Part shown: piece by piece, positions 1 through 64,000 of the stretch | Position numbering within the stretch: position 1 is the stretch's first letter | Layout of the letters: every line of letters starts with the position of its first letter | NCBI GenBank assembly: GCA_002712005.1 | Contig: PASP01000014.1 | Location: forward strand, 434,001 to 498,000 | Source: Halobacteriovoraceae bacterium | Lineage (GTDB): Bacteria > Bdellovibrionota > Bacteriovoracia > Bacteriovoracales > Bacteriovoracaceae | DNA length: 64,000 bases | Direction: 5' to 3' | Notes under the pieces: generated by a model | What the model was told of the DNA's origin: nothing | The model's database searches: none | The model's input: only the letters and a program-made list of their open reading frames with translations | Program-made: the position numbers and the translations under genes

Positions 1-2604
1 CATTGCTGAAGCTAGAGAGTTAAGAGATTCTTTTGTACTTTCTTGCTCTCCACCATAGACTACAGATACATCATGGAATTCATCCTGAATTTCTTTCCAG
101 TAGTCTGAAACAATTTTATTCGCTTGAATTGAAGTGATTTTCTCAACATCAACTGATGCCATTACCGTCTTAGCTCGCTTGTAATCGTAACGCTTAACCT
201 GTGCTGCTCCATCCTTAATTTTGAAGTCAGCAAGAAGAGATAGAGGAACTAAGTTTCCTTTTGGGTCAGTCACTGTAATCTTTTTAAGATCTTCAATACT
301 TGATTTAGATACATTTCCAAATTCTACTTTGAGATCAATTTCTTTATTGAGCAAAGTAACATTGGAAACAATAGATCCTGTTAGAGCAGTTCTAATAGTA
401 TTTCCAATTTGAGATGCCGAAAGTCCAAGCCTAGAGATATAATCATTATTGAGATCAACAACCACCTCGTCAGGACCAAAAACATCATCAATCTTTTCAT
501 CAAAAACGCCATCGACTTCTTCAAGCTTTTTGATCATCATATCGACTACTTTTTGCAAGTTTTCATCATTAGAAGAACGGAAAGTAACATTAACGGCTGT
601 CCCAACTGGAGGCCCATTAATCTTTTCTTCAATAATGATAGTCTCTGCTTCTGGTATTTCCAGTTTTCTTAACTCTTTTAAGAAGTCAGTGTAGTGAACA
701 TTGTATTTAGCATAGTCTGAAGCCATGACTTTTATAAGGAATACATTGTCCCCAACTTGTCCTCTTTGGTCTAAAAGGTTGACGAGTGTATAACCTGAGA
801 AGGCAATTGTTTCTTGCAGCCATTTCTTCTCAATGGTTTCTTCAACTCTTTTAGATACTTTTTGAGCGATACTATCTGTATATTCTAGTGAACTATTTAC
901 TGGGAGTTCTACTCTAATATCGTATTCTTCAGTTTGTTCAGCGGGAAATAAGATAAACTTATTAAATACAATCATAACCACAAATGAGAAGGCGATGATT
1001 AGAATCCCACCTAATGCTGAAATGTATCGATGCTTAACAACAACTTGCATAAGCTTTTCAAACTTTTTCGCAAATTTTTCGTACCATCCATTTGTTTCAT
1101 CCGTTTTCTTTTCAAGCTTAATATTTCTTCCCACAAAGTGAAGCCTCATAGGTAAGAGAATAAAACATTCAAGCAGACAGAAGAGTAATGCAGCGGTTAC
1201 AACAATCGGAATTGGAGTAATAAATCGCCCCATAATACCTGTGGTGGCAAGCATAGGTAAGAATGCAGATACAGTCGTCATGGCCGTCGCTGTAATTGGA
1301 ATCCATAAGTTAACAACGGAATCAATAGCAGCGTCGAGTGATTTCTGACCTTCCTCTCTTCTTCTTATATATTCTTCACTAATAACAACGGCATTATCAA
1401 CCAGCATACCCATTGCGATAATAAGGGCCAAGATTGAAATAGAGTTAAAGGTTAGACCAAAGCTTGGCATAAGCCCCACAGCTGCGAATAAACTCGTTGG
1501 TAGAGAGATGGCAACCATAAGTCCGATTCGTCCTGGCATAAAGAACATAAGTACTAAAATAACGACCACGATACCTGTAACACCATTGGAAGATAGAACG
1601 GCAAGTTTATCTTTAACTTTGATCCCTTCATCAGTGTAGACAAAGAATTCAAGGTCATTCTTGTATCGTTTTTCGTAAGTCTTAAGAATTTGTTTTACAT
1701 CTCTTACGAGCTCTAAAGTATCAGCACCCGCTTTCTTTTGAACACTTAAAAGAGTAGCTGCTTTGCCATTGTACCGCGTTTTGATGGTCGCATCTTCTTC
1801 TCCGTCTATAACGGTCGCGATATCCTTTAGTCTAATCTTCTTTCCAGAGAAAGAGGACCTCACAACGGTTTCACCCAATTCTTCCGCTGTTTCCACTTTA
1901 TTATCAATAGTAACAAGTTTTTGTTCTTTACCTAATTCTAGGTCTCCACCTGGGATATTGATATTTCGTGAAATGACAGCTTTTGTTACCTCATCTACAG
2001 ACATATGGAGGGTTTCCAACTTCTTAGAGTCGAGAAGAATGTTAAATTCTCTTTCTTGATAACCATAGAGATTTACGGCCTTTACGCTGCGAATATCTTC
2101 AATATCCTCTTTGAGAAGATCCGCCGTTTTATTTCTTTTACGTTTGTTTCCATTCTCACCTGTAACAGCAATTTCAATAGCTGCAATTTCTTCAGCTTTA
2201 AGTTCTGTGAATTCAGGCTGCTCAGTGAGATCAGAAGGTAAATCAGTTACTCTCTCTAGAGCAGTTTGAAGATCGGAAACGGTTTCTTGAACATCGACTT
2301 TTGGATTATCCATATCGATACGAATCGTGATCTTAGATTGACCGGCCTGAGATACTGAACGAACATCTTTTAAACCTGATACTGTTCTGATTTCATCTTC
2401 AATGGGTTTTGTAATTTTAACTTCGATATCCTTCGGAGTCGCACCTGGATATACGGTTTCAATGGTAGTTGTAGCAAAATCAACATTAGGATATGTCTCA
2501 GCAATCATACTTTTGTACCCTCTAATCCCGTAGATGAACATGAAGAGAGTGACGATTAAGGTGAGCTTTTGATTTACTACAAAAAAGCTAGCAAGTTTTT
2601 TCAT
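1..2604 (-). CDS. RND (HAE1/AcrB-type) efflux transporter, 3' end outside window
   Basis: The open frame starts at ATG 2604 and stays open to the window edge, so 868 codons are visible of a family usually about 1000-1050 residues long. It shows the RND layout: an N-terminal membrane helix, a periplasmic porter domain (IETVYPGATPKDIEVKITKP near the start), then a helix bundle with the TM4 motif GMLVDNAVVISEE, and a second porter loop. The family exports drugs, metals or lipids by proton antiport across the inner membrane, coupled to TolC. The start lies 3 bp after the tolC stop, so it is co-transcribed with tolC and marR. No membrane-fusion protein is visible; it may lie beyond the left edge. 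The substrate cannot be told from sequence. Confidence 0.93.
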   Translation of the reverse strand, partial: MKKLASFFVVNQKLTLIVTLFMFIYGIRGYKSMIAETYPNVDFATTTIETVYPGATPKDIEVKITKPIEDEIRTVSGLKDVRSVSQAGQSKITIRIDMDNPKVDVQETVSDLQTALERVTDLPSDLTEQPEFTELKAEEIAAIEIAVTGENGNKRKRNKTADLLKEDIEDIRSVKAVNLYGYQEREFNILLDSKKLETLHMSVDEVTKAVISRNINIPGGDLELGKEQKLVTIDNKVETAEELGETVVRSSFSGKKIRLKDIATVIDGEEDATIKTRYNGKAATLLSVQKKAGADTLELVRDVKQILKTYEKRYKNDLEFFVYTDEGIKVKDKLAVLSSNGVTGIVVVILVLMFFMPGRIGLMVAISLPTSLFAAVGLMPSFGLTFNSISILALIIAMGMLVDNAVVISEEYIRRREEGQKSLDAAIDSVVNLWIPITATAMTTVSAFLPMLATTGIMGRFITPIPIVVTAALLFCLLECFILLPMRLHFVGRNIKLEKKTDETNGWYEKFAKKFEKLMQVVVKHRYISALGGILIIAFSFVVMIVFNKFILFPAEQTEEYDIRVELPVNSSLEYTDSIAQKVSKRVEETIEKKWLQETIAFSGYTLVNLLDQRGQVGDNVFLIKVMASDYAKYNVHYTDFLKELRKLEIPEAETIIIEEKINGPPVGTAVNVTFRSSNDENLQKVVDMMIKKLEEVDGVFDEKIDDVFGPDEVVVDLNNDYISRLGLSASQIGNTIRTALTGSIVSNVTLLNKEIDLKVEFGNVSKSSIEDLKKITVTDPKGNLVPLSLLADFKIKDGAAQVKRYDYKRAKTVMASVDVEKITSIQANKIVSDYWKEIQDEFHDVSVVYGGEQESTKESLNSLASAM

Positions 2605-2607
2605 GAT

Positions 2608-4089
2608 TTAGGCCTTCTTATTAAAGTCACATGGAGTGTCGTTATATATTGTTAAGTAATCTAAAACGATATTTACAATTTCGAGTTGTGCATTGATAGT
2701 GGATAATTGAGCGTTCATATAAGCATCTTGGTCAGAGATAAGGTCACTAACGGTTGCTCTCGCTTGCTCGTATTTCTTTCTCATGTACTTAATTCTTTGA
2801 GATAAGTTACTCGCATTAATTTTTTCAGACTTTACTACTGAAGCAAGGTACTTAATGGATCGTGCGAGCTCTTTATGAGTTGCTACCATATTGGCCTTGG
2901 TTGTTTTAAGTGTCGCCTCAAGTCTTTTTTGATCGTACTGGTTGAGGAAATCTTTTGTAGTTTTTTGTTGTTTTCCCAAAGAAAAGCTTACGTTTACACC
3001 AACTTCAAAACCTGTACGATTATGTCCTGTCATATCATCGATACTCTTTCCATAGTCACCATTGATAATTTGACCGTTTCGATCTGCTCCTACACCAGTT
3101 GACTTAACTGTTCCATAGAGATTTACGTTGGGAGAGTCATACTGCTCGTTAATATCTTTGTAATTCTTTTGAACACCTTGAATCATTCCCACAAGTTCAT
3201 CATAGTCTGTGTTTTCATAGGGGATACCTGAATACTGAACAATCTTAGAAGTACAAGAAAGGACTTCGTTTACTGTATTGTCTAAATTATATGTTCCCAA
3301 TTCTAGGTCTTGTTCATTAAATCCTGGAATCATTTGTCTGAGTTGCTTGATTAAACTTTGCTTTTGATACTTGTAAAACTCTAAACTTGACTCTCTACTG
3401 GCCTTTTGAGCTTTATATCGAAGAACTTCGTCTCTTTCTGTTACTCTGTTCTTTAAACGGTCTTCAGATTCTTTAAGTTGGAGATCTGCTGTTTTTAAGA
3501 GATTATTATATATTTTTAAAGACTCATTATTCGCAACAAGTGCCCAGTAAATCTTACGAAGAGAAATTTGATAAGAACTCAAATTGATTTTCTTTTGTAA
3601 CTTTGTTTGATCTTCAATGAGCTTTAAATTTTCGACTTGTTTTTCAGAAAGTTTTCCGAATAGGTCTTTCCAGATATCCATTTCTGCAGTGAAACTTACG
3701 ACAGTGGTTGTCGCGTTGTCGAGTTCTGGAATAAAAGCATTACCTTTTGAAGAGGTTTGATAAGTTGAAATATCTACTGAGGTTTTTACTCCATTATAGA
3801 ATTTTTTCTGAAGGCCAATCTGAGTTTGAGTAATTGGAGTACTCACTACCTGAAAGCTATTAACTGGTCTTTCTTTGGTTTGCATATGACTAGCACCACC
3901 ATAACCATTGAGTTCATACTGCTCAAGGAATTGAGATCGGTTAATTTGCGTAGATAAAAGCGTTGATTCTAATTGATCCATTTGGGGCGTATCTTTGATC
4001 GATTCGCTCAAAAGCAATTCCTCTGTTAACAGAATTTTTGCTTCAGGACTGACCATCCCCATGGAGAGAAGTAATAAAATGAATTTCAT
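2608..4089 (-). CDS. TolC-family outer-membrane efflux protein
   Basis: 493 residues with a short N-terminal secretion signal and long amphipathic helical segments with Leu/Lys/Glu/Gln heptads, as in the TolC/OEP family. These proteins trimerise into an outer-membrane channel with a periplasmic helical tunnel. The gene sits between marR (4-bp overlap) and the RND pump (3-bp gap), the usual composition of a tripartite exporter operon apart from the missing adaptor. Sequence similarity within TolC proteins is low, so the call rests on architecture, length and context. Confidence 0.82.
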   Translation of the reverse strand: MKFILLLLSMGMVSPEAKILLTEELLLSESIKDTPQMDQLESTLLSTQINRSQFLEQYELNGYGGASHMQTKERPVNSFQVVSTPITQTQIGLQKKFYNGVKTSVDISTYQTSSKGNAFIPELDNATTTVVSFTAEMDIWKDLFGKLSEKQVENLKLIEDQTKLQKKINLSSYQISLRKIYWALVANNESLKIYNNLLKTADLQLKESEDRLKNRVTERDEVLRYKAQKASRESSLEFYKYQKQSLIKQLRQMIPGFNEQDLELGTYNLDNTVNEVLSCTSKIVQYSGIPYENTDYDELVGMIQGVQKNYKDINEQYDSPNVNLYGTVKSTGVGADRNGQIINGDYGKSIDDMTGHNRTGFEVGVNVSFSLGKQQKTTKDFLNQYDQKRLEATLKTTKANMVATHKELARSIKYLASVVKSEKINASNLSQRIKYMRKKYEQARATVSDLISDQDAYMNAQLSTINAQLEIVNIVLDYLTIYNDTPCDFNKKA

Positions 4090-4532
4090 AGTTTATCCCT
4101 GTATTTAATTAATATTTCATATATAGATTTGTAGGCACTTAGAATTTTTTTTCGTTCAGCTACTGTCATTTTGTTAAAGAGATGTTCTAGGTTCTTTTCT
4201 AGGTTATCTTTCTCTTTATCGATGAGCTTCATTCCTTTAGCGGTTAGGCAAATGAATGTTTGACGGCTATCTTCATCGGATTGTTTTCGCACACAGTACT
4301 TTTTTGTGATGACTCTTTTGATCGTTGTTGTAAGAGTTCCTCTTGTCACTCCTAATCGATTGGCCAAGTCCTTCATCACGAGTCGACCTGAATTTATATA
4401 TAAGTTATATAAGATTCTAAAGTCAGTGTGAGTAATTCCTTCTTTTTCACATGCCATCATATTTTTAGAGTTCTTTTTTATAACATCAATGATGACTGGG
4501 AAAATCTCAGCGAGCTCTTTTGCTTCTTTCAT
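4086..4532 (-). CDS. MarR-family transcriptional regulator
   Basis: 148 residues with the MarR winged-helix fold. The recognition region reads MKDLANRLGVTRGTLTTTIKRV and is followed by the wing VRKQSDEDSRQTFICLTAKG, with the DxR motif typical of MarR (here DEDSRQ). MarR dimers bind palindromes and usually repress their own operon until a ligand binds. It is first gene of the marR-tolC-RND operon and overlaps tolC by 4 bp. A striking array of three palindromes lies directly upstream and is the probable operator, so this is very likely the local efflux repressor. Confidence 0.93.
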   Translation of the reverse strand: MKEAKELAEIFPVIIDVIKKNSKNMMACEKEGITHTDFRILYNLYINSGRLVMKDLANRLGVTRGTLTTTIKRVITKKYCVRKQSDEDSRQTFICLTAKGMKLIDKEKDNLEKNLEHLFNKMTVAERKKILSAYKSIYEILIKYRDKL

Positions 4533-4568
4533 AATTCACTTTATGTTAAATGTTCATCTAATCTTATT

Positions 4569-4619
4569 TAGTTTGATATTCAAACGGTTTGAATTTCAAA
4601 CCATTTGAACATCAAACTA
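4569..4619. promoter_or_regulatory. Triple palindromic operator upstream of marR
   Basis: Three 15-bp palindromic units of the form GTTTGA-N3-TCAAAC lie at 4571, 4587 and 4603, spaced exactly 16 bp apart. The whole 51-bp block is itself a near-perfect inverted repeat centred at about 4594. The central unit is the best palindrome (4587-4601). The units end about 35 bp before the marR start, where a promoter would lie. By family knowledge this fits autoregulation by the adjacent MarR protein; binding is inferred. Confidence 0.75.
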
Positions 4620-4799
4620 TTTTTGAGTCAATGGAAGTTGAAGTCTTGTCTAGATAATAGGATTAGAATGTATCAGAAAGTACCTGAAAATAGGGGACTG
4701 TTAAGGGAGTTAACTTAAAAATTTTTATGGTAAAGGAGATTAACTATTATTCTTATTAAGATCATAGGAAGAGAAAATTAGTAAAGCTCATTAACCACT

Positions 4800-6737
4800 T
4801 TACTCTTCGAGGGCCTCATAAAGTTCTAAGAGATACTCTTCTTTTTCTTCTTTTTTCTCTGAAAGCTGGGCCAGTTTTTCTACCCCTTCACTGGATTCTT
4901 GATGAATCGCCAGTTCATTCATGAGAGCGTCAATTTTCTCAATTAATGCTTCCGTTTCAGATATTTTAGTCTCCAACTCAGCTGGACTAAGATTTAATTT
5001 TTTCTTTTTCTTAACTTCTTGTTGGATAGCAGGCTGACTATCATTGATAGGAGGAGATTTGGTCTCGGTATCCTCGGTAATGCTCTCTTTTAGAAGTTGG
5101 TCTTCAAGGGCCTTGACCTCAAGATATTCTTCAGCCTGATCATATCCACCTTCAAATACCTCAATTTGTTGATTCTCAATAAGAAGGAGCCTATTTGTAA
5201 TATTTTTCAGGAAGGATCTATCGTGAGATATCACAAGAATACAGCCACCGAACTCTTGTAAAGTTTTCTCTAGAATATCAAGAGTCTCTAGGTCAAGATC
5301 ATTGGTAGGTTCATCAAATACCCAAATATCAGCAGCATCTTTTAAATTTAAGGCCAGTTGAAGTCGATTTCTCTCTCCACCTGAAAAGGTGTGAAGAGGT
5401 CTATGAACTTCATCTCCACTAAATAAAAACTTTTTGAAATAACTGATGACATGTTGAGTTCCCCCATTGGGAAGTAAGACTTGGTCTGTACCATCACCTA
5501 AAATTTCAAATGGTGTCTTATCTAAGGGAAGTTCTGCTCTTTGTTGAGTGAAGACTTTAATTTTTATATCTGGAGCTCTTTTTATTTGTCCGGAATATTC
5601 GTTAATTTCACCTGAAAGAATCTTGATAAGAGTTGATTTTCCAACACCATTTTCTCCAAGAATTCCGATTTTGTTTCCTCGATAGACGGAGAAGCTTAAA
5701 TGATGGAATAAGTCTTTATTAGGATAACCAAAACTTAAGTCCTTGATATCCACAAGTTGTTTTGATTTCTTATTTCCCTCTGAGACATTGAGCATAAGGG
5801 TTCTCTTCGCTTGGCCTTTGAGCTCTGATATCTTCTTCTTAACATCGTGAAAACCTTCAACTCTTTTTTTAGATCGAGTCCCTCTGGCCTTAATACCTTG
5901 TTTCATCCAGGCATCTTCACGACGGAAACTATTCTGCAGTTTATTGAGTTGAGAAAGGCGATCTTGCTCTCTTTGAGCCTCTAATTCTAAGAAGTCTCGA
6001 TAACCACCTTTAAAGGAGATTATTTCTTGATTCTTAATTTGAAAGATTTTAGTGGTTACTTTACCTAGGAGATATCTATCGTGAGTAACAAGAATATAGG
6101 CTTGATCTGTAAGTAAGAGCTCTTCTTCAAAGAGCTTAATCGTTTCGATATCAAGGTGGTTGGTAGGCTCATCCCAAAGTATTAATTGGTCTTTTGCACT
6201 TAAGCCTAAAGCAAGAAGAATCTTCTTTCTTTGACCACCACTTAGATCGTTTAGGGGAGCACTCAGATCGATTAGACCTAAGGACTTGCAGTACGACTCA
6301 AAACTATGCACCAGACTCCAGACATCCTCTCCCTCGAATAAATCTAAAATTCTACTTTGTTCCTCTAAATCACCATCACTTGCTTCACCTTTTTCGATGA
6401 GCTGATTGAGTATTTCTAATCTATGATGAGATTCTTTGAATTTAGGATAAAATTCCCAAAAGCAGTTTTGGATACTCGTTTGACTTGGAATTTCAGTTGG
6501 AATTTCTTGAGGGACATGGAATAGAGAGAAGCCCTGTGTTTTATCAAAAAGAAAAGGGGGAGTACTGGTGTCTGCTCCTTGCTTGCCTTCTAGTATTTTA
6601 AATAGCGAAGACTTTCCTTTTCCATTGAGACCCAAGAGACCAATTCTATCTCCTTGCTCAATAAGTAGCTCTGCATTTTTAAAAAGAACTTTTGAACCAA
6701 AACTAAGGCTTAAATTTTTAAAAGAACAGAGGATCAC
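4800..6737 (-). CDS. ABC-F family ATPase (Uup/EttA-like)
   Basis: 645 residues with two ABC cassettes and no membrane segments. Cassette 1 has Walker A GLNGKGKS (residues 36-43), signature LSGGQ and Walker B LILWDEP. Cassette 2 has GENGVGKS, FSGGE and IWVFDEPTNDLD. Between them is the charged ABC-F linker, and the C-terminus is a Lys/Glu-rich coiled coil as in Uup. ABC-F proteins act on ribosomes or, for Uup, are linked to DNA transactions and ribosome assembly. The coiled-coil tail favours the Uup subgroup. It is monocistronic, with its stop facing the marR control region. Antibiotic-resistance ABC-F members cannot be excluded. Confidence 0.92.
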   Translation of the reverse strand: MILCSFKNLSLSFGSKVLFKNAELLIEQGDRIGLLGLNGKGKSSLFKILEGKQGADTSTPPFLFDKTQGFSLFHVPQEIPTEIPSQTSIQNCFWEFYPKFKESHHRLEILNQLIEKGEASDGDLEEQSRILDLFEGEDVWSLVHSFESYCKSLGLIDLSAPLNDLSGGQRKKILLALGLSAKDQLILWDEPTNHLDIETIKLFEEELLLTDQAYILVTHDRYLLGKVTTKIFQIKNQEIISFKGGYRDFLELEAQREQDRLSQLNKLQNSFRREDAWMKQGIKARGTRSKKRVEGFHDVKKKISELKGQAKRTLMLNVSEGNKKSKQLVDIKDLSFGYPNKDLFHHLSFSVYRGNKIGILGENGVGKSTLIKILSGEINEYSGQIKRAPDIKIKVFTQQRAELPLDKTPFEILGDGTDQVLLPNGGTQHVISYFKKFLFSGDEVHRPLHTFSGGERNRLQLALNLKDAADIWVFDEPTNDLDLETLDILEKTLQEFGGCILVISHDRSFLKNITNRLLLIENQQIEVFEGGYDQAEEYLEVKALEDQLLKESITEDTETKSPPINDSQPAIQQEVKKKKKLNLSPAELETKISETEALIEKIDALMNELAIHQESSEGVEKLAQLSEKKEEKEEYLLELYEALEE

Positions 6738-6936
6738 AACAACTTCCTAATATGAGTTAAATTTCATCACCTTATAGCAATTAAGCTGAGAAAAAGCGAA
6801 TTTATCATAGTAATTTCAGCTTCTTAACAAAGAAAGAGGCAATTATTACCCCTACTCAGGTTCAATTTTTTGACGATGTGTATAATTATTATTGATCAGG
6901 AATTTTCTTGATCTTATTTTTAGATAGAAGGGTCTT

Positions 6937-7599
6937 ATGAATTTACCCGCAATAGCAGTAAGAACTTATAATCAATTAAAGGATGATAGTTCCTATCGTA
7001 AGCTATTGAAGTATATTTCTAAGAAATTAGACAAGATTCGAGATCCTATAAAACGCAGTCGTTATGTTCACAAGAAAATTGATGAGGAGATTGCTTATCA
7101 GTTTGAAGACCCTGTCGTCAGAAACTTGACCCAATGTAAGAAGGGTTGCTCCGCTTGTTGCCACTCTCAAGTGGCCATAACAGAAGATGAGGCTCATCTA
7201 CTCGTTAAAGAAATTGAAAGAGGTGCGCAGGTTAACTGGACTCGCTTATGGGAACAGGCTAAAGCAGGTAATGATACAAAAGCTTACATGAAAATTCCTT
7301 ATTCAATGAGAGCCTGTGCATTTCTCGACGAAAAAGGACAGTGTTCTATCTATGAGTCACGTCCAAGTGTTTGTCGAACCAATTACGTCATTAGTAATCC
7401 TAAAGATTGTAGAGTTGAGGAAGGTGAAGTTAAATCGGTTCAACTCTTAAATACCTTTGGAGCAGACTCCTGGGTATATGGATTATTCTCAAAGAATACC
7501 TATAACGGCACCCTACCTGTAATGGTGAAATATCTATTAGAAAAAAAGGGTACGAAATTAGAACAAAAGCGTAAACGTTACCCAACCCTTGATGCTTAA
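6937..7599 (+). CDS. YkgJ-family cysteine-cluster protein
   Basis: 220 residues. It has the YkgJ signature: a first cluster with Cys67, Cys71, Cys74 and Cys75 (CKKGCSACCH), then Cys127, Cys136 and Cys146 in ACAFLDEKGQC and SRPSVCR. The family is annotated as putative zinc- or iron-chelating and is of unknown function; fold and metal are inferred from the conserved cysteines. No signal peptide, so probably cytoplasmic. It is followed by the Spx/ArsC-like gene 67 bp downstream on the same strand, perhaps in one transcript. Confidence 0.82.
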   Translation: MNLPAIAVRTYNQLKDDSSYRKLLKYISKKLDKIRDPIKRSRYVHKKIDEEIAYQFEDPVVRNLTQCKKGCSACCHSQVAITEDEAHLLVKEIERGAQVNWTRLWEQAKAGNDTKAYMKIPYSMRACAFLDEKGQCSIYESRPSVCRTNYVISNPKDCRVEEGEVKSVQLLNTFGADSWVYGLFSKNTYNGTLPVMVKYLLEKKGTKLEQKRKRYPTLDA

Positions 7600-7666
7600 A
7601 GACTTGTTTATTCAATAAACTCTTCGCATAATTTGGACTCGATTTTGAAAAAATTAGGGAGTCCAT

Positions 7667-7996
7667 GTGAAAGTATACGGAATTAAAAATTGTGACACTG
7701 TAAAAAAAGCTTTAAGAAAATTAAATGACTCAGGAGCTGAATACGATTTTGTAGATTTCAAAAAAACGCCTCCAACTCAAGCTCTAATTAAAAAAGCCAA
7801 AACCTACCTTGGTGAGTTACCTGTTAATAGAAGAGGAACAACCTTTCGTAAAATTAAAGAAGACTATGAGCAATCTAACGAAGCTGAACAAATCAGACTT
7901 CTGGTAGAGAATAGTTCTGCTATTAAAAGACCTTTAGTTGAAAAAGAAGGGAAGATTATTGCAGTTGGCTTTAAAGATGATTGGGACTTCCTCTAA
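7667..7996 (+). CDS. ArsC/Spx/YffB-family thioredoxin-fold protein
   Basis: 109 residues that start at GTG 7667 behind TAGGGA; the ATG two bases earlier is out of frame. The start MKVYGIKNCDTVKKALRKL and the C-terminal RPLVEKEGKIIAVGFKDDWD match the ArsC-like family, YffB/Spx branch. Only one cysteine (Cys10) is present in the active-site turn, in CDTVKKA, so it lacks the CXXC of Spx and resembles YffB, a glutathione-dependent reductase candidate. A true arsenate-reductase role is unlikely without other ars genes nearby. Confidence 0.85.
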   Translation: MKVYGIKNCDTVKKALRKLNDSGAEYDFVDFKKTPPTQALIKKAKTYLGELPVNRRGTTFRKIKEDYEQSNEAEQIRLLVENSSAIKRPLVEKEGKIIAVGFKDDWDFL

Positions 7997-7997
7997 A

Positions 7998-8567
7998 TTA
8001 GAAGAAATTCCAAATAAAGAATAAGGGGACCGAGAGGCCGACTAGTGCGAGAATTCCGCCTCTTCCTTTAATACCTTTAGATCCTTTAATCATAAAAATG
8101 GCCGAAAGTGCTAAATAGAGCAGGAAAATAGAATAGATATCAGAAGCAACAATCCAGTAGCTCTTGACTTCATTGACATGGAGTCCATTAAAGGCCCTTA
8201 AAAAAAGTCTTGGCTTTAAAGATTCATAAAATAAGGTCTTTTGATCTTTCATTAACGTGACCGTTGTATCATGAGGAAAGAAGATCTTTAACTGATTAGG
8301 AGAAGACCAGAAGGCTCCTTTTTCTTTTTCTTGAATATGAAATACTTCCTTAGCCTTTTCAATATAGTCATTATCTTGGAATGACTTATCGATTTGAATT
8401 TTTTCTTTTTTATGAACGAATGAATAATTGGGGTTCCAATCATCTCGATGATTAAGGGCCAATCCTGACAAGGCAAAGAGTATAGTGAAGCCTATACTTA
8501 GGTAACCAATGTCACGATGAAGGGCCCTATTTAAAAGAAATAGCGACTTCTTATTCAATATGAACAC
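7998..8567 (-). CDS. PepSY-associated TM-helix protein
   Basis: 189 residues with an N-terminal ALHRDIGYLSIGFTILFALSG helix typical of PepSY-associated membrane proteins, a periplasmic loop of about 90 residues, and two further hydrophobic helices near the C-terminus. Such proteins occur in iron-uptake and redox contexts, but their exact role is unknown. Its start overlaps the end of the DUF4920 gene by 17 bp, so the two are translationally coupled and may work together in the envelope. The stop lies one base from the convergent Spx/ArsC-like gene. Confidence 0.72.
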   Translation of the reverse strand: MFILNKKSLFLLNRALHRDIGYLSIGFTILFALSGLALNHRDDWNPNYSFVHKKEKIQIDKSFQDNDYIEKAKEVFHIQEKEKGAFWSSPNQLKIFFPHDTTVTLMKDQKTLFYESLKPRLFLRAFNGLHVNEVKSYWIVASDIYSIFLLYLALSAIFMIKGSKGIKGRGGILALVGLSVPLFFIWNFF

Positions 8568-9006
8568 CTGATGGTGAAAACTGATAAAATGTTTTAGGTC
8601 CTGTTATTTGAGAGAGGTCAGCTTTCTTATTTTGCTTTTTAGCATATTTCTTTTCTTGCGCAATAAGCTCTTCCTTACTATAGGTTTTGTACTTTAAGGT
8701 TCCTGTTGCGTAAGCAACTTTACCTTTTGCAGAAAGAGGGAAGACCATATCTCCATCGCGAACTTTTAAACGCAGAGTTTGATAGGCCTTATCACTTGCA
8801 AATTCCATCCAACAACCACGGTAAGAACATACATTTGTCACCATCCCTTTAATCGTGACTTCTTTGCCATCGAATTTCTTAGCATCTGCAAGAAGTTCAG
8901 AGATAGGAGTAAGTTGTGACTTATTCACTTTTTTTCCGAATTCAGTGGCTGCATGGGCAGTGGTAAAGAGAAATATTAATGAGTTGAGGATGATGAACTT
9001 TTTCAC
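8551..9006 (-). CDS. Secreted DUF4920-like protein
   Basis: About 151 residues from GTG 9006, chosen because AAGGAC precedes it and the product then begins with a clean signal peptide (KKFIILNSLIFLFTTAHA). A longer frame up to 9096 exists but has no ribosome-binding site. The mature part has ISELLADAKKFDGKEVTIKG and CSYRGCWMEFAS, an OB-like region with a Cys-Cys pair as in DUF4920 proteins, which are periplasmic and of unknown function. It is coupled to the PepSY-associated gene by overlap. Confidence 0.75.
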   Translation of the reverse strand: MKKFIILNSLIFLFTTAHAATEFGKKVNKSQLTPISELLADAKKFDGKEVTIKGMVTNVCSYRGCWMEFASDKAYQTLRLKVRDGDMVFPLSAKGKVAYATGTLKYKTYSKEELIAQEKKYAKKQNKKADLSQITGPKTFYQFSPSGVHIE

Positions 9007-9122
9007 AATGAGGTCCTTATTAAATAATGAAGCTCTATTTTGCCCTTGATACTTCTGTTTAGTAAAGTTATCTAGTATAAGAAATATAACTGCCAAGTCT
9101 TAGAAATTAGGAGAAGCCAAGT

Positions 9123-9521
9123 ATGAATGAAGCAAGTGTGGCCTTAAAGGAAATGATTCTAAAAAATTTAGGTCAAAACGGTTTTCCCATGAAAAAGGTC
9201 TCTCTTCCTTTAGAAAAGCTCTACGAAGTTGCTGATAATAAAGGGGCAAATCTCAATCATATACTTGAAAGTTTGGCCCAAGAGGGAACGGCTCATGAAA
9301 AGTCGGGGGATAAGATCATTTTTGAAGCGGTTTTGCCTGAGAGTATGGCCAATGGAATGAATCAAGAAGATATGATGAAGCAAGCTCAAGAAATGATGGG
9401 ACAAATGAGTCCTGAGCAAATTGCGGAAATCCAAAATATGGTCGCCAATATGTCTTCAGAAGAACGGGAAGAGATGATGAAAAAGGCCGCGAGTATGTTT
9501 GGTGGTGGTAGTCACTCTTAG
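9123..9521 (+). CDS. Small Met-rich hypothetical protein
   Basis: 132 residues behind TTAGGAGAAG. The N-terminal half looks like a small helical fold (LYEVADNKGANLNHILESLA). The C-terminal half is an unusual Met/Gln/Glu-rich helix with repeated MM and EEM pairs, ending MFGGGSHS. No signal peptide or membrane segment. I do not recognise the family; the helical Met-rich tail recalls chaperone-associated or metal-binding regions, but that is only a resemblance. Confidence 0.7.
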   Translation: MNEASVALKEMILKNLGQNGFPMKKVSLPLEKLYEVADNKGANLNHILESLAQEGTAHEKSGDKIIFEAVLPESMANGMNQEDMMKQAQEMMGQMSPEQIAEIQNMVANMSSEEREEMMKKAASMFGGGSHS

Positions 9522-9744
9522 ATCAATTAGTCATTTGAAGGAATGTAAAAAAGATTTCAGTAGGTTATCTCGATAAGATATCCATTGGGAGCTTTGTTTG
9601 GCGGCCGCTTTACCGTTGTGCATATGCGACGCCGCAGCGACGTAGTGCATGGGCGGAGACCAGTTTTGCCTAGAAGGTTTTTGCACACGAAAAGATCTGT
9701 TTAAAAATTGGTTTTGGTGTTGGGAATGAATAGGGGTTTTGAAG
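9522..9744. other. Intergenic stretch with GC-rich patch
   Basis: No convincing gene. 9598-9670 is much richer in G and C than its surroundings and holds the direct repeat GCGACG twice plus the palindrome GCATATGC. A 73-codon minus-strand open frame (9531-9752) runs into the tRNA and has no ribosome-binding site, so I do not call it. The patch could be part of the tRNA-Arg transcript trailer or a small RNA. Confidence 0.4.
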
Positions 9745-9821
9745 TGGCGCACCCGGCAGGATTCGAACCTGCGACCATTCGCTTAGAAGGCGAGTGCTCT
9801 ATCCAGCTGAGCTACGGGTGC
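9745..9821 (-). tRNA. tRNA-Arg (anticodon TCT)
   Basis: A complete 77-nt cloverleaf on the minus strand. The acceptor stem GCACCCG (5' end at 9821) pairs with CGGGTGC. The D arm contains AGCTCAGCTGGATAGAGC, the anticodon loop is CTTCTAA (anticodon TCT, reading AGA), the T arm is CAGGTTCGAATCCTG, the discriminator is G, and CCA is encoded at 9747-9745. Confidence 0.97.
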
Positions 9822-9975
9822 ATTGAGGTAATCAGAAGATATATTCTACTTATTTTAGAGAGAATGACAACTGAATAATAACCGGAATTTAGGTCTATAT
9901 CCGCCAGATGTCAAGACTAAGAATAGGAGGAAAGTAATTTATACTGATGATAATTAAAGTGGTAAAGTCTGGGCC

Positions 9976-11334
9976 ATGACTATTAAACAACAATTCTTAC
10001 CCTCTTTAGATGAGCTTCGACAGGTCTTTGCAAAAAGAGCACCCTTCATTTTTCTCGGCTCCCGTACATCTACTGTCATTCCTTATGATAAATTAGAGAG
10101 TTTAGAAATTGATTGGATCGTTGATAGCTCTCAAATATCTCCGCAAATGGAGCTGAGTAGTGAGCATGAGCTGAAGCTCTCTGGAGCAGTCAACTGGAAA
10201 GAGGCCAAGGCCTATTGCCAGACTTATGGGCGAAATATCAAGACTTCACCTACAGAAGAATTGGCCCAAATTTTAAGTGGCGTAGCCACCAGTTGCACAG
10301 GAGAAAGGTGTTTTGGTTATGGCACCTTGAGGGATCAGATAAAGACTCTTACTTATATGGATACAGCTGGTGATCAGCATACTCTCTATTCGGATAGAGA
10401 TTTGAGTGAGCATCATCTCTTTGAGTCTAAAGAAGCAAAAGATCTCCTAAAGCGCTATCAAGAAAGTTACAAAGAATATAGGAGCTATAAGAATGCCCCT
10501 TTTCCTAGATTTGAGAAAGAGACAGATCTCATGGTTGGAACAGAAGGTCAGCTAGGGGTGATTACCGACGGGAGTTTTTCAACAGCTCCGTCTCATGAAG
10601 TTGTTTTTCTCTTTTTCGCTCTTCCTAAGTGGGAAAGAGATGACAGTATACACCTTGAGATCTATGACTGGGTTCAGCGCTATCGCCATCAAATTCTTTC
10701 CTGTGAATTAATTGATGAGAACTCTTGGAATTATTTAGATAAAGAAGAAATTCCGGTGGTTGGTAAAGATACAATTTTTCTAGAGGTGATTGAAAAAGAT
10801 CTCGAAGAAGTCTATGAAAAGCTGACAACAGAATTAAATCTTATAAAAGATGACGCCATTTTCTCCATGCCCGTCGCCAAGTTTCATCAGTTAAGAATGA
10901 AAATTCCTAGGGCCATTTTTGAAGTCAATTCTCAAATGGGTGTTATAAAAAAAGGAACTGATGTACAGGCCATTGGCCCAAAGTTTAAAGAACTTCTTCA
11001 GCTATATAGAAACTTTTCAAATGAAGGAATTCGTTACAATCTGTTTGGCCACTTCGGAGATGCTCATCTTCACTTTAATTTTATGCCTTCTAAAGAAGAA
11101 GCGGATAAATGTGATAAAATTCTTGGTGATTTTTATAAAGATATAAAATCGTTAAGGGCTTCTCCTTTTGCGGAACATGGAATTGGATTAATTAAGAAAA
11201 AATATATTAAAAGTTTTTTAAGCCCTGTGCACTTTGAAATGTTTCAATATTTAAAAGCTAATATGGACCCCGAAAATCTTCTTTTTCCTTGGGGATATAT
11301 GAATATGAAGTGGAAAATGGAAGAAGGTGAATAG
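9976..11334 (+). CDS. FAD-linked oxidase (D-lactate dehydrogenase-like)
   Basis: 452 residues. It shows the PCMH-type FAD domain, with LVGTEGQLGVIT for FAD binding, and the FAD-oxidase C-terminal domain with FGHFGDAHLHFNFMP and AEHGIGLIKKKYI. These enzymes oxidise 2-hydroxy acids or similar substrates; family members include D-lactate dehydrogenase, GlcD and alkyl-DHAP synthase. No iron-sulfur C-terminal domain is present. The N-terminal PP-loop is less standard than in GlcD. Its stop codon TAG directly abuts the rsgA ATG, so the two are co-transcribed. The substrate is not predictable. Confidence 0.85.
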   Translation: MTIKQQFLPSLDELRQVFAKRAPFIFLGSRTSTVIPYDKLESLEIDWIVDSSQISPQMELSSEHELKLSGAVNWKEAKAYCQTYGRNIKTSPTEELAQILSGVATSCTGERCFGYGTLRDQIKTLTYMDTAGDQHTLYSDRDLSEHHLFESKEAKDLLKRYQESYKEYRSYKNAPFPRFEKETDLMVGTEGQLGVITDGSFSTAPSHEVVFLFFALPKWERDDSIHLEIYDWVQRYRHQILSCELIDENSWNYLDKEEIPVVGKDTIFLEVIEKDLEEVYEKLTTELNLIKDDAIFSMPVAKFHQLRMKIPRAIFEVNSQMGVIKKGTDVQAIGPKFKELLQLYRNFSNEGIRYNLFGHFGDAHLHFNFMPSKEEADKCDKILGDFYKDIKSLRASPFAEHGIGLIKKKYIKSFLSPVHFEMFQYLKANMDPENLLFPWGYMNMKWKMEEGE

Positions 11335-12294
11335 ATGAAAGGTCGAGTCATTCGAAGTTCAAAACGTGAATTTGATGTTCGCAAAGAAGATGGAGAGATG
11401 ATTAGTGCAACAGCACTAGGTAATCTTCTTAAAAAAGATCGCAACGTAGTTGTTGGAGATTATGTTCTTCTTGATAACATTCCAGAGACCGGAGAATGGC
11501 AAATTAAGGATATTGAAAAGAGAACATCTGAAATCTACCGAGTATCTATTCGTGAGCAAAGAAAGAGAGTTACTGCTGCTAACTGTGATCTCCTTGTGAT
11601 TCTTTCTTCTGTTTCCAGACCTGCTTATAAGCAGGGGATTGTTGATCGTTTCTTAGTTCGGGCTTGTCAGTGGGGAATTCGTCCTATTGTTGTTTTTAAC
11701 AAAATGGATGAGTATGACGGTGAAAATGGACCAGACCTATTATTTGAAAGACGTAGATTGGAACTCTTAGGTGTAGAATGTTTTGAAGTCTGTGCTAAAG
11801 AGGGCGAGGATTATTCTCTACAGTTTCTAGATAAAGGTTGGAAAGATCTTGAAAGCGCATTGGAAGGTCGAACTGCTATATTCTTAGGTCAGTCTGGAGT
11901 AGGGAAAAGCCAAACCATTTCAAAACTTTCAGGTGGTGAAGTTGAGTTGAAAACTAAGGCCGTGGGGAAAGTAGGAAAGGGATCCCATACTACCACATGG
12001 TCAGAACTCGTCGAGTTTCCTCATTTCTATTTGATAGATTCCCCTGGTATACGTTCTTTCTCCTTAGACGATATTGATCCTAAAGAATTGATCACCTATT
12101 TTCCCGATCTTGAAGAAGTAGGGGTTCAGTGTAAATTTACAGACTGTCAGCATGAGCCTAATTCAAAGGGATGCGCCTTCCATAATCTTGACCTTGATGA
12201 TCAAGGGAAAGAGGCTTTATTTAGTCGATTAGAGTCTTATAAGCGTATTTATTCTGAAGTTTCTCAGATTCCTGTATGGAGTAAAAAGATTTAG
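11335..12294 (+). CDS. rsgA: Ribosome small-subunit GTPase RsgA
   Basis: 319 residues with the circularly permuted GTPase order: an OB fold, then G4 (FNKMDEYD), G1 (GQSGVGKS), G3 (DSPG), and a C-terminal zinc knuckle (CKFTDCQHEPNSKGC). RsgA checks maturation of the 30S decoding centre and is released on GTP hydrolysis. Length is normal. Its ATG immediately follows the stop of the FAD-oxidase gene, which suggests translational coupling. Confidence 0.96.
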   Translation: MKGRVIRSSKREFDVRKEDGEMISATALGNLLKKDRNVVVGDYVLLDNIPETGEWQIKDIEKRTSEIYRVSIREQRKRVTAANCDLLVILSSVSRPAYKQGIVDRFLVRACQWGIRPIVVFNKMDEYDGENGPDLLFERRRLELLGVECFEVCAKEGEDYSLQFLDKGWKDLESALEGRTAIFLGQSGVGKSQTISKLSGGEVELKTKAVGKVGKGSHTTTWSELVEFPHFYLIDSPGIRSFSLDDIDPKELITYFPDLEEVGVQCKFTDCQHEPNSKGCAFHNLDLDDQGKEALFSRLESYKRIYSEVSQIPVWSKKI

Positions 12295-12379
12295 TCCATA
12301 AAATCAGTTACTTAGTAAAAATTGCCGCTTTCAGTGCCTTTCTCTTTTTTTATCAATCTTTCATGATTTTCTAAAAAGT

Positions 12380-12387
12380 GCCGATAA
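12380..12387 (+). promoter_or_regulatory. Possible sigma-28 (FliA) -10 box before the PilZ gene
   Basis: GCCGATAA is an exact match to the FliA -10 consensus, 60 bp before the PilZ start. The -35 position 15 bp upstream reads TCAT instead of TAAA, so the match is half-good. It would put a c-di-GMP receptor under motility control. Confidence 0.35.
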
Positions 12388-12446
12388 GATCCTATGAATA
12401 AGTACGTTACTTAACCAAGTAGCCACTCATAATGAAGGAGATAAGC

Positions 12447-12905
12447 ATGGCCGATAAGGTTCTCGATTTTGTAGGCAAGAGACAAGAAAATATTGAACAT
12501 AAGAGGCGTCAATTTGAACGTGTTCTATTCAATAACTTTCTAGGTGCTTATACAGAAGTTGATCAAGGGGGGAGTAAGTATCCCGTTTCTTTGGTTGATG
12601 TTTCCTATGATGGGTGCCTCTTTCAAGTTCCTTGGAACTTTAAAAGAGACGCAAAGATTGAAGATGGAACAGAGATGACAATGCGTATGTATTTTACGAA
12701 GCACTCTTTTGTACCAGCTGTCGTTAAAATTAAGTATGGAAGAGAATTTGTAGATGAAGACGGGCAAACTTATATGCAATATGGATGTGAGTTTGATAAG
12801 TCGATTCCTAGTTTTCAAGCCGTTCACTCTTTTATCGATTTTCTCTATAAATTTGCTGAACACTCTAGTGTTGATAAAGGTTCAAGCACCGTTTACTTTC
12901 TCTAA
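12447..12905 (+). CDS. PilZ-domain protein (c-di-GMP receptor)
   Basis: 152 residues from ATG 12447, 6 bp after AAGGAG; an ATG at 12432 overlaps that ribosome-binding site and is rejected. The domain has the PilZ signature: the RRQFER arginine motif near residue 22 and DVSYDGC (D-x-S-x-x-G) about 35 residues later, on a beta-barrel-like pattern. PilZ proteins bind c-di-GMP through these motifs and control motility, secretion or polysaccharide machines. It stands alone between rsgA and a strong terminator. It could be an effector for the Pel system or for gliding, but no direct link is visible. Confidence 0.85.
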   Translation: MADKVLDFVGKRQENIEHKRRQFERVLFNNFLGAYTEVDQGGSKYPVSLVDVSYDGCLFQVPWNFKRDAKIEDGTEMTMRMYFTKHSFVPAVVKIKYGREFVDEDGQTYMQYGCEFDKSIPSFQAVHSFIDFLYKFAEHSSVDKGSSTVYFL

Positions 12906-12931
12906 GAGAAATCAAATAAACAGGTATATAG

Positions 12932-12959
12932 AGGCGCTTTTTGAGCGCCTTTTTTTTTT
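12932..12959 (+). terminator. Rho-independent terminator after the PilZ gene
   Basis: Stem AGGCGCT (12932-12938), loop TTTTG, stem AGCGCCT (12944-12950), then nine T. Confidence 0.93.
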
Positions 12960-12964
12960 AGACC

Positions 12965-12983
12965 ACTAGCGTTGTACGCTAGT
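12965..12983. repeat. Perfect hairpin without U-run
   Basis: ACTAGCGT-tgt-ACGCTAGT, an 8-bp perfect stem with a 3-nt loop directly after the PilZ terminator. It is flanked by GACC and GGTC. It lacks a T-run, so it is not a terminator. It may be an operator or mRNA leader for the oxidoreductase gene. Confidence 0.6.
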
Positions 12984-13014
12984 CTGATGGTCATAAAAAT
13001 GCTAACAATTGATT

Positions 13015-14304
13015 ATGAAATTAGCGATATTAGGAACGGGTCCCATGGCAATGGAATTGGCCCTATATTTTCACTTAGAAGGGGCAATGGTCAAAATGAT
13101 CGGCCCTCAAGCTCCCGGTGGCAAAATTAAAAGAATGGCGGAAAATATCCTTTCTAAGGATAGGGTCTGTGAAAGGATGGAACTATCCCCATGGGGAAGA
13201 GAGTTTACGACCTTTAATTCTGAAGATCTTGAAGCGGTAACTTATGAGAATATTTGGAATCAATACTATAAGAAAATAGCCGCTTTCCTAAGCTCTGAGC
13301 GCGTTTTTGTTCCCAGAGAGTTGATCAGAGTTCAAAAACAATTTCTTCATCCAGAAGAAGAAATTGAAAATCGCTCTCGTCTCGTTGATCTTTTTAGAGT
13401 GACCTATGGACTGAATGCCTCTGGATTAGTCGAGGAGCAGTTAGCAGAGAATCCTGAACTAGCAGAGAAGATAGGTTCCGAAATTTTAGAGTCTCTCAAA
13501 AATCAAGTGGAGTCCTTTGAGGACTTTGATTTAGTTGTGGATGCTCGAGGGCCATTCCAGACTCCTCATCGAATGGGAGCAGGATATGATTACGCTCTCA
13601 ATGAAGCAGCTCTATCAGAACTGGGAATGATCTATTATGGCCATGAATTTCCCGTTGAAAAAATTGAAAAGGAATACAAAACTGTAACTTTGGTTGGAGA
13701 TGGGGAATTAGCGGCCATTCAATTATGTCTTCTTGAGAAGTGGCTTGCTCATTCTGGTCATGAATTAAATATTGTGACCCATCAAAGCTCTGCTTTTGAA
13801 AAATTTCTTGCCGATAAAAATCAATCAATTGGTTTAAAAACTAAAGTTCGCTCGATCATTACTCAATATATGAAAGATTGGCGTATTGAATGTGAAAATA
13901 TTGAAAAAGAGATTCTAAAGTGGAGAGAGTTAGACCCTCATGAAAAAGCGAAAATCCCTCGACCAGAATTTCCTGATCCTAAAATTAAGCTTTATGAAGG
14001 CTATACAATTACTTCGGTAGATAAGCTGACAGATAGAGATCAGTTATTTTTAACTCTGGAATTACCAGCTTGGAAAAATAGTGACAATGATAGAAAAGAG
14101 CTCATTACTTTAGCTCAAGACTGTGCTTTAGTTTGTACAGGATTTGAAAAAGATGATGATGCCCTAAAAAGTATTAAGAAAAGAGAAGTAGAGCCTGGTT
14201 TTATGGAGCTCGATTGGGCAGGTAAAAGTCTTAATCCAACTCAAGGATTAGAGCTTGTTAAAATTTGTATAGATGAGATCTTCACTTTTTTCTCAAAAGG
14301 ATAA
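13015..14304 (+). CDS. Rossmann-fold NAD(P)/FAD-dependent oxidoreductase-like protein
   Basis: About 429 residues from ATG 13015 (a TTG six bases earlier is in frame but less likely). The N-terminus KLAILGTGPMAMELALYFHLEG is a dinucleotide-binding GxGxxA/G motif. A second one occurs near residue 225 (VTLVGDGELAAIQLCL), as in two-dinucleotide flavoproteins. VVDARGPFQTP marks the FAD-linked ATG-like strand. The C-terminal third has no family signature that I recognise. Substrate and partner are unknown. It is followed after 6 bp by a lipoprotein gene. Confidence 0.65.
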   Translation: MKLAILGTGPMAMELALYFHLEGAMVKMIGPQAPGGKIKRMAENILSKDRVCERMELSPWGREFTTFNSEDLEAVTYENIWNQYYKKIAAFLSSERVFVPRELIRVQKQFLHPEEEIENRSRLVDLFRVTYGLNASGLVEEQLAENPELAEKIGSEILESLKNQVESFEDFDLVVDARGPFQTPHRMGAGYDYALNEAALSELGMIYYGHEFPVEKIEKEYKTVTLVGDGELAAIQLCLLEKWLAHSGHELNIVTHQSSAFEKFLADKNQSIGLKTKVRSIITQYMKDWRIECENIEKEILKWRELDPHEKAKIPRPEFPDPKIKLYEGYTITSVDKLTDRDQLFLTLELPAWKNSDNDRKELITLAQDCALVCTGFEKDDDALKSIKKREVEPGFMELDWAGKSLNPTQGLELVKICIDEIFTFFSKG

Positions 14305-14310
14305 ATACAA

Positions 14311-15126
14311 ATGACATTAAAGAGAAAATATAATTCTCTTAAGATAATATTAAATATTGAAATATTTCTTGTATTGCTTTTAGGTGTAAGTTGTTCCTTT
14401 TCTGAAACTTCGCACAAGCGTAATGAACTAGGGCCAAACGCTGGATTTGAGCGCAGAAGAGTTGAAGAATATTTCGTAAGCTCCGGTGTGGAGAGGTATT
14501 TTCTTCCAGAGGTTCCTTATTGGGCCAACTTTAATGAAGAGGCTCAGTGTCGCAGAAAAACGTCGATTAAATTCTTTAATATGGATTCGTTAAGATCATC
14601 GTTGAGATTAAGCTATGAAGAATCGATTCATTTGCAACTTATGTTCAATCATGAAATTCAAAAATTAAAGAAAGATAAGGGAGTTAGTCACATTCCTTTT
14701 GATAAAGAAGAGGATACTTTCTATAAGGTCAGCGATCGAATTCAAGCAGGTATTCGTATTTTCAGAAAGCCAAGTTTTAAAAGAGTTAATATTATTTGGA
14801 TAGATCCTTATGTAAATAATGAACAGGAGCTAGCTGCTAAGCTACAAGAGCCACAAATGTATAAAGGTCATCCTGTATTTGTAAGCTTATGCATGACTTA
14901 TGTTGAACTAGAAGAGTGGATGAAAAAATCGGGATTGGGACAAAAGAATATTCGACTCATGTCCTATGAGCTTTTGACTCCTTACACGAATAGTGGAAAG
15001 CTCGATACGAGTTATCATTTAGATTTTGATGAAGTTTTAAAAAATAAGAAGAAATATATTTATATTAAAAAGGGATGGAATATCCCAAGCGTATTTAATG
15101 GTAATTTTAAAACCCAAAAACTTTAA
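14311..15126 (+). CDS. Hypothetical lipoprotein
   Basis: 271 residues behind AAAGGATAAATACAA. The signal sequence IEIFLVLLLGVSC has a lipobox ending at Cys28, so it is probably lipid-anchored. The mature part is mixed alpha/beta with no family that I recognise; it contains a pattern VNIIWIDPYVNN and a basic C-terminus. It is sandwiched between the oxidoreductase and the cyclophilin in a tight same-strand run (6 and 14 bp gaps), so it is part of one transcript. Confidence 0.75.
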   Translation: MTLKRKYNSLKIILNIEIFLVLLLGVSCSFSETSHKRNELGPNAGFERRRVEEYFVSSGVERYFLPEVPYWANFNEEAQCRRKTSIKFFNMDSLRSSLRLSYEESIHLQLMFNHEIQKLKKDKGVSHIPFDKEEDTFYKVSDRIQAGIRIFRKPSFKRVNIIWIDPYVNNEQELAAKLQEPQMYKGHPVFVSLCMTYVELEEWMKKSGLGQKNIRLMSYELLTPYTNSGKLDTSYHLDFDEVLKNKKKYIYIKKGWNIPSVFNGNFKTQKL

Positions 15127-15140
15127 ACTTAGGAGAGTAT

Positions 15141-15677
15141 ATGTTTGGTATAGGTGGAACTAAGAAATCAGATCATAAAGAAGATATCGATCGTGCAGTT
15201 GCAGTTTTTCAAACAAATCTAGGAACTTTTAAAGCAGAACTCTATGCTAAAGAGTGTCCTGAAACGGTATGGAACTTCATCAATTTAGCAGAGGGAAGAC
15301 AAGAAACAAGCAAAGAAGGGGCTTTCTATGATGGCCTTATTTTCCATCGTGTAATTAAGGGCTTTGTTATCCAGGGGGGATGCCCCGATGGAATAGGTAC
15401 TGGAGGTCCTGGTTATCGCTTTAAAGATGAATGTCTTCCAGAGCTTAGACATGATAGTGCAGGAATTCTTTCAATGGCGAATGCTGGACCAGGTACTAAT
15501 GGATCTCAGTTCTTCGTAACTTTGGCCCAAACTCCACACCTTGATGGAAGACACACTGTTTTTGGTAAAGTTATTGAAGGAATGGATGTGGTTGAAAAAA
15601 TTGGTACCACAAAAACTGATTATAACGATAGACCTGAAGAGGCTGTTGTTATGGAGAAAGTTACAATAGAGAGATAA
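15141..15677 (+). CDS. Cyclophilin-type peptidyl-prolyl isomerase
   Basis: 178 residues behind TTAGGAGAGTAT. Cyclophilin motifs are complete: FHRVIKGFVIQGGCPDGIGTGGPGY, ANAGPGTNGSQFFVTL (with the catalytic-region Gln/Phe) and HLDGRHTVFGKVIEG. There is no signal peptide, so this is the cytoplasmic form, which speeds prolyl isomerisation in folding. It ends in a strong terminator shared with the convergent recJ gene. Confidence 0.95.
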   Translation: MFGIGGTKKSDHKEDIDRAVAVFQTNLGTFKAELYAKECPETVWNFINLAEGRQETSKEGAFYDGLIFHRVIKGFVIQGGCPDGIGTGGPGYRFKDECLPELRHDSAGILSMANAGPGTNGSQFFVTLAQTPHLDGRHTVFGKVIEGMDVVEKIGTTKTDYNDRPEEAVVMEKVTIER

Positions 15678-15702
15678 GAAGTTTTCTTTTTTCTAATAAA
15701 AT

Positions 15703-15728
15703 GGCCTTCTTTACGGAAGGCCTTTTTT
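15703..15728 (+). terminator. Terminator between cyclophilin and recJ genes
   Basis: Stem GGCCTTC (15703-15709) with GAAGGCC (15716-15722), 6-nt loop, then TTTTTT. It ends 9 bp from the convergent recJ stop. Confidence 0.92.
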
Positions 15729-15736
15729 ATTTCGTC

Positions 15737-17500
15737 TTAAATTTCGTCAATCGTGATTCTATCGACCATGAGCTGAATATATTCATTTCCATTAAATCGA
15801 TTGATTCCTAGGGTGAAATAGGCCGTAATCTCTTCATTATTTTGTCTTGTGAATATTTCTTGAGGATGAGCTTTATTAAAGCTTCCAATGTAGTTGAAAC
15901 TGATCCCTTTGAGGGGAGGCATTTTAATTGCTGGATCCTTGGGAGCAAAACTCCATCGAACATGAACATCTTTAAGAAGGTCATAATTGGTGAGCTTTAT
16001 GCCTTTCATTTTAAAAATAGGCTTTTCATTACCCATACCGAATGGCTCTAATAAATCGAGTTCTTTGACTAGTTTGGGATTAATTTCTTGAGGAGCGATT
16101 TCAAGATCATAATGTTCGCCCTTCGTTCTCTCTATTAGAGGAATCTCTCGGAGAAGGCCTTCCATTTTTTCTCTAAAGAGTGGCAGATTTTCTTTAGGCA
16201 TACTAAGGCCTGCAGCAGCTTTGTGTCCCCCAAATTTGGCAAAAAGATCACTGCACTCTTGGAGTAGATTGAAAATATTAAGATCACCTGCCGATCGAGC
16301 TGAAGCTTTTATGATTCCTTCTTGCTCAGCATTCGTAAAAACAATGGCCGGTACCTTAAAACTTTCTACTAGCTTACTCGCTACAATTCCAATCACTCCT
16401 TCATGCCAGTCTTCTTGATAGACAATAGCGACAATTGGGTCACTTCCATCAAAAGTTTTCAGATATTGTTCTTTAGCTGATTGGAAAACTTCAGCCTGAA
16501 TGAACTTTCTTTCTTTATTACTGACTTCAAGATGAGAATAATTTTCATAAGCTTCAGTTGAATCTGAACTTATGAGAAGGTTTAAGGCTTTTTCTGGGTG
16601 ATCGAGTCTTCCTTTTGAATTGATAAGAGGCCCTACATTAAAAGATAGCTTTTCAGAGGGGATCATCTTTTGCTTTCTTTCCTCTGGACTAAAGAATGCG
16701 CGAATACCTGCATATTGAGTTTGAGGAATTTGCTTTAGGCCATGGCGAACAAGCTTTAAATTCATAGGTGTTAATTTGGCCAAGTCACAAATCGTCCCTA
16801 CTGCTACAAATTGAAGTAGAGGATAAAGGGAAGGAATAGATTGTCCTTTATTTTCAAGTCTCTTTCTCACTTCCCAGCAAACTGCAAAGGCTACACCCAC
16901 CCCGGCCAATGGTCTGAGGGGAGAGTCTTCGGGCTCATCTCTACGATTAGGATTGACTACTGCCAAAGCATTAGGCATTTCATCTCTTGCGTCTTTATGA
17001 TGATCCGTAATGATAAGATCTAGCCCTTTTTCTTTTGCATAATCAGCGGCTTCATTATTTGTGATACCGCAATCTACTGTGATGAGAAGGTTAATACCAT
17101 CGTCAACGGCTTTATCAATACTACTTGCATGGAGTCCATAACCTTCAATAAAACGACTTGGCTGAATTAAAGAAACTTTAAATCCAATCATGTCAAAGAA
17201 GTGCCAAAAAAGCGCACAACTTGTAGTTCCATCCACATCGTAATCTCCATAGATTCCAATATGCTCATGGTTTTCGATGGCCTTTAAGATTCGATCAGCT
17301 GCTTCATCCATACCCATCATTTCTGTGAGCTCTGGAAGATTTTTGAGATCCCAAGAAAGGAATTCTACTATTTCGTCTTGTGACATACCTCTTTTTTCAA
17401 AGAGTCTTAATATAACGGGATGTAGTCCGGATTTCTGTTGAGATTGATTATGATTTTTCTGTGTCGGTTGTGTTGTAGTCTCCATGTAAGGATTGTACAT
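15737..17500 (-). CDS. recJ: Single-strand DNA exonuclease RecJ
   Basis: 587 residues, normal for RecJ. It has the DHH phosphoesterase motifs GIYGDYDVDGTTSCAL, TVDCGITN, TDHHKDARDEMP and VNPNRRDE, then the DHHA1 domain with SARSAGDLNIFNLLQEC and FGGHKAAAGLS, and a C-terminal OB fold. RecJ is the 5'-3' single-strand exonuclease of RecF-pathway recombination and mismatch repair. The start at 17500 is uncertain: a second in-frame ATG lies at 17485, and neither has a good ribosome-binding site. Confidence 0.96.
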   Translation of the reverse strand: MYNPYMETTTQPTQKNHNQSQQKSGLHPVILRLFEKRGMSQDEIVEFLSWDLKNLPELTEMMGMDEAADRILKAIENHEHIGIYGDYDVDGTTSCALFWHFFDMIGFKVSLIQPSRFIEGYGLHASSIDKAVDDGINLLITVDCGITNNEAADYAKEKGLDLIITDHHKDARDEMPNALAVVNPNRRDEPEDSPLRPLAGVGVAFAVCWEVRKRLENKGQSIPSLYPLLQFVAVGTICDLAKLTPMNLKLVRHGLKQIPQTQYAGIRAFFSPEERKQKMIPSEKLSFNVGPLINSKGRLDHPEKALNLLISSDSTEAYENYSHLEVSNKERKFIQAEVFQSAKEQYLKTFDGSDPIVAIVYQEDWHEGVIGIVASKLVESFKVPAIVFTNAEQEGIIKASARSAGDLNIFNLLQECSDLFAKFGGHKAAAGLSMPKENLPLFREKMEGLLREIPLIERTKGEHYDLEIAPQEINPKLVKELDLLEPFGMGNEKPIFKMKGIKLTNYDLLKDVHVRWSFAPKDPAIKMPPLKGISFNYIGSFNKAHPQEIFTRQNNEEITAYFTLGINRFNGNEYIQLMVDRITIDEI

Positions 17501-17532
17501 GGCTCGATGGGGATCGAATATAGATTCTTTAG

Positions 17533-17555
17533 ATGACGCCTAGTGTAGGCGTCAT
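17533..17555. repeat. Perfect 10-bp hairpin upstream of recJ
   Basis: ATGACGCCTA-gtg-TAGGCGTCAT with a 3-nt loop, between the zinc-ribbon gene and recJ. On the minus strand it is followed by CTAAAGAATC, not a U-run. It could be a weak terminator or a control site for recJ. Confidence 0.6.
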
Positions 17556-17605
17556 AATGTACTGATATTCTGTAGTAAAAAAAAGAGATAATTTAGTTTT
17601 GCTTT

Positions 17606-17851
17606 TTACCAAAGAACGCTAAGGCCTTTGATAAGCTCATCTTCATGCAACTCATCACTCATACTAAAGAGTTGTGAGTATTCTTCTGTATTTTTTGCGT
17701 GAACTTTACTGAAGTAATTACTTGGGAGAAATGATTTTTTGCAGCCACCACATTTCTGGAGTTCTTTATAACTTTCAGCTATGTGTCCACATTGGTGACA
17801 TTTCTTAATGAGTACTTTACCTGTTTTCTTTTTTACTGGTGTTACTTTCAT
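17606..17851 (-). CDS. Small zinc-ribbon protein
   Basis: 81 residues from ATG 17851, which follows GGAAGGAAGG at a good distance; an upstream ATG at 17872 would place its own start before that site and is rejected. The basic N-terminus is followed by CHQCGH and CGGCK, a four-cysteine zinc ribbon, then an acidic tail. Many such proteins bind nucleic acid. I do not recognise a named family. The frame is clean and the ribosome-binding site strong. Confidence 0.75.
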   Translation of the reverse strand: MKVTPVKKKTGKVLIKKCHQCGHIAESYKELQKCGGCKKSFLPSNYFSKVHAKNTEEYSQLFSMSDELHEDELIKGLSVLW

Positions 17852-18007
17852 GAGATACCTTCCTTCCTTCATTCGATGGGTATGGGTGTTCTCGAACCCG
17901 TTTTAGCAAAATCACTTTGCTTATATTTTTTATCGTCAGAAAGGAAAGTAACCTTAGGAAAAAATTGCCGATTCTTGTTTATGCCGGAGCATAATACTCG
18001 GGCATAA

Positions 18008-18769
18008 TTAAAGAAAGGCTCCTAAGTTATGAGTATTGTATACAGAATATTGGTCTGCATAGATTGAGTTGCTATGATAGGGACTCGTCTGATCGTTGGT
18101 ATCGTACATGCCATTCGATAAACTACCATTGGCATTAAATTGGGGACTCCAAGATTGATTCCTTTTTATTCCTAAGGCCATCTGATTATATAGGGCCATT
18201 CCGGCGTAATTATTTAAAGCTTGAGAGCTTAAGCTACCCGTATGATTTCCAATGATCATAGTGGCGTCACCAAAGCGAAGTGTTCCTGGCGATTGTATTG
18301 GAGTATTCATATATGAATGGCTAAGCATTTGGTTTGTATAGATTTGCTGTAAGAGTAATTGAGAAAGTATATCTTTCTCTGACATTTTTTTTAGTTCTGA
18401 CTCAATTGATTTTTCTTTATTTGGCGTTTCTAGTTTTGCCAGAACTCTTTCAACTTTTTCTTTTTCTTTTTGAAGCTTTTCAATTTCTTTGGATAGATCT
18501 TCAATTTTCTTTTTTTGAGCACAGACATTTTGAGCTTCTTCGATAATTTCTTCACTTGAAAGTTCAGTCTCTGAAGATTCAATTGAAGATACTTTTCTAT
18601 ACGAAGAAGAAGTAAGATGACCCTGATAGCTACTCAGTCTATTCGCGTTCGAATCTAGACCCTTTTCGGCCATAAAGAGAGGGGAGATCATGGCCAAAGA
18701 GGATAGAGATAAGCAGAAAATATGACTTCTTATCATTTTCTTTAGTTTTGATTGTTTGTAGTGGGCCAT
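18008..18769 (-). CDS. Secreted coiled-coil protein, paralogue of the upstream gene
   Basis: 253 residues with an N-terminal hydrophobic signal (IFCLSLSSLAMISPLFMAEKG). The middle is a long coiled coil rich in Glu/Lys starting at a conserved VCAQKKKIEDLSKEIEKLQK, and the C-terminal third is Asn/Ser/Tyr/Gln-rich and low in charge. The upstream gene has the same order (VCSQKSELESLTAKVERLLK, then a Q/N-rich tail), so the two are diverged paralogues. It lies 17 bp downstream of it, in one operon. I infer an extracellular fibre or surface role; nothing shows a function directly. Confidence 0.72.
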   Translation of the reverse strand: MAHYKQSKLKKMIRSHIFCLSLSSLAMISPLFMAEKGLDSNANRLSSYQGHLTSSSYRKVSSIESSETELSSEEIIEEAQNVCAQKKKIEDLSKEIEKLQKEKEKVERVLAKLETPNKEKSIESELKKMSEKDILSQLLLQQIYTNQMLSHSYMNTPIQSPGTLRFGDATMIIGNHTGSLSSQALNNYAGMALYNQMALGIKRNQSWSPQFNANGSLSNGMYDTNDQTSPYHSNSIYADQYSVYNTHNLGAFL

Positions 18770-18786
18770 CTTATTCGTCCTTATTA

Positions 18787-20049
18787 TTAATTGAATAATT
18801 TCTGAGCATTTACTGAAAGCCCAGGATTATTTTGTGTTGCCATATTATTGCTTTGAAGAGCATTACTTCTTGGGTAACTCGGTATCATACCTTGAGTGGA
18901 CTCACCTTGTTGCTGAATGAACGGGTTCATCATCATTGGATCGCCTTGCATATTCTGAGCTTGGCCATTTAACGGAAGGTTCATAGTTCCCTGACCTTGA
19001 TTGATAAATGATGAAGGTACAGCGTAAGTTTGATTATTATTATAAATGGGGGCGTAGGTTAATTGGCTCTTTCCACCAAAAGAGCCGAAGCCACTATTTT
19101 GATTGAGCATACTTGTTAACATTAAAAAGTTCATATCCATACCGCCCATATTTCCAAACGGAGAACTTTGACTAAGGAATGAGTAATCTGGTCCCTGGCT
19201 TGTTCCCATGAATCCTTGGGAGAAGAATTGAGATGGATTCATAAATAATGCAGGATGAAGATAGTTTGCGTATTCGCTATTTTTTAGCTTTTCTTTATCT
19301 TTCTTCTTATCATCCATTTCATCAACGACCTCTTCCTTATCTTTTAAGAGACGTTCAACCTTAGCGGTTAAAGATTCAAGCTCAGACTTCTGAGAGCATA
19401 CTCTTGATTCTAATCTTTCTAATTCAATATCTTTAGCGATAGACTTTTCTTCTAGTGTAATGATGAGAGCTTCATCTAATGTATTTTCAAAATCTACAAT
19501 ATTGAACTCATCTACTCTCTTGCGAGAGTCAGCCAGTAGCTTTTCAATTTCTTCTTTATTTTCAAGAGGGCGCGGTGGCGCTACAGGAGGTGCATCAACT
19601 CCATCTGATTCTTGAAACTCACTTTCTGCTTTATCGGCTAGGTCTTCACGGTGCTCCACTGGAACCCTGGTGATCTGATCTCTTGCAGGAAAGTTAAGTT
19701 CGGAAATGAATTGTTCTGCCTTTTGTAAACGATTCATGAGAAGATCTCTTGTTTTCGCTATCTCATCTAATTTATCTTTTTTGGCATTTCTTATAAGGTC
19801 TTTAACATCTTGTTTTTTGAGCTCTTCTACAAGCTCTTCTTTTGAACGCTTAAGTTTTAAACTAAGATTGCTAATTTCTTGGGCTTCTTCTCCTATATTC
19901 TCTAAAGAGAGCTGCTCTAATTGAGAAGCTATAGATCGTGAAGCATGGGCTTTTGATCTAACTTCTGTGAGGTGTTTTTTATAAGCGACTTGAGATGACC
20001 AACCTGAGCTTAATAGAACTGCTGCGAGTACGAGATGTCGACTTTTCAT
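18787..20049 (-). CDS. Secreted coiled-coil protein with Q/N/M-rich tail
   Basis: 420 residues from ATG 20049 behind GGAGGAAATAT. A signal peptide (MKSRHLVLAAVLLSSGWSS) leads into about 230 residues of charged coiled coil, with a short Pro-rich break (VDAPPVAPPRPLE). The C-terminal 150 residues are rich in Asn, Gln, Met, Gly and Ser (FGNMGGMDMNFLMLTSMLNQ). Such tails are seen in adhesive or prion-like surface proteins. No family recognised. It is divergent from the M4 metalloprotease gene across a 358-bp control region and carries a sigma-54-like promoter. Confidence 0.75.
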   Translation of the reverse strand: MKSRHLVLAAVLLSSGWSSQVAYKKHLTEVRSKAHASRSIASQLEQLSLENIGEEAQEISNLSLKLKRSKEELVEELKKQDVKDLIRNAKKDKLDEIAKTRDLLMNRLQKAEQFISELNFPARDQITRVPVEHREDLADKAESEFQESDGVDAPPVAPPRPLENKEEIEKLLADSRKRVDEFNIVDFENTLDEALIITLEEKSIAKDIELERLESRVCSQKSELESLTAKVERLLKDKEEVVDEMDDKKKDKEKLKNSEYANYLHPALFMNPSQFFSQGFMGTSQGPDYSFLSQSSPFGNMGGMDMNFLMLTSMLNQNSGFGSFGGKSQLTYAPIYNNNQTYAVPSSFINQGQGTMNLPLNGQAQNMQGDPMMMNPFIQQQGESTQGMIPSYPRSNALQSNNMATQNNPGLSVNAQKLFN

Positions 20050-20085
20050 ATATTTCCTCCAAAAGATGTATTGCTAATTATGTTT

Positions 20086-20101
20086 TCAAAATTAGTGCCA
20101 A
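20086..20101 (-). promoter_or_regulatory. Sigma-54-like promoter, minus strand
   Basis: On the minus strand: TTGGCAC-TAATT-TTGA, a perfect -24 element and a -12 element with GA in place of GC, at the required 10-bp GG-to-GC spacing. It ends 36 bp before ATG 20049. By the RpoN consensus TGGCAC-N5-TTGC this is one base off. Confidence 0.5.
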
Positions 20102-20320
20102 TTTAAGAGGAGGTTAAGTTGTTGAATTGGTGTAACTGCAATAGATGGGGCTGTTTAAACTTTATACACATGGTGTAAGAGTTCTCAAATTATATGAATT
20201 AATTACCTATTTATAGTTAAAGATTCATTGAAGAATTGAATACTCTTTTTACACATTTTTAAAATAAAACATTTCTCATCAGAATGAATATCTAATTATA
20301 AGTATTTAACGAAGTTAAGT
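20102..20320. other. Divergent control region, no gene
   Basis: Very AT-rich spacer between two opposed sigma-54-type promoters. It is where enhancer-binding activator sites would be expected. I see GGTGTAACTGCAATAG and GGTGTAAGAG (GGTGTAA twice at about 20129 and 20172) as possible half-sites, but no clear palindrome. Confidence 0.4.
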
Positions 20321-20336
20321 TGGCACTAGATTTGCT
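20321..20336 (+). promoter_or_regulatory. Sigma-54 promoter of the M4 protease gene
   Basis: TGGCAC-TAGAT-TTGCT is an exact match to the RpoN consensus TGGCAC-N5-TTGC(A/T), with GG (20322-20323) and GC (20334-20335) 10 bp apart. The predicted start of transcription is near 20347, about 60 bp before ATG 20408. Confidence 0.8.
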
Positions 20337-20356
20337 TCTTCATAGGACACAAACTT

Positions 20357-20380
20357 TTAGTCGTGTTCTTAGTCGTGTTC
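20357..20380 (+). repeat. 12-bp exact tandem duplication in the M4 leader
   Basis: TTAGTCGTGTTC occurs twice in a row (20357-20368 and 20369-20380), within the predicted 5' untranslated region, 10-50 bp after the presumed transcription start. Confidence 0.85.
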
Positions 20381-20407
20381 TTTGTACTCTTATATAAAGG
20401 AGAGGTT

Positions 20408-22231
20408 ATGCTTTCAAAAAAATATCTTGGTCTCGCATGTATAATGATGATGAATGTTCCAGTCTTGGCCAAGTCGCCATTGAAGTTATTTGTAGATGGT
20501 GCTCCCTCTTCTGAAGTTCAAATTGAATCACCTGTTTTGAAAATTATTAATCAAGTGAAACCTTCTGTAGGTAAGCAAAAAAGTGTAAGTGAAGCTGAAA
20601 CAATAGGGGACGAACAAATTGCGACCTTGATATCTTTTCTAAATGATAATAAGTCTCTTGTGCTTAAAAATCTAAAAAATTCTGAAGAGATTGGGAAACT
20701 ATATTTTAACCCTCAGTTTGATAAGAATAAAAAGGGAAAGGTCTTTTTAAGTAATGGTTCTGGTGCTGTAAGACTACAGCAATCTCTTTACTATCGTGAT
20801 GATTCAGGAAAGACACATCATGTTCCTTTTGAAGGTGCTGAAGTGGTGGTCTATATTAAGAAAGAAGGAGAGGATCGCTCATTTGGTAATATTACCTCTA
20901 TCAACTCTTCATTAATTAATTCAAAAAAATATGAATCGAAGGTATCTCTATTTAAAGATTTAAATGATGGTTCTTTTTCTAAATTTAAGAATTTATCGAC
21001 TTCTCAAAGAGATGAATTTCTAAAAGAAGTTTTTAGTGATGATCAAATTGTTGACCAGTGGGAGTCAGTAGCAAAGAGTATCTATCCTGATGAGAAGCTA
21101 AGAACAAAGAAGATATTCCTTGAAAGAGCAAGGCAAGACTCAGACTTTATTGTGAAGTTTCTTAAAAAGACAGGTGCTGTGGAATTAGTATTTTCCTCAA
21201 AGGATGGATTGAATTCCTTCCAGTTGGTCTATAAAGTTTCTGCTCCTTTCGCTATTCCTAAAGTTTTAAAATTAAATGTTGACCACGAAGAGTTAGGACT
21301 TTTTCACCAAGTATCTCATTTAGATAAACATGTGACTGTTAATATTTGGCGAGGATCACTTTTTAAATTAAAGAAAAGTAAGAAGCGCTCTGCTGAGTCC
21401 TCAAAGGCTAAGGACTTTGAAATTGATCGTGGGCTATTTAGACAAGAGGATTATGATCTTGCTCTTATTAATATTTCTAAAGTTGTAGAAGAATTTAAAA
21501 CAGACTTTAAATGGAATGGATTTGATAATAAGGGCTCAGCAGTTGATGCTACGGTAAGATATAAAGGCTCAAAGCTACTAGGTACAAATGTTCTACGCCA
21601 GAACGCTGCTTGGATTGGAAGTCCTTATAATCAATTTATTTTTGGTCGCGGTGGAGATGATTTAGATAATTTTCTCGAGGCTTTTGATGTTATTGGCCAT
21701 GAATATTGTCATGCAATCGTTTCTCATACGGCCAATCTAGATTATGCTGGAGAATCTGGAGCACTTAATGAGCACGTCTGTGACATTTTAGGTGTTGGGG
21801 TAGAAAGTAATATTTTAAAAAGAGGTTATGATTTTAAAATAGGTGAGGTAGTCATGCAGCAAGGAGATAAAGCCTTGAGAGATTTCTTAATCCCTCAAAA
21901 TTCAGCATCTCCTCAAGCGATTCACATGAGTCAGGTTAATGATCTTTTTGGTGACTGTGAGCCTAGTGAGGAAAATGACTCTTGTGGGGTTCATATTTCT
22001 AATGGAGTTACGAATCAAGCTATAGGTCATTCCATCAAGGCCATCGGTTGGGATAGAATGAAGGAGGTTGTTTTTGATACGGTTTCCAAGCGTCTGAGAT
22101 CGAGCTCGAACTTCTTAGACTATAGAAGACAAATCATTGCCAGCTGTATGGATAACTCTAAAATCACTGAGCGCGAGTGTAACAAAATCAAAACGTATTT
22201 TGATCGTGTTGGGGTAAAAGAAGTTCAGTAA
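20408..22231 (+). CDS. M4-family (thermolysin-like) zinc metalloprotease
   Basis: About 607 residues from ATG 20408, which follows AAAGGAGAGGTT; the longer frame from 20363 has no such site. A signal peptide (GLACIMMMNVPVLA) is followed by a long propeptide (PepSY/FTP-like, with GAEVVVYIKKEGE). The catalytic domain has HEYCH at 431-435 (HExxH) and the third zinc ligand Glu455 in GALNEH, 20 residues after His435 as in thermolysin. CGVHISNGVTNQA corresponds to thermolysin's GGVHINSGIINKA with its active-site loop. It is a secreted endoprotease with a consensus sigma-54 promoter, so it is probably switched on in a defined phase. Prey-protein digestion is a plausible but unproven role. Confidence 0.92.
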   Translation: MLSKKYLGLACIMMMNVPVLAKSPLKLFVDGAPSSEVQIESPVLKIINQVKPSVGKQKSVSEAETIGDEQIATLISFLNDNKSLVLKNLKNSEEIGKLYFNPQFDKNKKGKVFLSNGSGAVRLQQSLYYRDDSGKTHHVPFEGAEVVVYIKKEGEDRSFGNITSINSSLINSKKYESKVSLFKDLNDGSFSKFKNLSTSQRDEFLKEVFSDDQIVDQWESVAKSIYPDEKLRTKKIFLERARQDSDFIVKFLKKTGAVELVFSSKDGLNSFQLVYKVSAPFAIPKVLKLNVDHEELGLFHQVSHLDKHVTVNIWRGSLFKLKKSKKRSAESSKAKDFEIDRGLFRQEDYDLALINISKVVEEFKTDFKWNGFDNKGSAVDATVRYKGSKLLGTNVLRQNAAWIGSPYNQFIFGRGGDDLDNFLEAFDVIGHEYCHAIVSHTANLDYAGESGALNEHVCDILGVGVESNILKRGYDFKIGEVVMQQGDKALRDFLIPQNSASPQAIHMSQVNDLFGDCEPSEENDSCGVHISNGVTNQAIGHSIKAIGWDRMKEVVFDTVSKRLRSSSNFLDYRRQIIASCMDNSKITERECNKIKTYFDRVGVKEVQ

Positions 22232-22247
22232 TAATAAATAGGACGGG

Positions 22248-22484
22248 CTAAATCGACTTTCTTAAAGTAGATTTGGCCTTCTTCTTTTGATAGACCATTT
22301 CTTTTTTTTGCTTAAGCATTTGTATGGTCTCAAATACATTTCGTATCGACTTCTGTGAGATCTCACTTTTAATAAGTACTTTTTGTTTTTGGTCATTCTG
22401 ATTTCTATCAGAATTGAGTTTCAACTCTAAAGCAAAAGAATTTTGAGTCATAAATAGGAATAGAGCACTAATAATGAGCTTCAC
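22248..22484 (-). CDS. Small secreted basic protein
   Basis: 78 residues: a signal peptide (MKLIISALFLFMTQNSFA) and a short Lys/Gln/Asn-rich mature part of about 60 residues ending in KKKAKSTLRKSI. No family recognised. It is convergent with the M4 protease gene. Confidence 0.62.
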   Translation of the reverse strand: MKLIISALFLFMTQNSFALELKLNSDRNQNDQKQKVLIKSEISQKSIRNVFETIQMLKQKKEMVYQKKKAKSTLRKSI

Positions 22485-22558
22485 GTATTAAATACCTTTA
22501 ATAATTTGTTTCTACCTAGATACTTGAAATGATACGTTTTGACAATACGAGTTGGAAA

Positions 22559-22972
22559 TTAATGAGGCTCAGGTATATGCTTTCTTACTTTTTCTAAAAC
22601 TTTAGACTGGTTATCAAAATCCACAACATATTCATTTGCACCCTCTTTAATGGTAAGCAATATATCGTCGGGATCGTGGGCCCTATTGAGTACAAGAATG
22701 GGGAAGCTACTTTTATCCTTAAAAAGATTTCGCACTAAGAGCATAATTTCTCTTCCCGGCATATCTTCAGAATCTTCAACGATGATCAATCCACTATACG
22801 ACTTCTGTTTGTGATCAATAGCGTTTTCGAGAAGGCTGATAACTTGGAAGCCTGAATCTGAGACTTCAGTGGTATGTCCAACGAGTCTTAACTTAGTTGC
22901 AAGATGAGAACGACGTTGAATATTAGTATCCACGATAAGGAGGATTTTATTTTGTATCTGACTTGAGCCCAT
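22559..22972 (-). CDS. Atypical stand-alone receiver-domain protein
   Basis: 137 residues with a CheY-like pattern: KILLIVDTNIQRRSHLATKL at strand 1, GLIIVEDSEDMPGREI at strand 3, FPILVLNRA at strand 4 and GANEYVVDFDN at strand 5. Canonical phosphorylation residues look changed. The strand-1 acid pair is reduced to one Asp (VDTN), the phospho-Asp position before MP reads SED, and the strand-5 Lys is missing (YVVDF). It may therefore act without phosphorylation as a pseudo-receiver. It is divergent from the small protein upstream of the pel cluster. Confidence 0.78.
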   Translation of the reverse strand: MGSSQIQNKILLIVDTNIQRRSHLATKLRLVGHTTEVSDSGFQVISLLENAIDHKQKSYSGLIIVEDSEDMPGREIMLLVRNLFKDKSSFPILVLNRAHDPDDILLTIKEGANEYVVDFDNQSKVLEKVRKHIPEPH

Positions 22973-23044
22973 AGTCTATAGAGCATAATAGAATTTCAAA
23001 TGGCCAACAAGAAATAAATATAAGTGGTTGAAAGTAGGGAGAAA

Positions 23045-23284
23045 ATGATAAAAGTAGTTGAGCAAAATAATCAAGTTGTCGAAGAGGTTCTTATGAAGAT
23101 TAAATGGACCCATTCTTTAACTATTCTTAGCTTACTGAGCTTATCTCTTATCTATATTTCCTTTGACCCTAAGGGTTCTAGGGGCCAAGTAGCAGGTAAA
23201 GTCTCTAGAATTCCTGCTTCAACGACTCAAGATCAGAACCCTGATAATCAAAGGGGTGTTCGCTATATACTTCCTCTATGGTAA
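23045..23284 (+). CDS. Small membrane or secreted protein
   Basis: 79 residues from ATG 23045 behind AGGGAGAAA; an internal ATG at 23093 would give a 63-residue product beginning with the hydrophobic segment WTHSLTILSLLSLSLIYISF. The remainder is short, polar and Pro-containing. No family recognised. It lies 130 bp before the pel cluster and is followed by a small hairpin, so it may be transcribed separately. Confidence 0.5.
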   Translation: MIKVVEQNNQVVEEVLMKIKWTHSLTILSLLSLSLIYISFDPKGSRGQVAGKVSRIPASTTQDQNPDNQRGVRYILPLW

Positions 23285-23319
23285 AAGACAGCAATTTCAA
23301 TTAGTTATGTGTTGAATGG

Positions 23320-23336
23320 CAAAGCTTGCTGCTTTG
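23320..23336 (+). terminator. Weak hairpin after the small protein gene
   Basis: CAAAGC-ttgct-GCTTTG, followed by TTTAG. The stem is short and the U-run poor, so termination before the pel cluster is only possible. Confidence 0.35.
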
Positions 23337-23413
23337 TTTAGAGCATAGAAATCCTTTAAAATTAACACTTTAGATCACTCAGATGTCTTTATTTAAAGAA
23401 ATGGGGTTTTGCA

Positions 23414-25474
23414 GTGAGGTTAGGATTTCTATACCAGTCCATTTGGACCATAATTTTTCTCTTCACTCTAAGTGATATTCAAGCCGCTGCTATGAAGCGT
23501 GTTGTTCTTGGTTTTTGGGATTCGACTGAGTACGAATACAAAGATAGCTCTGCCAATCATATTCATCAAAACTTAGAGGTTGTTCTCAACCACTACGGAT
23601 TGAAAGTGGAGTATATTGATGTCGCTAAAGAATTACCAAAAGAGTTATTTCAAGTAGAGAAGTTAAAAAAATATAGGGGAGTTCTTTCTTGGTTTCGTGA
23701 TGATCAAATGAATGATCCTGAAAACTATCTTAAAGTTTTAAAGAATATTAGAAAGGCGAACTTACCCTTCTTGCTTATGGGTGAGTTTGGTTTTTTGATA
23801 GATTCGAGCTCCAAGGGAAAAGAGAAGAAAGAATTCGAGCCTAGCGTTGTCAATAAAGTCCTTAATGATTTTGATCTCGACTTTAAAGGCGATTATTTTG
23901 ATAATCCGATGATTTTAGAGGCAAAGAAACTAGCTTCTCCTCATTGGATAGAGTTTGAAAGAACTTTAGATAATGAATTAAAGTCGGTAAGAGTTGTCAA
24001 CAGAATGGGACCTGGTGAAACATGGTTACAAATTCAAACTCTAGGTGACAAGAGCCAGTCAGATGTAATCTTTGTAAATCCTAAAATTTCCTATGTTCAA
24101 TCGGGTTACGAAATTTTTACGAATCCAATCGATTATAAAAATCAATGGCGAGTAAATCCATTTGAAATAGTTAAGCAAACCTTTTTTAAAAATGGCCTAG
24201 AACTAGCTCCAGATATAACGACACTATATGGAAGTAGAGTTTTTTATACTCATATTGATGGAGATGGATATATCAATGTGAGCCAGGTTGATCATAAAAC
24301 TTATAGCGGGGATATTATAATTAAGGAGATTATTGACCATTATAAGCTTCCCATCATGGTAAGTGTCATAATTGCTGAAGTCTCTTCTAAGTATCTCGGA
24401 AATGCATCCATCGAAGAAAATGTTAGAGAAATGTACAAGCTCCCCTATGTTGAAGGGGGAAGCCATACCTTTACTCATCCTATGAGTTGGGATTTAAATC
24501 CTACTCTGGCAGATAAAAAGATATATTTAAAAGGCGAGGATATAAAGAATCATAAAGGTCCTATCGTTGGCTACCCTTTAAAAGATTATGTCATGAATTA
24601 TGAAACTGAGGTAGTCGGGTCTCTTAATTACATAAATGAAAACTATATGCCAAAAGGAAAGAAAGCGAAGACGTTATTATGGAGTGGCTCTTGTTCTCCT
24701 CCTGAGAAACCATTGGCCTTATTAGATAAAGAAGGCTTTCTCAACATGAATGGAGGTGATGGAAAGTTTGATGGAGTAGACGCTTCGTATACTGGACTTT
24801 CTCCACTTTATCGTATGGTAGGAGGCTATACTCAAGTTTACTCTTCGAATGCCAATGAGAACTTATACACAAATTTATGGGAGGGTCCCTATAGTGGTTT
24901 TAGAGAAGTTATTGAGGCTTTTAAGAATACCGAAAAACCAATTCGAATTAGACCCATAAATATTTATTATCACTTCTATTCAGGCGAGAGGGTTTCATCT
25001 TTAAAAGCATTGAAAGAGACTTACGATTTTTCTTTAAAACAAAAAATAAATCCTATTTTTCCTAGTCTCTATATTGAGATGGTTCATGACTGGAAAACGA
25101 TAGAAATAAACAAAGTTAATTTCGAGCATTATAAAGTTCAGACAAAAGGTAAAGTTAAGACATTTCGAATTGATGAACCTGAAAAGGTTCCAGACTATAA
25201 GAAATCTGTAAATATAATAGGGCACCAGGTAATTAACGAAAGTCTATATGTCTTTTTAGGGAAAGAAACGAATGCTGAAATTTATCTGACAAGCAAGAAG
25301 CAGACTCAACCATACATAAGTGAAGCGACCGTCCTCGTTAAAGATTTCAATAAAAAAGAAATTACAGGGGTAGCTCATTATCCAGGATATATTGAAGTGA
25401 TGAATAAGGATAAGAAGAAACGCTTTGATATATTAAAAACTGGAGAGTTTCGAATTCAATTGGAGTCGATGTGA
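23414..25474 (+). CDS. pelA: PelA-type polysaccharide deacetylase (lacks the hydrolase domain)
   Basis: 686 residues from GTG 23414. A signal peptide (QSIWTIIFLFTLSDIQA) is followed by a Rossmann-like domain (about 30-260) and a polysaccharide-deacetylase domain. The metal-site motif HIDGDG (near 279-284) and GSHTFTHP are the Asp and His motifs of PelA. CSPPEKPLALLDKEGFLNMNGGD and RPINIYYHFYSGERVSSLKAL match the PelA C-terminal region. PelA de-N-acetylates the Pel polymer in the periplasm. In Pseudomonas the same protein also carries an N-terminal glycoside hydrolase; here that domain is absent and a hydrolase-like gene lies at the end of the operon. It overlaps pelB by 4 bp (ATGTGA-type junction). 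Confidence 0.88.
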   Translation: MRLGFLYQSIWTIIFLFTLSDIQAAAMKRVVLGFWDSTEYEYKDSSANHIHQNLEVVLNHYGLKVEYIDVAKELPKELFQVEKLKKYRGVLSWFRDDQMNDPENYLKVLKNIRKANLPFLLMGEFGFLIDSSSKGKEKKEFEPSVVNKVLNDFDLDFKGDYFDNPMILEAKKLASPHWIEFERTLDNELKSVRVVNRMGPGETWLQIQTLGDKSQSDVIFVNPKISYVQSGYEIFTNPIDYKNQWRVNPFEIVKQTFFKNGLELAPDITTLYGSRVFYTHIDGDGYINVSQVDHKTYSGDIIIKEIIDHYKLPIMVSVIIAEVSSKYLGNASIEENVREMYKLPYVEGGSHTFTHPMSWDLNPTLADKKIYLKGEDIKNHKGPIVGYPLKDYVMNYETEVVGSLNYINENYMPKGKKAKTLLWSGSCSPPEKPLALLDKEGFLNMNGGDGKFDGVDASYTGLSPLYRMVGGYTQVYSSNANENLYTNLWEGPYSGFREVIEAFKNTEKPIRIRPINIYYHFYSGERVSSLKALKETYDFSLKQKINPIFPSLYIEMVHDWKTIEINKVNFEHYKVQTKGKVKTFRIDEPEKVPDYKKSVNIIGHQVINESLYVFLGKETNAEIYLTSKKQTQPYISEATVLVKDFNKKEITGVAHYPGYIEVMNKDKKKRFDILKTGEFRIQLESM

Positions 25475-28353
25475 TTTTATTTAATAGGGTTCAGGCCTTC
25501 TTGTTTTTGTTTGTCGTAGTTGGGGTCATTATTCTAACCATTCCGAGTCGAACTAAGTTAGGGATTTTATATTTTAACTCATATCAATATGAAAAAACAT
25601 TAGAATACCTTTCAGAGTCAGAAAGCTTAAAAACGGGAGATGTCTTAGTATTAAAAAAGATTAAAGATTATTTTACTCTTCAAGGAGATATAAAAAGAGC
25701 TCTCGAAGTGATGGAGAAACTTCATACTTTACGTCCACATAATTTGGATTATTTAAAAGAACTTGAGAAATTATCTGATTGGAATCAGCTTCCAGTAAAG
25801 CGTCTCTACTATCAAGAGAAAAGAGCTGAGCTATTGAAAGGAAAGAGTGACAGAGAAAAACTACTTTTAGAAATTGCACAAGGATATAGATATTTACGTG
25901 ATTTTAAAGAAGCTAATCGTGTCTTTCAAAAAATAGAGAATTCTGAAAATAGAATGATTCAAGAACAAATGATTTCTTACTATTTAGCTACAAAACAAGC
26001 TGATAAGGCCATCGAAAGTATTGAGGCCTATAAAAAGAAATTAAAAGATAATAGTGAAGTCCGGTTGAAATATAATATTTATCTATATCAATCCTTTACA
26101 GTATTGGAAGACTATAAACGTGCCATTATTCAAGCCTTCCAGATTTTAGGTATTAATAAACTTGATTCAGTTAATGAAATTCCTAAAGAGGTATATTCAC
26201 TTAGCAAGCAACAGGTGAAAGATAATCTCTATTACTTAGAGGGAATTATTTATCATTATGAAAAACTTGAGTTGCTAGGTAACTCTGAGGAATTAACTCT
26301 CTTTCTTGCTAATACAGTTCCTGTAGATACAGAACTCCAATTTAATCTCGCAGAATTTTGGTTTAGACATAATGATAAATCAAAAGCAAAAAGTAAGTAT
26401 GTAGATATCTTAAAGCGCGATAGATTAAATAGAGAGGAAATGTTGAGCCTCGTAGACCGCTTCTATGATCTAGGGGAGAAGGGGCGTGCTATTGATGCGT
26501 TGAAAAGGCTTGTTAAGCGTTATCCTTTAAATAGGGCATATTGGCAGAGGCTGGGTGATCTCTATGATGAAATAGGGGAAAAGAAAAAGGCATTAGAGGC
26601 TTTTTTAAAACTATTAGAATTGGAAAAAAAGAAAAATCAAACATATATAAGAACTTATCTGAGACAGGGACCTCAGCTTGCCATGAATTCATCCTCAGAT
26701 GATGTTATTTTCATAAAGAAATACCAAAATCTACCTAAATTTAATTCTAGAATTTATCAAATTGAACAACGAATCGTTTATTTATTAAATGAGATTGGTG
26801 ACCCCGAAGAAGTTATTAAAGTCGTGGAGAGGCTTTTAAATGATGATCCCAATTCTTCTGTCCTCTTATCTGCTTTGGCACAAGCCTATTATATGAAGGG
26901 TGATTATAAAAGAGCAGAGAAGTTATTTGAAAGAGTCATTCGTTTAGAGCCTAATCACAAAATGGCACTTGAAGTTCTTTTGGCTAAAGACATAAGAGAG
27001 AAAAACTTTGAGAAGGCCAATGGTAAGATCAAGACACTTGAAAAATTAAGTAACGAAATTAAGAATAGTGAAGAGCTTTATCTTCTAAGCATGAAAGAAG
27101 AAGTTTTCTTTCAAGAGGCGGGGGCAGAATCTAAGTCTTATAAAGAGATATGTCAGGTTATTAATGACTTGAATAGCTCTCAAGCAAAAAATAGCAAGGG
27201 ATCTGTAAATTTTGAGCTTCAAAGTATTAGGTTGAGATGTCTAAGACGAAGAGGCGAGGAAGAGAAGGCTTTTCAATTGAATAAAAGCCTTGTTGCTCAG
27301 TATCCTGAAGAGTTGATATTAAGAGAACAGTTAGCTTATCTGTATTTGGATCGTGGAGATGTCGAAAGCGCTAAGAAAGAATTGGATGTACTCATTTTAA
27401 AGTCGGACCAGCCCGAGATACAGTACAAAGCTTTAAATGAGTATTATAATTCGAGCTTGCTTTCTGAAAAAAGAAAGAATGCATGGCGATTGGTTACTGA
27501 CAATTATCATTTGTGGACAAGTGAATTTTCTTTTAGCCTCATGAGTATAGAAGTAGCAAAACTCTTTAATGATTTTGCTATTGGCCTGGGAGAAGAATTC
27601 TATTTATTGAATAAGGGTGGAAATGAAAAAATCAACTATAATGAACTCTTTTTTGAATATCGGTTGAGTCTAAATCAACTTATACGTCTTCAGCTGGGTA
27701 TTTCTACATTAGACAAAGAAGTAAGTGAGAATTTTGGATTCCAATATATTTATGGCGACACCACAAGTTACTTAAGCTTAGAATTCAATAATTCTATGCC
27801 TTCTTATCAAACACTATCCCTATTTCAAGATAGGGGAGCATTTGAAAGAGGATTCGTTGGTTATTATGAAAGATTCTTTAATCGCCTTAACTACCTTGCG
27901 ACCTCTTTAGATATCTTTGAAGCGAACGTCTCAGATGGAAAGTCTATGGGAATAAGGTCACGCTTCGAATTTTCCCGTAGGCTAAATGTAGAGAGTTGTT
28001 ATGAAGTGGGGGCTTTAGTTGGGTATTCGAATATCACGAAGTCGAGTCCATTGCTCAATCTTGGTTACTTGAAGAATTCAGTACCCTATTATCTTCTTAT
28101 GAAATGTAATAACCGACATCTTCGATCTCTAGAGGGACAAAAGTGGATATACGGATTAGACCTTGGGATAGGAGGAGACTTAGGAAGGGGAATTGGTTTT
28201 GTGCATTCCAATATGTTTAGAGCAGAATTGTCTTACTTGTTTAGCCCTTATAACAGTGTAAAATTATACGGAGAACATTATACTGAAGCTTTGAATGTAT
28301 CTAGGGGAGCGACCTCAATGATTGGAGTTCAAGGACAGTTCTTTTTATTTTGA
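25471..28353 (+). CDS. pelB: PelB-like TPR/outer-membrane porin for Pel export
   Basis: 960 residues from GTG 25471. An N-terminal membrane helix (VQAFLFLFVVVGVIILTI) is followed by about 600 residues of TPR-like helical repeats, for example SVLLSALAQAYYMKGDYKRA then EKLFERVIRLEPNHKMALEV. The C-terminal 280 residues have alternating beta-barrel strands and end in VQGQFFLF, with a terminal Phe like an outer-membrane beta-signal. This is the PelB layout: TPR scaffold in the periplasm plus export barrel. In Pseudomonas PelB is about 1190 residues, so this one is shorter in the TPR part. Confidence 0.88.
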   Translation: MILFNRVQAFLFLFVVVGVIILTIPSRTKLGILYFNSYQYEKTLEYLSESESLKTGDVLVLKKIKDYFTLQGDIKRALEVMEKLHTLRPHNLDYLKELEKLSDWNQLPVKRLYYQEKRAELLKGKSDREKLLLEIAQGYRYLRDFKEANRVFQKIENSENRMIQEQMISYYLATKQADKAIESIEAYKKKLKDNSEVRLKYNIYLYQSFTVLEDYKRAIIQAFQILGINKLDSVNEIPKEVYSLSKQQVKDNLYYLEGIIYHYEKLELLGNSEELTLFLANTVPVDTELQFNLAEFWFRHNDKSKAKSKYVDILKRDRLNREEMLSLVDRFYDLGEKGRAIDALKRLVKRYPLNRAYWQRLGDLYDEIGEKKKALEAFLKLLELEKKKNQTYIRTYLRQGPQLAMNSSSDDVIFIKKYQNLPKFNSRIYQIEQRIVYLLNEIGDPEEVIKVVERLLNDDPNSSVLLSALAQAYYMKGDYKRAEKLFERVIRLEPNHKMALEVLLAKDIREKNFEKANGKIKTLEKLSNEIKNSEELYLLSMKEEVFFQEAGAESKSYKEICQVINDLNSSQAKNSKGSVNFELQSIRLRCLRRRGEEEKAFQLNKSLVAQYPEELILREQLAYLYLDRGDVESAKKELDVLILKSDQPEIQYKALNEYYNSSLLSEKRKNAWRLVTDNYHLWTSEFSFSLMSIEVAKLFNDFAIGLGEEFYLLNKGGNEKINYNELFFEYRLSLNQLIRLQLGISTLDKEVSENFGFQYIYGDTTSYLSLEFNNSMPSYQTLSLFQDRGAFERGFVGYYERFFNRLNYLATSLDIFEANVSDGKSMGIRSRFEFSRRLNVESCYEVGALVGYSNITKSSPLLNLGYLKNSVPYYLLMKCNNRHLRSLEGQKWIYGLDLGIGGDLGRGIGFVHSNMFRAELSYLFSPYNSVKLYGEHYTEALNVSRGATSMIGVQGQFFLF

Positions 28354-28375
28354 TATACATAACATTGGGTTTGAA

Positions 28376-28753
28376 TTGGAAAAGAAGAAAATTTTAATTG
28401 TCGACGATAGCCATGAATTTTCCTTTCTCGTTGTTTCTTTAATGAAGTTTCATGATGATATTGAAATCGTGAGTGAGACTTCATCATTGAAAGCTAGTGA
28501 AATCGTTGAAAAGAGTGCATTTGATTTATTTATTATTGATTATTTGATGGATGAGCTTAATGGCCTTGAACTCATCGAAAAAATTAAAAGTACGAGTTTA
28601 AATAAAGATAGAAAGTGCATCCTATTAACAGCTAAAGACTTAAGTGATTCAGAGTTAACTAAGCTTAATGAATTTAATGGTCTTTACACGAGAAAGCCTA
28701 TTATGCCGAATGAGTTCTATAAGCAAATCATTGATATTATGAATAACGAATAA
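28376..28753 (+). CDS. Stand-alone response-regulator receiver protein inside the pel operon
   Basis: A complete CheY-like receiver: acid pair in ILIVDDSHEF, phospho-Asp in LFIIDYLMDELNG, Thr in LLTAKD, and Lys in TRKPIMP. The start is probably TTG 28376; an in-frame TTG at 28322 overlapping pelB is the alternative. No output domain follows. It sits between pelB and pelD, a place where Pseudomonas has pelC. A receiver is not part of the standard Pel set, so it may couple a phosphorelay to Pel production. The receiver fold is clear; the role is inferred. Confidence 0.85.
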   Translation: MEKKKILIVDDSHEFSFLVVSLMKFHDDIEIVSETSSLKASEIVEKSAFDLFIIDYLMDELNGLELIEKIKSTSLNKDRKCILLTAKDLSDSELTKLNEFNGLYTRKPIMPNEFYKQIIDIMNNE

Positions 28754-28767
28754 AAGACGTTGAGAAA

Positions 28768-30159
28768 GTGGAAGAAAAGAATCAATACTTAAAAGATTTT
28801 ATGATTTTTACCGTTGCAGTAGCAGTGGTTGTTTCTCTACATTATTTTTATAATCCTAATGATCTTGCCATGAAAGAGATCAACCCCAATCCGATCTTTG
28901 TACTAAGCGTTTTATTTTCCTGCTATAGAGGTTTTAAATTTTCAATATTTTGCTCTTCCTTTTCAGCATTGCTTTATTTTTCTCTACTTACCATTCAAGT
29001 AGATTTTCAAGAAGTGGAATCAATTTTTAGTCTAGAGTTTCTCATGGTGCCTATATTGATGATTTTAATCTCATTGGTTGTCGGTGATATTCAACAAAGA
29101 ACCATTAATAGACTCAATCAATGGAGAGAGAAAGTACAAGTTAGAGATAAGGTCTATGAAAAACTAAAGTTAAAACAAGAAGCTCAAGATAAAGAAATTC
29201 ATTTTTTGAAAAAGAAAATTGTAACAAGGCTTGATACAATTAAAGAACTTCACGATTCAGCTGCTAAATTAAATAGTTTAAGTGTTGAACACTTGACCCA
29301 TAATTTTATAGAAGTTGTGAAAACAAGAGCCCATGTAAGTAAAGCATTTTTTTATAATTTAGATGAGCAAAAAGGTGAGTACATTTTTATCGCTCCTTCT
29401 ACTGTAAGTCAGGAGGAGGTAGATCAATTTGATTTGAATAGTTACGTTTGTCAAAAAGCGATAGATACTGGGCGGCTTGTAACAATTAAAGAAATAGCAA
29501 AGGAATTGACGCTTAAGGATGCAAATCATTCTGAAGCATTAAAGAAAGAGCCTTTGATATCTCTTCCTATATATAATGCCGGAAAAATATATGGCCTCTT
29601 TGTGATTCTAGAGATGCCATTTTTAGAATTTATTCCTGAGAATATTAATATTATTAAAGAATTGGCTCTTTGGTATGAAGATTCTCTTCTAAAGGCGATA
29701 GAGTATGAAGAGTCTGGAATTAATGCAGAAGCAGATATTAAATATAAAGCCTATAAATATGATTATTTTTTACGAAGGGCAAGTGAAGAAGCAGAGTTAT
29801 CCCAAAGGTACGGAATACCTTTAAATATTATGAAAGTCGTATTTGCTAATTATGATACGGCCAGTGAGTACAGAAAGCGAATGCTTAAAAAATTCATTGT
29901 AGAGTTTTTAAGACTTAATTTAAAAAGTCGTGATTCTGTATGTTTAAGCAATGTGGAGAGTGAACTCTTAATCATCATTTTAGATGATCATACAGAAGTG
30001 AAAAATAAAGCAAAGAAGCTGGCGTTGGAACTTGATAAGTTTAATCTTGTGGTATCTGACACTGATGAAAGATTAATTGTCGAGTTTCAAATCTCTTCTG
30101 AAAACTCTGTTAAAGCAAATAGAATTAAAGAATTAGATAGTTTTGAGAGAGTTTCTTAA
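28768..30159 (+). CDS. pelD: PelD-like c-di-GMP receptor (membrane, GAF, degenerate GGDEF)
   Basis: 463 residues from GTG 28768. Four hydrophobic segments in the first 110 residues are followed by a coiled coil, a GAF-like domain (about 175-310, with LISLPIYNAGKIYGLFVILE) and a C-terminal degenerate GGDEF. The catalytic GGDEF position reads NVESE (395-399), so it cannot make c-di-GMP. The I-site position, RxxD in Pseudomonas PelD, reads K386-S-R-D389. PelD binds c-di-GMP and activates polymer synthesis together with PelE and PelF. It overlaps pelE by one base. Confidence 0.88.
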   Translation: MEEKNQYLKDFMIFTVAVAVVVSLHYFYNPNDLAMKEINPNPIFVLSVLFSCYRGFKFSIFCSSFSALLYFSLLTIQVDFQEVESIFSLEFLMVPILMILISLVVGDIQQRTINRLNQWREKVQVRDKVYEKLKLKQEAQDKEIHFLKKKIVTRLDTIKELHDSAAKLNSLSVEHLTHNFIEVVKTRAHVSKAFFYNLDEQKGEYIFIAPSTVSQEEVDQFDLNSYVCQKAIDTGRLVTIKEIAKELTLKDANHSEALKKEPLISLPIYNAGKIYGLFVILEMPFLEFIPENINIIKELALWYEDSLLKAIEYEESGINAEADIKYKAYKYDYFLRRASEEAELSQRYGIPLNIMKVVFANYDTASEYRKRMLKKFIVEFLRLNLKSRDSVCLSNVESELLIIILDDHTEVKNKAKKLALELDKFNLVVSDTDERLIVEFQISSENSVKANRIKELDSFERVS

Positions 30160-31181
30160 TGATTAAGCTTGTTGCCTCCATACTATTGAAAATAGTGATC
30201 CTCTATTTATTAGGGGGCTTAGATATCTCTGTTAAGTTCTTTGTCTTAGTTGCCAATCCTCTATCGGCTCTTATTCTTGCATACTCTCTCTATAAGAATG
30301 AATTGGAGAAGGAGAAGGTCTTTCTTATTCTCTCCCTAGATGTATTTATCCCTATTGTTGGTTTTTTAGCGATAGGCTTATTTCTGATATTGACACCTCT
30401 TTTTCGATTGATGAAAAGTGAAGAACATTCTGATGTCTATGATCTACCATTGGGAAAGGAAGACTTTGAGGACTATTCCACGATAAAAAAAACATTGCTT
30501 GAAGAAGATGAAGTGCATAAAGAAGGAGCCGGGTTTAAGTCATTAGAAGTTGAACCTTATATGGAAGTTTTTAATGGAGATGATCTCGCTAAAAAAGTTA
30601 ACGCCATTGAAAAATTAACAGAAATTTCTGATAGAAAGAGTATTGAAATTCTAAAGAAATGTCTGGATAGAGATGATTACGAAGTTCGTTATTTTGCCAA
30701 CGGGGCTCTCGGTAAAATTGAACAAGATATGATGACTAAAATTGAGTTAGCCTCTGATAATATTTCAAGACATCCTACAGATCACATCGCGTATAATATG
30801 AGAGCAGTAGCTTATTTAGATGCCTATTTATTAGGAATATTAGATAAAACGTTAGAGGAACATTTCTTAGAATGCGCATTGATGGACTATTTAACTTCAC
30901 TTAGTCTTAATCAAGAACAGTCCTATTTATATGTTAAAATTACTCAAATCTACTTGAAGTTAGAGCGTTATGAAGACCTTGTTTCGGTTGCTAAAATGGC
31001 ACTTGCTGCAGATATTAAAGAAGAGGATGAAGTTAAAATCAAATTCTATCTTGCGGAGGCAAGTTATAATAGTCGAGAAATCCTTAGCTTGATTGACTAC
31101 TGTAATGAAATTAAGGATTTTGAAACAGGATTTCAACTTATTAATGATAGAGTAGATTGGTGGACTAGTGACTCAGTATGA
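30159..31181 (+). CDS. pelE: PelE-like membrane/TPR protein
   Basis: 340 residues. Two to three hydrophobic helices lie in the first 80 residues (VASILLKIVILYLLGG and a second pair), followed by a cytoplasmic acidic linker, a HEAT-like stretch (KVNAIEKLTEISDRKSIEIL, YEVRYFANGALGKIE) and TPR-like helices. This matches the PelE arrangement of paired TM helices plus a TPR domain; PelE bridges PelD and PelF at the inner membrane. It overlaps pelD by 1 bp and the HEAT-repeat gene by 14 bp. Sequence similarity cannot be measured here; the call rests on architecture and position. Confidence 0.8.
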   Translation: MIKLVASILLKIVILYLLGGLDISVKFFVLVANPLSALILAYSLYKNELEKEKVFLILSLDVFIPIVGFLAIGLFLILTPLFRLMKSEEHSDVYDLPLGKEDFEDYSTIKKTLLEEDEVHKEGAGFKSLEVEPYMEVFNGDDLAKKVNAIEKLTEISDRKSIEILKKCLDRDDYEVRYFANGALGKIEQDMMTKIELASDNISRHPTDHIAYNMRAVAYLDAYLLGILDKTLEEHFLECALMDYLTSLSLNQEQSYLYVKITQIYLKLERYEDLVSVAKMALAADIKEEDEVKIKFYLAEASYNSREILSLIDYCNEIKDFETGFQLINDRVDWWTSDSV

Positions 31182-33129
31182 TCATTACCTGAAATTTCTT
31201 GATCTACTTAATTCCAATGTTTGGAATGAAAGGTCCCGTGCCACCGTAGAATTAAAAAAAATAAATGATGCAGAAATTCTTTATAAGCTATTTAAAGTAA
31301 TTGAAGATAGAAATGATGATAACTTAAGATTTAACTTTTTGATCCTACTCGAAACCCTCTTAAGTTCTCCAAGGCATGAGGTATCAGGTACCGCCCTTTT
31401 TGGACTCGTCTTATGGAATGGTAAAAGTGGAAGTCATTCTTTAAATAATAAGTCTTATCAGCTTATCCAAGATTATATTAAATCAAGTAAGGTACTACGG
31501 TATATGAAAATAAAGTCTATCCGTTATGCCTGGGGTAGATTACCTAGATCAAAAAGAGATATTTTATTAGAAGTTATATCTAAAAATCATTTAAAAGAAC
31601 TTTCTAATATTGTTCTTACCTGTTTTCAAATACGCGATGATGACCTTTGGATAAAGGCCATCAATACTTTAATCAAATTTAAAGATAAGAGAGGGAACCG
31701 ATATATTAAAAAAATATTGCTGTCAGGTTCGAAAAATCAAGATTTATTGAATACTGCAATACGTGCGATTGGCACTTTAGGGAGTTTTTACGACTATAAG
31801 CTCCTTAAACCTTATTTTGAATCTTCACATTTGAAAATTCAAATCTCTACCATTCGTTCTTACTCTAAAATATTGGGTGCATTTTCAGTTAGGAGACTAG
31901 AGAAAATATTCTTAGAAAATGAAAACGACCGCATCAAATTAGAGGTACTTTCTCGATTAGGTAAAATAAATCATAAAAAAAGTTGCACTGCTCTTATTCG
32001 GTTCTTACATCTTGGATTAAAGGGAGATGTAGGTCTTCATGTAGATTGGGCTCTTCATAATTGTGAAAACCGTATTAAGATTCCTCTGTTGATCGCTTCA
32101 TTTCATGAACAAGATGATAAAGGAAAAGTAAGAGTTCTGAATTTCTTCACTGATGTATATGATTTTAGACTAGAAGACTTTATTTTGAATGTTCTTAGCT
32201 CTGATCAACCGGATATTATTCAATTGATGACTTTAAATCTTTGCTCTGGATATCCTTCTGATAAGATAAAAAAACTCTTAGAAGACTTTATCTTTGAATC
32301 AACAGGTCTTAAAAGCTATACAGCTCTTTTAGAGCTGTATCAGATCAATAAATTAGAGGATGAAAAGATTTTGTTTCGGTTCTTTGAACAGAATCCATCT
32401 CTCGATTATTTATCTCACCATGTGATCCTTAAGAAATTATCAGAGGGAAGAATAAGTGATGAATTACAGCTAAAAGCGCTTCCTTATCTGGAGAATATTT
32501 TAACTCACGGAAGAGTAGATCTTGTAAACCTTGTTTTTGATTGTCTCTTATATAATGCCAATGAAAGTTTAATTGAGAAAGGGTTGGAGGTCGCTAAAAA
32601 TACTTCGTTAGATGTGATTAGAGATCATGCGATCAAAGTCTTCGCAAAGCTCATTAAAACAAATAATCGATATTTGAAAATTCTAGAGCCTCTATTTCAC
32701 GATAAATATTTTTTGATAGAACTCTCTTCTGGAGATGTTTCTAAGAAGTTTATTTTTGAGCTTTCTTCGTTTCTCATGAAGCGAGATGATATTGATTACA
32801 CTCTATTCTTTAACCATACTGTAAGTTTAATAAAAGATAGAGACCAAGAGTTATTTAAAGGCATAAAGAGTGATGAATTGCTTAACGAGCTTTATCGATT
32901 TTGGATTTCTTATGATCTTAGGTTTTCAGAAGAAACGATAGAAAGAATGATTAACCAATACTACTCGATGTTGAATGAGGAAAATAAAATAAGCTTCCTA
33001 AAGAAACTTAGTCAAAATGCACACATTCATCATATGAGCTTCTTCTATAAAGAAGTTATTCTTAGGAAAGAAGCTCTTGCTCCACTTGTTAATCAATATA
33101 TTAGATGTATTCACGAGGAGGTGTTATGA
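31168..33129 (+). CDS. HEAT-repeat protein inside the pel operon (non-canonical)
   Basis: 653 residues from GTG 31168, overlapping pelE by 14 bp and pelF by 4 bp. It has no signal peptide or membrane segment and consists of tandem HEAT/armadillo-like helix pairs throughout, for example DLWIKAINTLIKFKDKRGNRYIKKIL and LLNTAIRAIGTLGSFYDYKLL. The standard Pel operon (pelABCDEFG) has no such gene. HEAT solenoids are protein-interaction scaffolds, and PelE here carries a short HEAT-like stretch as well, so it may scaffold the cytoplasmic PelD-PelE-PelF-PelG complex. That is inference from position and fold. Confidence 0.8.
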   Translation: MTQYDHYLKFLDLLNSNVWNERSRATVELKKINDAEILYKLFKVIEDRNDDNLRFNFLILLETLLSSPRHEVSGTALFGLVLWNGKSGSHSLNNKSYQLIQDYIKSSKVLRYMKIKSIRYAWGRLPRSKRDILLEVISKNHLKELSNIVLTCFQIRDDDLWIKAINTLIKFKDKRGNRYIKKILLSGSKNQDLLNTAIRAIGTLGSFYDYKLLKPYFESSHLKIQISTIRSYSKILGAFSVRRLEKIFLENENDRIKLEVLSRLGKINHKKSCTALIRFLHLGLKGDVGLHVDWALHNCENRIKIPLLIASFHEQDDKGKVRVLNFFTDVYDFRLEDFILNVLSSDQPDIIQLMTLNLCSGYPSDKIKKLLEDFIFESTGLKSYTALLELYQINKLEDEKILFRFFEQNPSLDYLSHHVILKKLSEGRISDELQLKALPYLENILTHGRVDLVNLVFDCLLYNANESLIEKGLEVAKNTSLDVIRDHAIKVFAKLIKTNNRYLKILEPLFHDKYFLIELSSGDVSKKFIFELSSFLMKRDDIDYTLFFNHTVSLIKDRDQELFKGIKSDELLNELYRFWISYDLRFSEETIERMINQYYSMLNEENKISFLKKLSQNAHIHHMSFFYKEVILRKEALAPLVNQYIRCIHEEVL

Positions 33130-34622
33130 GTGATGTATGCTTAATCCTTGAAGGTACATATCCCTATGTTACAGGGGGAGTTTCAACTTGTGTTTATCAA
33201 CTTATTAAAAATACACCTTTTATAAATTATTCAATCCTCTATATTGGTGCGACTTCTCATGAAAATGATGAATACCGTTATCCTATTCCAGATAATGTTA
33301 AATTGATTAAAGAAGTCGAGTTATTTGACTATAAGGTAGATGATGAACTACCAAATAAGAATATTGAGCTTGATCTAGAGCTACTCTTAAAATTCCATAA
33401 TGCACCGAGAGAGAGAAAAGCAGAACTTTTTGGAGCAGTATATAATGAGGTCATAAAACCTCTAGATGATAGCTTTAATCCCTTTGATATACTAAAGAGC
33501 AAACAAGCTTGGAATATGCTTTCCAATTATTATAAAAATAAATTTAAAGACCAAGAAGCTCCATCTTTTATTGACTACTTTTATACCTGGCGCTTTACCC
33601 ATTATCCTATTTTTAAAATATTAACGACAGAATTACCAAAGGCTAAATTATATCACGCTCTCTCTACCGGATACGCAGGTCTTCTTGGGGCAGTGGCCAA
33701 AGTACAAGGAAACAATGCTTTCATGCTCACTGAACATGGAATCTACAGTCATGAGAGAGAAATTGAGATTTATCAAGCGGATAGGATCTTTAACGCTGAA
33801 ACAGATCTACAGGCCAAGAGTAATATTTCTACATTCAAAGAGTGGTGGATTAAAATGTTTCATTTCATGGGACAAGTTGCCTATCAGCAAGCTGATCTTA
33901 TTACCACCCTATATGAAGGAAATAAGGAAAAACAAATTCGCTATGGAGCCGAAGCTGACAAAATAAAAATCATCCCAAATGGGATAGTCTATGAAAGCTT
34001 TAGTTCAATCACTAAAAAAAGTAAAAAAGAGAATGAAGTCCATATTGCGCTCGTCGGAAGAGTCGTACCAATAAAAGATATAAAAACTTTTATCAAAGCT
34101 GCATCGGGGTTACGCAGACTTCTTGATGATCATATCAATCTTAAAGTGAGTATTCTTGGTCCTTATGATGAAGATCCTGAATATTACGAAGAGTGTAAAA
34201 AACTTGTCAGCTTTCTAAATCTTGAAAATGTAATTGAATTCACAGGTAAAGTTAATGTTAAAGAATACTATGGTGTGATTGATACATTAGTATTAAGTTC
34301 AATAAGTGAAGGACAACCTATGGTTATTCTTGAGGCTTTTGCTGCAGCAGTCCCCTGTGTAAGTACTGATGTAGGTAGTTGTAGTGAACTTATTTATGGA
34401 ATGTCTGATGAAGATAGGGCATTGGGGGCAGCTGGTGAAGTTGTTCCCTTTGGTAAGCCTGACTTGTTAGCACAGGCTCTATTTAATGTTGTTTCTAGTC
34501 CAGATGATTTAATGAAAATGGGAAAAGTAGCCCAAATTAGAGCTAAAAAGTATTATCGTGAAGATATCACTGTGAAGAATTATTTAAGATCTTATAATAA
34601 ATTATTAGGCTCTACTGATTAG
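33126..34622 (+). CDS. pelF: PelF-like glycosyltransferase (GT4)
   Basis: 498 residues from ATG 33126 behind GAGGAGG; a start at 33105 would precede that site. It has the PelF N-terminus (CLILEGTYPYVTGGVSTCVYQLI) and the GT-B, GT4 C-terminal half with KIIPNGI, VALVGRVVPIKDIKTFIKA and SISEGQPMVILEAFAA (the EX7E motif). PelF is the cytoplasmic polymerase of Pel, using UDP-GalNAc/UDP-GlcNAc type donors. ATGA overlap with the HEAT gene; pelG follows after 9 bp. Confidence 0.95.
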   Translation: MSDVCLILEGTYPYVTGGVSTCVYQLIKNTPFINYSILYIGATSHENDEYRYPIPDNVKLIKEVELFDYKVDDELPNKNIELDLELLLKFHNAPRERKAELFGAVYNEVIKPLDDSFNPFDILKSKQAWNMLSNYYKNKFKDQEAPSFIDYFYTWRFTHYPIFKILTTELPKAKLYHALSTGYAGLLGAVAKVQGNNAFMLTEHGIYSHEREIEIYQADRIFNAETDLQAKSNISTFKEWWIKMFHFMGQVAYQQADLITTLYEGNKEKQIRYGAEADKIKIIPNGIVYESFSSITKKSKKENEVHIALVGRVVPIKDIKTFIKAASGLRRLLDDHINLKVSILGPYDEDPEYYEECKKLVSFLNLENVIEFTGKVNVKEYYGVIDTLVLSSISEGQPMVILEAFAAAVPCVSTDVGSCSELIYGMSDEDRALGAAGEVVPFGKPDLLAQALFNVVSSPDDLMKMGKVAQIRAKKYYREDITVKNYLRSYNKLLGSTD

Positions 34623-34631
34623 GAGATATTT

Positions 34632-36023
34632 GTGGCCGGAATAGGTTTTAGGTTAACAAAATATTTTTCTGGAAAAAATGTTTGGGATAATCTCAAAGGG
34701 ACGATCTATTCTACCGTCATTTCCTCCGGGCCTTGGCTCATATCAGTTCTGTCTGTCTTCTTTGTTGGTCTCTATGCTCAACATGGCCTTAATCGCCATG
34801 ATTTATATGTTTTTAAATGTATTATTAGTTATACCTTTGCGGCTTCCTTGTTACTTTTTGGAGCCTTTGAAATGCCATTGACTCGTTATCTCGCAGATAA
34901 GTTGTATATGGCAGACATCTCAACATTTAGAGGTGTCTTCATAAATATTGTGACTATCGCTGTAATAACTTCCGGAACATTAGGATATTTCTTCTACGCC
35001 TTTTTTGATTGGGGGATCATTCTTAGAATGATCTGTGTGGGTTTACTCGCTGCAATTTTGATTGTCTGGTCGAGTATGATTTTCTTATCAGCATCAAAAA
35101 ATTACGTAAAAATTGTAATATCGTTTCTGATTGGGGGAGCAAGTTCATTTGTTTTTTCAATTGTTCTAGGTAAACAATTTGCACTTATTGGTTATATTGG
35201 AGGTTACGCTCTAGGACAGATCCTAACTGCAATTCTCTTAGCCCAGAATGTTTTTAGTGAATACAGTGACTTTGAATATTTTTCTTTAGAATATTTAACC
35301 TATTTTAGTAAATACAAAAAACTTATATTCGTAGGCATGTTCTATTATCTGGGGATATGGGTAGATAAATTTATCTTTTGGTATTCAGAAGTAGGAGATC
35401 ATGTAGAAGGCCTTTTTTATACTAATCAATATTACGACACGGCTATGTTCTTATCGTATTTGACTATCGTGCCTTCCTTTGCTGTTTTTATGGTACAAGT
35501 TGAAACTGATTTCTATATTAAATACACTTATTTTTATAGAGCAATTGAAGATAAATATAATTTAAAATTTTTAGAAAATGGCATCGAAGAAATTACAATT
35601 TCTCTTAAAAAAACAATTGTTAATTTGATTAAGATTCAAACCTTTGTAAGTGTGATTTGTTGGTATTTTTCTCAAGAAATTGTTGAATTATTATATCTTC
35701 CCTCGCTTATGGAACCCGTTTTTAAGTATGGTGTGATAGGTGCTTTTTTGCAGATTCTTTTTCTGATTTCTAATATTGTTCTTCTTTATTTTGAAGAGAG
35801 AAAGCCCGTTCTAATTAATTATCTTATCTTCTTAATATCAAATCTTGTCTTAAGTGGGATTACTGTGGAAATGGGAGTTCGATATCATGGCCTAGGATAT
35901 GTCGTAAGTTCGCTTCTTACTTTGATTTCTTCTTTCTATTTTCTTAACGAAACCCTTAAGAATATTGACTACAAAACCTTTATGTCCCAAAAGATGACGA
36001 GTGAAAACTTTATTACTAATTAA
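34632..36023 (+). CDS. pelG: PelG-like polysaccharide transporter (MOP/flippase fold)
   Basis: 463 residues from GTG 34632 behind AGGAGA. It starts with AGIGFRLTKYF as PelG does and has about 12 hydrophobic segments over its length, like the Wzx/MOP superfamily. PelG works with PelD, PelE and PelF to carry the growing polymer across the inner membrane. The reading frame overlaps the next gene by 23 bp. Confidence 0.92.
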   Translation: MAGIGFRLTKYFSGKNVWDNLKGTIYSTVISSGPWLISVLSVFFVGLYAQHGLNRHDLYVFKCIISYTFAASLLLFGAFEMPLTRYLADKLYMADISTFRGVFINIVTIAVITSGTLGYFFYAFFDWGIILRMICVGLLAAILIVWSSMIFLSASKNYVKIVISFLIGGASSFVFSIVLGKQFALIGYIGGYALGQILTAILLAQNVFSEYSDFEYFSLEYLTYFSKYKKLIFVGMFYYLGIWVDKFIFWYSEVGDHVEGLFYTNQYYDTAMFLSYLTIVPSFAVFMVQVETDFYIKYTYFYRAIEDKYNLKFLENGIEEITISLKKTIVNLIKIQTFVSVICWYFSQEIVELLYLPSLMEPVFKYGVIGAFLQILFLISNIVLLYFEERKPVLINYLIFLISNLVLSGITVEMGVRYHGLGYVVSSLLTLISSFYFLNETLKNIDYKTFMSQKMTSENFITN

Positions 36024-36894
36024 TTTACTTATTTTTTTATCTGGAATGATCTCCTGTACACACTTAAAGGATAGGAATGTGGACGAGTTTAAGGTTTGGG
36101 GTTATCAGCTTCAAGGTTATAATAGTCCTTATGACTATAGAAGAATTTACGAAACCCAAAATACTCTTTGGGTAATTGATCGCGATTATAAAGATAGAAA
36201 AGTTGATTCGTCTAAAATAATGCGTTTGAAAGAGAATGGAAATCTGATTATCAGTTATTTCTCTATAGGTGAAGCAGAAGACTATAGAGATTATTATAAG
36301 AATATGCCTCGTGATTTAGTAGAGCACGAAAATAAAAATTGGGAAGGCAATTTTAAAGTAAAGTACTGGGATAGTCGATGGCATAAAATTATGCTTCGTT
36401 ATCTTGATGGCATATTGGACTCTGGTTTTGACGGCGTCTATCTCGATATTGTAGATGCCTTCGATTATTATCCTGAAGAAATGAAAAAACAAAGGGCCAA
36501 TCAAATGCAGGGTTTGATTGCTCTAATAAGTAAGCATGCAAAACGTAAAAATCCACAATTTAAAATTATTCAACAAAATGGTAGCTCCATTATTCATTAT
36601 CTCGATGATCCGACGAAATGGTATTCTCTAATAGATGGTCTTGCTATTGAGTCCATGTTCTTTTCGGGGTCCAAAGCAATGAATAATGCTTTCAAGTTAG
36701 ATGACTCCATTATGAGTACACTAGGCTCTTACCGCGATCAAAATATTCCCATTTTTAGTGTGGAATATATATCTGATGATGCATTAATAAATAAATATGC
36801 TCAGCTTGCAAAAGAATATAAGGTAATTCCTCTGACTTCAGATAGAGAATTAATGGGAAGTTTAAAGTTTAGCTCTGAGATCTTTTCGAATTAA
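36001..36894 (+). CDS. GH114/GH166-like glycoside hydrolase lipoprotein
   Basis: 297 residues from GTG 36001, overlapping pelG by 23 bp. The lipobox IFLSGMISC places it on a lipid anchor. The mature protein has a TIM-barrel family pattern: VWGYQLQGYN, LWVIDRDY, NLIISYFSIGEAEDYRDYY, FDGVYLDIVDAFDYY and AIESMF. These match the TM1410/endo-alpha-1,4-polygalactosaminidase group to which the PelA hydrolase domain is related. Acidic residues of SIGEAED and YLDIVD are candidates for catalysis. It is the likely counterpart of the missing N-terminal domain of PelA, cutting Pel in the periplasm. Confidence 0.85.
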   Translation: MKTLLLINLLIFLSGMISCTHLKDRNVDEFKVWGYQLQGYNSPYDYRRIYETQNTLWVIDRDYKDRKVDSSKIMRLKENGNLIISYFSIGEAEDYRDYYKNMPRDLVEHENKNWEGNFKVKYWDSRWHKIMLRYLDGILDSGFDGVYLDIVDAFDYYPEEMKKQRANQMQGLIALISKHAKRKNPQFKIIQQNGSSIIHYLDDPTKWYSLIDGLAIESMFFSGSKAMNNAFKLDDSIMSTLGSYRDQNIPIFSVEYISDDALINKYAQLAKEYKVIPLTSDRELMGSLKFSSEIFSN

Positions 36895-37334
36895 AATTCA
36901 GCGTTAAAATCTTTATTCAAGGTTTGAATTTCAATATGACCTTGAATTTTATCTTCATTTTTAAGACGATACTCTATATTAATCAAAAGAGTATCATTTA
37001 ATATCTTTTCGAGTGCTTTATCCTTTAATGCAAAAGTACATATTTTTTTTCCTTTTTTCTTTTTAGCTTTAGCAAAGATGAGACCATTTACTCCTCTTGT
37101 TTGTTGAGGAGCCGTAAGACGGGTGATTTTATAGTAGCAAGTCGCTTGAGAGTTTTCTTTCTCATCAGCCTTCAGTTCCAGTAGATATTGTTTTTCATAG
37201 CTTCGTACTTGAAACTGAATTAAGGATTCTATTGAGGGTAATTTGAATTCTCCTTTTACTAAGACAGGTTCTTCATTTGCATAAAGATTTAGACTGAGTA
37301 AATTAAATAGGAGAAAGAGGATAATCTTATTCAT
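36891..37334 (-). CDS. Hypothetical secreted protein
   Basis: 147 residues with signal peptide (MNKIILFLLFNLLSLNLYA). The mature part looks beta-rich, with ATCYYKITRL and KKKKGKKICTFALKDKALEKI. No family recognised. It overlaps the arginine-deiminase gene upstream by 4 bp (same operon) and its stop overlaps the convergent glycosidase stop by 4 bp. Confidence 0.7.
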   Translation of the reverse strand: MNKIILFLLFNLLSLNLYANEEPVLVKGEFKLPSIESLIQFQVRSYEKQYLLELKADEKENSQATCYYKITRLTAPQQTRGVNGLIFAKAKKKKGKKICTFALKDKALEKILNDTLLINIEYRLKNEDKIQGHIEIQTLNKDFNAEF

Positions 37335-39028
37335 TGCTTACATATCCTTGCTGTATTCGTTCCACAATGTACTTGTCCATTTAGCAGGTGATAGCCAAGT
37401 CCATGGACAAAGGTGGCACCAACTCCAAGTTTCGTAAGTTCATCTTCCATATATTGATCGAAGGGACGAAAATAAGTTCTTGGCATAATTATGGTAGAAG
37501 TATTGTTCTGATTTGTATGGACGACACCATTGACTAGGTCGGGCGCATAAGCAACTCCACCTCGAAAGAAAACTGGAACTTCAACAACGGGGGGAGCGGA
37601 ACATCCACTGGTCTGTGCTAATTCTCTCAAGAGAGCATCTTTATTCCTATTCATTACATCTTCAATAGAAGGAGGACCTTCAAGATTTTCTCTTTTAAGG
37701 ATTTGATATTCATCTGAATCCACAAATGTTGTTACTGATTGATCATCAATACAATTACGTTCATAGACTTCGTTAGTTTTTCCCTCACTTATCTCCTCAA
37801 AGGCTCCATCATAAAGAAGTTCGTTATAACTCACTTCTTCGCAATCGATATCCTCAGAAGGAGTATCGTCATCGCCACCAAATAGTTTCATTGCTCCTGC
37901 ATGAGCTTTAGGGATAAGAAGGTTTTGAATATCTTGAATAAATCCGGCATCACCTTCATTTTCTTTTTCAAGATTGATTTGATTGGCAGTCGACTCCATA
38001 AGTTCAAAAGCCTTTCTTGGGCTGGCCAAGAGAAGGGCAAAGTTACAGGGGGCAGGTTGATTGGTTTGCACAAAGTTAATAATCTCATCTACGTGACCAA
38101 CACTTAGAAAAGATGTGTCGAGATCTAAAAGTTTATTGCCGTTGGCTTCAAGAGATTCTCTTTGAACCTTTTGAGCTTGAGACTCAAAAGGGACTTCTAG
38201 ACTGCCATTTGTATTGTACTTGGGAAATCCATCCGTTTGAATGGTTCCGCGATACATTGTCCCTCCAGGCATGGTCTCTAAATTTCCACCACTATTTAAA
38301 CTATTGTAGTCTGCATTATTGGGATCAACCATATCAGGGGGGATAAGGTAAGGAACATTACAACTCTTTGCGATGGCACAGGTAAGCCTAGTGCTTAAAT
38401 CCCTTCCTTGTTCGGTATGATGTTCAAGTTGATAGAGGGCCGGCTTTCCATTTAAGGTTCCAAATTCAAATGAATCTTGCATCCAGCGCTCAACAGAAGG
38501 CATGGCCTCTACTTGAACAATATTAACTTGTGCCTGATTTAATTTTTTGGTTAGTTCCTCGTCTTCTTTCAAGTTATCAATATATCCTCTCGGGATAACC
38601 AAGTTGAAACGTCCAGCTGGGTTATCTTTTCTATACTCGTCGATTAGGTTTTGAAGAAAAGCTGAGTTATTGCCCATATACATAGCGAATATTCCGCCAC
38701 TGGGAAATGTATGATCGAGTCCTCGAAAGTCTGTGCCTGGTTGGGGGCAGTTGGGAATATCAATTCCTGAATTTTCAACTTCAGCATGACTAGCTACACA
38801 TTGGTTAACAGTAGCAAGATCTAATATATCTTTAAGGGCATCATCCATTTTTCCACTACAGCCATTTAAAGAGTCATCTTCTTCACATTCTTCGACTGTG
38901 CCAAAGCCATTATTAACACTATTGAGTGTTCCAAGGTCTTGTGCATGTTCGGTAATACCTAGAGAGTAAATATTGATCACGAATAAAAAATAGAGATAAA
39001 AGGTCGCTCTAGCTTTCAAAGGGTCCAC
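37331..39028 (-). CDS. Secreted protein-arginine deiminase (PAD-family)
   Basis: 565 residues from GTG 39028 (TTG 39019, six bases after AGGTGG, is also possible). It begins with a secretion signal (FYLYFLFVINIYSLG). The PAD catalytic set is present in order: Asp185 (ERWMQDSFEFG), a GGNLE motif (247-251), His312 and Asp314 (VGHVDEI), and the nucleophile Cys555 (GQVHCGTN). These correspond to D350, H471, D473 and C645 of human PAD4. The family converts protein arginine to citrulline and needs calcium in animals. Length is near vertebrate catalytic plus middle regions, but the N-terminal immunoglobulin-like domains are not recognisable. A role on prey or own envelope proteins is inference. Confidence 0.88.
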   Translation of the reverse strand: MDPLKARATFYLYFLFVINIYSLGITEHAQDLGTLNSVNNGFGTVEECEEDDSLNGCSGKMDDALKDILDLATVNQCVASHAEVENSGIDIPNCPQPGTDFRGLDHTFPSGGIFAMYMGNNSAFLQNLIDEYRKDNPAGRFNLVIPRGYIDNLKEDEELTKKLNQAQVNIVQVEAMPSVERWMQDSFEFGTLNGKPALYQLEHHTEQGRDLSTRLTCAIAKSCNVPYLIPPDMVDPNNADYNSLNSGGNLETMPGGTMYRGTIQTDGFPKYNTNGSLEVPFESQAQKVQRESLEANGNKLLDLDTSFLSVGHVDEIINFVQTNQPAPCNFALLLASPRKAFELMESTANQINLEKENEGDAGFIQDIQNLLIPKAHAGAMKLFGGDDDTPSEDIDCEEVSYNELLYDGAFEEISEGKTNEVYERNCIDDQSVTTFVDSDEYQILKRENLEGPPSIEDVMNRNKDALLRELAQTSGCSAPPVVEVPVFFRGGVAYAPDLVNGVVHTNQNNTSTIIMPRTYFRPFDQYMEDELTKLGVGATFVHGLGYHLLNGQVHCGTNTARICKQ

Positions 39029-39053
39029 CTGAAAAGAATATTATCAATACTAT

Positions 39054-39081
39054 TTATCGGTATTTTACGTCCTATTCTTTA
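39054..39081 (-). promoter_or_regulatory. Possible sigma-28-type promoter of the deiminase gene
   Basis: On the minus strand TAAA, 16 bp spacer, ACCGATAA; the FliA consensus is TAAA-N15-GCCGATAA. One base in the -10 box and one in the spacing differ. It ends 26 bp before GTG 39028. Confidence 0.35.
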
Positions 39082-39162
39082 AATTTGAGGATAAGAAAAG
39101 AACCCTTACGTTTATTCAGTAGCTTGGTCTGATTTTTGATTAATTTCAAAGCCTTAGATAGT

Positions 39163-39356
39163 GGGCAACCTGATTCGAACAGGCGCTGGCCCAAACTCGG
39201 TTCTACTAAGTTGGTCGTGTACGAATTTATCCAAGAAGTAAAAATATGCCTGTGGCATATTTTTTTGGGCCAGTCAGCAAGGCATTGCCATGCCTCAAGT
39301 CGCATAAGATGGACTGAGGTATTAGTTATTTTTTGTGTTTAAATTAAATATGGAGC
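39163..39356 (-). repeat. Tandem repeat unit 1 carrying a tRNA-Gly 3' end
   Basis: A 194-bp unit, distal of two behind tRNA-Gly on the minus strand. Its first 25 bases on the plus strand duplicate the tRNA's acceptor/T-arm end, but the CCA is lost (flank TAGTGGGC). Inside are CTGGCCCAAA (39186-39195) with TTTGGGCCAG (39264-39273), closing around an 11-bp hairpin at 39240-39264 with loop TGT, and AGGCAT-tgcc-ATGCCT. About a dozen substitutions from unit 2. Confidence 0.9.
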
Positions 39357-39549
39357 GGGCAACCTGATTCGAACAGGCGCTGGCCCAAACTCGGTTCTAC
39401 TAATCTGGTCGTGTTCGAATTTACCCAAGAAGTAAAAATATGCCACAGGCATATTTTTTTGGGCCAGACAGCAAGGCATTGCCATGCCTCAGGTCGCATA
39501 AGATGGACTGAGGTATTAGTCATTTTTGTGTTTGATTAAAATATGGAGC
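39357..39549 (-). repeat. Tandem repeat unit 2 carrying a tRNA-Gly 3' end with CCA
   Basis: A 193-bp unit directly downstream of tRNA-Gly on the minus strand. It keeps the tRNA 3' segment (T arm, acceptor strand and CCA). Its inner inverted repeats are at 39380-39389 with 39458-39467 and an 11-bp hairpin at 39434-39458 with loop ACA. The arrangement parallels E. coli tyrT, whose tandem 178-bp repeats each hold 19 bp of the tRNA 3' end and release rtT RNA. Confidence 0.9.
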
Positions 39550-39619
39550 GGGCAACCTGATTCGAACAGGCGACCTTCTGCATGGCAAGCAGACGCTCTA
39601 CCAACTGAGCTATACCCGC
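39544..39619 (-). tRNA. tRNA-Gly (anticodon GCC)
   Basis: A 76-nt cloverleaf on the minus strand. Acceptor GCGGGTA (5' end at 39619) pairs with TGCCCGC; D arm TAGCTCAGTTGGTAGAGC; anticodon loop TTGCCAT in stem CTGC/GCAG; T arm GCCTGTTCGAATCAGGT; discriminator T; CCA encoded at 39546-39544. It heads the two-unit tandem repeat. Confidence 0.97.
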
Positions 39620-39752
39620 AAATGATCTTTTTTGGTGGACGAATAATAGTCTTCTCAGTCTGGTGTTGTCAATCTTAAAAATAAAAGTTATGCTCGGCGT
39701 CGCTCAAATCTATTTAGAGGCATAACAACTAACAACACCTTCAAAGAGTAGA

Positions 39753-40805
39753 ATGCATAAACTTCTTCTAGTCCTATTACTTCTTCCTATTGTATCAGTA
39801 CAGGCTGATATCTGTACTCGCCAAACGAAGATCGTAGAACAAATAGAAGAAGATCTAAAGCTACCTTGTCAGAAAATTTCGGACTCTGAATTAAAGAAAG
39901 TATTCAGATTAGATCTTCAGGACCTAGGGCTCGAAACAATCTCTAAGAAAGATCTTGCTGGTCTCGTTAATCTAGAGACTCTCTTTCTTTCTCGCAATCA
40001 CTTGAAGGTTTTTCCAAGTTCAGCGCTAAATCACTTAAGAAAACTAAGATCTCTTTCCGTTTACGATAATGATATTTCTAAAATCAGTTATCAAGATTTT
40101 GAAGGACTCTCTTATCTTAAGTCTTTAGACTTAAGCTCTAATAAGATTTGTGATATCGAAAAAGATACCTTTAAAGACTTAGGACAGCTTCATTATTTGG
40201 ATCTTTCTCAAAATTGTCTGGAAAAAATTAAGTCAGGCGCATTCAACAAACTTCGTCATTTAGAATTTCTCGTTCTTAGTGGCAACAAGATCGTGTTTCT
40301 AGAATCTCGATCATTTGAAGGTTTGTCCTCATTGATTAATCTTGAGTTGACTTCTAATAAGCTTCGTTATTTAAACTCAATTGTTTTCAACGACCTTAAG
40401 AAACTAGAAGAATTGGCCCTAAGCTTAAATGATCTGGTGTGGCTCCCCAGTGATTTATTTGCCAAGAATCCATTGTTGAAGAGGCTTTACTTGGGGGGAA
40501 ATCCACTTCGAAATGTCTCGGAAACTCTCATTCGTTCATTGAAGAATCTGGAAGATCTTTATATGAACTATACAAAGCTAAGTTATCTAGGTTCCACTTT
40601 CTTTCATGGGCTCTATAACTTGAGAATGGTTTTCTTGAATAATAATCAGTTTGTAACGGTTCCTGTCGATCTTTTTAAAGGTGATAATATCTCCAATCAA
40701 TTTACGATTTTTCTTTCTTCCAATCCTTTGGATGATTTTGCCAGAGAAGAACTTATTAAAGGCCTGAGGGATCGAGTTCAGGTCGGTGAAAAAAATAGTC
40801 TTTAG
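39753..40805 (+). CDS. Secreted leucine-rich-repeat protein
   Basis: 350 residues. Signal peptide (MHKLLLVLLLLPIVSVQA), an N-terminal cap with Cys pairs (CTRQ and LPCQK), then about 11 LRRs of 24 residues with the typical LxxLxxLxLxxNxLxxL pattern and FxxL positions (FEGLSYLKSLDLSSNKICDI). The 24-residue repeat is the class common in extracellular eukaryotic receptors. LRRs bind proteins or glycans; a surface recognition role is inferred. Stand-alone gene with no coupled neighbour. Confidence 0.88.
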   Translation: MHKLLLVLLLLPIVSVQADICTRQTKIVEQIEEDLKLPCQKISDSELKKVFRLDLQDLGLETISKKDLAGLVNLETLFLSRNHLKVFPSSALNHLRKLRSLSVYDNDISKISYQDFEGLSYLKSLDLSSNKICDIEKDTFKDLGQLHYLDLSQNCLEKIKSGAFNKLRHLEFLVLSGNKIVFLESRSFEGLSSLINLELTSNKLRYLNSIVFNDLKKLEELALSLNDLVWLPSDLFAKNPLLKRLYLGGNPLRNVSETLIRSLKNLEDLYMNYTKLSYLGSTFFHGLYNLRMVFLNNNQFVTVPVDLFKGDNISNQFTIFLSSNPLDDFAREELIKGLRDRVQVGEKNSL

Positions 40806-40825
40806 ATGATTAGATTTTTTAGATT

Positions 40826-41884
40826 CTAAAATGGATTTTCAATCCACTCACCATCTTTATCAATCCACTTTCCATCAGAATTAAAATTTTGAGAATTAAA
40901 AGCAAGGGCCTTACCTTTTCCATTAGGTAGTTCAACGACATAGTGAGGGAGGATGAAACCACTCACTCTTTTCTTAAGTTGATGAAAGATTTTTCGCCCC
41001 TCTTCTAAACTTAACTGAAAATAAGTCGCTCCCTTTACTGGATCAGGGTGATGTAAATAATAGGGACGAATGCCATTGATGACCAGCATCTTAAAGAGAA
41101 GGGCCAAGTCATCAACTTGATCGTTAACCCCTTTGAGAAGAACACTCTGTGAGAGAAGGTTGATAGGGAGTGCTCTGAGTTGATTGATTTTTCTTAGAAA
41201 AAGAGGACTCCATTCTGAAGTATGATTCGTATGGATCACAAGACTGACAATATCAAATTTTAAACTATAGCGAGAAATAAGTTGAATAAAGTCATGATCT
41301 ATTCGCTCAGGTAGGATGACTGGAGTTCTAGAGTGAAAGCGGACCATTTTTACGGAAGATATATTCGCTAAAGAATGGAGATATTGATCTATTTTTGAAT
41401 TGGATAAGATTAAAGGGTCACCACCTGTAAAAATAACTTCTTCTACTTCCGGATGTTCTTGAAGGTACTGTTCTAGGGCCTTTCGCTTGGCCTTGAATAT
41501 ATCATCTTGTTGTCCAAGTTCATTTTTCCTAAAGCAATAGCGACATTGAATGGGGCAAATTTCAGTAGGGGAAAATAGAATTCTATTGCGATAACGATGG
41601 ATGATTCCATTTCCTTTTGAATACAAGTGATCTGCAATAGGATCTTCAAGACCATCTTTTATATTTTCTTTGGCATGGGGAATAAACTGACGGCCAATGG
41701 GACTATCTATTCCAGCTTCTTTAATTCTCTGGGCAAAGGGCCTAGGAATAAAGAGGGAATAAGGGGTTTGAGTCAGGGATGTTTCGAGAAAGGTTTCTAA
41801 TTCCTTAGTCGAGGTTATGGCCTCTCTCATGATATGCATCCAAGTCGGATAGTTCTTTGTCTCGTGAGAGGAGGGGGTTTTCAT
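40826..41884 (-). CDS. Lysine-2,3-aminomutase-like radical SAM enzyme (KamA/EpmB)
   Basis: 352 residues. The radical-SAM cluster is C110-PIQ-C114-RY-C117, then FTGGDPLILSN for SAM binding, MVRFHSRTPVILPERI and HHPDPVKGATYF typical of the LAM family. A PLP-lysine candidate lies in LPNGKGKALAF. The length is near EpmB (about 340 residues), which makes beta-lysine for elongation factor P; KamA proper is longer, about 416. EF-P and EpmA are not in the window. It overlaps the small membrane gene upstream by 4 bp. Confidence 0.88.
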   Translation of the reverse strand: MKTPSSHETKNYPTWMHIMREAITSTKELETFLETSLTQTPYSLFIPRPFAQRIKEAGIDSPIGRQFIPHAKENIKDGLEDPIADHLYSKGNGIIHRYRNRILFSPTEICPIQCRYCFRKNELGQQDDIFKAKRKALEQYLQEHPEVEEVIFTGGDPLILSNSKIDQYLHSLANISSVKMVRFHSRTPVILPERIDHDFIQLISRYSLKFDIVSLVIHTNHTSEWSPLFLRKINQLRALPINLLSQSVLLKGVNDQVDDLALLFKMLVINGIRPYYLHHPDPVKGATYFQLSLEEGRKIFHQLKKRVSGFILPHYVVELPNGKGKALAFNSQNFNSDGKWIDKDGEWIENPF

Positions 41885-42114
41885 GTACTAGGTATATCTT
41901 TTTCGTAATGATACTTTGCCCACGCAGCACAGCCACGAATGAGAAGGGCTCCATACACGGACATTCCAGCAAAATGGGCAAGAACAATACCTGTTGTTTG
42001 TTGCCCAGTTTCGGTTAGGGCATAGTGCATCCACTTGAGAAGGATTAAGTGGAGGACGAGAATAACAAGTTGTTGTAGACGATAAAACCAATTGTTCTTA
42101 TTAATGAAGTTCAT
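41881..42114 (-). CDS. Small membrane protein
   Basis: 77 residues with two hydrophobic segments (LQQLVILVLHLILLKWM and TGIVLAHFAGMSVYGALLI). It starts 2 bp after the exonuclease stop and overlaps the aminomutase by 4 bp, so the three form one minus-strand operon. No family recognised. Confidence 0.65.
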   Translation of the reverse strand: MNFINKNNWFYRLQQLVILVLHLILLKWMHYALTETGQQTTGIVLAHFAGMSVYGALLIRGCAAWAKYHYEKDIPST

Positions 42115-42116
42115 AA

Positions 42117-43007
42117 TTAACTATTCTTTGAGGTTATTTCTTTTAGGTTCTTATATCGCTGAGCAATTTCTTCAGCATTAAGTTCCTTAATATCCTGTAT
42201 TTTTAACAGGCTAAAGCTCTTATATAGGTTGGATAGGAGGCATAGTCCATACAAAATATTACCTTCCGGCATAGGCAAAAGAGCAACAGGCTTTATAGGC
42301 CGGTACTTTCCTTTATGGCTGCCGCCTTTATATTTAATATCAATTAAGACTTGGGACTCGACCTTTTTGCGAAGGACTTGTAGTTTTTCAGGAAGGGGAG
42401 GAAACTTATTCTTTTTGAAATCGCTTAGCTTAAACATATAGGAATCTTTAAGCACCTTTTTAACTTTGTCGCCAGCAAGGGCCTTGTTGAAGAGGTGTAG
42501 TGAAGCTAAGGCATCATCAGTAGCGCGATGATGGTTTTCTAGCGGGAGATCGAGCTCTTTGGCCACGGTACCTAGTTTGTGATTTGGCATTTCGGGAAAG
42601 GCGGCTCGAGAAGCTTTAACGGTACAATAAAAATCATTTTGGGTGAGCTCAAATTTTTGTTGATGAGCAGCAAAAACAAGAAAACCCGCATCAAATTTAG
42701 CGTTATGAGCGATGAGAGGGAGCTCTCCGATAAACTCTTTAAATTGAGGTAGGACATCAGAGAGGAAAGGTTTTCCATTCACATCTTCATCGCGAATTCC
42801 ATGAATGTCCGTAGTAAAATCAGGTATCGCAATTTTTGGATCAATGAGTGTATCAAAGACGGTTACCCCTTCTTTGGTCACCTTGATAGCTGCAAGTTCA
42901 ATGATTCGATCAATGAGTGGAGAGAGACCTGTTGTTTCGAGGTCGAGGGCCACAAGCCCTTGGGGAAATATTTCCAATAAAGGAGCGAATTCTCGCTGGT
43001 CATTCAT
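42117..43007 (-). CDS. DEDDh-type exonuclease (DNA polymerase III epsilon-like)
   Basis: 296 residues. Exo motifs: LVALDLETTGLSPLIDRIIELAAI (DxE), LIAHNAKFDAGFLVF (Asp in motif II) and HHRATDDALASLHLF (H-x4-D, motif III). The C-terminal 100 residues have a KGGSHKGKYRPIKPVALL stretch of unclear function. It is either a DnaQ-like proofreading subunit or a stand-alone RNase T/epsilon-like nuclease; the extra C-terminal region favours a non-replicative member. Not convincingly a replisome subunit. Confidence 0.85.
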   Translation of the reverse strand: MNDQREFAPLLEIFPQGLVALDLETTGLSPLIDRIIELAAIKVTKEGVTVFDTLIDPKIAIPDFTTDIHGIRDEDVNGKPFLSDVLPQFKEFIGELPLIAHNAKFDAGFLVFAAHQQKFELTQNDFYCTVKASRAAFPEMPNHKLGTVAKELDLPLENHHRATDDALASLHLFNKALAGDKVKKVLKDSYMFKLSDFKKNKFPPLPEKLQVLRKKVESQVLIDIKYKGGSHKGKYRPIKPVALLPMPEGNILYGLCLLSNLYKSFSLLKIQDIKELNAEEIAQRYKNLKEITSKNS

Positions 43008-43156
43008 GAATAATGTCGCATAGTTAGTGTGTTGCGTTGCTACGGTGTTTCGTTGACATTAGGTCAGACGAAATTTAAAACCATCTCTAATAATTATTAT
43101 GGATAAAATGCCCGTAAGCCATGGGTATAACTTAAAAAATAAAGGGATACAATCCT

Positions 43157-44545
43157 ATGAAAAATTTTGATGTAATTGTTATCGGTTCTGGACCTGGTGG
43201 ATATATCGCGGCCATCAGATCAAGCCAACTTGGTCTTAAAACGGCGATCGTTGAATTCGACAAAATGGGTGGCGTTTGTTTGAACCGTGGATGTATTCCA
43301 ACAAAGGCAGTTCTTAAGTCAGCTCACAGTGTTCACGAGATTGAAGACTTTAAAGAGTTAGGAATCAATGTTGATGTGAAAAGTCTAGATGGTGGACAAG
43401 CTGTTAAACGTGCCAAAGGAATCTCAGATAAGATTTCAAAAGGAGTGGAATACCTTATGAAAAAAAATAAGATTGAAGTTTTCAAAGGTAAGGGTTCTTT
43501 AAAGACTAAAACTACGGTTGAAATCAAAAGTGATAAAGGGCATACGGACACAATCGAAGGTAAGAAAATTATCCTCGCTACCGGTGCTCACTATAAAACA
43601 TTTCCTGGTCTAGAGCATGATGGGGAAAGATTAATTGGAGCTTGGGAAGCCATCAAGATGGAAAAACTTCCTAAGAGTATTGGTATTATCGGGGCTGGTG
43701 CTATCGGCGTCGAATTTGCTTATTTTTGGAATGCTTTTGGAGTAGATGTTCATATCTTTGAATTACAAAAGCACCTTCTTCCTATCGAAGATGAAGACTG
43801 TTCTAAAGAAGTAGAAAAGGCTTATAAGAAATACGGCGTAAAAATGTCTTTATGTGTAGAGAAAGTGTCTGCAAAAAATAATGGTAAGGACATTACAATT
43901 ACAGCCGTTGAAAAAGGTAAAGAAGTTAACTACAACTTTGAAATGGGGCTGATTGCTGTTGGTATGACAGGAAATACTGAGGGGATTGGTCTTGAGAAAG
44001 TTGGTGTAAAAACAGATAGAGGCTTTGTTCAAGTCAATGACATGTATCAAACAACAGTGGATAATATTTACGCCATTGGAGATCTTGCAGGACCACCTCT
44101 TCTCGCTCACTCAGCTTCTCACGAAGGTGTGATTGCTGCTGAACATATTGCTGGGGAAAAGCCTCATAAGCTTGATAAAATGAATGTTCCTGGATGTACT
44201 TACTGTCAGCCTCAAGTAGCTTCTGTAGGATATACAGAGCGTGCTCTTAAAGAAGAGGGGATTAAATACTCAGTTGGAAAACTTCCTTTTCAAGCGAATG
44301 GAAAGGCCGTAGCTTCCAATGAAACAGCTGGATTTGTTAAGACTCTTCTTGGTGAGCATGGTGAGCTTTTAGGGGCTCATATTGTCGGAACTCAAGCAAC
44401 AGAACTCATTCACGAATACGCTCTATTTAGAACAATGGAAGGTATTGATGAAGAGATTTTTGCTACCGTTCACCCTCACCCAACTTTAGGAGAGTGGTTA
44501 GCAGAATCTGTAATGGCAGCAAAAGGGCGTGCCTTAAATTTCTAA
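43157..44545 (+). CDS. lpdA: Dihydrolipoyl dehydrogenase (E3)
   Basis: 462 residues. FAD site VIGSGPGGYIAAI, redox-disulfide GGVCLNRGCIPTKA, NAD site GIIGAGAIGVEFAYF, ATG site LATGAHYKTF and C-terminal HPHPTLGEW (His-Glu pair). E3 re-oxidises the lipoyl arm of 2-oxo-acid dehydrogenases. It is 32 bp upstream of the E2 gene and shares its transcript. No E1 lies nearby. Confidence 0.96.
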   Translation: MKNFDVIVIGSGPGGYIAAIRSSQLGLKTAIVEFDKMGGVCLNRGCIPTKAVLKSAHSVHEIEDFKELGINVDVKSLDGGQAVKRAKGISDKISKGVEYLMKKNKIEVFKGKGSLKTKTTVEIKSDKGHTDTIEGKKIILATGAHYKTFPGLEHDGERLIGAWEAIKMEKLPKSIGIIGAGAIGVEFAYFWNAFGVDVHIFELQKHLLPIEDEDCSKEVEKAYKKYGVKMSLCVEKVSAKNNGKDITITAVEKGKEVNYNFEMGLIAVGMTGNTEGIGLEKVGVKTDRGFVQVNDMYQTTVDNIYAIGDLAGPPLLAHSASHEGVIAAEHIAGEKPHKLDKMNVPGCTYCQPQVASVGYTERALKEEGIKYSVGKLPFQANGKAVASNETAGFVKTLLGEHGELLGAHIVGTQATELIHEYALFRTMEGIDEEIFATVHPHPTLGEWLAESVMAAKGRALNF

Positions 44546-44577
44546 TTCATTAGTTTTTATTATATAGGAGAATAAAA

Positions 44578-45888
44578 ATGGCCAGACATGATATTGTAAT
44601 GCCACAGATGGGAGAGTCCATTACCAATGGAACGATTACGAAGTGGCACAAGCAAGTAGGTGACTCAATTGAGATTGATGAAATCCTCCTTGAAATTTCA
44701 ACAGATAAAGTAGAGTCAGAGATTCCTTCACCAATGGAAGGAAGAATTGCTGAAATTTGTTTCCCTGAAGGTGAAACAATTGATGTAGGAATTAAGATTG
44801 CCGTTGTTGAAGATGATGCATCTGCAGATCTTTCTGCCTCCTCCTCTGCACCTAGCACTGCTTCTGCGGACGAAGGTGCAAAAGAAGAAAAAGCTGTTAA
44901 AGAAGAATCTAGCCAGCCTGCTGAAACTTCAGAGCAGGACGGGGAACGCAGATTTTATACTCCACTCGTGAGAAAGCTTGCTCAAGAAAATGGAGTAGAC
45001 CTTTCTGAACTAAAGAATATTCAAGGATCAGGTGCTGCTGGAAGAGTGAATAAAGAAGACTTCATGAACTTCTTAGAAAATCGTAAGTCAGGTGGTTCAT
45101 CACAAGCTTCAACAAGTGCACCTGCTCAGACATCTAAGCCAGCTGCCACGCCTGCTGCTCCTTCTATCCCAGCTTTTAGCTCTGGTGATAGAGTTGAGAT
45201 TGTTCCTATGGATAATATGAGAAAGACTATTGCTCGCAACATGGTTGCTTCAAAACAGACTTCTCCTCATGTTAATTCAATCGATACTGTAGACATGACA
45301 AATCTTGTGAAGTTCAGAGATAGCTTTAAGAATGAATTTAAAAAGCAAGAGGGATTCTCTCTAACTTATACTCACTTCATTCTATACGCTATTGTTCAAG
45401 CGCTTAAAGAATTTCCTCAAGTGAATGCATCTATTGATGGTGACAATATCGTAATGAAAAAAGATATCAACCTCGGTTGTGCTGTGGCCGTTCCTGGAAA
45501 TGGATTAGTTGTTCCCGTTATTAAAGGTGCAGATAATCTAAATATTACTGGAATTGCTCGTAGCTTAAATGTTCTTGTTGAAAAAGCTCGTGCAAAGAAA
45601 CTGACAATGGATGATCTCTCTGGTGGAACTTATACCTTCACTAATAACGGATCTTTTGGTGTAGTTGCAGCTACTCCGGTAATTCTTCAGCCTCAGCTAG
45701 GAATCTTCTGTGTTGGTGCTATCAAGAAAACACCAGTTGTTACAGCTGATGATGCTATTGCTATCCGTCACATCATGTATTCTACCCATACTTTTGACCA
45801 CCGTTTAATTGATGGTGAGCAAGGTTCTAAGTTTCTTAAGCATGTACACAATACGCTTGAAACTATGGATCCAGCGGCTCTTTTCTAA
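44578..45888 (+). CDS. 2-oxo-acid dehydrogenase E2 (dihydrolipoyl acyltransferase)
   Basis: 436 residues behind AGGAGAATAAAA. One lipoyl domain with Lys in ISTDKVESEI (residues near 43), an Ala/Pro/Ser linker, an E3-binding domain (TPLVRKLAQENGVDLSELKN, GAAGRVNKEDF), and the catalytic domain with TFDHRLIDGEQG (His and Asp active site). The one-lipoyl layout does not tell which acyl unit it handles (pyruvate, 2-oxoglutarate or branched-chain). Coupled to lpdA; E1 must be elsewhere. Confidence 0.93.
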   Translation: MARHDIVMPQMGESITNGTITKWHKQVGDSIEIDEILLEISTDKVESEIPSPMEGRIAEICFPEGETIDVGIKIAVVEDDASADLSASSSAPSTASADEGAKEEKAVKEESSQPAETSEQDGERRFYTPLVRKLAQENGVDLSELKNIQGSGAAGRVNKEDFMNFLENRKSGGSSQASTSAPAQTSKPAATPAAPSIPAFSSGDRVEIVPMDNMRKTIARNMVASKQTSPHVNSIDTVDMTNLVKFRDSFKNEFKKQEGFSLTYTHFILYAIVQALKEFPQVNASIDGDNIVMKKDINLGCAVAVPGNGLVVPVIKGADNLNITGIARSLNVLVEKARAKKLTMDDLSGGTYTFTNNGSFGVVAATPVILQPQLGIFCVGAIKKTPVVTADDAIAIRHIMYSTHTFDHRLIDGEQGSKFLKHVHNTLETMDPAALF

Positions 45889-45916
45889 AAAGACCAAATT
45901 TCATTTTGCAAATATT

Positions 45917-45948
45917 AAGGGCCTTGTTTATACAAGGCCCTTTTTTTT
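45917..45948 (+). terminator. Terminator after the E2 gene
   Basis: Stem AAGGGCCTTGT (45917-45927), 4-nt loop, ACAAGGCCCTT (45932-45942), then T8. Confidence 0.93.
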
Positions 45949-45975
45949 ATTATTATGACCTCGGCCTTTATATAG

Positions 45976-45995
45976 CCATTAGTTTTGACTAATGG
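45976..45995. repeat. Perfect 8-bp hairpin
   Basis: CCATTAGT-tttg-ACTAATGG, about 105 bp before the 46101 gene and lacking a T-run. Possibly an operator or leader hairpin. Confidence 0.5.
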
Positions 45996-46100
45996 TGTAT
46001 AGGGTTTAGATTACTTTTATCTAATAATTATTCTTTCTATTTTGTTTATGTAGGCGTATAAAAAGCCCATAGAAAGACCTTAGTAATAAGAGAGGTATTT

Positions 46101-46490
46101 ATGAAAGGCCTAGTTAAAAAGTTGTTCTTAGTTGTTGTTCTTGGAGTTTTCGTAGGGATGTCTCATGGAGCTAGGGCCGATTATGATTGCTACAGAAGAG
46201 TTCTTAATGATTTTTCTGTAGATAGTCGCTCTTTCCAGCTTTATAGCGAAGAAGTCTCAATGCTCTTTGAAGAGCATCCAGAAGTTGCGGCTAGAGAATC
46301 AATTCGACTCTTAGAAAATGAGTTAGAGTGTAATAAGAAATCTCTAAGTCCTGTTGAAGTATCCTGTAAGGAGATCATTCCTGGAAATGCTATGTCTCGT
46401 GTTTGTTATGCGGAAAATGCGAATGGTTATTTTTTCATCTCTGTAGATATGATGGAAAATATAAATCTCGTTTTTAATCGTTGGGACTAA
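46101..46490 (+). CDS. Secreted protein, paralogue of the convergent gene
   Basis: 129 residues behind AAGAGAGGTATTT. Signal peptide (LFLVVVLGVFVGMSHGARA) and about 100 mature residues with four or so cysteines: DCYRRVLNDFSVDS near the start, then SRVCYAENANGYFFISVDM and the ending LVFNRWD. The convergent gene shares the whole pattern (SRVCYVETNLGYFFVTRDL, ending RWD), so they form a family I do not recognise otherwise. Confidence 0.8.
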   Translation: MKGLVKKLFLVVVLGVFVGMSHGARADYDCYRRVLNDFSVDSRSFQLYSEEVSMLFEEHPEVAARESIRLLENELECNKKSLSPVEVSCKEIIPGNAMSRVCYAENANGYFFISVDMMENINLVFNRWD

Positions 46491-46511
46491 GTTAATAACT
46501 ATGAACGAAAT

Positions 46512-46541
46512 AAAAAAGGCCAACTTAAGTTGGCCTTTTTT
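46512..46541. terminator. Bidirectional terminator between the convergent paralogues
   Basis: A perfect palindrome with A6 on one arm and T6 on the other around GGCCAACTTAAGTTGGCC, so it can end transcription from either side. Confidence 0.93.
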
Positions 46542-46564
46542 TATTCTTAAAATTTTGTTTTAAA

Positions 46565-46966
46565 TTAATCCCAGCGAGCGTAGCTGATATTGAAATTATC
46601 AAGAAGATCTCTCGTCACAAAGAAATATCCTAAATTAGTTTCAACATAGCAAACACGTGAGTGGTCTTGGTTACCAACTAGTTTTGAGCAACGTGAGTGA
46701 CTTCTCCCATGTGGACCTTGTCCAAAGTTAACATCATTTTGAGAGCATCCATTTCTATCAAGTAGGATTCTAATCGTATAAATGGCTTCAGCTAAGTAAT
46801 CTCTACCGAAGTCTCTATCTACATCATCACCATGAATACTGAAGTTATAGGAATCAACATTAGAGTTGATCATTAGGTTATCAATACAATCCTTAGGAGA
46901 GGCATTGATGGCCTGAGAAAGAAGGATAAGTAATCCAAGGGCCAAAATAGATTTTAAAATAGACAT
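46565..46966 (-). CDS. Secreted protein, paralogue of the convergent gene
   Basis: 133 residues from ATG 46966, behind GGAG at 46971-46974; an in-frame TTG two codons earlier is less likely. Signal peptide (ILALGLLILLSQAINA), then DCIDNLMINSNVDS and the shared SRVCYVETNLGYFFVTRDL and RWD ending. It has a His/Gly-rich insert (FGQGPHGRSHSRC) that the other copy lacks. Confidence 0.8.
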   Translation of the reverse strand: MSILKSILALGLLILLSQAINASPKDCIDNLMINSNVDSYNFSIHGDDVDRDFGRDYLAEAIYTIRILLDRNGCSQNDVNFGQGPHGRSHSRCSKLVGNQDHSRVCYVETNLGYFFVTRDLLDNFNISYARWD

Positions 46967-47231
46967 AATCAAACTCCATTTTTACAGCGAGAAAGGACGA
47001 ATATGTCTTAAATCTCGTGTATTAATCAAAAATGAGAAGACTTTTTACCTAAATTTAGACCTCCATGTAAAGGGCCAATAGTAGAGTACATCTCTAAGTT
47101 ATTGGAAGTAGAGATCTTGTGTAAAAAAGGAATGAAAGGTGTGAAAACAAATAAGGTTTGACTTAAAAAAAGAATTAGCCAAACTGATATATGGGTTGTA
47201 GAGTGCGCTCAACTTTTGAAAAGGAATCTTT

Positions 47232-48059
47232 GTGAAATTACTTGCGACACTCGTTTTAACACTTTTTATCAGTTCAATTTTTGCTACTTCTAGCTACTAT
47301 CCCACAGAATATAAAACACTCTTTAATGGTAAAAATCTTCACGACTCTGAATTGAAAGAAAAAATCTTTATCCTTCTTTCAAGTAAGCATATGTACAAAA
47401 GTGGAAAGGACGATACTATCGCTCCTCATTGTACGGGAGAAGGACGTTGCTATGAACATAAGAGCATTGGCTATAAAGGTGCTCGTAAAGTTCTTTTTGG
47501 AAAGATTCATCTAAGAGAAGATGGCGATGGTTACTTTATTAAAGATGTATATTGTCGTAAGAAAATTACAAGAAGTGAGAGCCGATTAGGTCCAAATATT
47601 ATTCCTAAAAATAGTGTTCTTAACTGTGAGCACACATGGCCACAATCACGTTTCAACTTTTCTTTCCCTAAGGGATTACAAAAATCAGATCTTCACCACT
47701 TATATCCGACAGACTCAAGAGCGAATTCAATTCGTGGGAATAATGAGTTTGCAGATGTTGATGGAGATGAACTGACAGATTGTGATGGGGCTTACTATGG
47801 AGTACAGAAATGGCAGGGTGGAAACTTTGAACCACCTAGAGAGCATAAAGGTAATGTTGCCCGTGCACTTTTTTACTTCTCCGTTCGTTATAAAATTAAA
47901 ATTTCAAGCCAAGAAGAAGACTATTTAAGAACATGGCATGAGCTTGATCCAGTAGACGAAGATGAAATGAATAGAAATGATATTATTCATACTGTTCAAG
48001 GTAATAGAAATCCTTTTATCGATTACCCAAATCTTGTAGATCAAATTGCAGACTTCTAA
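47232..48059 (+). CDS. Secreted endonuclease I (EndA/Vvn-type nuclease)
   Basis: 275 residues from GTG 47232 behind AAAGGAATCTTT. Signal peptide (LLATLVLTLFISSIFA) then the endonuclease I domain with NCEHTWPQSRFN (catalytic His), DLHHLYPTDSRANSIRGNNEF (metal-binding beta-beta-alpha-metal site), VARALFYFSVRY and RNDII. The family makes double-strand cuts in DNA in the periplasm or outside the cell. Use in degrading prey DNA is a natural idea here but is not shown. Confidence 0.94.
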   Translation: MKLLATLVLTLFISSIFATSSYYPTEYKTLFNGKNLHDSELKEKIFILLSSKHMYKSGKDDTIAPHCTGEGRCYEHKSIGYKGARKVLFGKIHLREDGDGYFIKDVYCRKKITRSESRLGPNIIPKNSVLNCEHTWPQSRFNFSFPKGLQKSDLHHLYPTDSRANSIRGNNEFADVDGDELTDCDGAYYGVQKWQGGNFEPPREHKGNVARALFYFSVRYKIKISSQEEDYLRTWHELDPVDEDEMNRNDIIHTVQGNRNPFIDYPNLVDQIADF

Positions 48060-48086
48060 TATTCATCCAATAGATTAATAAAAATG

Positions 48087-48110
48087 GCCCCAAGAATTTG
48101 GGGCTTTTTT
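48087..48110. terminator. Terminator shared by endonuclease I and rarA genes
   Basis: GCCCCAA (48087-48093), 4-nt loop, TTGGGGC (48098-48104), T6 on the plus side and an A-run on the other, so usable from both directions. Confidence 0.9.
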
Positions 48111-49335
48111 ATTTTAAGCTCTTCAAACGATCGGCAATTCTTTTTTCAGTACCTTGGTCAGTAGGCTCGTAGAATTTAGGAGTCTCGCTGGGGGCATATT
48201 GTTGTGAGACATAGTGATTAGGATAACTATGGGGATACTTATAGTTTTTGTTATCGGGATGATGATTTCTTAAGTGGGTCGGCACTTCAATAGTTGGACG
48301 CGAACGAACATAGGCCAAGGCTTCATCTAGCCCAGTATAAGCTGCATTTGATTTCACGGTCGAAGCTAAGTAGGTCGTGACTTGGGCAAGATTGATTCTT
48401 GCCTCCGGCATACCAATTTGCTGAACGGCCTGAAGCCCGGATACCGCTAAAGTGAGGGCTTGAGGATCGGCATTTCCTACATCTTCTGAGGCAAAAATAA
48501 CTAGTCTGCGAGCGATGAAGACTGGATCTTCACCACCATCAATCATGATGGCCAAGTAGAGAAGAGCTGCACTAGGATCTGAGCCACGCATACTTTTTAT
48601 AAATCCAGATATGACATCATAGTGACGATCTTTATCTTTGTCATAGCTTCGATTTCCGCCCGAGAGAATTTCATCGATGAGTTCATCGGTGATTGGTTTA
48701 CCTTGTAGCCAAAGCGAATCCAAAGTATTGAGAGCAAAACGGGCATCGCCATCAGCTGCCTTAGCAATCCTTTCAAGATGGCGAGGATCTATCTCTTTAT
48801 TTTCTAGCTGAGTCGCTCTTTCTAGGATAGAGCTCATAGCACTTTGAGATATTTTCTGAAGATGAACGACTTGGACTCTACTAAGGAGTGCCTTATTCAC
48901 GGAAACTTTCGGGTTTTCGGTTGTTGCACCAATGAAGTTAAACTCACCTTTTTCCACATAGGGGAGAAGGGCATCTTGTTGGGCCTTATTGAAGCGATGA
49001 ATTTCATCCACAAAAATAATGGCTTTCTTTCCGTAGAATTGTTGTGACTCTTTGGCCTCTTTAATAAGTTTCTTGAGATCTGCGACACCACCGAGGACTG
49101 CGTTAAAACTAAAGAGGGTACTCTCTGTAGTATTGGCCAAAATTTCAGCTAGGGTAGTCTTTCCTGAGCCTGGAGGTCCCCACAGGATAAGTCCTGGAAT
49201 TTCCTTACCCTCTAAAAAGGGATAGCGCTTAAATATCGCTTCTTGACCGTGGAAGTCTTCTAGCTTCTTTGGTCGAACCTTGTGGGGCAGGGGAGTTCGA
49301 GTTAGGGATTCTTGGGGGGATTCAAATAGGCTCAT
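48109..49335 (-). CDS. rarA: Replication-associated recombination ATPase RarA (MgsA)
   Basis: 408 residues. AAA+ motifs: Walker A GPPGSGKTTLAEIL, Walker B IIFVDEIHRF, sensor 1 GATTENP, and the RarA/WRNIP1 C-terminal domain with GGEDPVFIARRLVIFASEDVGNADP and RSRPTIEVPTHLRN. RarA acts at stalled replication forks and on the clamp loader and SSB network. Confidence 0.96.
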   Translation of the reverse strand: MSLFESPQESLTRTPLPHKVRPKKLEDFHGQEAIFKRYPFLEGKEIPGLILWGPPGSGKTTLAEILANTTESTLFSFNAVLGGVADLKKLIKEAKESQQFYGKKAIIFVDEIHRFNKAQQDALLPYVEKGEFNFIGATTENPKVSVNKALLSRVQVVHLQKISQSAMSSILERATQLENKEIDPRHLERIAKAADGDARFALNTLDSLWLQGKPITDELIDEILSGGNRSYDKDKDRHYDVISGFIKSMRGSDPSAALLYLAIMIDGGEDPVFIARRLVIFASEDVGNADPQALTLAVSGLQAVQQIGMPEARINLAQVTTYLASTVKSNAAYTGLDEALAYVRSRPTIEVPTHLRNHHPDNKNYKYPHSYPNHYVSQQYAPSETPKFYEPTDQGTEKRIADRLKSLK

Positions 49336-49415
49336 AGTCTCTTTTACGTTTGTTATTGACTTAGAATGTCGTTCATCCTACCTTAGGGCACTTAATAAAT
49401 CTAGAACCCTCCAGT

Positions 49416-49446
49416 AGGAGGTATGAATGCTACGAGAAGGAGGTGA
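49416..49446 (+). promoter_or_regulatory. Doubled Shine-Dalgarno leader of rpsU with a 7-codon frame
   Basis: Two AGGAGG-type sites (49416-49421 and 49438-49443). Between them ATG 49423 opens a 7-codon frame, M-N-A-T-R-R-R then TGA (49444-49446), whose last codons are the real rpsU Shine-Dalgarno. The first site is only one base from its ATG, so translation of this frame is uncertain. Confidence 0.45.
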
Positions 49447-49451
49447 ATGTA

Positions 49452-49667
49452 ATGTCGACAACGATCCGTGTAGAAATTGATGACCGTGGTGTAGAACGCT
49501 CGCTTCGCAAGTTCAAAAGAATGTGTGAAAGCTATGGTGTTGTACGTGAGTACCGCAAGCGTCAAGAATACAAAAAACCTTCAGTTCGTACAAAAGAGAA
49601 GAACGAGGCCGCTGAAAAAAGACGTCGTAAGAATGTTTTTAAAGTAAGAAGAGGTCCAAAAATCTAA
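49452..49667 (+). CDS. rpsU: Ribosomal protein bS21
   Basis: 71 residues from ATG 49452 behind AGGAGGTG. Start STTIRVEIDDRGVERSLRKFKRMCES and a basic tail KRRRKNVFKVRRGPKI, the bS21 pattern. bS21 binds near the anti-Shine-Dalgarno of the 30S subunit and helps initiation. The gene stands alone; rpsU often precedes dnaG/rpoD, not seen here. Confidence 0.94.
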   Translation: MSTTIRVEIDDRGVERSLRKFKRMCESYGVVREYRKRQEYKKPSVRTKEKNEAAEKRRRKNVFKVRRGPKI

Positions 49668-49699
49668 TTAGATTTTCTCAATTAATGAAGTAAAAATAG

Positions 49700-49726
49700 G
49701 GGAGCTTTTGGGCTCCCTTTTTTTTT
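49700..49726 (+). terminator. Terminator after rpsU
   Basis: GGGAGC (49700-49705), loop, GCTCCC (49712-49717), then nine T. Confidence 0.9.
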
Positions 49727-50540
49727 ACATGAGAATAACTTTTAAACAAGAATTCCATCGATTGTGCATAACTTTGATGAGCTTGATTAAATGGGGAGGA
49801 AGATCGTGATTTCCCTTAGTCATTTTCATATGAAAGGTATTCCAAGATAGATTGAGTTCTTCTAATCTTTTTAATAGATAGATTTTATCTTTTTCATAAA
49901 TCAGTCTTTGATTCACTTCTTTAAAAAATCCCACCCATACCGAATCAAAATCATCTTTCAAAGTTCCACCTAACATTTGAGTTAGCATAAACTCTGAATC
50001 TAAGAGCATCTTATGAACAATGGGTTGAAAGAGAGATTTTCCATAATAAGAAGAAGAGAAGTCCGTATTAAGGGTGATTAAATGCTCTTCGATTTTATGG
50101 ATGAGTTTATAATTCTCAAGAGAGAGTTGATCTAGGGAGGAAGCAAATTCCAATTCTTTAGGTTCAACAAGTTTTAGATGCTTGGCCTGAAGATTTGCAA
50201 TGTCTAAGTCTAGACTTCGGGCCAGAGAATTGGCCTTTTTAAATCTCTCCTCGCACTTCTCAAGTGACTCTTGGCAAATTTTATTAATTCCCGACATAGC
50301 ATGATTGAGTGTCATCACTTTAGTGAAGAGTTCTATCGTTTCTGAGTGGACGGGATTGAGTTTTCGAAGGATGTGAAAGTATTCTTGGGAGATGGCCTTA
50401 AGCTGAGGCATGATATATCGATGGAAGCTTCTATCCGATAATTCAATCGGTTTCTCCTCATAGGGATAATAGCTCGTTCTGACTTGAGCAGATAGCTTAA
50501 AGCTAGTAAGTAATAGGGTAAAAAGAAGAACAATTCTCAT
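49725..50540 (-). CDS. Hypothetical secreted helical protein
   Basis: 271 residues: signal peptide (MRIVLLFTLLLTSFKLSA) and an otherwise alpha-helical, Leu/Lys/Glu-rich mature part with one Cys pair (CQESLEKC). No family recognised. Its start codon and first four codons form one arm of a perfect 13-bp inverted repeat (50528-50568). It lies 41 bp downstream of the 50582 gene. Confidence 0.7.
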   Translation of the reverse strand: MRIVLLFTLLLTSFKLSAQVRTSYYPYEEKPIELSDRSFHRYIMPQLKAISQEYFHILRKLNPVHSETIELFTKVMTLNHAMSGINKICQESLEKCEERFKKANSLARSLDLDIANLQAKHLKLVEPKELEFASSLDQLSLENYKLIHKIEEHLITLNTDFSSSYYGKSLFQPIVHKMLLDSEFMLTQMLGGTLKDDFDSVWVGFFKEVNQRLIYEKDKIYLLKRLEELNLSWNTFHMKMTKGNHDLPPHLIKLIKVMHNRWNSCLKVILM

Positions 50541-50568
50541 CCTCTACAGTTTCGAATGAGAATTGTTC
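50528..50568 (-). terminator. Hairpin covering the start codon (terminator/attenuator)
   Basis: GAACAATTCTCAT and ATGAGAATTGTTC form a perfect 13-bp stem with a 15-nt loop. On the minus strand it lies after the 50582 gene and is followed by TTCTTTTT, as in an intrinsic terminator. The right arm is the ATG and codons 2-5 of the next gene, so the fold would also block its start. Confidence 0.65.
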
Positions 50569-50581
50569 CTTGTCAAAATGA

Positions 50582-51184
50582 TTAAGCGGCTTGTTTCTTG
50601 CCTAGGGTATGATTTTCCGCCGGAATTGTTTCACTCCAATAATCACGCCATTTGAGGGTTGTCGTAATCGTTTGAGGAGCTTTCTTCAGTGTTGGAAACG
50701 AATTCATCCAACAATTGGGATGAAATTGAAAATTAATATGATGTTCTTCTAGAGACTGAGGGGACTTTATAAGATGTTCTGGAAATACAGCGACTGGTAA
50801 GTCGGTAAGTTCGAAAGTCCAATTTTGATTCTTGGGAAGTTTTCCACTTAATATAGCGGCTAGGCATAGAAAAGCTCCAGTAGAAGAGGCCTCTACAATC
50901 ATGGGTTTTCCATAATAGGACTTAATTCCATTTATAAAGTCTTCGACTAGAGGATGAATATCATCTTCTTCGAGGCTTTTGAAAAATTTAAGTTCATAGC
51001 GATTGCTTTGACTGAGATTTCTTTTCTCAGCAGCATTCAAAGGGAGTTCCTTAAATTGTGACATAAAGGTCTCTGTAATGAAGGGGCCATCTTTTTCAAT
51101 TTCAAATGTATAAACATTTTTTAGGCGATCAATACGAGTTTTCTTTAAAAATACATGCCCTACCATTAGATCCTTACTGCCCAT
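50582..51184 (-). CDS. Hypothetical protein
   Basis: 200 residues with no signal peptide. Mixed alpha/beta; a stretch GKPMIVEASSTGAFLCLAAILSGKLPK and LPVAVFPEHLI resemble the nucleophile-elbow area of an alpha/beta hydrolase only faintly (no GxSxG). No family recognised. Placed between ileS and the helical secreted protein on the same strand. Confidence 0.65.
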   Translation of the reverse strand: MGSKDLMVGHVFLKKTRIDRLKNVYTFEIEKDGPFITETFMSQFKELPLNAAEKRNLSQSNRYELKFFKSLEEDDIHPLVEDFINGIKSYYGKPMIVEASSTGAFLCLAAILSGKLPKNQNWTFELTDLPVAVFPEHLIKSPQSLEEHHINFQFHPNCWMNSFPTLKKAPQTITTTLKWRDYWSETIPAENHTLGKKQAA

Positions 51185-51273
51185 GAATATCTCCTCCTGT
51201 GCTAGAAATTTGTCGGGAAAAATACCTGTCTAAATTTATCGGACTTTTGGGTTTGAACCTAAGATTTAATTTT

Positions 51274-51304
51274 AAAAAAAAAGGCCGAAGACTAAGCTTC
51301 GGCC
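51274..51304 (-). terminator. Terminator after ileS
   Basis: On the minus strand GGCCGAAG-CTTAGT-CTTCGGCC followed by T9. Confidence 0.9.
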
Positions 51305-51330
51305 CGATAAAAAATATAAGTTACTGATTA

Positions 51331-54300
51331 TTATACTTTTTGGATATGAATGAGAATTTTTGAGTCCTCAATATTAAATTCATTTCCTTTATTGAGAGAA
51401 GTGTTTGATTTAAGGTTGTCTGCCAACGTTTCTCGACAAATATAAGACTCATGTGATTTTAGTGCATTCAAAAGTTGCTCAGAATCTGTGGCAAATTCAA
51501 TTTGAATTCTATCTTCAACATTAAATCCTTCATCCTTTCTATTTCTCTGGATACGGTTAACACATTCTCTGGCCAATCCCTCTAGGATGAGATCATCGGT
51601 GAGCTGACAATCCAGATCAATGGAAATTAATCGATTACTTATGGCCTGAGTTCCTTCCTTAGCTTCTCTAAAAATAAGGAAGTCATCAGGAGTAAAGACT
51701 TCATCAGATAATTGAATTGAGCCTTTCTCTTCGAGTTCAACCAGTTGCTCATTGGTAAGACCTTTGATGAGCTTCATATATTGACCCATTCTTTTTCCAA
51801 GTCTCTTACCAAGAACAGGTAAATTGGGTTTAGCATAGAGATCAATATACTTATCTTCTTCTGTATCATACTCAACATTCTTAATATTAAGCTCTGACAT
51901 TATATATTCTTCAAGCTTAGCGATTTCATCTAGAAGCTCGCGATCCTGATGGATAACGGTCAGACGAGACAGAGGGGTTTTAACTTTGATTTTTTCTTCT
52001 GTTCTCTTTTGACGACCAAGAAGGATTAGTTGCTGCATACGATCTACGGCCTGCTCAAGTTTAGGACGAATAAGTTCTTCTTGAGATTCTGGATAAGAAC
52101 ATAGATGAATGGATTCAGGCATTTTTTGTTTGTCAGAAAACTCAAGGAGCTCACTATAAATATGCTCTGAAAGAAAAGGAGCAAAGGGAGCCATCGCCTG
52201 AGAAACTTCAAGAAGGCAGGTATAGAGGGTAGAGTAAGCTGCACACTTATCATCCGATAAACCTTCGCCCCAAAAGCGAGTTCGATTGAGTCTAATATAC
52301 CAGTTCGTAAGATCTTCAATAAAAGTGAAAAGAGCAGGCATTACATTGTAGAGCCTATAGTCTTCCATTTCTTGAGCAATACTCTTTTTAAGAGTTTGCA
52401 AGTTAGAGATGATCCAGTTGTCGGTGATATTGTCTGACTTTTTAAAATAATCTTTTGCATTCCAACCATCAATATTGGCATAGGTTGAAAAGAATTTATG
52501 AGAGTTCTGCCAAGGAAGAAGAGCTCTTCTTACCATATCCTTCACGCCAGAGTCGGCAAAGCGCATTTCCTCTGCACGTACAAGACCACCATTAATCAAA
52601 TAGAGTCTCATTGCATCGGCACCATATTCTTCCATAAGCTCATCTGGAGCCGTATAGTTCTTTAAGCGCTTACTCATCTTTTTACCGTCTTCAGCCATAA
52701 CAATACCGTTAACGATAACATTCTTAAAGGCAGGCTTTCCGTAGAGAGCAGTGGCCAAAATGGTGAGAGTATAGAACCATCCACGAGTTTGATCTAAACC
52801 TTCAGCGATGAACTCTGCAGGAAAACCTTTTTCAAAGATTTCTTTATTTTCGAAAGGGTAGTGAAGTTGAGCGTAAGGCATGGAACCAGACTCAAACCAA
52901 CAGTCTAAAACCTCAGTGATTCTCTTATAAGTTCCCTCTTCTCCATCAACTTGAAAATCAAGGGGGTCAACGATATCACGATGAAGATCATCGACTTCCA
53001 CTCCAGTATATTTTTTGAGCTCTTCGATAGAGCCGATACATATGAACTTATCTGTTGTTTCATTATGCCAAACAGGAAGCGGAGTTCCCCAACCTCTATT
53101 TCTCGAAATAGACCAATCCTTAGCACCCTCAAGCCACTTTCCAAAACGGCCTTCTTTAATATGATCGGGAACCCAATTGATTTGTTCATTAGATTTTAAT
53201 AATTGATCTTTAATTTTCTCTACTCTTACATACCAAGAGGGAATGGCCTTATAGATAAGAGGTGTGTCTGATCTATAGCAAAAAGGATAAGAGTGAACGT
53301 AGACGGTTTGATCATAGATCTTACCTTCTTCTTTTAGACGCTTCATAATAGCTTTATCAGCGTCTTTGATATACTGACCTTCGTAGTCTGAAACTTCAGA
53401 TGTGTATTTTCCAGCATCATCAACCGGGCAAGCAAAGACTTCTCCAAGTCCGGCTTCTTTCATGACACGATTATCGTCTTCACCAAAACCTGGAGCTAAG
53501 TGAACGATCCCTGTCCCTGAGTCCGTTGTCACATAATCGTCGTTGTGAACTTGGAAAGCCCCTTCTTTTTCAAAATGAGAAAAGTAGGGAAAGAGAGGAA
53601 TATAGCGTTTGCCTTTAAGGTCTGATCCTTTCATTTCTTCTAGAATTTCGAGCTTCTTCTTCTTTTTTTCATAGCTCTCAACAAGTGCTTTCGCTAAATA
53701 AATTACTTTGCCGCTCTCTTCATCCTTTGCCTTTACATAGTCAATATCGGCACCAGCACAAAGACCGAGGTTAGAGGGAAGGGTCCATGGAGTAGTTGTC
53801 CATGCTGTGAGATAAGCATCTTCATCTTTAATCTTAAAGAGAACAGTGACTGCAGGATCTTGAACATCTTGGTAGTTCTGTCCGGCTTCGAAGTTAGAAA
53901 GTACAGTTCCAAGAGCTGTTGAGAAGGGAACGACTCTTGTTCCTTGATAGATAAGGTCTTTGTCCCAAAGTTCTTTAAACACCCACCAAACGGATTCCAT
54001 AAAGTTGGTGTCCATAGTTTTATAATCATTGTCAAAGTCAACCCAGCGACCAATTCGAGTTATGGTTTTACGCCACTGTGATGTATAGCGATCCACAATT
54101 GAGCGACATTCGTTATTATAACCAGCAACACCAATTTCTTTGACTGCATCGGCAGCACTCATTCCTAATTTCTTATCAATTTCATGTTCAATAGGAAGAC
54201 CATGGCAATCCCATCCAAAACGACGAGAAACGTAGCGACCTTTCATTGTCCAATAACGAGGAACTGCGTCTTTTAAAATACTTCCAACGAGGTGTCCATG

Positions 54301-54495
54301 GTGAGGGAGTCCTGTGGCAAAAGGAGGTCCATCATAGAAAATATAAGGGGCACCATCTTTTGTTTTTTCTAACGACTTTTGGAAAGTTTGGTTTTCTTCC
54401 CAGAACTTGAGGATGCGATGTTCTGAGTCGACAAAAGAAAAAGTTCCCTGATCCCCTTGAGGATTTGATTGGTTTTCTTGATTGCAGTCCGACAC
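51331..54495 (-). CDS. ileS: Isoleucyl-tRNA synthetase, eukaryote-like (type 2)
   Basis: 1054 residues from GTG 54495 behind GGAGATCCA. Class-I motifs: GLPHHGHLVG (HIGH) and DGKKMSKRLKNY (KMSKS). The sequence GWDCHGLPIEHEIDKKLG and the length match the type-2 IleRS shared by eukaryotes and some bacteria, a type that resists mupirocin. No C-terminal zinc cluster of the bacterial type-1 enzyme is visible. No Firmicutes-like T-box is seen in the 195-bp upstream gap. Confidence 0.95.
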   Translation of the reverse strand: MSDCNQENQSNPQGDQGTFSFVDSEHRILKFWEENQTFQKSLEKTKDGAPYIFYDGPPFATGLPHHGHLVGSILKDAVPRYWTMKGRYVSRRFGWDCHGLPIEHEIDKKLGMSAADAVKEIGVAGYNNECRSIVDRYTSQWRKTITRIGRWVDFDNDYKTMDTNFMESVWWVFKELWDKDLIYQGTRVVPFSTALGTVLSNFEAGQNYQDVQDPAVTVLFKIKDEDAYLTAWTTTPWTLPSNLGLCAGADIDYVKAKDEESGKVIYLAKALVESYEKKKKKLEILEEMKGSDLKGKRYIPLFPYFSHFEKEGAFQVHNDDYVTTDSGTGIVHLAPGFGEDDNRVMKEAGLGEVFACPVDDAGKYTSEVSDYEGQYIKDADKAIMKRLKEEGKIYDQTVYVHSYPFCYRSDTPLIYKAIPSWYVRVEKIKDQLLKSNEQINWVPDHIKEGRFGKWLEGAKDWSISRNRGWGTPLPVWHNETTDKFICIGSIEELKKYTGVEVDDLHRDIVDPLDFQVDGEEGTYKRITEVLDCWFESGSMPYAQLHYPFENKEIFEKGFPAEFIAEGLDQTRGWFYTLTILATALYGKPAFKNVIVNGIVMAEDGKKMSKRLKNYTAPDELMEEYGADAMRLYLINGGLVRAEEMRFADSGVKDMVRRALLPWQNSHKFFSTYANIDGWNAKDYFKKSDNITDNWIISNLQTLKKSIAQEMEDYRLYNVMPALFTFIEDLTNWYIRLNRTRFWGEGLSDDKCAAYSTLYTCLLEVSQAMAPFAPFLSEHIYSELLEFSDKQKMPESIHLCSYPESQEELIRPKLEQAVDRMQQLILLGRQKRTEEKIKVKTPLSRLTVIHQDRELLDEIAKLEEYIMSELNIKNVEYDTEEDKYIDLYAKPNLPVLGKRLGKRMGQYMKLIKGLTNEQLVELEEKGSIQLSDEVFTPDDFLIFREAKEGTQAISNRLISIDLDCQLTDDLILEGLARECVNRIQRNRKDEGFNVEDRIQIEFATDSEQLLNALKSHESYICRETLADNLKSNTSLNKGNEFNIEDSKILIHIQKV

Positions 54496-54690
54496 TGGAT
54501 CTCCTTACATGTATTGGATTGGATAAAATCGGGATTTTCCCAGCGCGCAGTTTATCAAATGAGGGGCTTTATGGCGAGTCAATCCCTTGATTTTAGATGA
54601 GTTTACTGCGTTGCAGGCAAATAATTCCCAGGAGGCTTTCCCATGGGGCTTAGGGATGAGCAATCTAGTGCGAGTTCCGATAAGTAAGTT

Positions 54691-56145
54691 ATGAAAATTA
54701 TTATTCTTTCTCTTATTTTAAGCCTTTGGTCGAATTGCCTTTTCTCTCAAGATGAGTTGGCGCCAAAGGATGTGAAGATCTATATCGGTGCAGATCAACA
54801 GATTCCCGAATTAAGAGAAGTTAAATTTGCTGGTGAAAAGGCTTCATTAGTGGAGTGGGAAGAAGTCGATGAAAAAGACTTTCTAGATTTTCAAAAATGG
54901 AAAATAGAGCGGCAACTCAAAGACGAAAATCCTTTATGGAAACAAAATCTTCAAGAGACAAGACTTTCTGAAAAGGCCGGGTTTGTTCTCGATTGCATTG
55001 GCGAATGTCGAAATTATCGTGGTTTAGGTTATGCCAAAGTAAAATATCTTTCCAAAATTATGGAGGGGGATGAGATTTTTACTATGAAAGATTCTTATCT
55101 TTGGATTTATCTAATGGATGGAACTCTAGTAAGAATGTCTCCAGAGAGCTCACTTACAATTAAAGAAATAAATCGTGGCAAGAATGCGAATATGATTTAT
55201 GCCCGTTTAAATACGGGAAATATACTATGGTGGTCTAGGGTAAATAATCAGTTTGAAGTAAAGGACTTCAAAGAGACTGATTCTCTTTTCCTACCCCTAA
55301 CCATGTATGAAGCTAATTCAAGGCAGACTCGTTTCAAAGTAGAGGAAGATGATCTCTTCTCTTTCCTTCAAGCAGATACTCATCATGGGAAGAAGTACAA
55401 CCGACTAAATGAACTCATCCAAAAATCAAATGAAACCGCAAGTTTTCCAACTCATTCATTTCTGACTTTTCCCAATGGATCGGTGTATGGAAAGAATGTC
55501 GTAGCTGAATTTATCATTCTCAATGGAAATGAATCCTATATCAAATCTCGCGGTCAGAAGAAGCAAGGACTTGTTGGAGACTGGGAGGAGAGTGATTTAA
55601 CTTTCTTTTTTAGAGGATTCAATAATAAGAATGAAGTCACTTTAGAATTAGATCAGTGGTATGAAGTGGATAAAAAGGGACGTAACTTATCTAAAGCCGA
55701 TGACATCAAACGCTTTAGAATGGGAGAGTTTGTTACTTCTAATATTCCTTCTATTTTAATCGCGAGGGAAATTCTCTTTCAAAAACATTCTTCTTTTATG
55801 CACGATTCCTCTATGACAGATCTCGACCTTGCTCAGAATCATGGTTATCGCCTTTGGGAAGATTTTGATTCTTCGGAAACAGATCTCTCTAAAAGAATTC
55901 AATTCTTGAAGGAGTATACAAGAAGAATAGAGACGACCAACTTAGTCGTGAGAGAGAGATTTAATCAAAAGCTTAGGGATCGTGGCGATGAGGTCTTAAA
56001 TTCCGAATATTCTGCTAAATATTATAGAAGGGCCATGGGCCACTTTTATAATTATCGCGAAGGGGTTAGTATACTTTCTAATAACAAAGAAGTATTGAAC
56101 TCTGAACGCAAAGAATTTTGGAAAAGAATCCATGAAAGAAAATAA
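54691..56145 (+). CDS. Secreted protein with FecR-like domain
   Basis: 484 residues. Signal peptide (MKIIILSLILSLWSNCLFS), then a FecR-like core: DGTLVRMSPESSLTIKEI and IYARLNTGNILWWSRVN. The remainder is helical with charged repeats. FecR domains in secreted proteins can anchor or sense in the envelope; there is no sigma factor or TonB receptor nearby, so iron signalling is not supported. Overlaps maf by 14 bp. Confidence 0.72.
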   Translation: MKIIILSLILSLWSNCLFSQDELAPKDVKIYIGADQQIPELREVKFAGEKASLVEWEEVDEKDFLDFQKWKIERQLKDENPLWKQNLQETRLSEKAGFVLDCIGECRNYRGLGYAKVKYLSKIMEGDEIFTMKDSYLWIYLMDGTLVRMSPESSLTIKEINRGKNANMIYARLNTGNILWWSRVNNQFEVKDFKETDSLFLPLTMYEANSRQTRFKVEEDDLFSFLQADTHHGKKYNRLNELIQKSNETASFPTHSFLTFPNGSVYGKNVVAEFIILNGNESYIKSRGQKKQGLVGDWEESDLTFFFRGFNNKNEVTLELDQWYEVDKKGRNLSKADDIKRFRMGEFVTSNIPSILIAREILFQKHSSFMHDSSMTDLDLAQNHGYRLWEDFDSSETDLSKRIQFLKEYTRRIETTNLVVRERFNQKLRDRGDEVLNSEYSAKYYRRAMGHFYNYREGVSILSNNKEVLNSERKEFWKRIHERK

Positions 56146-56785
56146 ACAACACAATCTGATTCTCGCCTCTAATAGTCCTAGACGAAAAGAACTTCTGGGA
56201 TGGTTAGATATCCCTTTTCAAATCATAGGCTCAAATATTGAGGAAATTTCTAAGGAAGAGAATCCAAAAGACTTGGCCATTGATTTAGCCGTCCAAAAAG
56301 GTGACGCCGTTTGGAAAGAGCTGAATGATGCTCATGGGAAGTATCCGTTTGTTGTGTCCTCTGATACGATTGTCGTACTAGGGAATCGAGTCTATGGAAA
56401 ACCAGCAAATAGAGAAGAAGCAAAAGAGATGCTCCTCTCTCTTTCAGGTAAAGAACATCAGGTCATCACCTCTGTCTATATGAAAACACGATCTCTAGAA
56501 ACAGAGGAAGTGATAAGCCGAAAGTTTGCTGTTGAAACAGACGTTACATTTTCTAAGATAACAGAGGATTTATTAACTCCCTATCTCGACAGTAAAGAGT
56601 CGATGGATAAAGCTGGAGCCTACGGGATTCAAGGAAAGGGCTTAGTATTTGTTCAATCTCTAAAAGGTTCTTACTCTAATGTTGTAGGATTTCCTTTAGC
56701 TGAATTTATTGATGAATTTAGAAAGTTCCTTTCCCAAAATCGCGAAGAGGAGCTCTATTCTTGGCGCGAGAAATTTCAAAAGTAA
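56132..56785 (+). CDS. maf: Maf-family nucleotide pyrophosphatase
   Basis: 217 residues with LILASNSPRRKELLGWL, VVSSDTIVVLGNRVYGKP, GKEHQVITSVYM and DKAGAYGIQGKG, the Maf/YhdE set. Maf proteins hydrolyse non-canonical or free nucleoside triphosphates and are linked to septum inhibition. The last 14 codons of the upstream gene overlap the start. Confidence 0.94.
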   Translation: MKENKQHNLILASNSPRRKELLGWLDIPFQIIGSNIEEISKEENPKDLAIDLAVQKGDAVWKELNDAHGKYPFVVSSDTIVVLGNRVYGKPANREEAKEMLLSLSGKEHQVITSVYMKTRSLETEEVISRKFAVETDVTFSKITEDLLTPYLDSKESMDKAGAYGIQGKGLVFVQSLKGSYSNVVGFPLAEFIDEFRKFLSQNREEELYSWREKFQK

Positions 56786-56795
56786 GAGTAAATCT

Positions 56796-57287
56796 ATGAA
56801 AAAAAATTACCATTTGGCCTTGCTGATTCTCTCTTTGCTATTTATTTTTAATGGGAGAGCGATATGGGCTCAGAATGATTCCCTTTCTCAGTTTGACTCT
56901 ACAAAAGAAATTATAGCTATTGTTTCTCAGCTAGAGCGCCTTGATCCCTCTGAATATATTTTAAAAATTGATGATGTACGCGAAAAGCTTGAAAAGTATT
57001 TTGAAAATAAGAAAAGAGTTTGTGAAGGAGATTTCTCTACTGTAGTTCTCACTAAAGGGGAGAGAGAGTCGGACACAAAAAAATCGGTGAAATTAAGTAA
57101 AGAAGAAAGGGAAGTTTGTTTACGAGAGCTCAAGCAAGTGCAACAAAAGTACATAGAGTCTTTATTCGAAGCTAAGAAACGCTATGTGATCCACTTACAT
57201 AAACAACGCTTAGAAGAATTAGAAAAGTCGAAAGAGGAAGCGATTAAAGAGCTCATGAAAAAGTTTAATAAAAAAGGCCGTCGCTAG
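56796..57287 (+). CDS. Hypothetical secreted coiled-coil protein
   Basis: 163 residues from ATG 56796, where a signal peptide begins (KKNYHLALLILSLLFIFNG); a longer frame from 56709 overlaps maf and lacks a start signal. The mature part is charged and helical with two Cys (RVCEGDFSTV, EVCLRELKQV) and an EEAIKELMKKFNKKGRR tail. It follows maf after 10 bp; no family recognised. Confidence 0.7.
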   Translation: MKKNYHLALLILSLLFIFNGRAIWAQNDSLSQFDSTKEIIAIVSQLERLDPSEYILKIDDVREKLEKYFENKKRVCEGDFSTVVLTKGERESDTKKSVKLSKEEREVCLRELKQVQQKYIESLFEAKKRYVIHLHKQRLEELEKSKEEAIKELMKKFNKKGRR

Positions 57288-57304
57288 GACGGCCTTCTTC
57301 TTTT
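57276..57304 (+). terminator. Terminator overlapping the end of the 56796 gene
   Basis: GGCCGTC (57276-57282), loop GCTAG with the stop codon, GACGGCC (57288-57294), then TTCTTCTTTT. Confidence 0.85.
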
Positions 57305-57347
57305 AAGTATTACAACCTCATCTAAACGAGGACAAATTGAAAAAAAA

Positions 57348-57542
57348 TTACTTCTGCGTTTTACCAACCATAGGTCTAACTAAGCTTTTTGATTTAATAA
57401 AAGATCGTGAAGGACGAGCACTAAGTTGCCCTGCTGCAGATCTTTTCATTTTATTAACTTTCACTTGAATAATATTAGACACACGGTGAGTCGAATTCTT
57501 ATCAATTGTTGCAGATAGTGATGAATTTGAATGAGTTTTCAT
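57348..57542 (-). CDS. Small basic hypothetical protein
   Basis: 64 residues from ATG 57542 behind AAGGAGAACCC, a strong site. Ser/Lys/Arg-rich (SARPSRSFIKSKSLVRPMVG) with no membrane or signal region. It might bind nucleic acid. The leader upstream (minus strand) has a 10-bp inverted repeat at 57586-57653. Real by its ribosome-binding site; function unknown. Confidence 0.6.
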   Translation of the reverse strand: MKTHSNSSLSATIDKNSTHRVSNIIQVKVNKMKRSAAGQLSARPSRSFIKSKSLVRPMVGKTQK

Positions 57543-57585
57543 GGGTTCTCCTTAAGGTTAAAGTTACAGTTTTGGTCTTTGATTC

Positions 57586-57653
57586 CAACTAAAATGACGA
57601 TCCAAAAAAGTACTTCTTCCATTGAAGGAGAGTAGGGAAGTCTATTTTAGTTG
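57586..57653 (-). promoter_or_regulatory. Inverted-repeat leader of the small basic gene
   Basis: CAACTAAAAT and ATTTTAGTTG (10 bp) enclose 48 nt, inside which ACTTC pairs with GAAGT. It lies 44 bp before the ATG on the minus strand and may fold into a 5' leader hairpin. Confidence 0.4.
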
Positions 57654-57716
57654 ATTCAAACGACCTGAATAAAATAGGTCAATTTCAATACAACCTCCCG
57701 AAATAGGGTTCGAGTT

Positions 57717-57742
57717 AAGAATAAATCCAATGATTTATTCTT
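57717..57742. repeat. Perfect 11-bp hairpin
   Basis: AAGAATAAATC-caat-GATTTATTCTT, immediately before the nested inverted repeats at 57756-57889. Confidence 0.6.
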
Positions 57743-57749
57743 TGCGTTA

Positions 57750-57892
57750 TGCTGAGCCTCTCATTTGCGGCCAAAGCGATATACAGTATGGACTCTTTCG
57801 GTCAATTACTGCTGTAACTTAAGCACAAATTGAGCTCTTTTGACCCATACTATCATAATTTAAATAATTGGCCAGTAGGGCCGAGAGGCAAA
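57750..57892. ncRNA. Candidate rod-shaped structured RNA (6S-like shape)
   Basis: No gene fits here. Inverted repeats are nested in order: GCCTCTC (57756-57762) with GAGAGGC (57883-57889); AGTATGG (57785-57791) with CCATACT (57845-57851); TCAATT (57802-57807) with AATTGA (57828-57833); TGCT (57810-57813) with AGCA (57822-57825). Together they give one long interrupted helix of about 140 nt with a central bubble, the general shape of 6S RNA. Strand and identity are not settled; 6S is only one possibility. Confidence 0.4.
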
Positions 57893-57986
57893 GTCATCCT
57901 GATGCTTAGAGAATTGTAAATGCTTGAAATCTAGGGCATTCTAGTTGGGTAAAAATGACTTACTTAAGATATAAAGGTGATTTCCT

Positions 57987-58955
57987 ATGGTTAGAAATGT
58001 GGGCATTCTTCTCATTTTATCCCTATTAGTGGGATGTTCTTCAATGCGTTCGGCTGGACTTGGAGTAGTTTCTCCCATGTTCAAAGAGGCCATGACTGGA
58101 ATTGAGTCTGAAGGGCGATGGGAACATTTCAAAAAGGCGACTCCTGCAAATTTAACTTTAGTGGATGGGCTACTCTCTGTGAGACCTCATGACCCCTCCC
58201 TTCTTCTCGCTGCCATCAAAGGAAATGCGGGTTACGCATTTGGAGTGGAAGAAACTTTATATTTAGAAGATAAACTTAATGATGAAGAAGAGTCAGTCCA
58301 TAAAGATAATGCGATTGCCTACTACAGCAAAGCGGTTGAGTACGGATTGCGCTTCTTGAATGATAATGATCTCAGTTTATCAGATCTTCAAAAAGCTCAA
58401 AAAGAGGCTAAAGGAGTCAGAGGATTACTGGCCAGTCAATTATCAAATGATGAAACGACTCTAGAGCTTATGCTCTTCTTTGCTCAATCCATGGGCTCTC
58501 TTATCAATATGCAAAGAGATAATATTCTCCTCGTTGCTCAACTTCCTATCGTGAAAGGTATGTTTGATTGGGTATGTGATGAAACACCTGATATCGCACA
58601 CGGAACTTGTTCTATTTTCTACGGTTCTTATGAGGCGGGAAGACCTGCTACTTTAGGTGGTAATCCAACTGAAGGTAAGAGAATTTTTGAAGAGCTGATC
58701 TCAAAGAATCCTGCTAATTGGCTAGCGAGGGTTTCTTTAATGCAGTACTACTCTATTCCTCAATACGACGAAGACTCCTACTACTTTCATAAAAAGAGCA
58801 TGGAAAAGTATGTAGATATTTTGAAAGAGTCATTCTATTGGTCTCCAGGTAAAGAAGGGGATGAGCATCTCAAAGACCCTACTCTTAGGCTTTATCAGGC
58901 CATAGCAATTAAGAGATATGAAATTATTAAAAAATACGAAAAAGACTTATTTTAA
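57987..58955 (+). CDS. TatT-like TPR lipoprotein of a TPAT/TRAP transporter
   Basis: 322 residues behind AAAGGTGATTTCCT. Lipobox LLVGCSS at the end of the signal sequence, then LLSVRPHDPSLLLAAIKGNAGYAFG and hidden TPR helices, matching the TRAP T-component (TatT) family. In Treponema, TatT forms a trimer that docks on the substrate-binding protein TatP. Here the gene is 30 bp before dctP, and all four TRAP parts follow in a row, so it is likely a TPAT system. The ligand is unknown. Confidence 0.88.
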   Translation: MVRNVGILLILSLLVGCSSMRSAGLGVVSPMFKEAMTGIESEGRWEHFKKATPANLTLVDGLLSVRPHDPSLLLAAIKGNAGYAFGVEETLYLEDKLNDEEESVHKDNAIAYYSKAVEYGLRFLNDNDLSLSDLQKAQKEAKGVRGLLASQLSNDETTLELMLFFAQSMGSLINMQRDNILLVAQLPIVKGMFDWVCDETPDIAHGTCSIFYGSYEAGRPATLGGNPTEGKRIFEELISKNPANWLARVSLMQYYSIPQYDEDSYYFHKKSMEKYVDILKESFYWSPGKEGDEHLKDPTLRLYQAIAIKRYEIIKKYEKDLF

Positions 58956-58985
58956 AAAATAGATAATTTAAAGAAGGACTCCTTT

Positions 58986-59957
58986 ATGAGTATGAAAAAA
59001 TGGTTAATTACAGGTTTAGTAATTCTTGGTTCTCAAGTTCAAGCGGCACGATTAAAAGTCGGTGTGCTTGCACCGGAAGGAACAAACTGGGCCAAAAATA
59101 TGAAGAAGATGGCCAAAGAAGTTAAGAAAGCTACCGATGGAGAAGTTAAGTTTAAATTCTACTTTGGTGGATCTCAAGGAGATGAGGTTGATGTTCTTAG
59201 AAAAGTAAGAATTAACCAACTTCAAGGAGGAGTTTTTACAGGAAAGACTCTTGGTGAGATTGAAGGGGATATTCGTGTAATGGAGATTCCTTTTCAGTTT
59301 GGTGGAGATCGTGAAAAAGCTTGGAAAACTCTAGAGAAGCTCTCTCCGTATTTTGATAAGAAACTTAAGGCAGCCAATTTTGAAAACTTAGGATTCTTTG
59401 AAATTGGAATGGTTTACTTTGTTTCTCAGAAAAAGACTCCCAATCTTGCTTCTCTTAATGGAGTAAAAATTTGGTCTTGGGAAGGTGATCGTATTGTAAG
59501 TGAGATGATGAAAACTCTTAATCTCGTATCGGTACCGTTACCTTTACCAGATGTTCTTTCATCTTTATCCACAGGTGTGATTGAAGCAACTTATTCTCCA
59601 CTCATGGCCATGGTTGCCCTTCAGTGGAATACAAAAATTAAGTATCTCGTGGATTTTCCAATTGCTTATTCTGTTGGATCTTTTCTACTGAGTGATAAGG
59701 CCTGGAAGAAGATCAAGCCAGCTCATCAAAAGAAAGTGAAAGAAATTGCTGCTAAGTATATGACAAAAGTTAATGAAGCAAATATTCAAGATAATGCTGA
59801 TGCTCTTAAGGCCATCAAAGCCTCTGGAGTAGAATTCATTCAGTTTCCTGAGGCCGATGTAACAAAAGCTAAAGGGCTTAAGAATGAGATCATTAAAAAC
59901 TTAAAAGGAAAACTCTTCACAGAAGAGGCGTTAAATAAAATACAGTCGGCAATGTAA
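58986..59957 (+). CDS. TRAP substrate-binding protein (TatP/DctP)
   Basis: 323 residues behind GAAGGACTCCTTT. Signal peptide (WLITGLVILGSQVQA), then the DctP fold with GTNWAKNMKKMAKEV, FYFGGSQGDEVDVLRKV, GVKIWSWEGDRIVSEM and VDFPIAYSVGSF. The usual DctP arginine contact lies in the GVKIW(S/R) region, which here reads GVKIWSWEGD without the Arg, so a non-carboxylate ligand is possible. It is periplasmic and partner of TatT and DctQM. Confidence 0.92.
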   Translation: MSMKKWLITGLVILGSQVQAARLKVGVLAPEGTNWAKNMKKMAKEVKKATDGEVKFKFYFGGSQGDEVDVLRKVRINQLQGGVFTGKTLGEIEGDIRVMEIPFQFGGDREKAWKTLEKLSPYFDKKLKAANFENLGFFEIGMVYFVSQKKTPNLASLNGVKIWSWEGDRIVSEMMKTLNLVSVPLPLPDVLSSLSTGVIEATYSPLMAMVALQWNTKIKYLVDFPIAYSVGSFLLSDKAWKKIKPAHQKKVKEIAAKYMTKVNEANIQDNADALKAIKASGVEFIQFPEADVTKAKGLKNEIIKNLKGKLFTEEALNKIQSAM

Positions 59958-59984
59958 AATAATTGCACCACGGATGGATTGATT

Positions 59985-60536
59985 ATGTTCGGTTTTGTAA
60001 AGAAGTTTGATCTCGCTATTGAAAAAGTAGCGCAGTATCTTTTGGTAGTCTGTATCTTGGGAATGCTTGGAATGAGTGTTCTCAATATCGTTTTAAGATG
60101 GTTTCAATCTCATATTCTCTGGTTTGAACCATTTGTTCGCTACCTTGTTTTCTTTAGCGCTTTCCTAGGGGGAGTGATTGCGACAGGTAAAAGAACTCAT
60201 ATCGGTATTGATATTGTAGGGAAGTACTTCGAAGCTAAGCAAAACTGGAAGGCCCATCGTTGGGTGGGAAGAATTATTGACCTTATTTCTCTCTTGGTCC
60301 TTATTGTTCTCACGGATGCATGTATGGACTTTGTAGCAGAAGAAGCCAAGTATGGTCGAGAAAATGTCTTTATAGGGATTCATGCCAAGTATCTTGCTGC
60401 TATTATTCCTTTTGGGTTTGGCTTAATTGCCGTCAGATTTTTCAATAATATTATCCTCTCTTTTTCCTCTCAGTTTCAATTTAAGACAGATGAAGAATTG
60501 GAACAATTAAATGAAAGTATGGGGGAGGCTAAGTAA
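59985..60536 (+). CDS. TRAP small permease subunit DctQ
   Basis: About 183 residues from ATG 59985 (a TTG at 59979 is in frame). Four hydrophobic segments (LLVVCILGMLGMSVLNIVL, YLVFFSAFLGGVIATG, IIDLISLLVLIVLTDACM, YLAAIIPFGFGLIAVRF) with the DctQ pattern KRTHIGIDIV. Forms the QM membrane complex. Stop and dctM start overlap (TAATG). Confidence 0.9.
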   Translation: MFGFVKKFDLAIEKVAQYLLVVCILGMLGMSVLNIVLRWFQSHILWFEPFVRYLVFFSAFLGGVIATGKRTHIGIDIVGKYFEAKQNWKAHRWVGRIIDLISLLVLIVLTDACMDFVAEEAKYGRENVFIGIHAKYLAAIIPFGFGLIAVRFFNNIILSFSSQFQFKTDEELEQLNESMGEAK

Positions 60537-61795
60537 TGACTGCTTTAGTAATTATAGGGATTATTGTTTTTGCCCTTCTTGGAACACCTCTATTTATCAT
60601 CATGTCCTTAGCCGCGATGGTGGGATTTTATTTTTCTGAAATCCCATTAGTGGCCGTGTCTATTGAAATTAATAAAATTGCCTCACAGGCTACAATATTA
60701 ACCGTTCCGCTTTTCACCTTTGCTGGTTATTTGATGGCAGAGTCTGGCTCTCCTAAGCGATTACTTCGTTTGGCCGAAGCTACTTTGGGTTGGTTACCTG
60801 GAGGAGTTGCCATTGTTTCACTCGTAATCTGTGCTTTCTTTACTGCTTTTACGGGTGCTTCTGGGGTAACGATTATTGCACTTGGAGGGCTGCTATATCC
60901 TATTCTTAGTAATGAGGGTTATTCAGAAAAGTTTTCACTAGGTTTAATTACAACTTCGGGATCACTTGGTTTGTTATTCCCACCTTCTCTTCCAATTATT
61001 TTATATGGAATGGTTACTGGTGTAGATATTGAAAAGCTCTTCGTAGCGGGTATTATTCCAGGTTTTCTTCTCATCGTAATTCTCTCTATTTATTCTATAA
61101 AGAATGGAAGTGGTTCACTTTCAGTGAAGAAGTTTGATGCTAAAGAAGCTTTGGCAGCATTGCGTGGCTCATGGCTAGAAGTCTTATTACCTATAGGAGT
61201 CCTTGCTGGTATTTATAGTGGGAAGACGACCACAACGGAAGCCGCTGCTGTAACGGCCTTTTATATTCTCATCATCGAGTGTTTTGTATATAAGGACTTG
61301 AGTCTGTTTAAGGATATTCCCCGGGTGATTAAAGATTCAATGAGTCTAGTAGGGGGAATCCTTCTTATTCTTTGTTGTGCTCTTGGTTTTACCAACTGGC
61401 TCGTGGATGAAGAAATTCCGATGGAAATCCTCAGATTCATGCAAGAATATCTGACTAATAAATATTCCTTTTTACTCTTTCTCAATATCTTTTTACTGAT
61501 TGTTGGATCATTAATGGATATTTTTAGTGCCATTATTGTAGTTGTACCTCTCATTACACCTATTGCTGCAGAATTTGGAGTAGATCCTCTTCATTTGGCG
61601 ATTATCTTTCTAACCAACCTAGAGATTGGATACATTACTCCTCCTGTAGGGATTAATTTATTTATCAGTAGTTTTAGATTTAAAAAGCCAATAACAGAAC
61701 TTTATAGGGCATCTTTTCCGTTCCTGCTGCTTCTTCTTTTTGCTTTGGTTATAATAACTTATGTACCTAGTCTTACCTTGTGGTTAGTTAATTAA
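60536..61795 (+). CDS. TRAP large permease subunit DctM
   Basis: 419 residues with about 12 hydrophobic segments. DctM hallmarks: VPLFTFAGYLMAESG, TAFTGASGVTIIALGGLLYP, GSLGLLFPPSLPIILYG, and LTNLEIGYITPPVGINLFI. It uses the sodium gradient to import the ligand brought by the binding protein. Last gene of the transporter operon. Confidence 0.93.
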   Translation: MTALVIIGIIVFALLGTPLFIIMSLAAMVGFYFSEIPLVAVSIEINKIASQATILTVPLFTFAGYLMAESGSPKRLLRLAEATLGWLPGGVAIVSLVICAFFTAFTGASGVTIIALGGLLYPILSNEGYSEKFSLGLITTSGSLGLLFPPSLPIILYGMVTGVDIEKLFVAGIIPGFLLIVILSIYSIKNGSGSLSVKKFDAKEALAALRGSWLEVLLPIGVLAGIYSGKTTTTEAAAVTAFYILIIECFVYKDLSLFKDIPRVIKDSMSLVGGILLILCCALGFTNWLVDEEIPMEILRFMQEYLTNKYSFLLFLNIFLLIVGSLMDIFSAIIVVVPLITPIAAEFGVDPLHLAIIFLTNLEIGYITPPVGINLFISSFRFKKPITELYRASFPFLLLLLFALVIITYVPSLTLWLVN

Positions 61796-61832
61796 GTTAT
61801 AGGTAATTTGGATAGTTGCTAAAAGGATCAAT

Positions 61833-63491
61833 TTGAAGAAAGGTTTTTTTCATCACCCCATTTTATCAGGGTTGCTATGCTTACTTTTAATAGCAACCTC
61901 ATTGAAATTTGATCATGCTGTATTTGCAAAAAGCTCATCCCAAGAAAGTAATCGTTATTACAATTCAGTCTTTCTTGGAGAGAAGAACTTTGATCACTAT
62001 TCTGGACCTTTAGATCCAAGAATTGAGTTTAATGATCATACTGCGACAAAGAGTTTTCTTGATAAAATCTATTACGAATCTTTTTTTCATCAAAATCTAG
62101 AGCCTAATATTTTTGAGTGGGAAAAACTCTGGAATGAAGATCTTCCTCAAATGTCCTATTGTCCTAATGTCTACTTAAATGAACATATCGACTATATTCG
62201 CTATCTCTATCGGTTGATTTCAATTTCATATTTGTTTGAGTCGTTGAAGGATCACGCTAAACTTTCTTATAAGTTGGGATATAGTTCAAATGTATGTGAT
62301 TTGGACTGGAAAGAAGTTTTTGGAAAATGTAATCCAAAAGGGGAGGACATGGTTACTTTCTTGAGAAGGGCCAAGTATCGTTACCTAATTGGATTCGACC
62401 CTACCTCAGAAGGTTTACTTACTTTAAGTGAGGCTAAGAGTTGGGTTGGCCAGTTGCATGGAAAGCTCGACCCAGAAACGATTACAGGAAAACGACTAAC
62501 GGACTGGTGTACTGGTCAGGAAAATTGTGATGACTTCTCCTATGAGGAACTTAAGAAGGGGCTCTCCTCTATCTGTCAAAAAGACAAAGAGTTGATCCAT
62601 CGATATTGCTCAGAAGAGGATAGTCTCTATGGTATTTCATATTCGGATATACCTAAAGAGCTGCTCATTAATTCAAATGTTACAAGAGTGATTAATACAG
62701 GTGGATTTGCTGAAGCATGCTTGAATCGTTTTTCTCATTTGTTTGAAAATAGAGAAACATATTATCCTTGGCTGAAAGAGGCTTTCCCCATCATAAAAGA
62801 AAAGTTATCCAAAGAGGGGATGGACTATATTCAAGGAAGAATTTTTGTTCCTGGTGCGCTTAAAGAGTTTGATGACAGAGGCCTCACATCCTTTCTCTTT
62901 GTAAAGCCAACACCTAAACCCACTCCAAAGCCTACTACGGTACCCACGCCGAAGCCAACACCAAAGCCGGTTCCCGTTATTGCGAAAGTTGTTCCAACTC
63001 CGGTACCCACGCCTAAGCCGACACCAAAGCCTACGCCAAAGCCAACACCTAAACCTGAACTATCTGAGTTTGAAAAGGCCGTAACCAAGTTGGTTCGCTT
63101 TCAACTGAAAGAGTCTGATGTTGATATGGAGAAATTTAGTACTGAATATCCCCATATTAAAAGATTGGTTAAGGCCATTTCAGGACCATTGAAAGATTAT
63201 CAAACAAGAAAAGCTCTCAATGATATGAAGAAGTACGACAAGTTGGGATCTAAGGCCCAACCTGTTCGCCTACTTTTTCTAAAGTTATTAATTGATCAAG
63301 AGTCCCATACTGGACTTTGGAATATTGTTTCTGTTCTTGGAGATAAATTCTATGTGATTAATGACTTGGATAAGAAGAAGTTTCCCGTTGTTATAAAACT
63401 TCATAACTCTGCTGCAACAGATAATCGTTGGCAAGTAACCATTGTTTCAGAAAGAGATTTTATAAAAAAACAAAAAGAAAATAAGAAATAA
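61833..63491 (+). CDS. Secreted protein with Pro-Thr-Lys repeat linker
   Basis: 552 residues from TTG 61833 behind AAAAGGATCAATT. Signal peptide ([15 protein letters not shown]), a domain of about 330 residues with several cysteines and no family that I recognise, then a long PTPKP linker, and a C-terminal domain of about 120 residues ([19 protein letters not shown]). The linker could span peptidoglycan or space the two domains. Alone after the TRAP operon. Confidence 0.78.
62900..63057 (+). repeat. Pro-Thr-Lys-Pro coding tandem repeat
   Basis: Short repeats of ACxCCxAAGCC type encode PTPKPTPKP-type units (about 50 residues), interrupted by one stretch [14 protein letters not shown]. Synonymous codons vary between copies. 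Confidence 0.9.
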
Positions 63492-63516
63492 AAAAAGGGC
63501 CCCTAAAAGGGCCCTT
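63490..63516 (-). terminator. Terminator of the rightmost minus-strand gene
   Basis: AAGGGCCC (63495-63502), loop CTAAAA, GGGCCCTT (63509-63516). The A-run on the plus strand at 63490-63496 becomes T6 on the minus strand. It overlaps the end of the plus-strand gene. Confidence 0.85.
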
Positions 63517-63563
63517 ACAACTCGTTCACTTTTTGTTAGCGACTATATTGTTGTATGCGAAAA

Positions 63564-64000
63564 TTAGTATTTTTTAGCAATTTTCTTAAGTCTTCTTTTT
63601 ACTGAGCTTGAAAGGTCAAGAAGAAGTACGAAACCAGCATTTTCACCGTTTTCATCAGCTCCAACCATTGAGATATTACCGGCTCTAACTTTTCCAGAGT
63701 AGAAACGAGCTGTAACGATATTGTTAGTCCCAATATCAAGTCCCTCTACAGGTACGAATACACCAAAGAATTTCTTCCCTAGGTAAAAAGTCATGTTGTC
63801 CCAATTAGGGATAGAGAAAGCAACAGCTGGAAGTGCTCCTGAAGCTACACCTGGAAGATTTCTGTCTCCTGGAAGTTTCTGTGGATCAAGAAGAAGAAGA
63901 TCATCATTGAATACATCATCAAGAGATACATTGATTGACATTAGAGTTCCCGCAGAAGATAGATCAGGAGAAATTTCTAAGTAAGAATTATCATACTCAG
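63564..64000 (-). CDS. Hypothetical protein, 5' end outside window
   Basis: The frame stays open from 63941 to the right window edge with no stop (reading EYDNSYLEISPDLSSAGTL before the first Met), so the gene starts beyond the window and at least 144 codons are visible. The visible part is beta-strand rich (FYLGKKFFGVFVPV, NNIVTARFYSGKVRAGNISMVG) with a basic Lys-rich tail LKKIAKKY. No family recognised; it could be an outer-surface or envelope protein. Confidence 0.75.
   Translation of the reverse strand, partial: EYDNSYLEISPDLSSAGTLMSINVSLDDVFNDDLLLLDPQKLPGDRNLPGVASGALPAVAFSIPNWDNMTFYLGKKFFGVFVPVEGLDIGTNNIVTARFYSGKVRAGNISMVGADENGENAGFVLLLDLSSSVKRRLKKIAKKY

What the first reader, a model, noticed from the sequence alone, without database searches (positions are those of the whole stretch)
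23414..36894. Variant Pel exopolysaccharide operon with a split PelA, an added receiver and an added HEAT protein
Seen in sequence: nine tightly linked genes, several with overlapping ends. PelA deacetylase (no hydrolase domain), PelB, receiver, PelD, PelE, HEAT, PelF, PelG and a GH114/GH166-like lipoprotein are recognised. Known: Pseudomonas pelABCDEFG has hydrolase and deacetylase in one PelA, has PelC, and has no receiver or HEAT gene. Here the two enzymatic halves sit at opposite ends of the operon and no small PelC-like lipoprotein is visible. Inference: a re-engineered Pel machine that may be steered by phosphorelay and by c-di-GMP, in what looks like a predatory lineage.
Basis: partly seen in the sequence, partly recalled or inferred. 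Interest (0 to 1): 0.8.

Follow-up and report, generated by a model that had tools for sequence, protein, structure and literature searches.

The report
Pel operon with receiver and HEAT genes
This is a gene set for making and exporting a sticky, Pel-type biofilm sugar in an uncultured relative of predatory bacteria, and it belongs to an apparently undescribed subtype, found in several bacterial phyla, in which two extra genes (a signal-receiver protein and a helical scaffold protein) have joined the core machine as a pair.

Summary
Nine genes (23414-36894, + strand) form one tight operon: PelA-type deacetylase, PelB, receiver, PelD, PelE, HEAT solenoid, PelF, PelG and a GH191-family lipoprotein hydrolase. 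PelF, PelG and PelA match strongly; PelD, PelE and PelB are divergent but recognisable. The genome has one PelG, one PelA, no fused PelA and no detectable PelC.

It is not a one-off. The order recurs in about 15 genera of the window's family. The receiver (directly before pelD) and the HEAT gene (between pelE and pelF) recur together elsewhere in the phylum and in Myxococcota/"Deltaproteobacteria", Auribacterota and unclassified lineages; Omnitrophota has the HEAT gene (receiver slot off contig). Where both slots were visible, 24 loci had both (one receiver unproven), one HEAT only, 51 neither. I found no description of it.

"Split PelA" is not a literal fission: the hydrolase is GH191, not PelA's GH166. 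Deacetylase-only PelA is already known from Gram-positives. PelC occurs in some sister lineages with the same receiver/HEAT pair, so its absence here looks like a loss.

PelD's c-di-GMP site is altered in the window and close relatives, all with intact receivers; one relative adds a hybrid kinase/Hpt gene to the operon. Receiver control of the synthase is plausible but unproven.

The parts
23414..25474 (+). PelA-type polysaccharide deacetylase (CE21), no GH166 domain; short alpha/beta region before the deacetylase retained
   Evidence: phmmer to PelA 9cgy residues 440-835 E 6e-60; family profile E 2e-100, N-terminal part weakly aligned to PelA 257-364, i.e. after the hydrolase. Metal/catalytic residues kept: H280, D282, D284, H351, H355, E482, H520
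25471..28353 (+). PelB-type outer-membrane porin: N-terminal hydrophobic segment, TPR solenoid, C-terminal 16-strand beta-barrel (about residues 672-959)
   Evidence: TPR families; AlphaFold2 model pLDDT 84 with 16 strands; fold matches include cellulose exporter BcsC
28376..28753 (+). stand-alone receiver (CheY-like) protein, all phospho-acceptor residues present; ORF as listed opens at TTG 28322
   Evidence: PF00072 E 2.6e-13; acidic pair, acceptor Asp, Thr and Lys all present; same slot in relatives
28768..30159 (+). PelD: N-terminal transmembrane segments, GAF, degenerate GGDEF; c-di-GMP site altered (K386..D389, K417 in place of R367..D370, R402)
   Evidence: family profile without canonical seeds hits PelD 4dmz E 7.6e-8; alignment of the RxxD columns
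30159..31181 (+). PelE: N-terminal transmembrane segments plus cytoplasmic HEAT/TPR-like repeats
   Evidence: canonical PelE profile E 1.6e-8; HEAT_2 and TPR_17 weak; hydropathy
31168..33129 (+). HEAT-repeat solenoid protein, 653 aa, no membrane segment, predicted cytoplasmic
   Evidence: HEAT_2 E 8e-8; AlphaFold2 all-helical solenoid pLDDT 89; best folds are HEAT/ARM scaffolds such as SF3B1, CAND1, karyopherins
33126..34622 (+). PelF GT4 glycosyltransferase (polymerase)
   Evidence: NF038011 E 1.2e-137; start ATG 33126 behind AGGAGG
34632..36023 (+). PelG inner-membrane exporter
   Evidence: PF16933 E 1.6e-120; the only PelG in the genome
36001..36894 (+). GH191-family (TM1410-like) alpha-galactosaminidase-type hydrolase, probable lipoprotein; catalytic D149 and E217 present
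   Evidence: TIGR01370 E 1.6e-50 (just under its cut-off), PF03537 E 1e-29; TM1410 structure E 1.4e-27 against PelA hydrolase 1e-4; residues (PMC12054363)

Best explanation
A Pel-type exopolysaccharide synthesis and export machine of a distinct subtype. PelF polymerises a GalNAc-like chain and PelG/PelD/PelE move it across the inner membrane. PelA deacetylates it in the periplasm and PelB exports it through a 16-strand barrel without a PelC ring; the GH191 lipoprotein trims it (these steps are inferred from homology). The HEAT solenoid is a cytoplasmic scaffold that joins the membrane unit (PelE/PelD) to PelF, and the receiver protein docks on that PelD/PelE/HEAT/PelF complex as its signal-input subunit. 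In the window and near relatives I think phosphorylation of the receiver has partly taken over the gating role that c-di-GMP binding to PelD has elsewhere. Shown: gene content, order, the co-occurrence of the two extra genes, intact receiver residues, altered PelD site. Inferred: protein contacts and gating.
For: Core Pel proteins identified. Where both slots are visible, receiver and HEAT are a pair: 24 both (one receiver, L091, by size only), 1 HEAT only, 51 neither, 0 receiver only (L050 added by hand because its PelF is broken). Slots are fixed: receiver before pelD, HEAT between pelE and pelF, across several phyla. Flanking genes differ between relatives, so the operon behaves as a unit. 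HEAT has no membrane segment and folds as a scaffold. Window PelD has K386/D389/K417 at positions where R367A, D370A or R402A abolish c-di-GMP binding in P. aeruginosa. Sister loci L035, L037, L097, L031 have lost RxxD outright and L034 has K for R; all six keep intact receivers. One of them, L031, carries a hybrid histidine kinase with receiver and weak Hpt match plus an HD-domain gene, in overlapping frames running into pelA. PelA and GH191 moved together to an adjacent pair in G036 and G038.
Against: No experiment and no complex prediction shows any contact. Receivers are degenerate in L027, L030, L033, L053 and missing in L036 while PelD keeps RxxD, so phosphorylation cannot be required throughout. 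The either/or pattern is not significant (Fisher p 0.13; independent pairs uninformative), and L072 has lost both. R to K is conservative, so the window's PelD may still bind c-di-GMP. No kinase gene lies in the window's operon. Polymer identity is assumed.
Confidence: 0.55

Rival explanations
1. The receiver is a structural adaptor rather than a phospho-switch: it and the HEAT protein form a fixed part of the synthase complex, and c-di-GMP bound to PelD remains the main signal.
For: Receivers without phospho-acceptor residues are kept in the same slot in L027, L030, L033, L053, L072 and L124, and RxxD is kept in most REC/HEAT loci.
Against: Most receivers, the window's included, keep the complete acceptor set; PelD of the window clade is altered at the binding residues; one locus adds a hybrid kinase.
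Confidence: 0.3
2. The two genes are passengers with no role in Pel synthesis, carried along in an otherwise ordinary pel operon.
For: Canonical pel works without them; HEAT sequences are only about 15-25% identical.
Against: Near-perfect co-occurrence and fixed slots across phyla, overlapping reading frames with pelE and pelF.
Confidence: 0.05
3. The machine makes a polymer other than Pel, and the PelA/GH191 pair acts on that other alpha-linked hexosamine chain.
For: PelD, PelE and PelB are very divergent, PelC is absent, and the hydrolase is GH191, not GH166.
Against: PelF and PelG score far above family cut-offs; all known CE21 active-site residues are present; characterised GH191 enzymes cut alpha-galactosamine polymers (PMC12054363); GalE-like genes exist in the genome and one lies next to the operon in L031.
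Confidence: 0.15
4. PelC is present but too diverged or displaced to be seen.
For: PelC evolves fast; the profile rests on four sequences; the LpoB-type gene at G000:C12:24383 shows that such folds occur in the genome.
Against: The profile finds PelC in three f4 genomes (two were its seeds) and in dozens of unseeded canonical loci, but none in the window's genome at E<=10 and none convincing in 12 other genomes of the family; no space for a gene between pelB and the receiver; the neighbouring small protein is not PelC-like.
Confidence: 0.2

Closest known systems
Pseudomonas aeruginosa pelABCDEFG
   Same: PelA deacetylase, TPR-porin PelB, PelD, PelE, PelF and PelG, with B-D-E-F-G in the same order
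   Different: Fused GH166 hydrolase in PelA, PelC ring, intact PelD c-di-GMP site, no receiver, no HEAT gene
Gram-positive pelDE-A(DA)-FG operons (Bacillus cereus; PMC7112168, PMC13254593)
   Same: Deacetylase-only PelA with a separate hydrolase gene
   Different: No PelB; gene order differs; no receiver or HEAT gene described in the passages read
Burkholderiales pel loci with an extra hydrolase after pelG (e.g. L023 Paraburkholderia graminis)
   Same: Stand-alone galactosaminidase-type gene directly after pelG
   Different: PelA still carries its own GH166; PelC present; no receiver or HEAT
CAZy GH191 (T. maritima TM1410 and Env-GH191)
   Same: Sequence family and catalytic Asp/Glu
   Different: Known from isolated enzymes; the paper's text does not place them in a pel operon

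Membership tests
Pel exopolysaccharide operon | PelF GT4 synthase | tested here: met
   NF038011 460 bits, cut-off 100
Pel exopolysaccharide operon | PelG exporter | tested here: met
   PF16933 403 bits, cut-off 29
Pel exopolysaccharide operon | PelA CE21 deacetylase with active-site residues | tested here: met
   E 6e-60 to 9cgy; H/D/D/H/H/E/H conserved
Pel exopolysaccharide operon | PelA with fused GH166 hydrolase (Gram-negative type) | tested here: not met
   No hydrolase domain; PelA and GH114-type matches in the genome are single, separate genes
Pel exopolysaccharide operon | PelB: TPR plus 16-strand barrel | tested here: met
   Model with TPR solenoid and 16 strands; a canonical PelB sequence profile gave no hit to it
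Pel exopolysaccharide operon | PelC lipoprotein (Gram-negative hallmark) | tested here: not met
   No profile hit in the genome; none at any pel locus of the family; present in f4 relatives L050 and L051
Pel exopolysaccharide operon | PelD GAF/GGDEF receptor with RxxD c-di-GMP site | tested here: inconclusive
   Architecture supported; RxxD is KxxD and R402 is K in the window; binding not testable here
Pel exopolysaccharide operon | PelE inner-membrane protein | tested here: met
   Canonical PelE profile E 1.6e-8; N-terminal membrane segments
Pel exopolysaccharide operon | Product is alpha-1,4 GalNAc/GalN polymer | not testable with these tools
   Needs chemistry
GH191 | Similarity to TM1410 with catalytic Asp/Glu | tested here: met
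   E 1.4e-27; D149 and E217
GH166 (PelA hydrolase) | Closest to PelA hydrolase domain | tested here: not met
   PelA E 1e-4 against TM1410 1e-27
Two-component receiver (CheY-like) | Acidic pair, acceptor Asp, Thr/Ser, Lys | tested here: met
   All present in the window protein

The most novel reading that the evidence does not exclude
A widespread Pel subtype whose synthase is gated by a dedicated receiver docked through a HEAT scaffold, so that polymer output is switched by phosphorelay and, in the window's clade, no longer by c-di-GMP.
Probability: 0.25. Interest if true: 0.75.

Novelty: new variant of a known kind. Interest (0 to 1): 0.58.

Why it matters
Pel is a textbook case of a biofilm polymer switched on after translation by c-di-GMP. 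A subtype that almost always carries a receiver before pelD and a scaffold before pelF, with PelD's c-di-GMP site altered in some members, offers natural material to ask whether the synthase can be switched by phosphorylation instead. It also makes testable how Pel crosses the outer membrane without the PelC ring, described as essential in Pseudomonas (PMC12141448), and why deacetylase and hydrolase travel together as separate genes. It gives a two-gene marker for finding such operons, and a matrix polymer to look for in Bacteriovoracaceae, relatives of predatory bacteria.

Tried and rejected
Literal fission of PelA: rejected because the hydrolase is GH191. A second, canonical pel operon elsewhere in the genome: none. 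PelC in neighbouring small protein 36891-37334: no similarity; the LpoB-type gene elsewhere is unlinked and was not found by the PelC profile. Strict either/or between receiver integrity and PelD RxxD: suggestive within Bdellovibrionota (RxxD lost in 0 of 5 with degenerate or missing receiver, 6 of 14 with intact receiver) but not significant and broken by L072. KSB1 loci L059-L063 with receiver-type genes near pelF looked like the same system, but in L059 these are an ordinary hybrid histidine kinase and neighbours, not the receiver/HEAT pair. Fold search with HEAT and PelB models gave only generic solenoid and TPR matches besides BcsC. Centring whole-genome searches on Myxococcota or Omnitrophota was not possible.

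Full report
What is there. The nine ORFs reported lie at the stated coordinates on the + strand and are joined by overlaps or very short gaps. PelF's real start is ATG 33126 behind an AGGAGG, overlapping the HEAT stop codon by four bases. The receiver probably starts at TTG 28376, because homologues begin a few residues before the KKILIV motif. Identity is firm for PelA deacetylase (9cgy, E 6e-60), PelF (NF038011, E 1e-137), PelG (PF16933, E 2e-120) and the TM1410/GH191 hydrolase (E 1e-27). It is adequate for PelD (family profile made without canonical seeds hits solved PelD at 8e-8) and PelE (canonical profile E 2e-8). For PelB it rests on TPRs and a model with a 16-strand barrel, the strand number stated for PelB, BcsC and PgaA in PMC12141448. 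The genome (G000, 97.5% complete) holds one PelG, one PelA-type protein and one GH114/GH191-type protein, all in this operon.

PelA and the hydrolase. The PelA protein lacks the GH166 domain but keeps the short alpha/beta region that follows it and every active-site residue listed for CE21 (PMC12022489). The separate hydrolase is GH191, with the catalytic Asp and Glu of PMC12054363 at D149 and E217. PelA has therefore not been cut in two; a different galactosaminidase family supplies the hydrolase. In G036 and G038 both genes have left the operon and sit next to each other elsewhere, in opposite orientation, which argues that they work together. Deacetylase-only PelA is known in Gram-positives (PMC7112168, PMC13254593) and occurs in several other phyla here.

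Survey. 18 of 129 genomes of the order carry PelG over the cut-off. In about 15 genera of the family the order pelA-pelB-REC-pelD-pelE-HEAT-pelF-pelG-GH191 is kept, with local exceptions and some loci cut by contig ends: L025 and L026 lack pelA and GH191 at the locus, L028 is rearranged, and the receiver is absent in L036. The genes on either side differ between relatives, so the operon behaves as a unit. Two further families of the phylum have the core, and in f4 (L050, L051) a PelC gene sits between pelB and the receiver. Among 80 named loci found by PelF similarity, the receiver/HEAT pair appears in Deltaproteobacteria/Myxococcota (L061, L070), Auribacterota (L072) and unclassified bacteria (L069, L076, the latter with PelC). 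L058 (Omnitrophota) and L067 have HEAT with the receiver slot not visible; L124 and L131 have HEAT with a degenerate receiver; L091 (Bacteroidetes) has a weak HEAT match and an unproven receiver. It is in none of the Pseudomonas, Burkholderiales or Pseudoalteromonas loci. Counting loci where both slots are visible gives 24 with both, 1 HEAT only, 51 neither, 0 receiver only (with L050 added by hand because its pelF is broken). The pair clusters on the PelF tree (4 changes against 24 in shuffles); related loci are not independent, so the Fisher p of 7e-19 should not be taken literally.

The two extra proteins. The HEAT protein has no membrane segment and is modelled with high confidence as a helical solenoid resembling eukaryotic HEAT/ARM scaffolds. 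The receiver has the full acceptor set in the window and most relatives, but degenerate receivers are kept in the same slot in L027, L030, L033, L053, L072 and L124. A structural role therefore seems general, and a phosphorylation role is possible where the residues survive.

PelD. In P. aeruginosa, R367A, D370A and R402A abolish c-di-GMP binding and pellicle formation (PMC2170427). The window has K386, D389 and K417 at these columns. L035, L037, L097 and L031 have lost the motif and L034 has K for R; all six have intact receivers. The five loci with degenerate or missing receivers in the phylum all keep RxxD. This is suggestive only: Fisher p 0.13, no independent-pair support, and L072 has lost both. 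In L031 a hybrid histidine kinase with a C-terminal receiver and a weak Hpt match, an HD-domain protein and a GalE-like gene precede pelA on the same strand with overlapping frames. That is the best hint that phosphorelay feeds this operon in some species.

PelC. No PelC was found in the genome by profile (the same profile works in f4 genomes, and in unseeded canonical loci). There is no space for it at the locus, and the nearest small protein is unrelated. Because PelC is present in sister lineages with the same pair, loss in the window's family is the simplest reading. The barrel with its own TPR solenoid resembles BcsC/PgaA, which work without such a ring (PMC12141448).

Literature. Text searches combining HEAT repeat, receiver or two-component terms with Pel gene names returned no description of this arrangement, and the large operon survey PMC7112194 does not mention HEAT, receiver or response regulator. 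Only open-licence papers were searched.

Verdict. A real, new variant of the Pel system, defined by a receiver/HEAT gene pair. The signalling role is inferred, not shown.

Noticed in passing
window 22559-22972 (-): Stand-alone receiver-like protein divergent from pelA, matching the FleQ N-terminal domain (PF06490 E 9e-6); FleQ is a known regulator of pel in Pseudomonas (own knowledge). No counterpart was seen at the relatives' loci.
   Followed up: partly
L031 13997-17262 (-): Hybrid histidine kinase with receiver and weak Hpt match, plus an HD-domain protein, in overlapping frames running into pelA; a GalE-like gene precedes them.
   Followed up: yes
L158 7791-10768 and L159 7382-10364: pelA and GH191 moved together, away from the rest of the operon, as an adjacent pair in opposite orientation.
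   Followed up: yes
L025 16147-17004, L026 16080-16928: In place of GH191 a lipoprotein resembling MepA-type murein endopeptidase (GHNSHQTGLDVDIW motif, by eye) follows pelG.
   Followed up: no
window 37331-39028 (-): Protein-arginine-deiminase family protein (PF03068 E 2e-21) with a probable signal peptide, next to the operon.
   Followed up: no
window 20363-22231 (+): Thermolysin-type M4 metallopeptidase upstream of the operon.
   Followed up: no
window 39753-40805 (+): Probably secreted leucine-rich-repeat protein (by eye).
   Followed up: no
window 22001-36000: G+C is 32-36% across the operon against about 35-41% around it, which may reflect acquisition or composition of the family.
   Followed up: no
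L053 8040-10569: PelB appears split into a TPR protein and a TPR/barrel protein in family f3; a similar split is seen in L028.
   Followed up: no

What the first reader, a model, noticed from the sequence alone, without database searches (positions are those of the whole stretch)
39163..39619. tRNA-Gly followed by two tandem structured repeats, each ending in the tRNA 3' end
Seen: two units of 193-194 bp, each with T-arm and acceptor-strand copies (the proximal one with CCA), plus a conserved nested fold. Known precedent: E. coli tyrT has 178-bp tandem repeats with the tRNA 3' end that give rtT RNA. The sequence here is unrelated. Inference: processed small RNAs or unequal-crossover products of a glycine tRNA.
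Basis: partly seen in the sequence, partly recalled or inferred. Interest (0 to 1): 0.75.

Follow-up and report, generated by a model that had tools for sequence, protein, structure and literature searches.

The report
Dispersed hairpin element at gene ends
The two repeats after this glycine tRNA gene are copies of an apparently undescribed family of about 100-base fold-up DNA/RNA elements that, across one bacterial family, sit on the sense strand just after tRNA genes or exactly at the stop codons of protein genes.

Summary
The rtT-like reading as a private tRNA by-product is too narrow. Inside each unit is a ~96-nt core: an outer stem P1, a hairpin P2 and a weaker P3. A covariance model built on it finds the core in 27 of 129 genomes of this bacterial family (up to 34 copies in one) and only in that family among 369 genomes of the phylum. 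Covariation is strong (score 0.60, against about 0.08 when the pairing is slid). Of 94 copies, 21 lie downstream of tRNA genes of ten kinds, on the same strand. Of the 73 others, 55 have the stop codon of a co-directional gene at the foot of P1 (control 1.2-1.5%). Orthologous empty sites (pheS-pheT, bactofilin, one 400-aa gene) show precise, lineage-specific gain or loss without change to the protein. tRNA-type copies carry an antisense piece of their own tRNA before the core and its sense 3' end after it. I read it as a non-autonomous mobile, REP/MITE-like element tied to gene 3' ends. Known REP/RAYT association and Rfam membership were tested and not met. Mobiliser, targeting mechanism and RNA function are unknown.

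The parts
39544..39619 (-). tRNA-Gly(GCC) gene with encoded CCA
   Evidence: ARAGORN, Rfam RF00005 69 bits
39643..39672 (-). promoter-like site TTGACA-18-TATTAT upstream of the tRNA
   Evidence: consensus scan, 11 of 12 matches; not evidence of function
39351..39543 (-). unit 1 (proximal), 193 nt: AT-rich spacer, antisense tRNA piece, P0 hairpin, core, tRNA 3' end with CCA
39160..39350 (-). unit 2 (distal), same layout; its tRNA end lacks CCA
39479..39497 (-). unit 1: antisense copy of tRNA-Gly nt 32-50 (16/19)
39285..39303 (-). unit 2: antisense copy of tRNA-Gly nt 32-50 (15/19)
39474..39489 (-). unit 1: small hairpin P0 (AGGCAT-GGCA-ATGCCT)
   Evidence: sequence; many other tRNA-type copies also show a small hairpin here, by eye
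39280..39295 (-). unit 2: small hairpin P0
39376..39471 (-). unit 1: core (P1, P2, P3)
   Evidence: model R2 match 89.1 bits; pairs tested by covariation
39182..39277 (-). unit 2: core (P1, P2, P3)
   Evidence: model R2 match 92.9 bits
39435..39457 (-). unit 1: P2, A/T-flanked perfect hairpin, loop TGT, terminator-like
   Evidence: the loop is inverted (ACA) in unit 2 at 39241-39263
39241..39263 (-). unit 2: P2, loop ACA
39351..39379 (-). unit 1: exact copy of tRNA-Gly nt 48-76 (T arm, acceptor strand, CCA)
39160..39185 (-). unit 2: copy of tRNA-Gly nt 48-73, one change, no CCA

Best explanation
The two units are tRNA-attached copies of a dispersed, non-coding, structured repeat family of this bacterial family. 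Shown: a ~96-nt core of outer stem P1, perfect A/T-flanked hairpin P2 and weaker P3; many copies per genome; sense-strand placement at gene 3' ends (after tRNA genes, or with the stop codon of a protein gene at the foot of P1); lineage-specific presence at orthologous sites with the gene unchanged; in tRNA-type copies, an antisense piece of the same tRNA before the core and the sense tRNA 3' end after it. Inferred: it is a non-autonomous mobile element (REP/MITE-like) that inserts at, or survives only at, gene ends; a first copy joined to a tRNA-Gly 3' end was doubled in this lineage by recombination between tRNA-end copies; the units may be co-transcribed with the tRNA, P2 of unit 1 being the first terminator-like hairpin after it.
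For: Model R1 from six sequences at tRNA-Gly, -Asn and -Phe hits 34/129 family genomes at E<=0.05; R2 hits 27/129 at E<=0.001 and 34 copies in G004. In a phylum search of 369 genomes all 25 hits lie in this family. Covariation: 22 of 27 pairs with two-sided changes, score 0.596 against at most 0.10 for slid pairings, P1 93.5% and P2 98.8% paired in 49 sequences. Of 94 copies 21 are downstream of a same-strand tRNA gene; 55 of the other 73 have a co-directional stop codon at alignment columns -2..+12 (controls 1.2-1.5%; right foot 6/72). Empty sites: pheS-pheT has the element in 2 of 12 species, exactly between the stop codon and the Shine-Dalgarno of pheT; bactofilin in 1 of 13; one 400-aa gene intact in 2, with a decayed copy in a third, of 13. 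tRNA-type: upstream antisense match to own tRNA 11.1 against 6.7 for other tRNAs, downstream sense match 12.6 against 7.1, reverse combinations near background. Sister species G032 carries copies at other tRNAs (Phe, Asp, Arg, partial Leu).
Against: No mobilising gene was found: Y1 transposases occur with and without the element and are not flanked by it. No clear target duplication was established. G-U pairs are rare in P1 and P2 (21 against 10 A-C in 1866 cells) and P2 loops are sometimes inverted (AGT/ACT, TGT/ACA), so the pairing could be kept by DNA-level template switching rather than RNA function. P3 is only partly supported. 18 of 94 copies are at neither kind of gene end by the criteria used. 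The left ends of tRNA-type and stop-codon-type copies differ, so they may be two related elements. Element-less orthologous sites could be losses in part.
Confidence: 0.7

Rival explanations
1. A functional 3'-UTR/trailer RNA, vertically inherited and repeatedly lost, not mobile: it ends or stabilises transcripts, or is cut out as a small RNA (rtT-like for the tRNA copies).
For: Always sense orientation at the 3' end of a transcribed gene; strong covariation; orthologous copies in two species keep P1 paired through double changes; P2 looks like a terminator hairpin with A and T tracts; no typical terminator lies between tRNA-Gly and unit 1.
Against: Patchy presence: pheS-pheT in 2 of 12 congeners, and sister species use different tRNA genes; many tRNA-type copies lie after the tRNA's own terminator; in operons a real terminator would silence the next gene; groups of copies share the same P1 sequence at unrelated genes, as expected of recent spread.
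Confidence: 0.2
2. The stems are kept perfect by template switching during replication (quasipalindrome correction), so the covariation reflects DNA mutation, not selection for an RNA. This can hold together with the mobile-element reading.
For: Few G-U pairs in P1/P2; loop inversions between the two window units (TGT/ACA) and among copies (AGT 35, ACT 6), a signature of template switching discussed in PMC8794818.
Against: Does not explain placement at stop codons and tRNA ends, the dispersal, or the conserved unpaired motifs around P3; G-U still exceeds A-C in P1 (16 to 6).
Confidence: 0.3
3. Attachment-site remnants of integrative elements: the tRNA-Gly 3' end is an integrase target and the units are leftover att sites.
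For: In G031 a 4.4-kb segment beside tRNA-Gly is bounded by a perfect 54-bp repeat of the tRNA 3' end, so this tRNA is an integration hotspot in the genus.
Against: No integrase gene was seen next to the window units in the neighbouring reading frames; the same core sits at stop codons of unrelated genes without any tRNA; copies carry an antisense tRNA piece, which att sites do not need.
Confidence: 0.07
4. Simple unequal crossing-over of a tRNA region, no wider meaning.
For: Two nearly identical tandem units bounded by tRNA-end copies fit one extra duplication.
Against: Explains only the doubling in this lineage, not the core's presence in 27 genomes and at ten tRNA isotypes.
Confidence: 0.03

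Closest known systems
REP sequences / BIMEs with RAYT (Y1) transposases (PMC2817692)
   Same: Small dispersed palindromic non-coding repeats lying between genes; palindrome kept through complementary changes; 12 of 94 copies have GTAG at the outer foot of P1, like the GT(A/G)G head of REPs.
   Different: RAYT genes are described as always flanked by two inverted REPs; here the Y1 genes are not flanked by the element. The core is ~96 nt with two stems plus P3, not one short palindrome; it is orientation-locked to the upstream gene; BIME-like alternating arrays were not seen.
E. coli tyrT tandem repeats and rtT RNA
   Same: Tandem units of ~180-190 bp downstream of a tRNA gene, each carrying the tRNA 3' end.
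   Different: The core here is dispersed and found at many tRNAs and at protein genes; each unit also has an antisense tRNA piece; no transcript is known.
MITEs and other small bacterial insertion-like repeats (RUP, Correia/NEMIS, ERIC, BOX; from memory)
   Same: Short, non-autonomous, terminal inverted repeat (P1), many copies, patchy between close species.
   Different: No related transposase or target duplication established; placement fixed at stop codons or tRNA 3' ends in sense orientation.
Genomic islands integrated at tRNA 3' ends
   Same: Copy of the tRNA 3' end downstream of the tRNA.
   Different: No integrase in the unit, 193 bp long, and the core also occurs away from tRNAs.

Membership tests
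REP/RAYT | RAYT (Y1 transposase) gene flanked by two copies of the repeat | tested here: not met
   PF01797 genes found in 23 of 24 genomes with and without the element; R2 on the ~3-kb loci around the 30 stored genes gave only weak, unpaired hits (best 27 bits), and one strong copy near a Y1 gene in L303
REP/RAYT | GT(A/G)G head 5' of a single short palindrome | tested here: not met
   GTAG at the P1 foot in 12 of 94 and GTGG in 3 of 94 copies; the structure has P1, P2 and P3
Rfam families (4227 models) | Match above gathering score over the unit | tested here: not met
   Only tRNA matched, in the window and in 20 loci with copies
rtT-like tRNA-trailer RNA | Tandem repeats containing the tRNA 3' end downstream of a tRNA gene | tested here: met
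rtT-like tRNA-trailer RNA | Stable processed RNA from the repeats | not testable with these tools
   no expression data
Non-autonomous mobile element (MITE-like) | Occupied and empty orthologous sites in close relatives | tested here: met
   pheS-pheT, bactofilin and a 400-aa gene
Non-autonomous mobile element (MITE-like) | Target-site duplication and a matching transposase | tested here: inconclusive
   TA on both sides of several copies, but TA also pairs in P1; no transposase linked
Integrase attachment site | Linked integrase and element body between att copies | tested here: not met
   193-bp non-coding units; core also at non-tRNA sites
Intrinsic terminator | GC-rich stem followed by an unpaired T run | tested here: not met
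   the consensus scan found none; in P2 the T run pairs with the A run

The most novel reading that the evidence does not exclude
A mobile element that locates the 3' end of genes themselves: it enters in sense orientation exactly at stop codons and at tRNA 3' ends, which would need targeting through the transcript or through translation termination (RNA-level insertion or a termination-coupled nuclease), a targeting principle not known for bacterial elements as far as I can recall.
Probability: 0.25. Interest if true: 0.92.

Novelty: new variant of a known kind. Interest (0 to 1): 0.72.

Why it matters
A structured repeat that marks gene ends so exactly would give a new handle on how small non-autonomous elements choose harmless sites, and on how 3' ends of tRNA and mRNA transcripts evolve in this bacterial lineage. 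With up to 34 copies in one genome and clean empty sites, insertion targeting and any effect on expression can be tested directly. It also corrects the local reading: the tandem repeats are not a private accident of one tRNA.

Tried and rejected
Two viral-contig scans gave nothing (0 matches; 3 matches that the model rejects). An Rfam search at lax threshold gave only the tRNA. A RAYT/REP link was tested and dropped. An attC-like reading was considered by eye and dropped (no RYYYAAC/GTTRRRY pair). The extra motif GAGAGCAGGATGCGG in some tRNA-type copies was not resolved. A search for rtT papers found none in the library. No paper on the element was found. The order- and class-level searches turned out to hold the same 129 genomes as the family.

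Full report
What is there. On the minus strand of the window, tRNA-Gly(GCC) at 39619-39544 is followed by two units, 39543-39351 and 39350-39160. A 174-nt stretch is shared at 94% identity with spacing 194, and the tRNA-end copies are spaced 194 and 193. Unit 1 ends in an exact copy of tRNA nt 48-76 including CCA; unit 2 ends in nt 48-73 with one change and no CCA. Both units fold better than dinucleotide shuffles (z -3.1 and -4.0). The arrangement occurs once in this genome, and Rfam knows only the tRNA. Each unit also holds a 19-nt antisense copy of tRNA nt 32-50 just before the fold.

The core is a family. Weak DNA hits in relatives pointed to the same core downstream of tRNA-Gly, -Asn and -Phe genes in other species. 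Six copies gave a structure: outer stem P1 (10 bp), hairpin P2 (10 bp) and P3 (CTTGG/CCGAG), with near-invariant ACTTCTTGG and GTAGAACCGAG. It has 12 pairs with two-sided changes and a covariation score of 0.467, against at most 0.11 for slid pairings. Model R1 found the core in 34 of 129 genomes of the family at E<=0.05. The refined model R2 found it in 27 of 129 at E<=0.001, and in 34 copies in genome G004 when more candidates were scored. In a phylum-wide search of 369 genomes every hit lies in this family. On 49 sequences 22 of 27 pairs show two-sided changes, score 0.596 against at most 0.10 slid; P1 is 93.5% paired, P2 98.8%, P3 76%. That alignment was fitted to the structure, so the numbers lean towards it, but the slid controls and the six-sequence MAFFT alignment agree.

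Where copies sit. Of 94 aligned copies, 21 lie within about 300 nt downstream of a tRNA gene on the same strand (Gly, Asn, Asp, Phe, Met, Arg, Val, Leu, Pro, His). Of the 73 others, 55 have the stop codon of a co-directional reading frame starting at alignment columns -2 to +12, most at +3 or +6, that is inside or at the foot of the P1 5' strand. Random positions in the same loci give 1.4%, and positions with room for an insertion 1.2%; the mirrored test at the right foot gives 6 of 72. TAG is over-represented at the foot (31 TAG, 15 TAA, 7 TGA, against 24, 50 and 16 for other frames). The genes are unrelated (pheS, pgk, groEL, bactofilin and others), and the next gene is either convergent or starts with its Shine-Dalgarno right after P1. 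Some of the 18 remaining copies are next to partial or opposite-strand tRNA sequences.

Occupied and empty sites. At pheS-pheT, two of 12 congeneric species carry the element between the stop codon and the Shine-Dalgarno of pheT, and ten have a gap of roughly 10-20 nt there. At bactofilin one of 13 species has it; at a 400-aa gene two of 13 have it intact and a third (G008) has a decayed remnant. The proteins end at the same place with or without it. Groups of copies share the same P1 sequence at unrelated genes (for example GTAGCTTGAA/TTCAAGCTAC), as expected of spread. This is my basis for calling it mobile. It is inference, because gain was not separated from loss by a tree and no mobiliser was found.

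The tRNA type. Upstream of the core the sequence matches the antisense of its own tRNA (mean score 11.1, against 6.7 for other tRNAs; 13 of 21 beat 95% of them). Downstream it matches the sense of its own tRNA (12.6 against 7.1). The opposite combinations are near background. Read by eye, many left flanks run antisense down the tRNA, turn in a small hairpin (P0), go a few bases sense, and then enter the core; the sense tRNA resumes after it. In one case (tRNA-Val in G057) the core follows the CCA directly and is repeated in decaying tandem units. I have no mechanism for the fold-back; replication template switching is one option. In the predicted fold of tRNA plus unit 1 the tRNA 5' acceptor strand pairs with the distal 3' end. 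That is a thermodynamic prediction only.

RNA or DNA. Sense orientation at gene ends argues for a role at the RNA level or for transcript-related targeting. Against a pure RNA reading, G-U pairs are rare in P1 and P2 (16 and 5, against 6 and 4 A-C), and P2 loops occur in both orientations, including between the two window units (TGT/ACA). Both fit template switching as described for hairpins (PMC8794818). So covariation proves that the stems are kept; it does not prove that an RNA is the reason.

What it is like. In setting and size it resembles REP sequences and MITEs. The defining RAYT association of REPs (PMC2817692) was tested and not met. It shares with tyrT/rtT only the tandem tRNA ends. 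tRNA-Gly is also a true integration hotspot in the genus (54-bp duplication around a 4.4-kb segment in G031), but the stop-codon copies exclude att-site remnants as the general explanation.

Verdict. A real, covarying, apparently undescribed repeat family, of which the window holds a tandem tRNA-type pair. The best reading is a non-autonomous mobile element bound to gene 3' ends (0.7). Its function in the window (terminator or trailer of the tRNA-Gly transcript) is unproven.

Noticed in passing
L043 1109-1162 and 5491-5544 (G031): Perfect 54-bp repeat of the tRNA-Gly 3' end bounds a 4.4-kb segment: tRNA-Gly(GCC) is an integration site in this genus.
   Followed up: partly
L035 820-843 (G053) and L046 1928-1957 (G033): Mirror case: a copy of the 5' part of tRNA-Gly (about nt 1-29) lies 115-175 bp upstream of the intact tRNA, followed by a structured stretch.
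   Followed up: partly
L181 1755-2141 and 5234-5607 (G032): Two 84%-identical 374-387-bp copies, each with the tRNA-Phe 3' end, bracket three genes (two lipoprotein-like, one HTH plus DUF4423), like a cassette; a separate ~110-bp fold-back repeat recurs there (1788-1898, 2440-2562, 5270-5366, 5658-5754).
   Followed up: partly
L244 200-1700, minus strand (G057): tRNA-Val followed by about four decaying tandem units with a recurring motif AGAGCAGGATGCGG, also seen in tRNA-Phe and tRNA-Leu copies of other genomes.
   Followed up: partly
39241-39263 and 39435-39457: The loop of hairpin P2 is inverted between the two window units (ACA/TGT) with perfect stems in both.
   Followed up: yes
window 37331-39028 and 39753-40805: Neighbours of the tRNA: a protein-arginine-deiminase family protein and a leucine-rich-repeat protein.
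   Followed up: no
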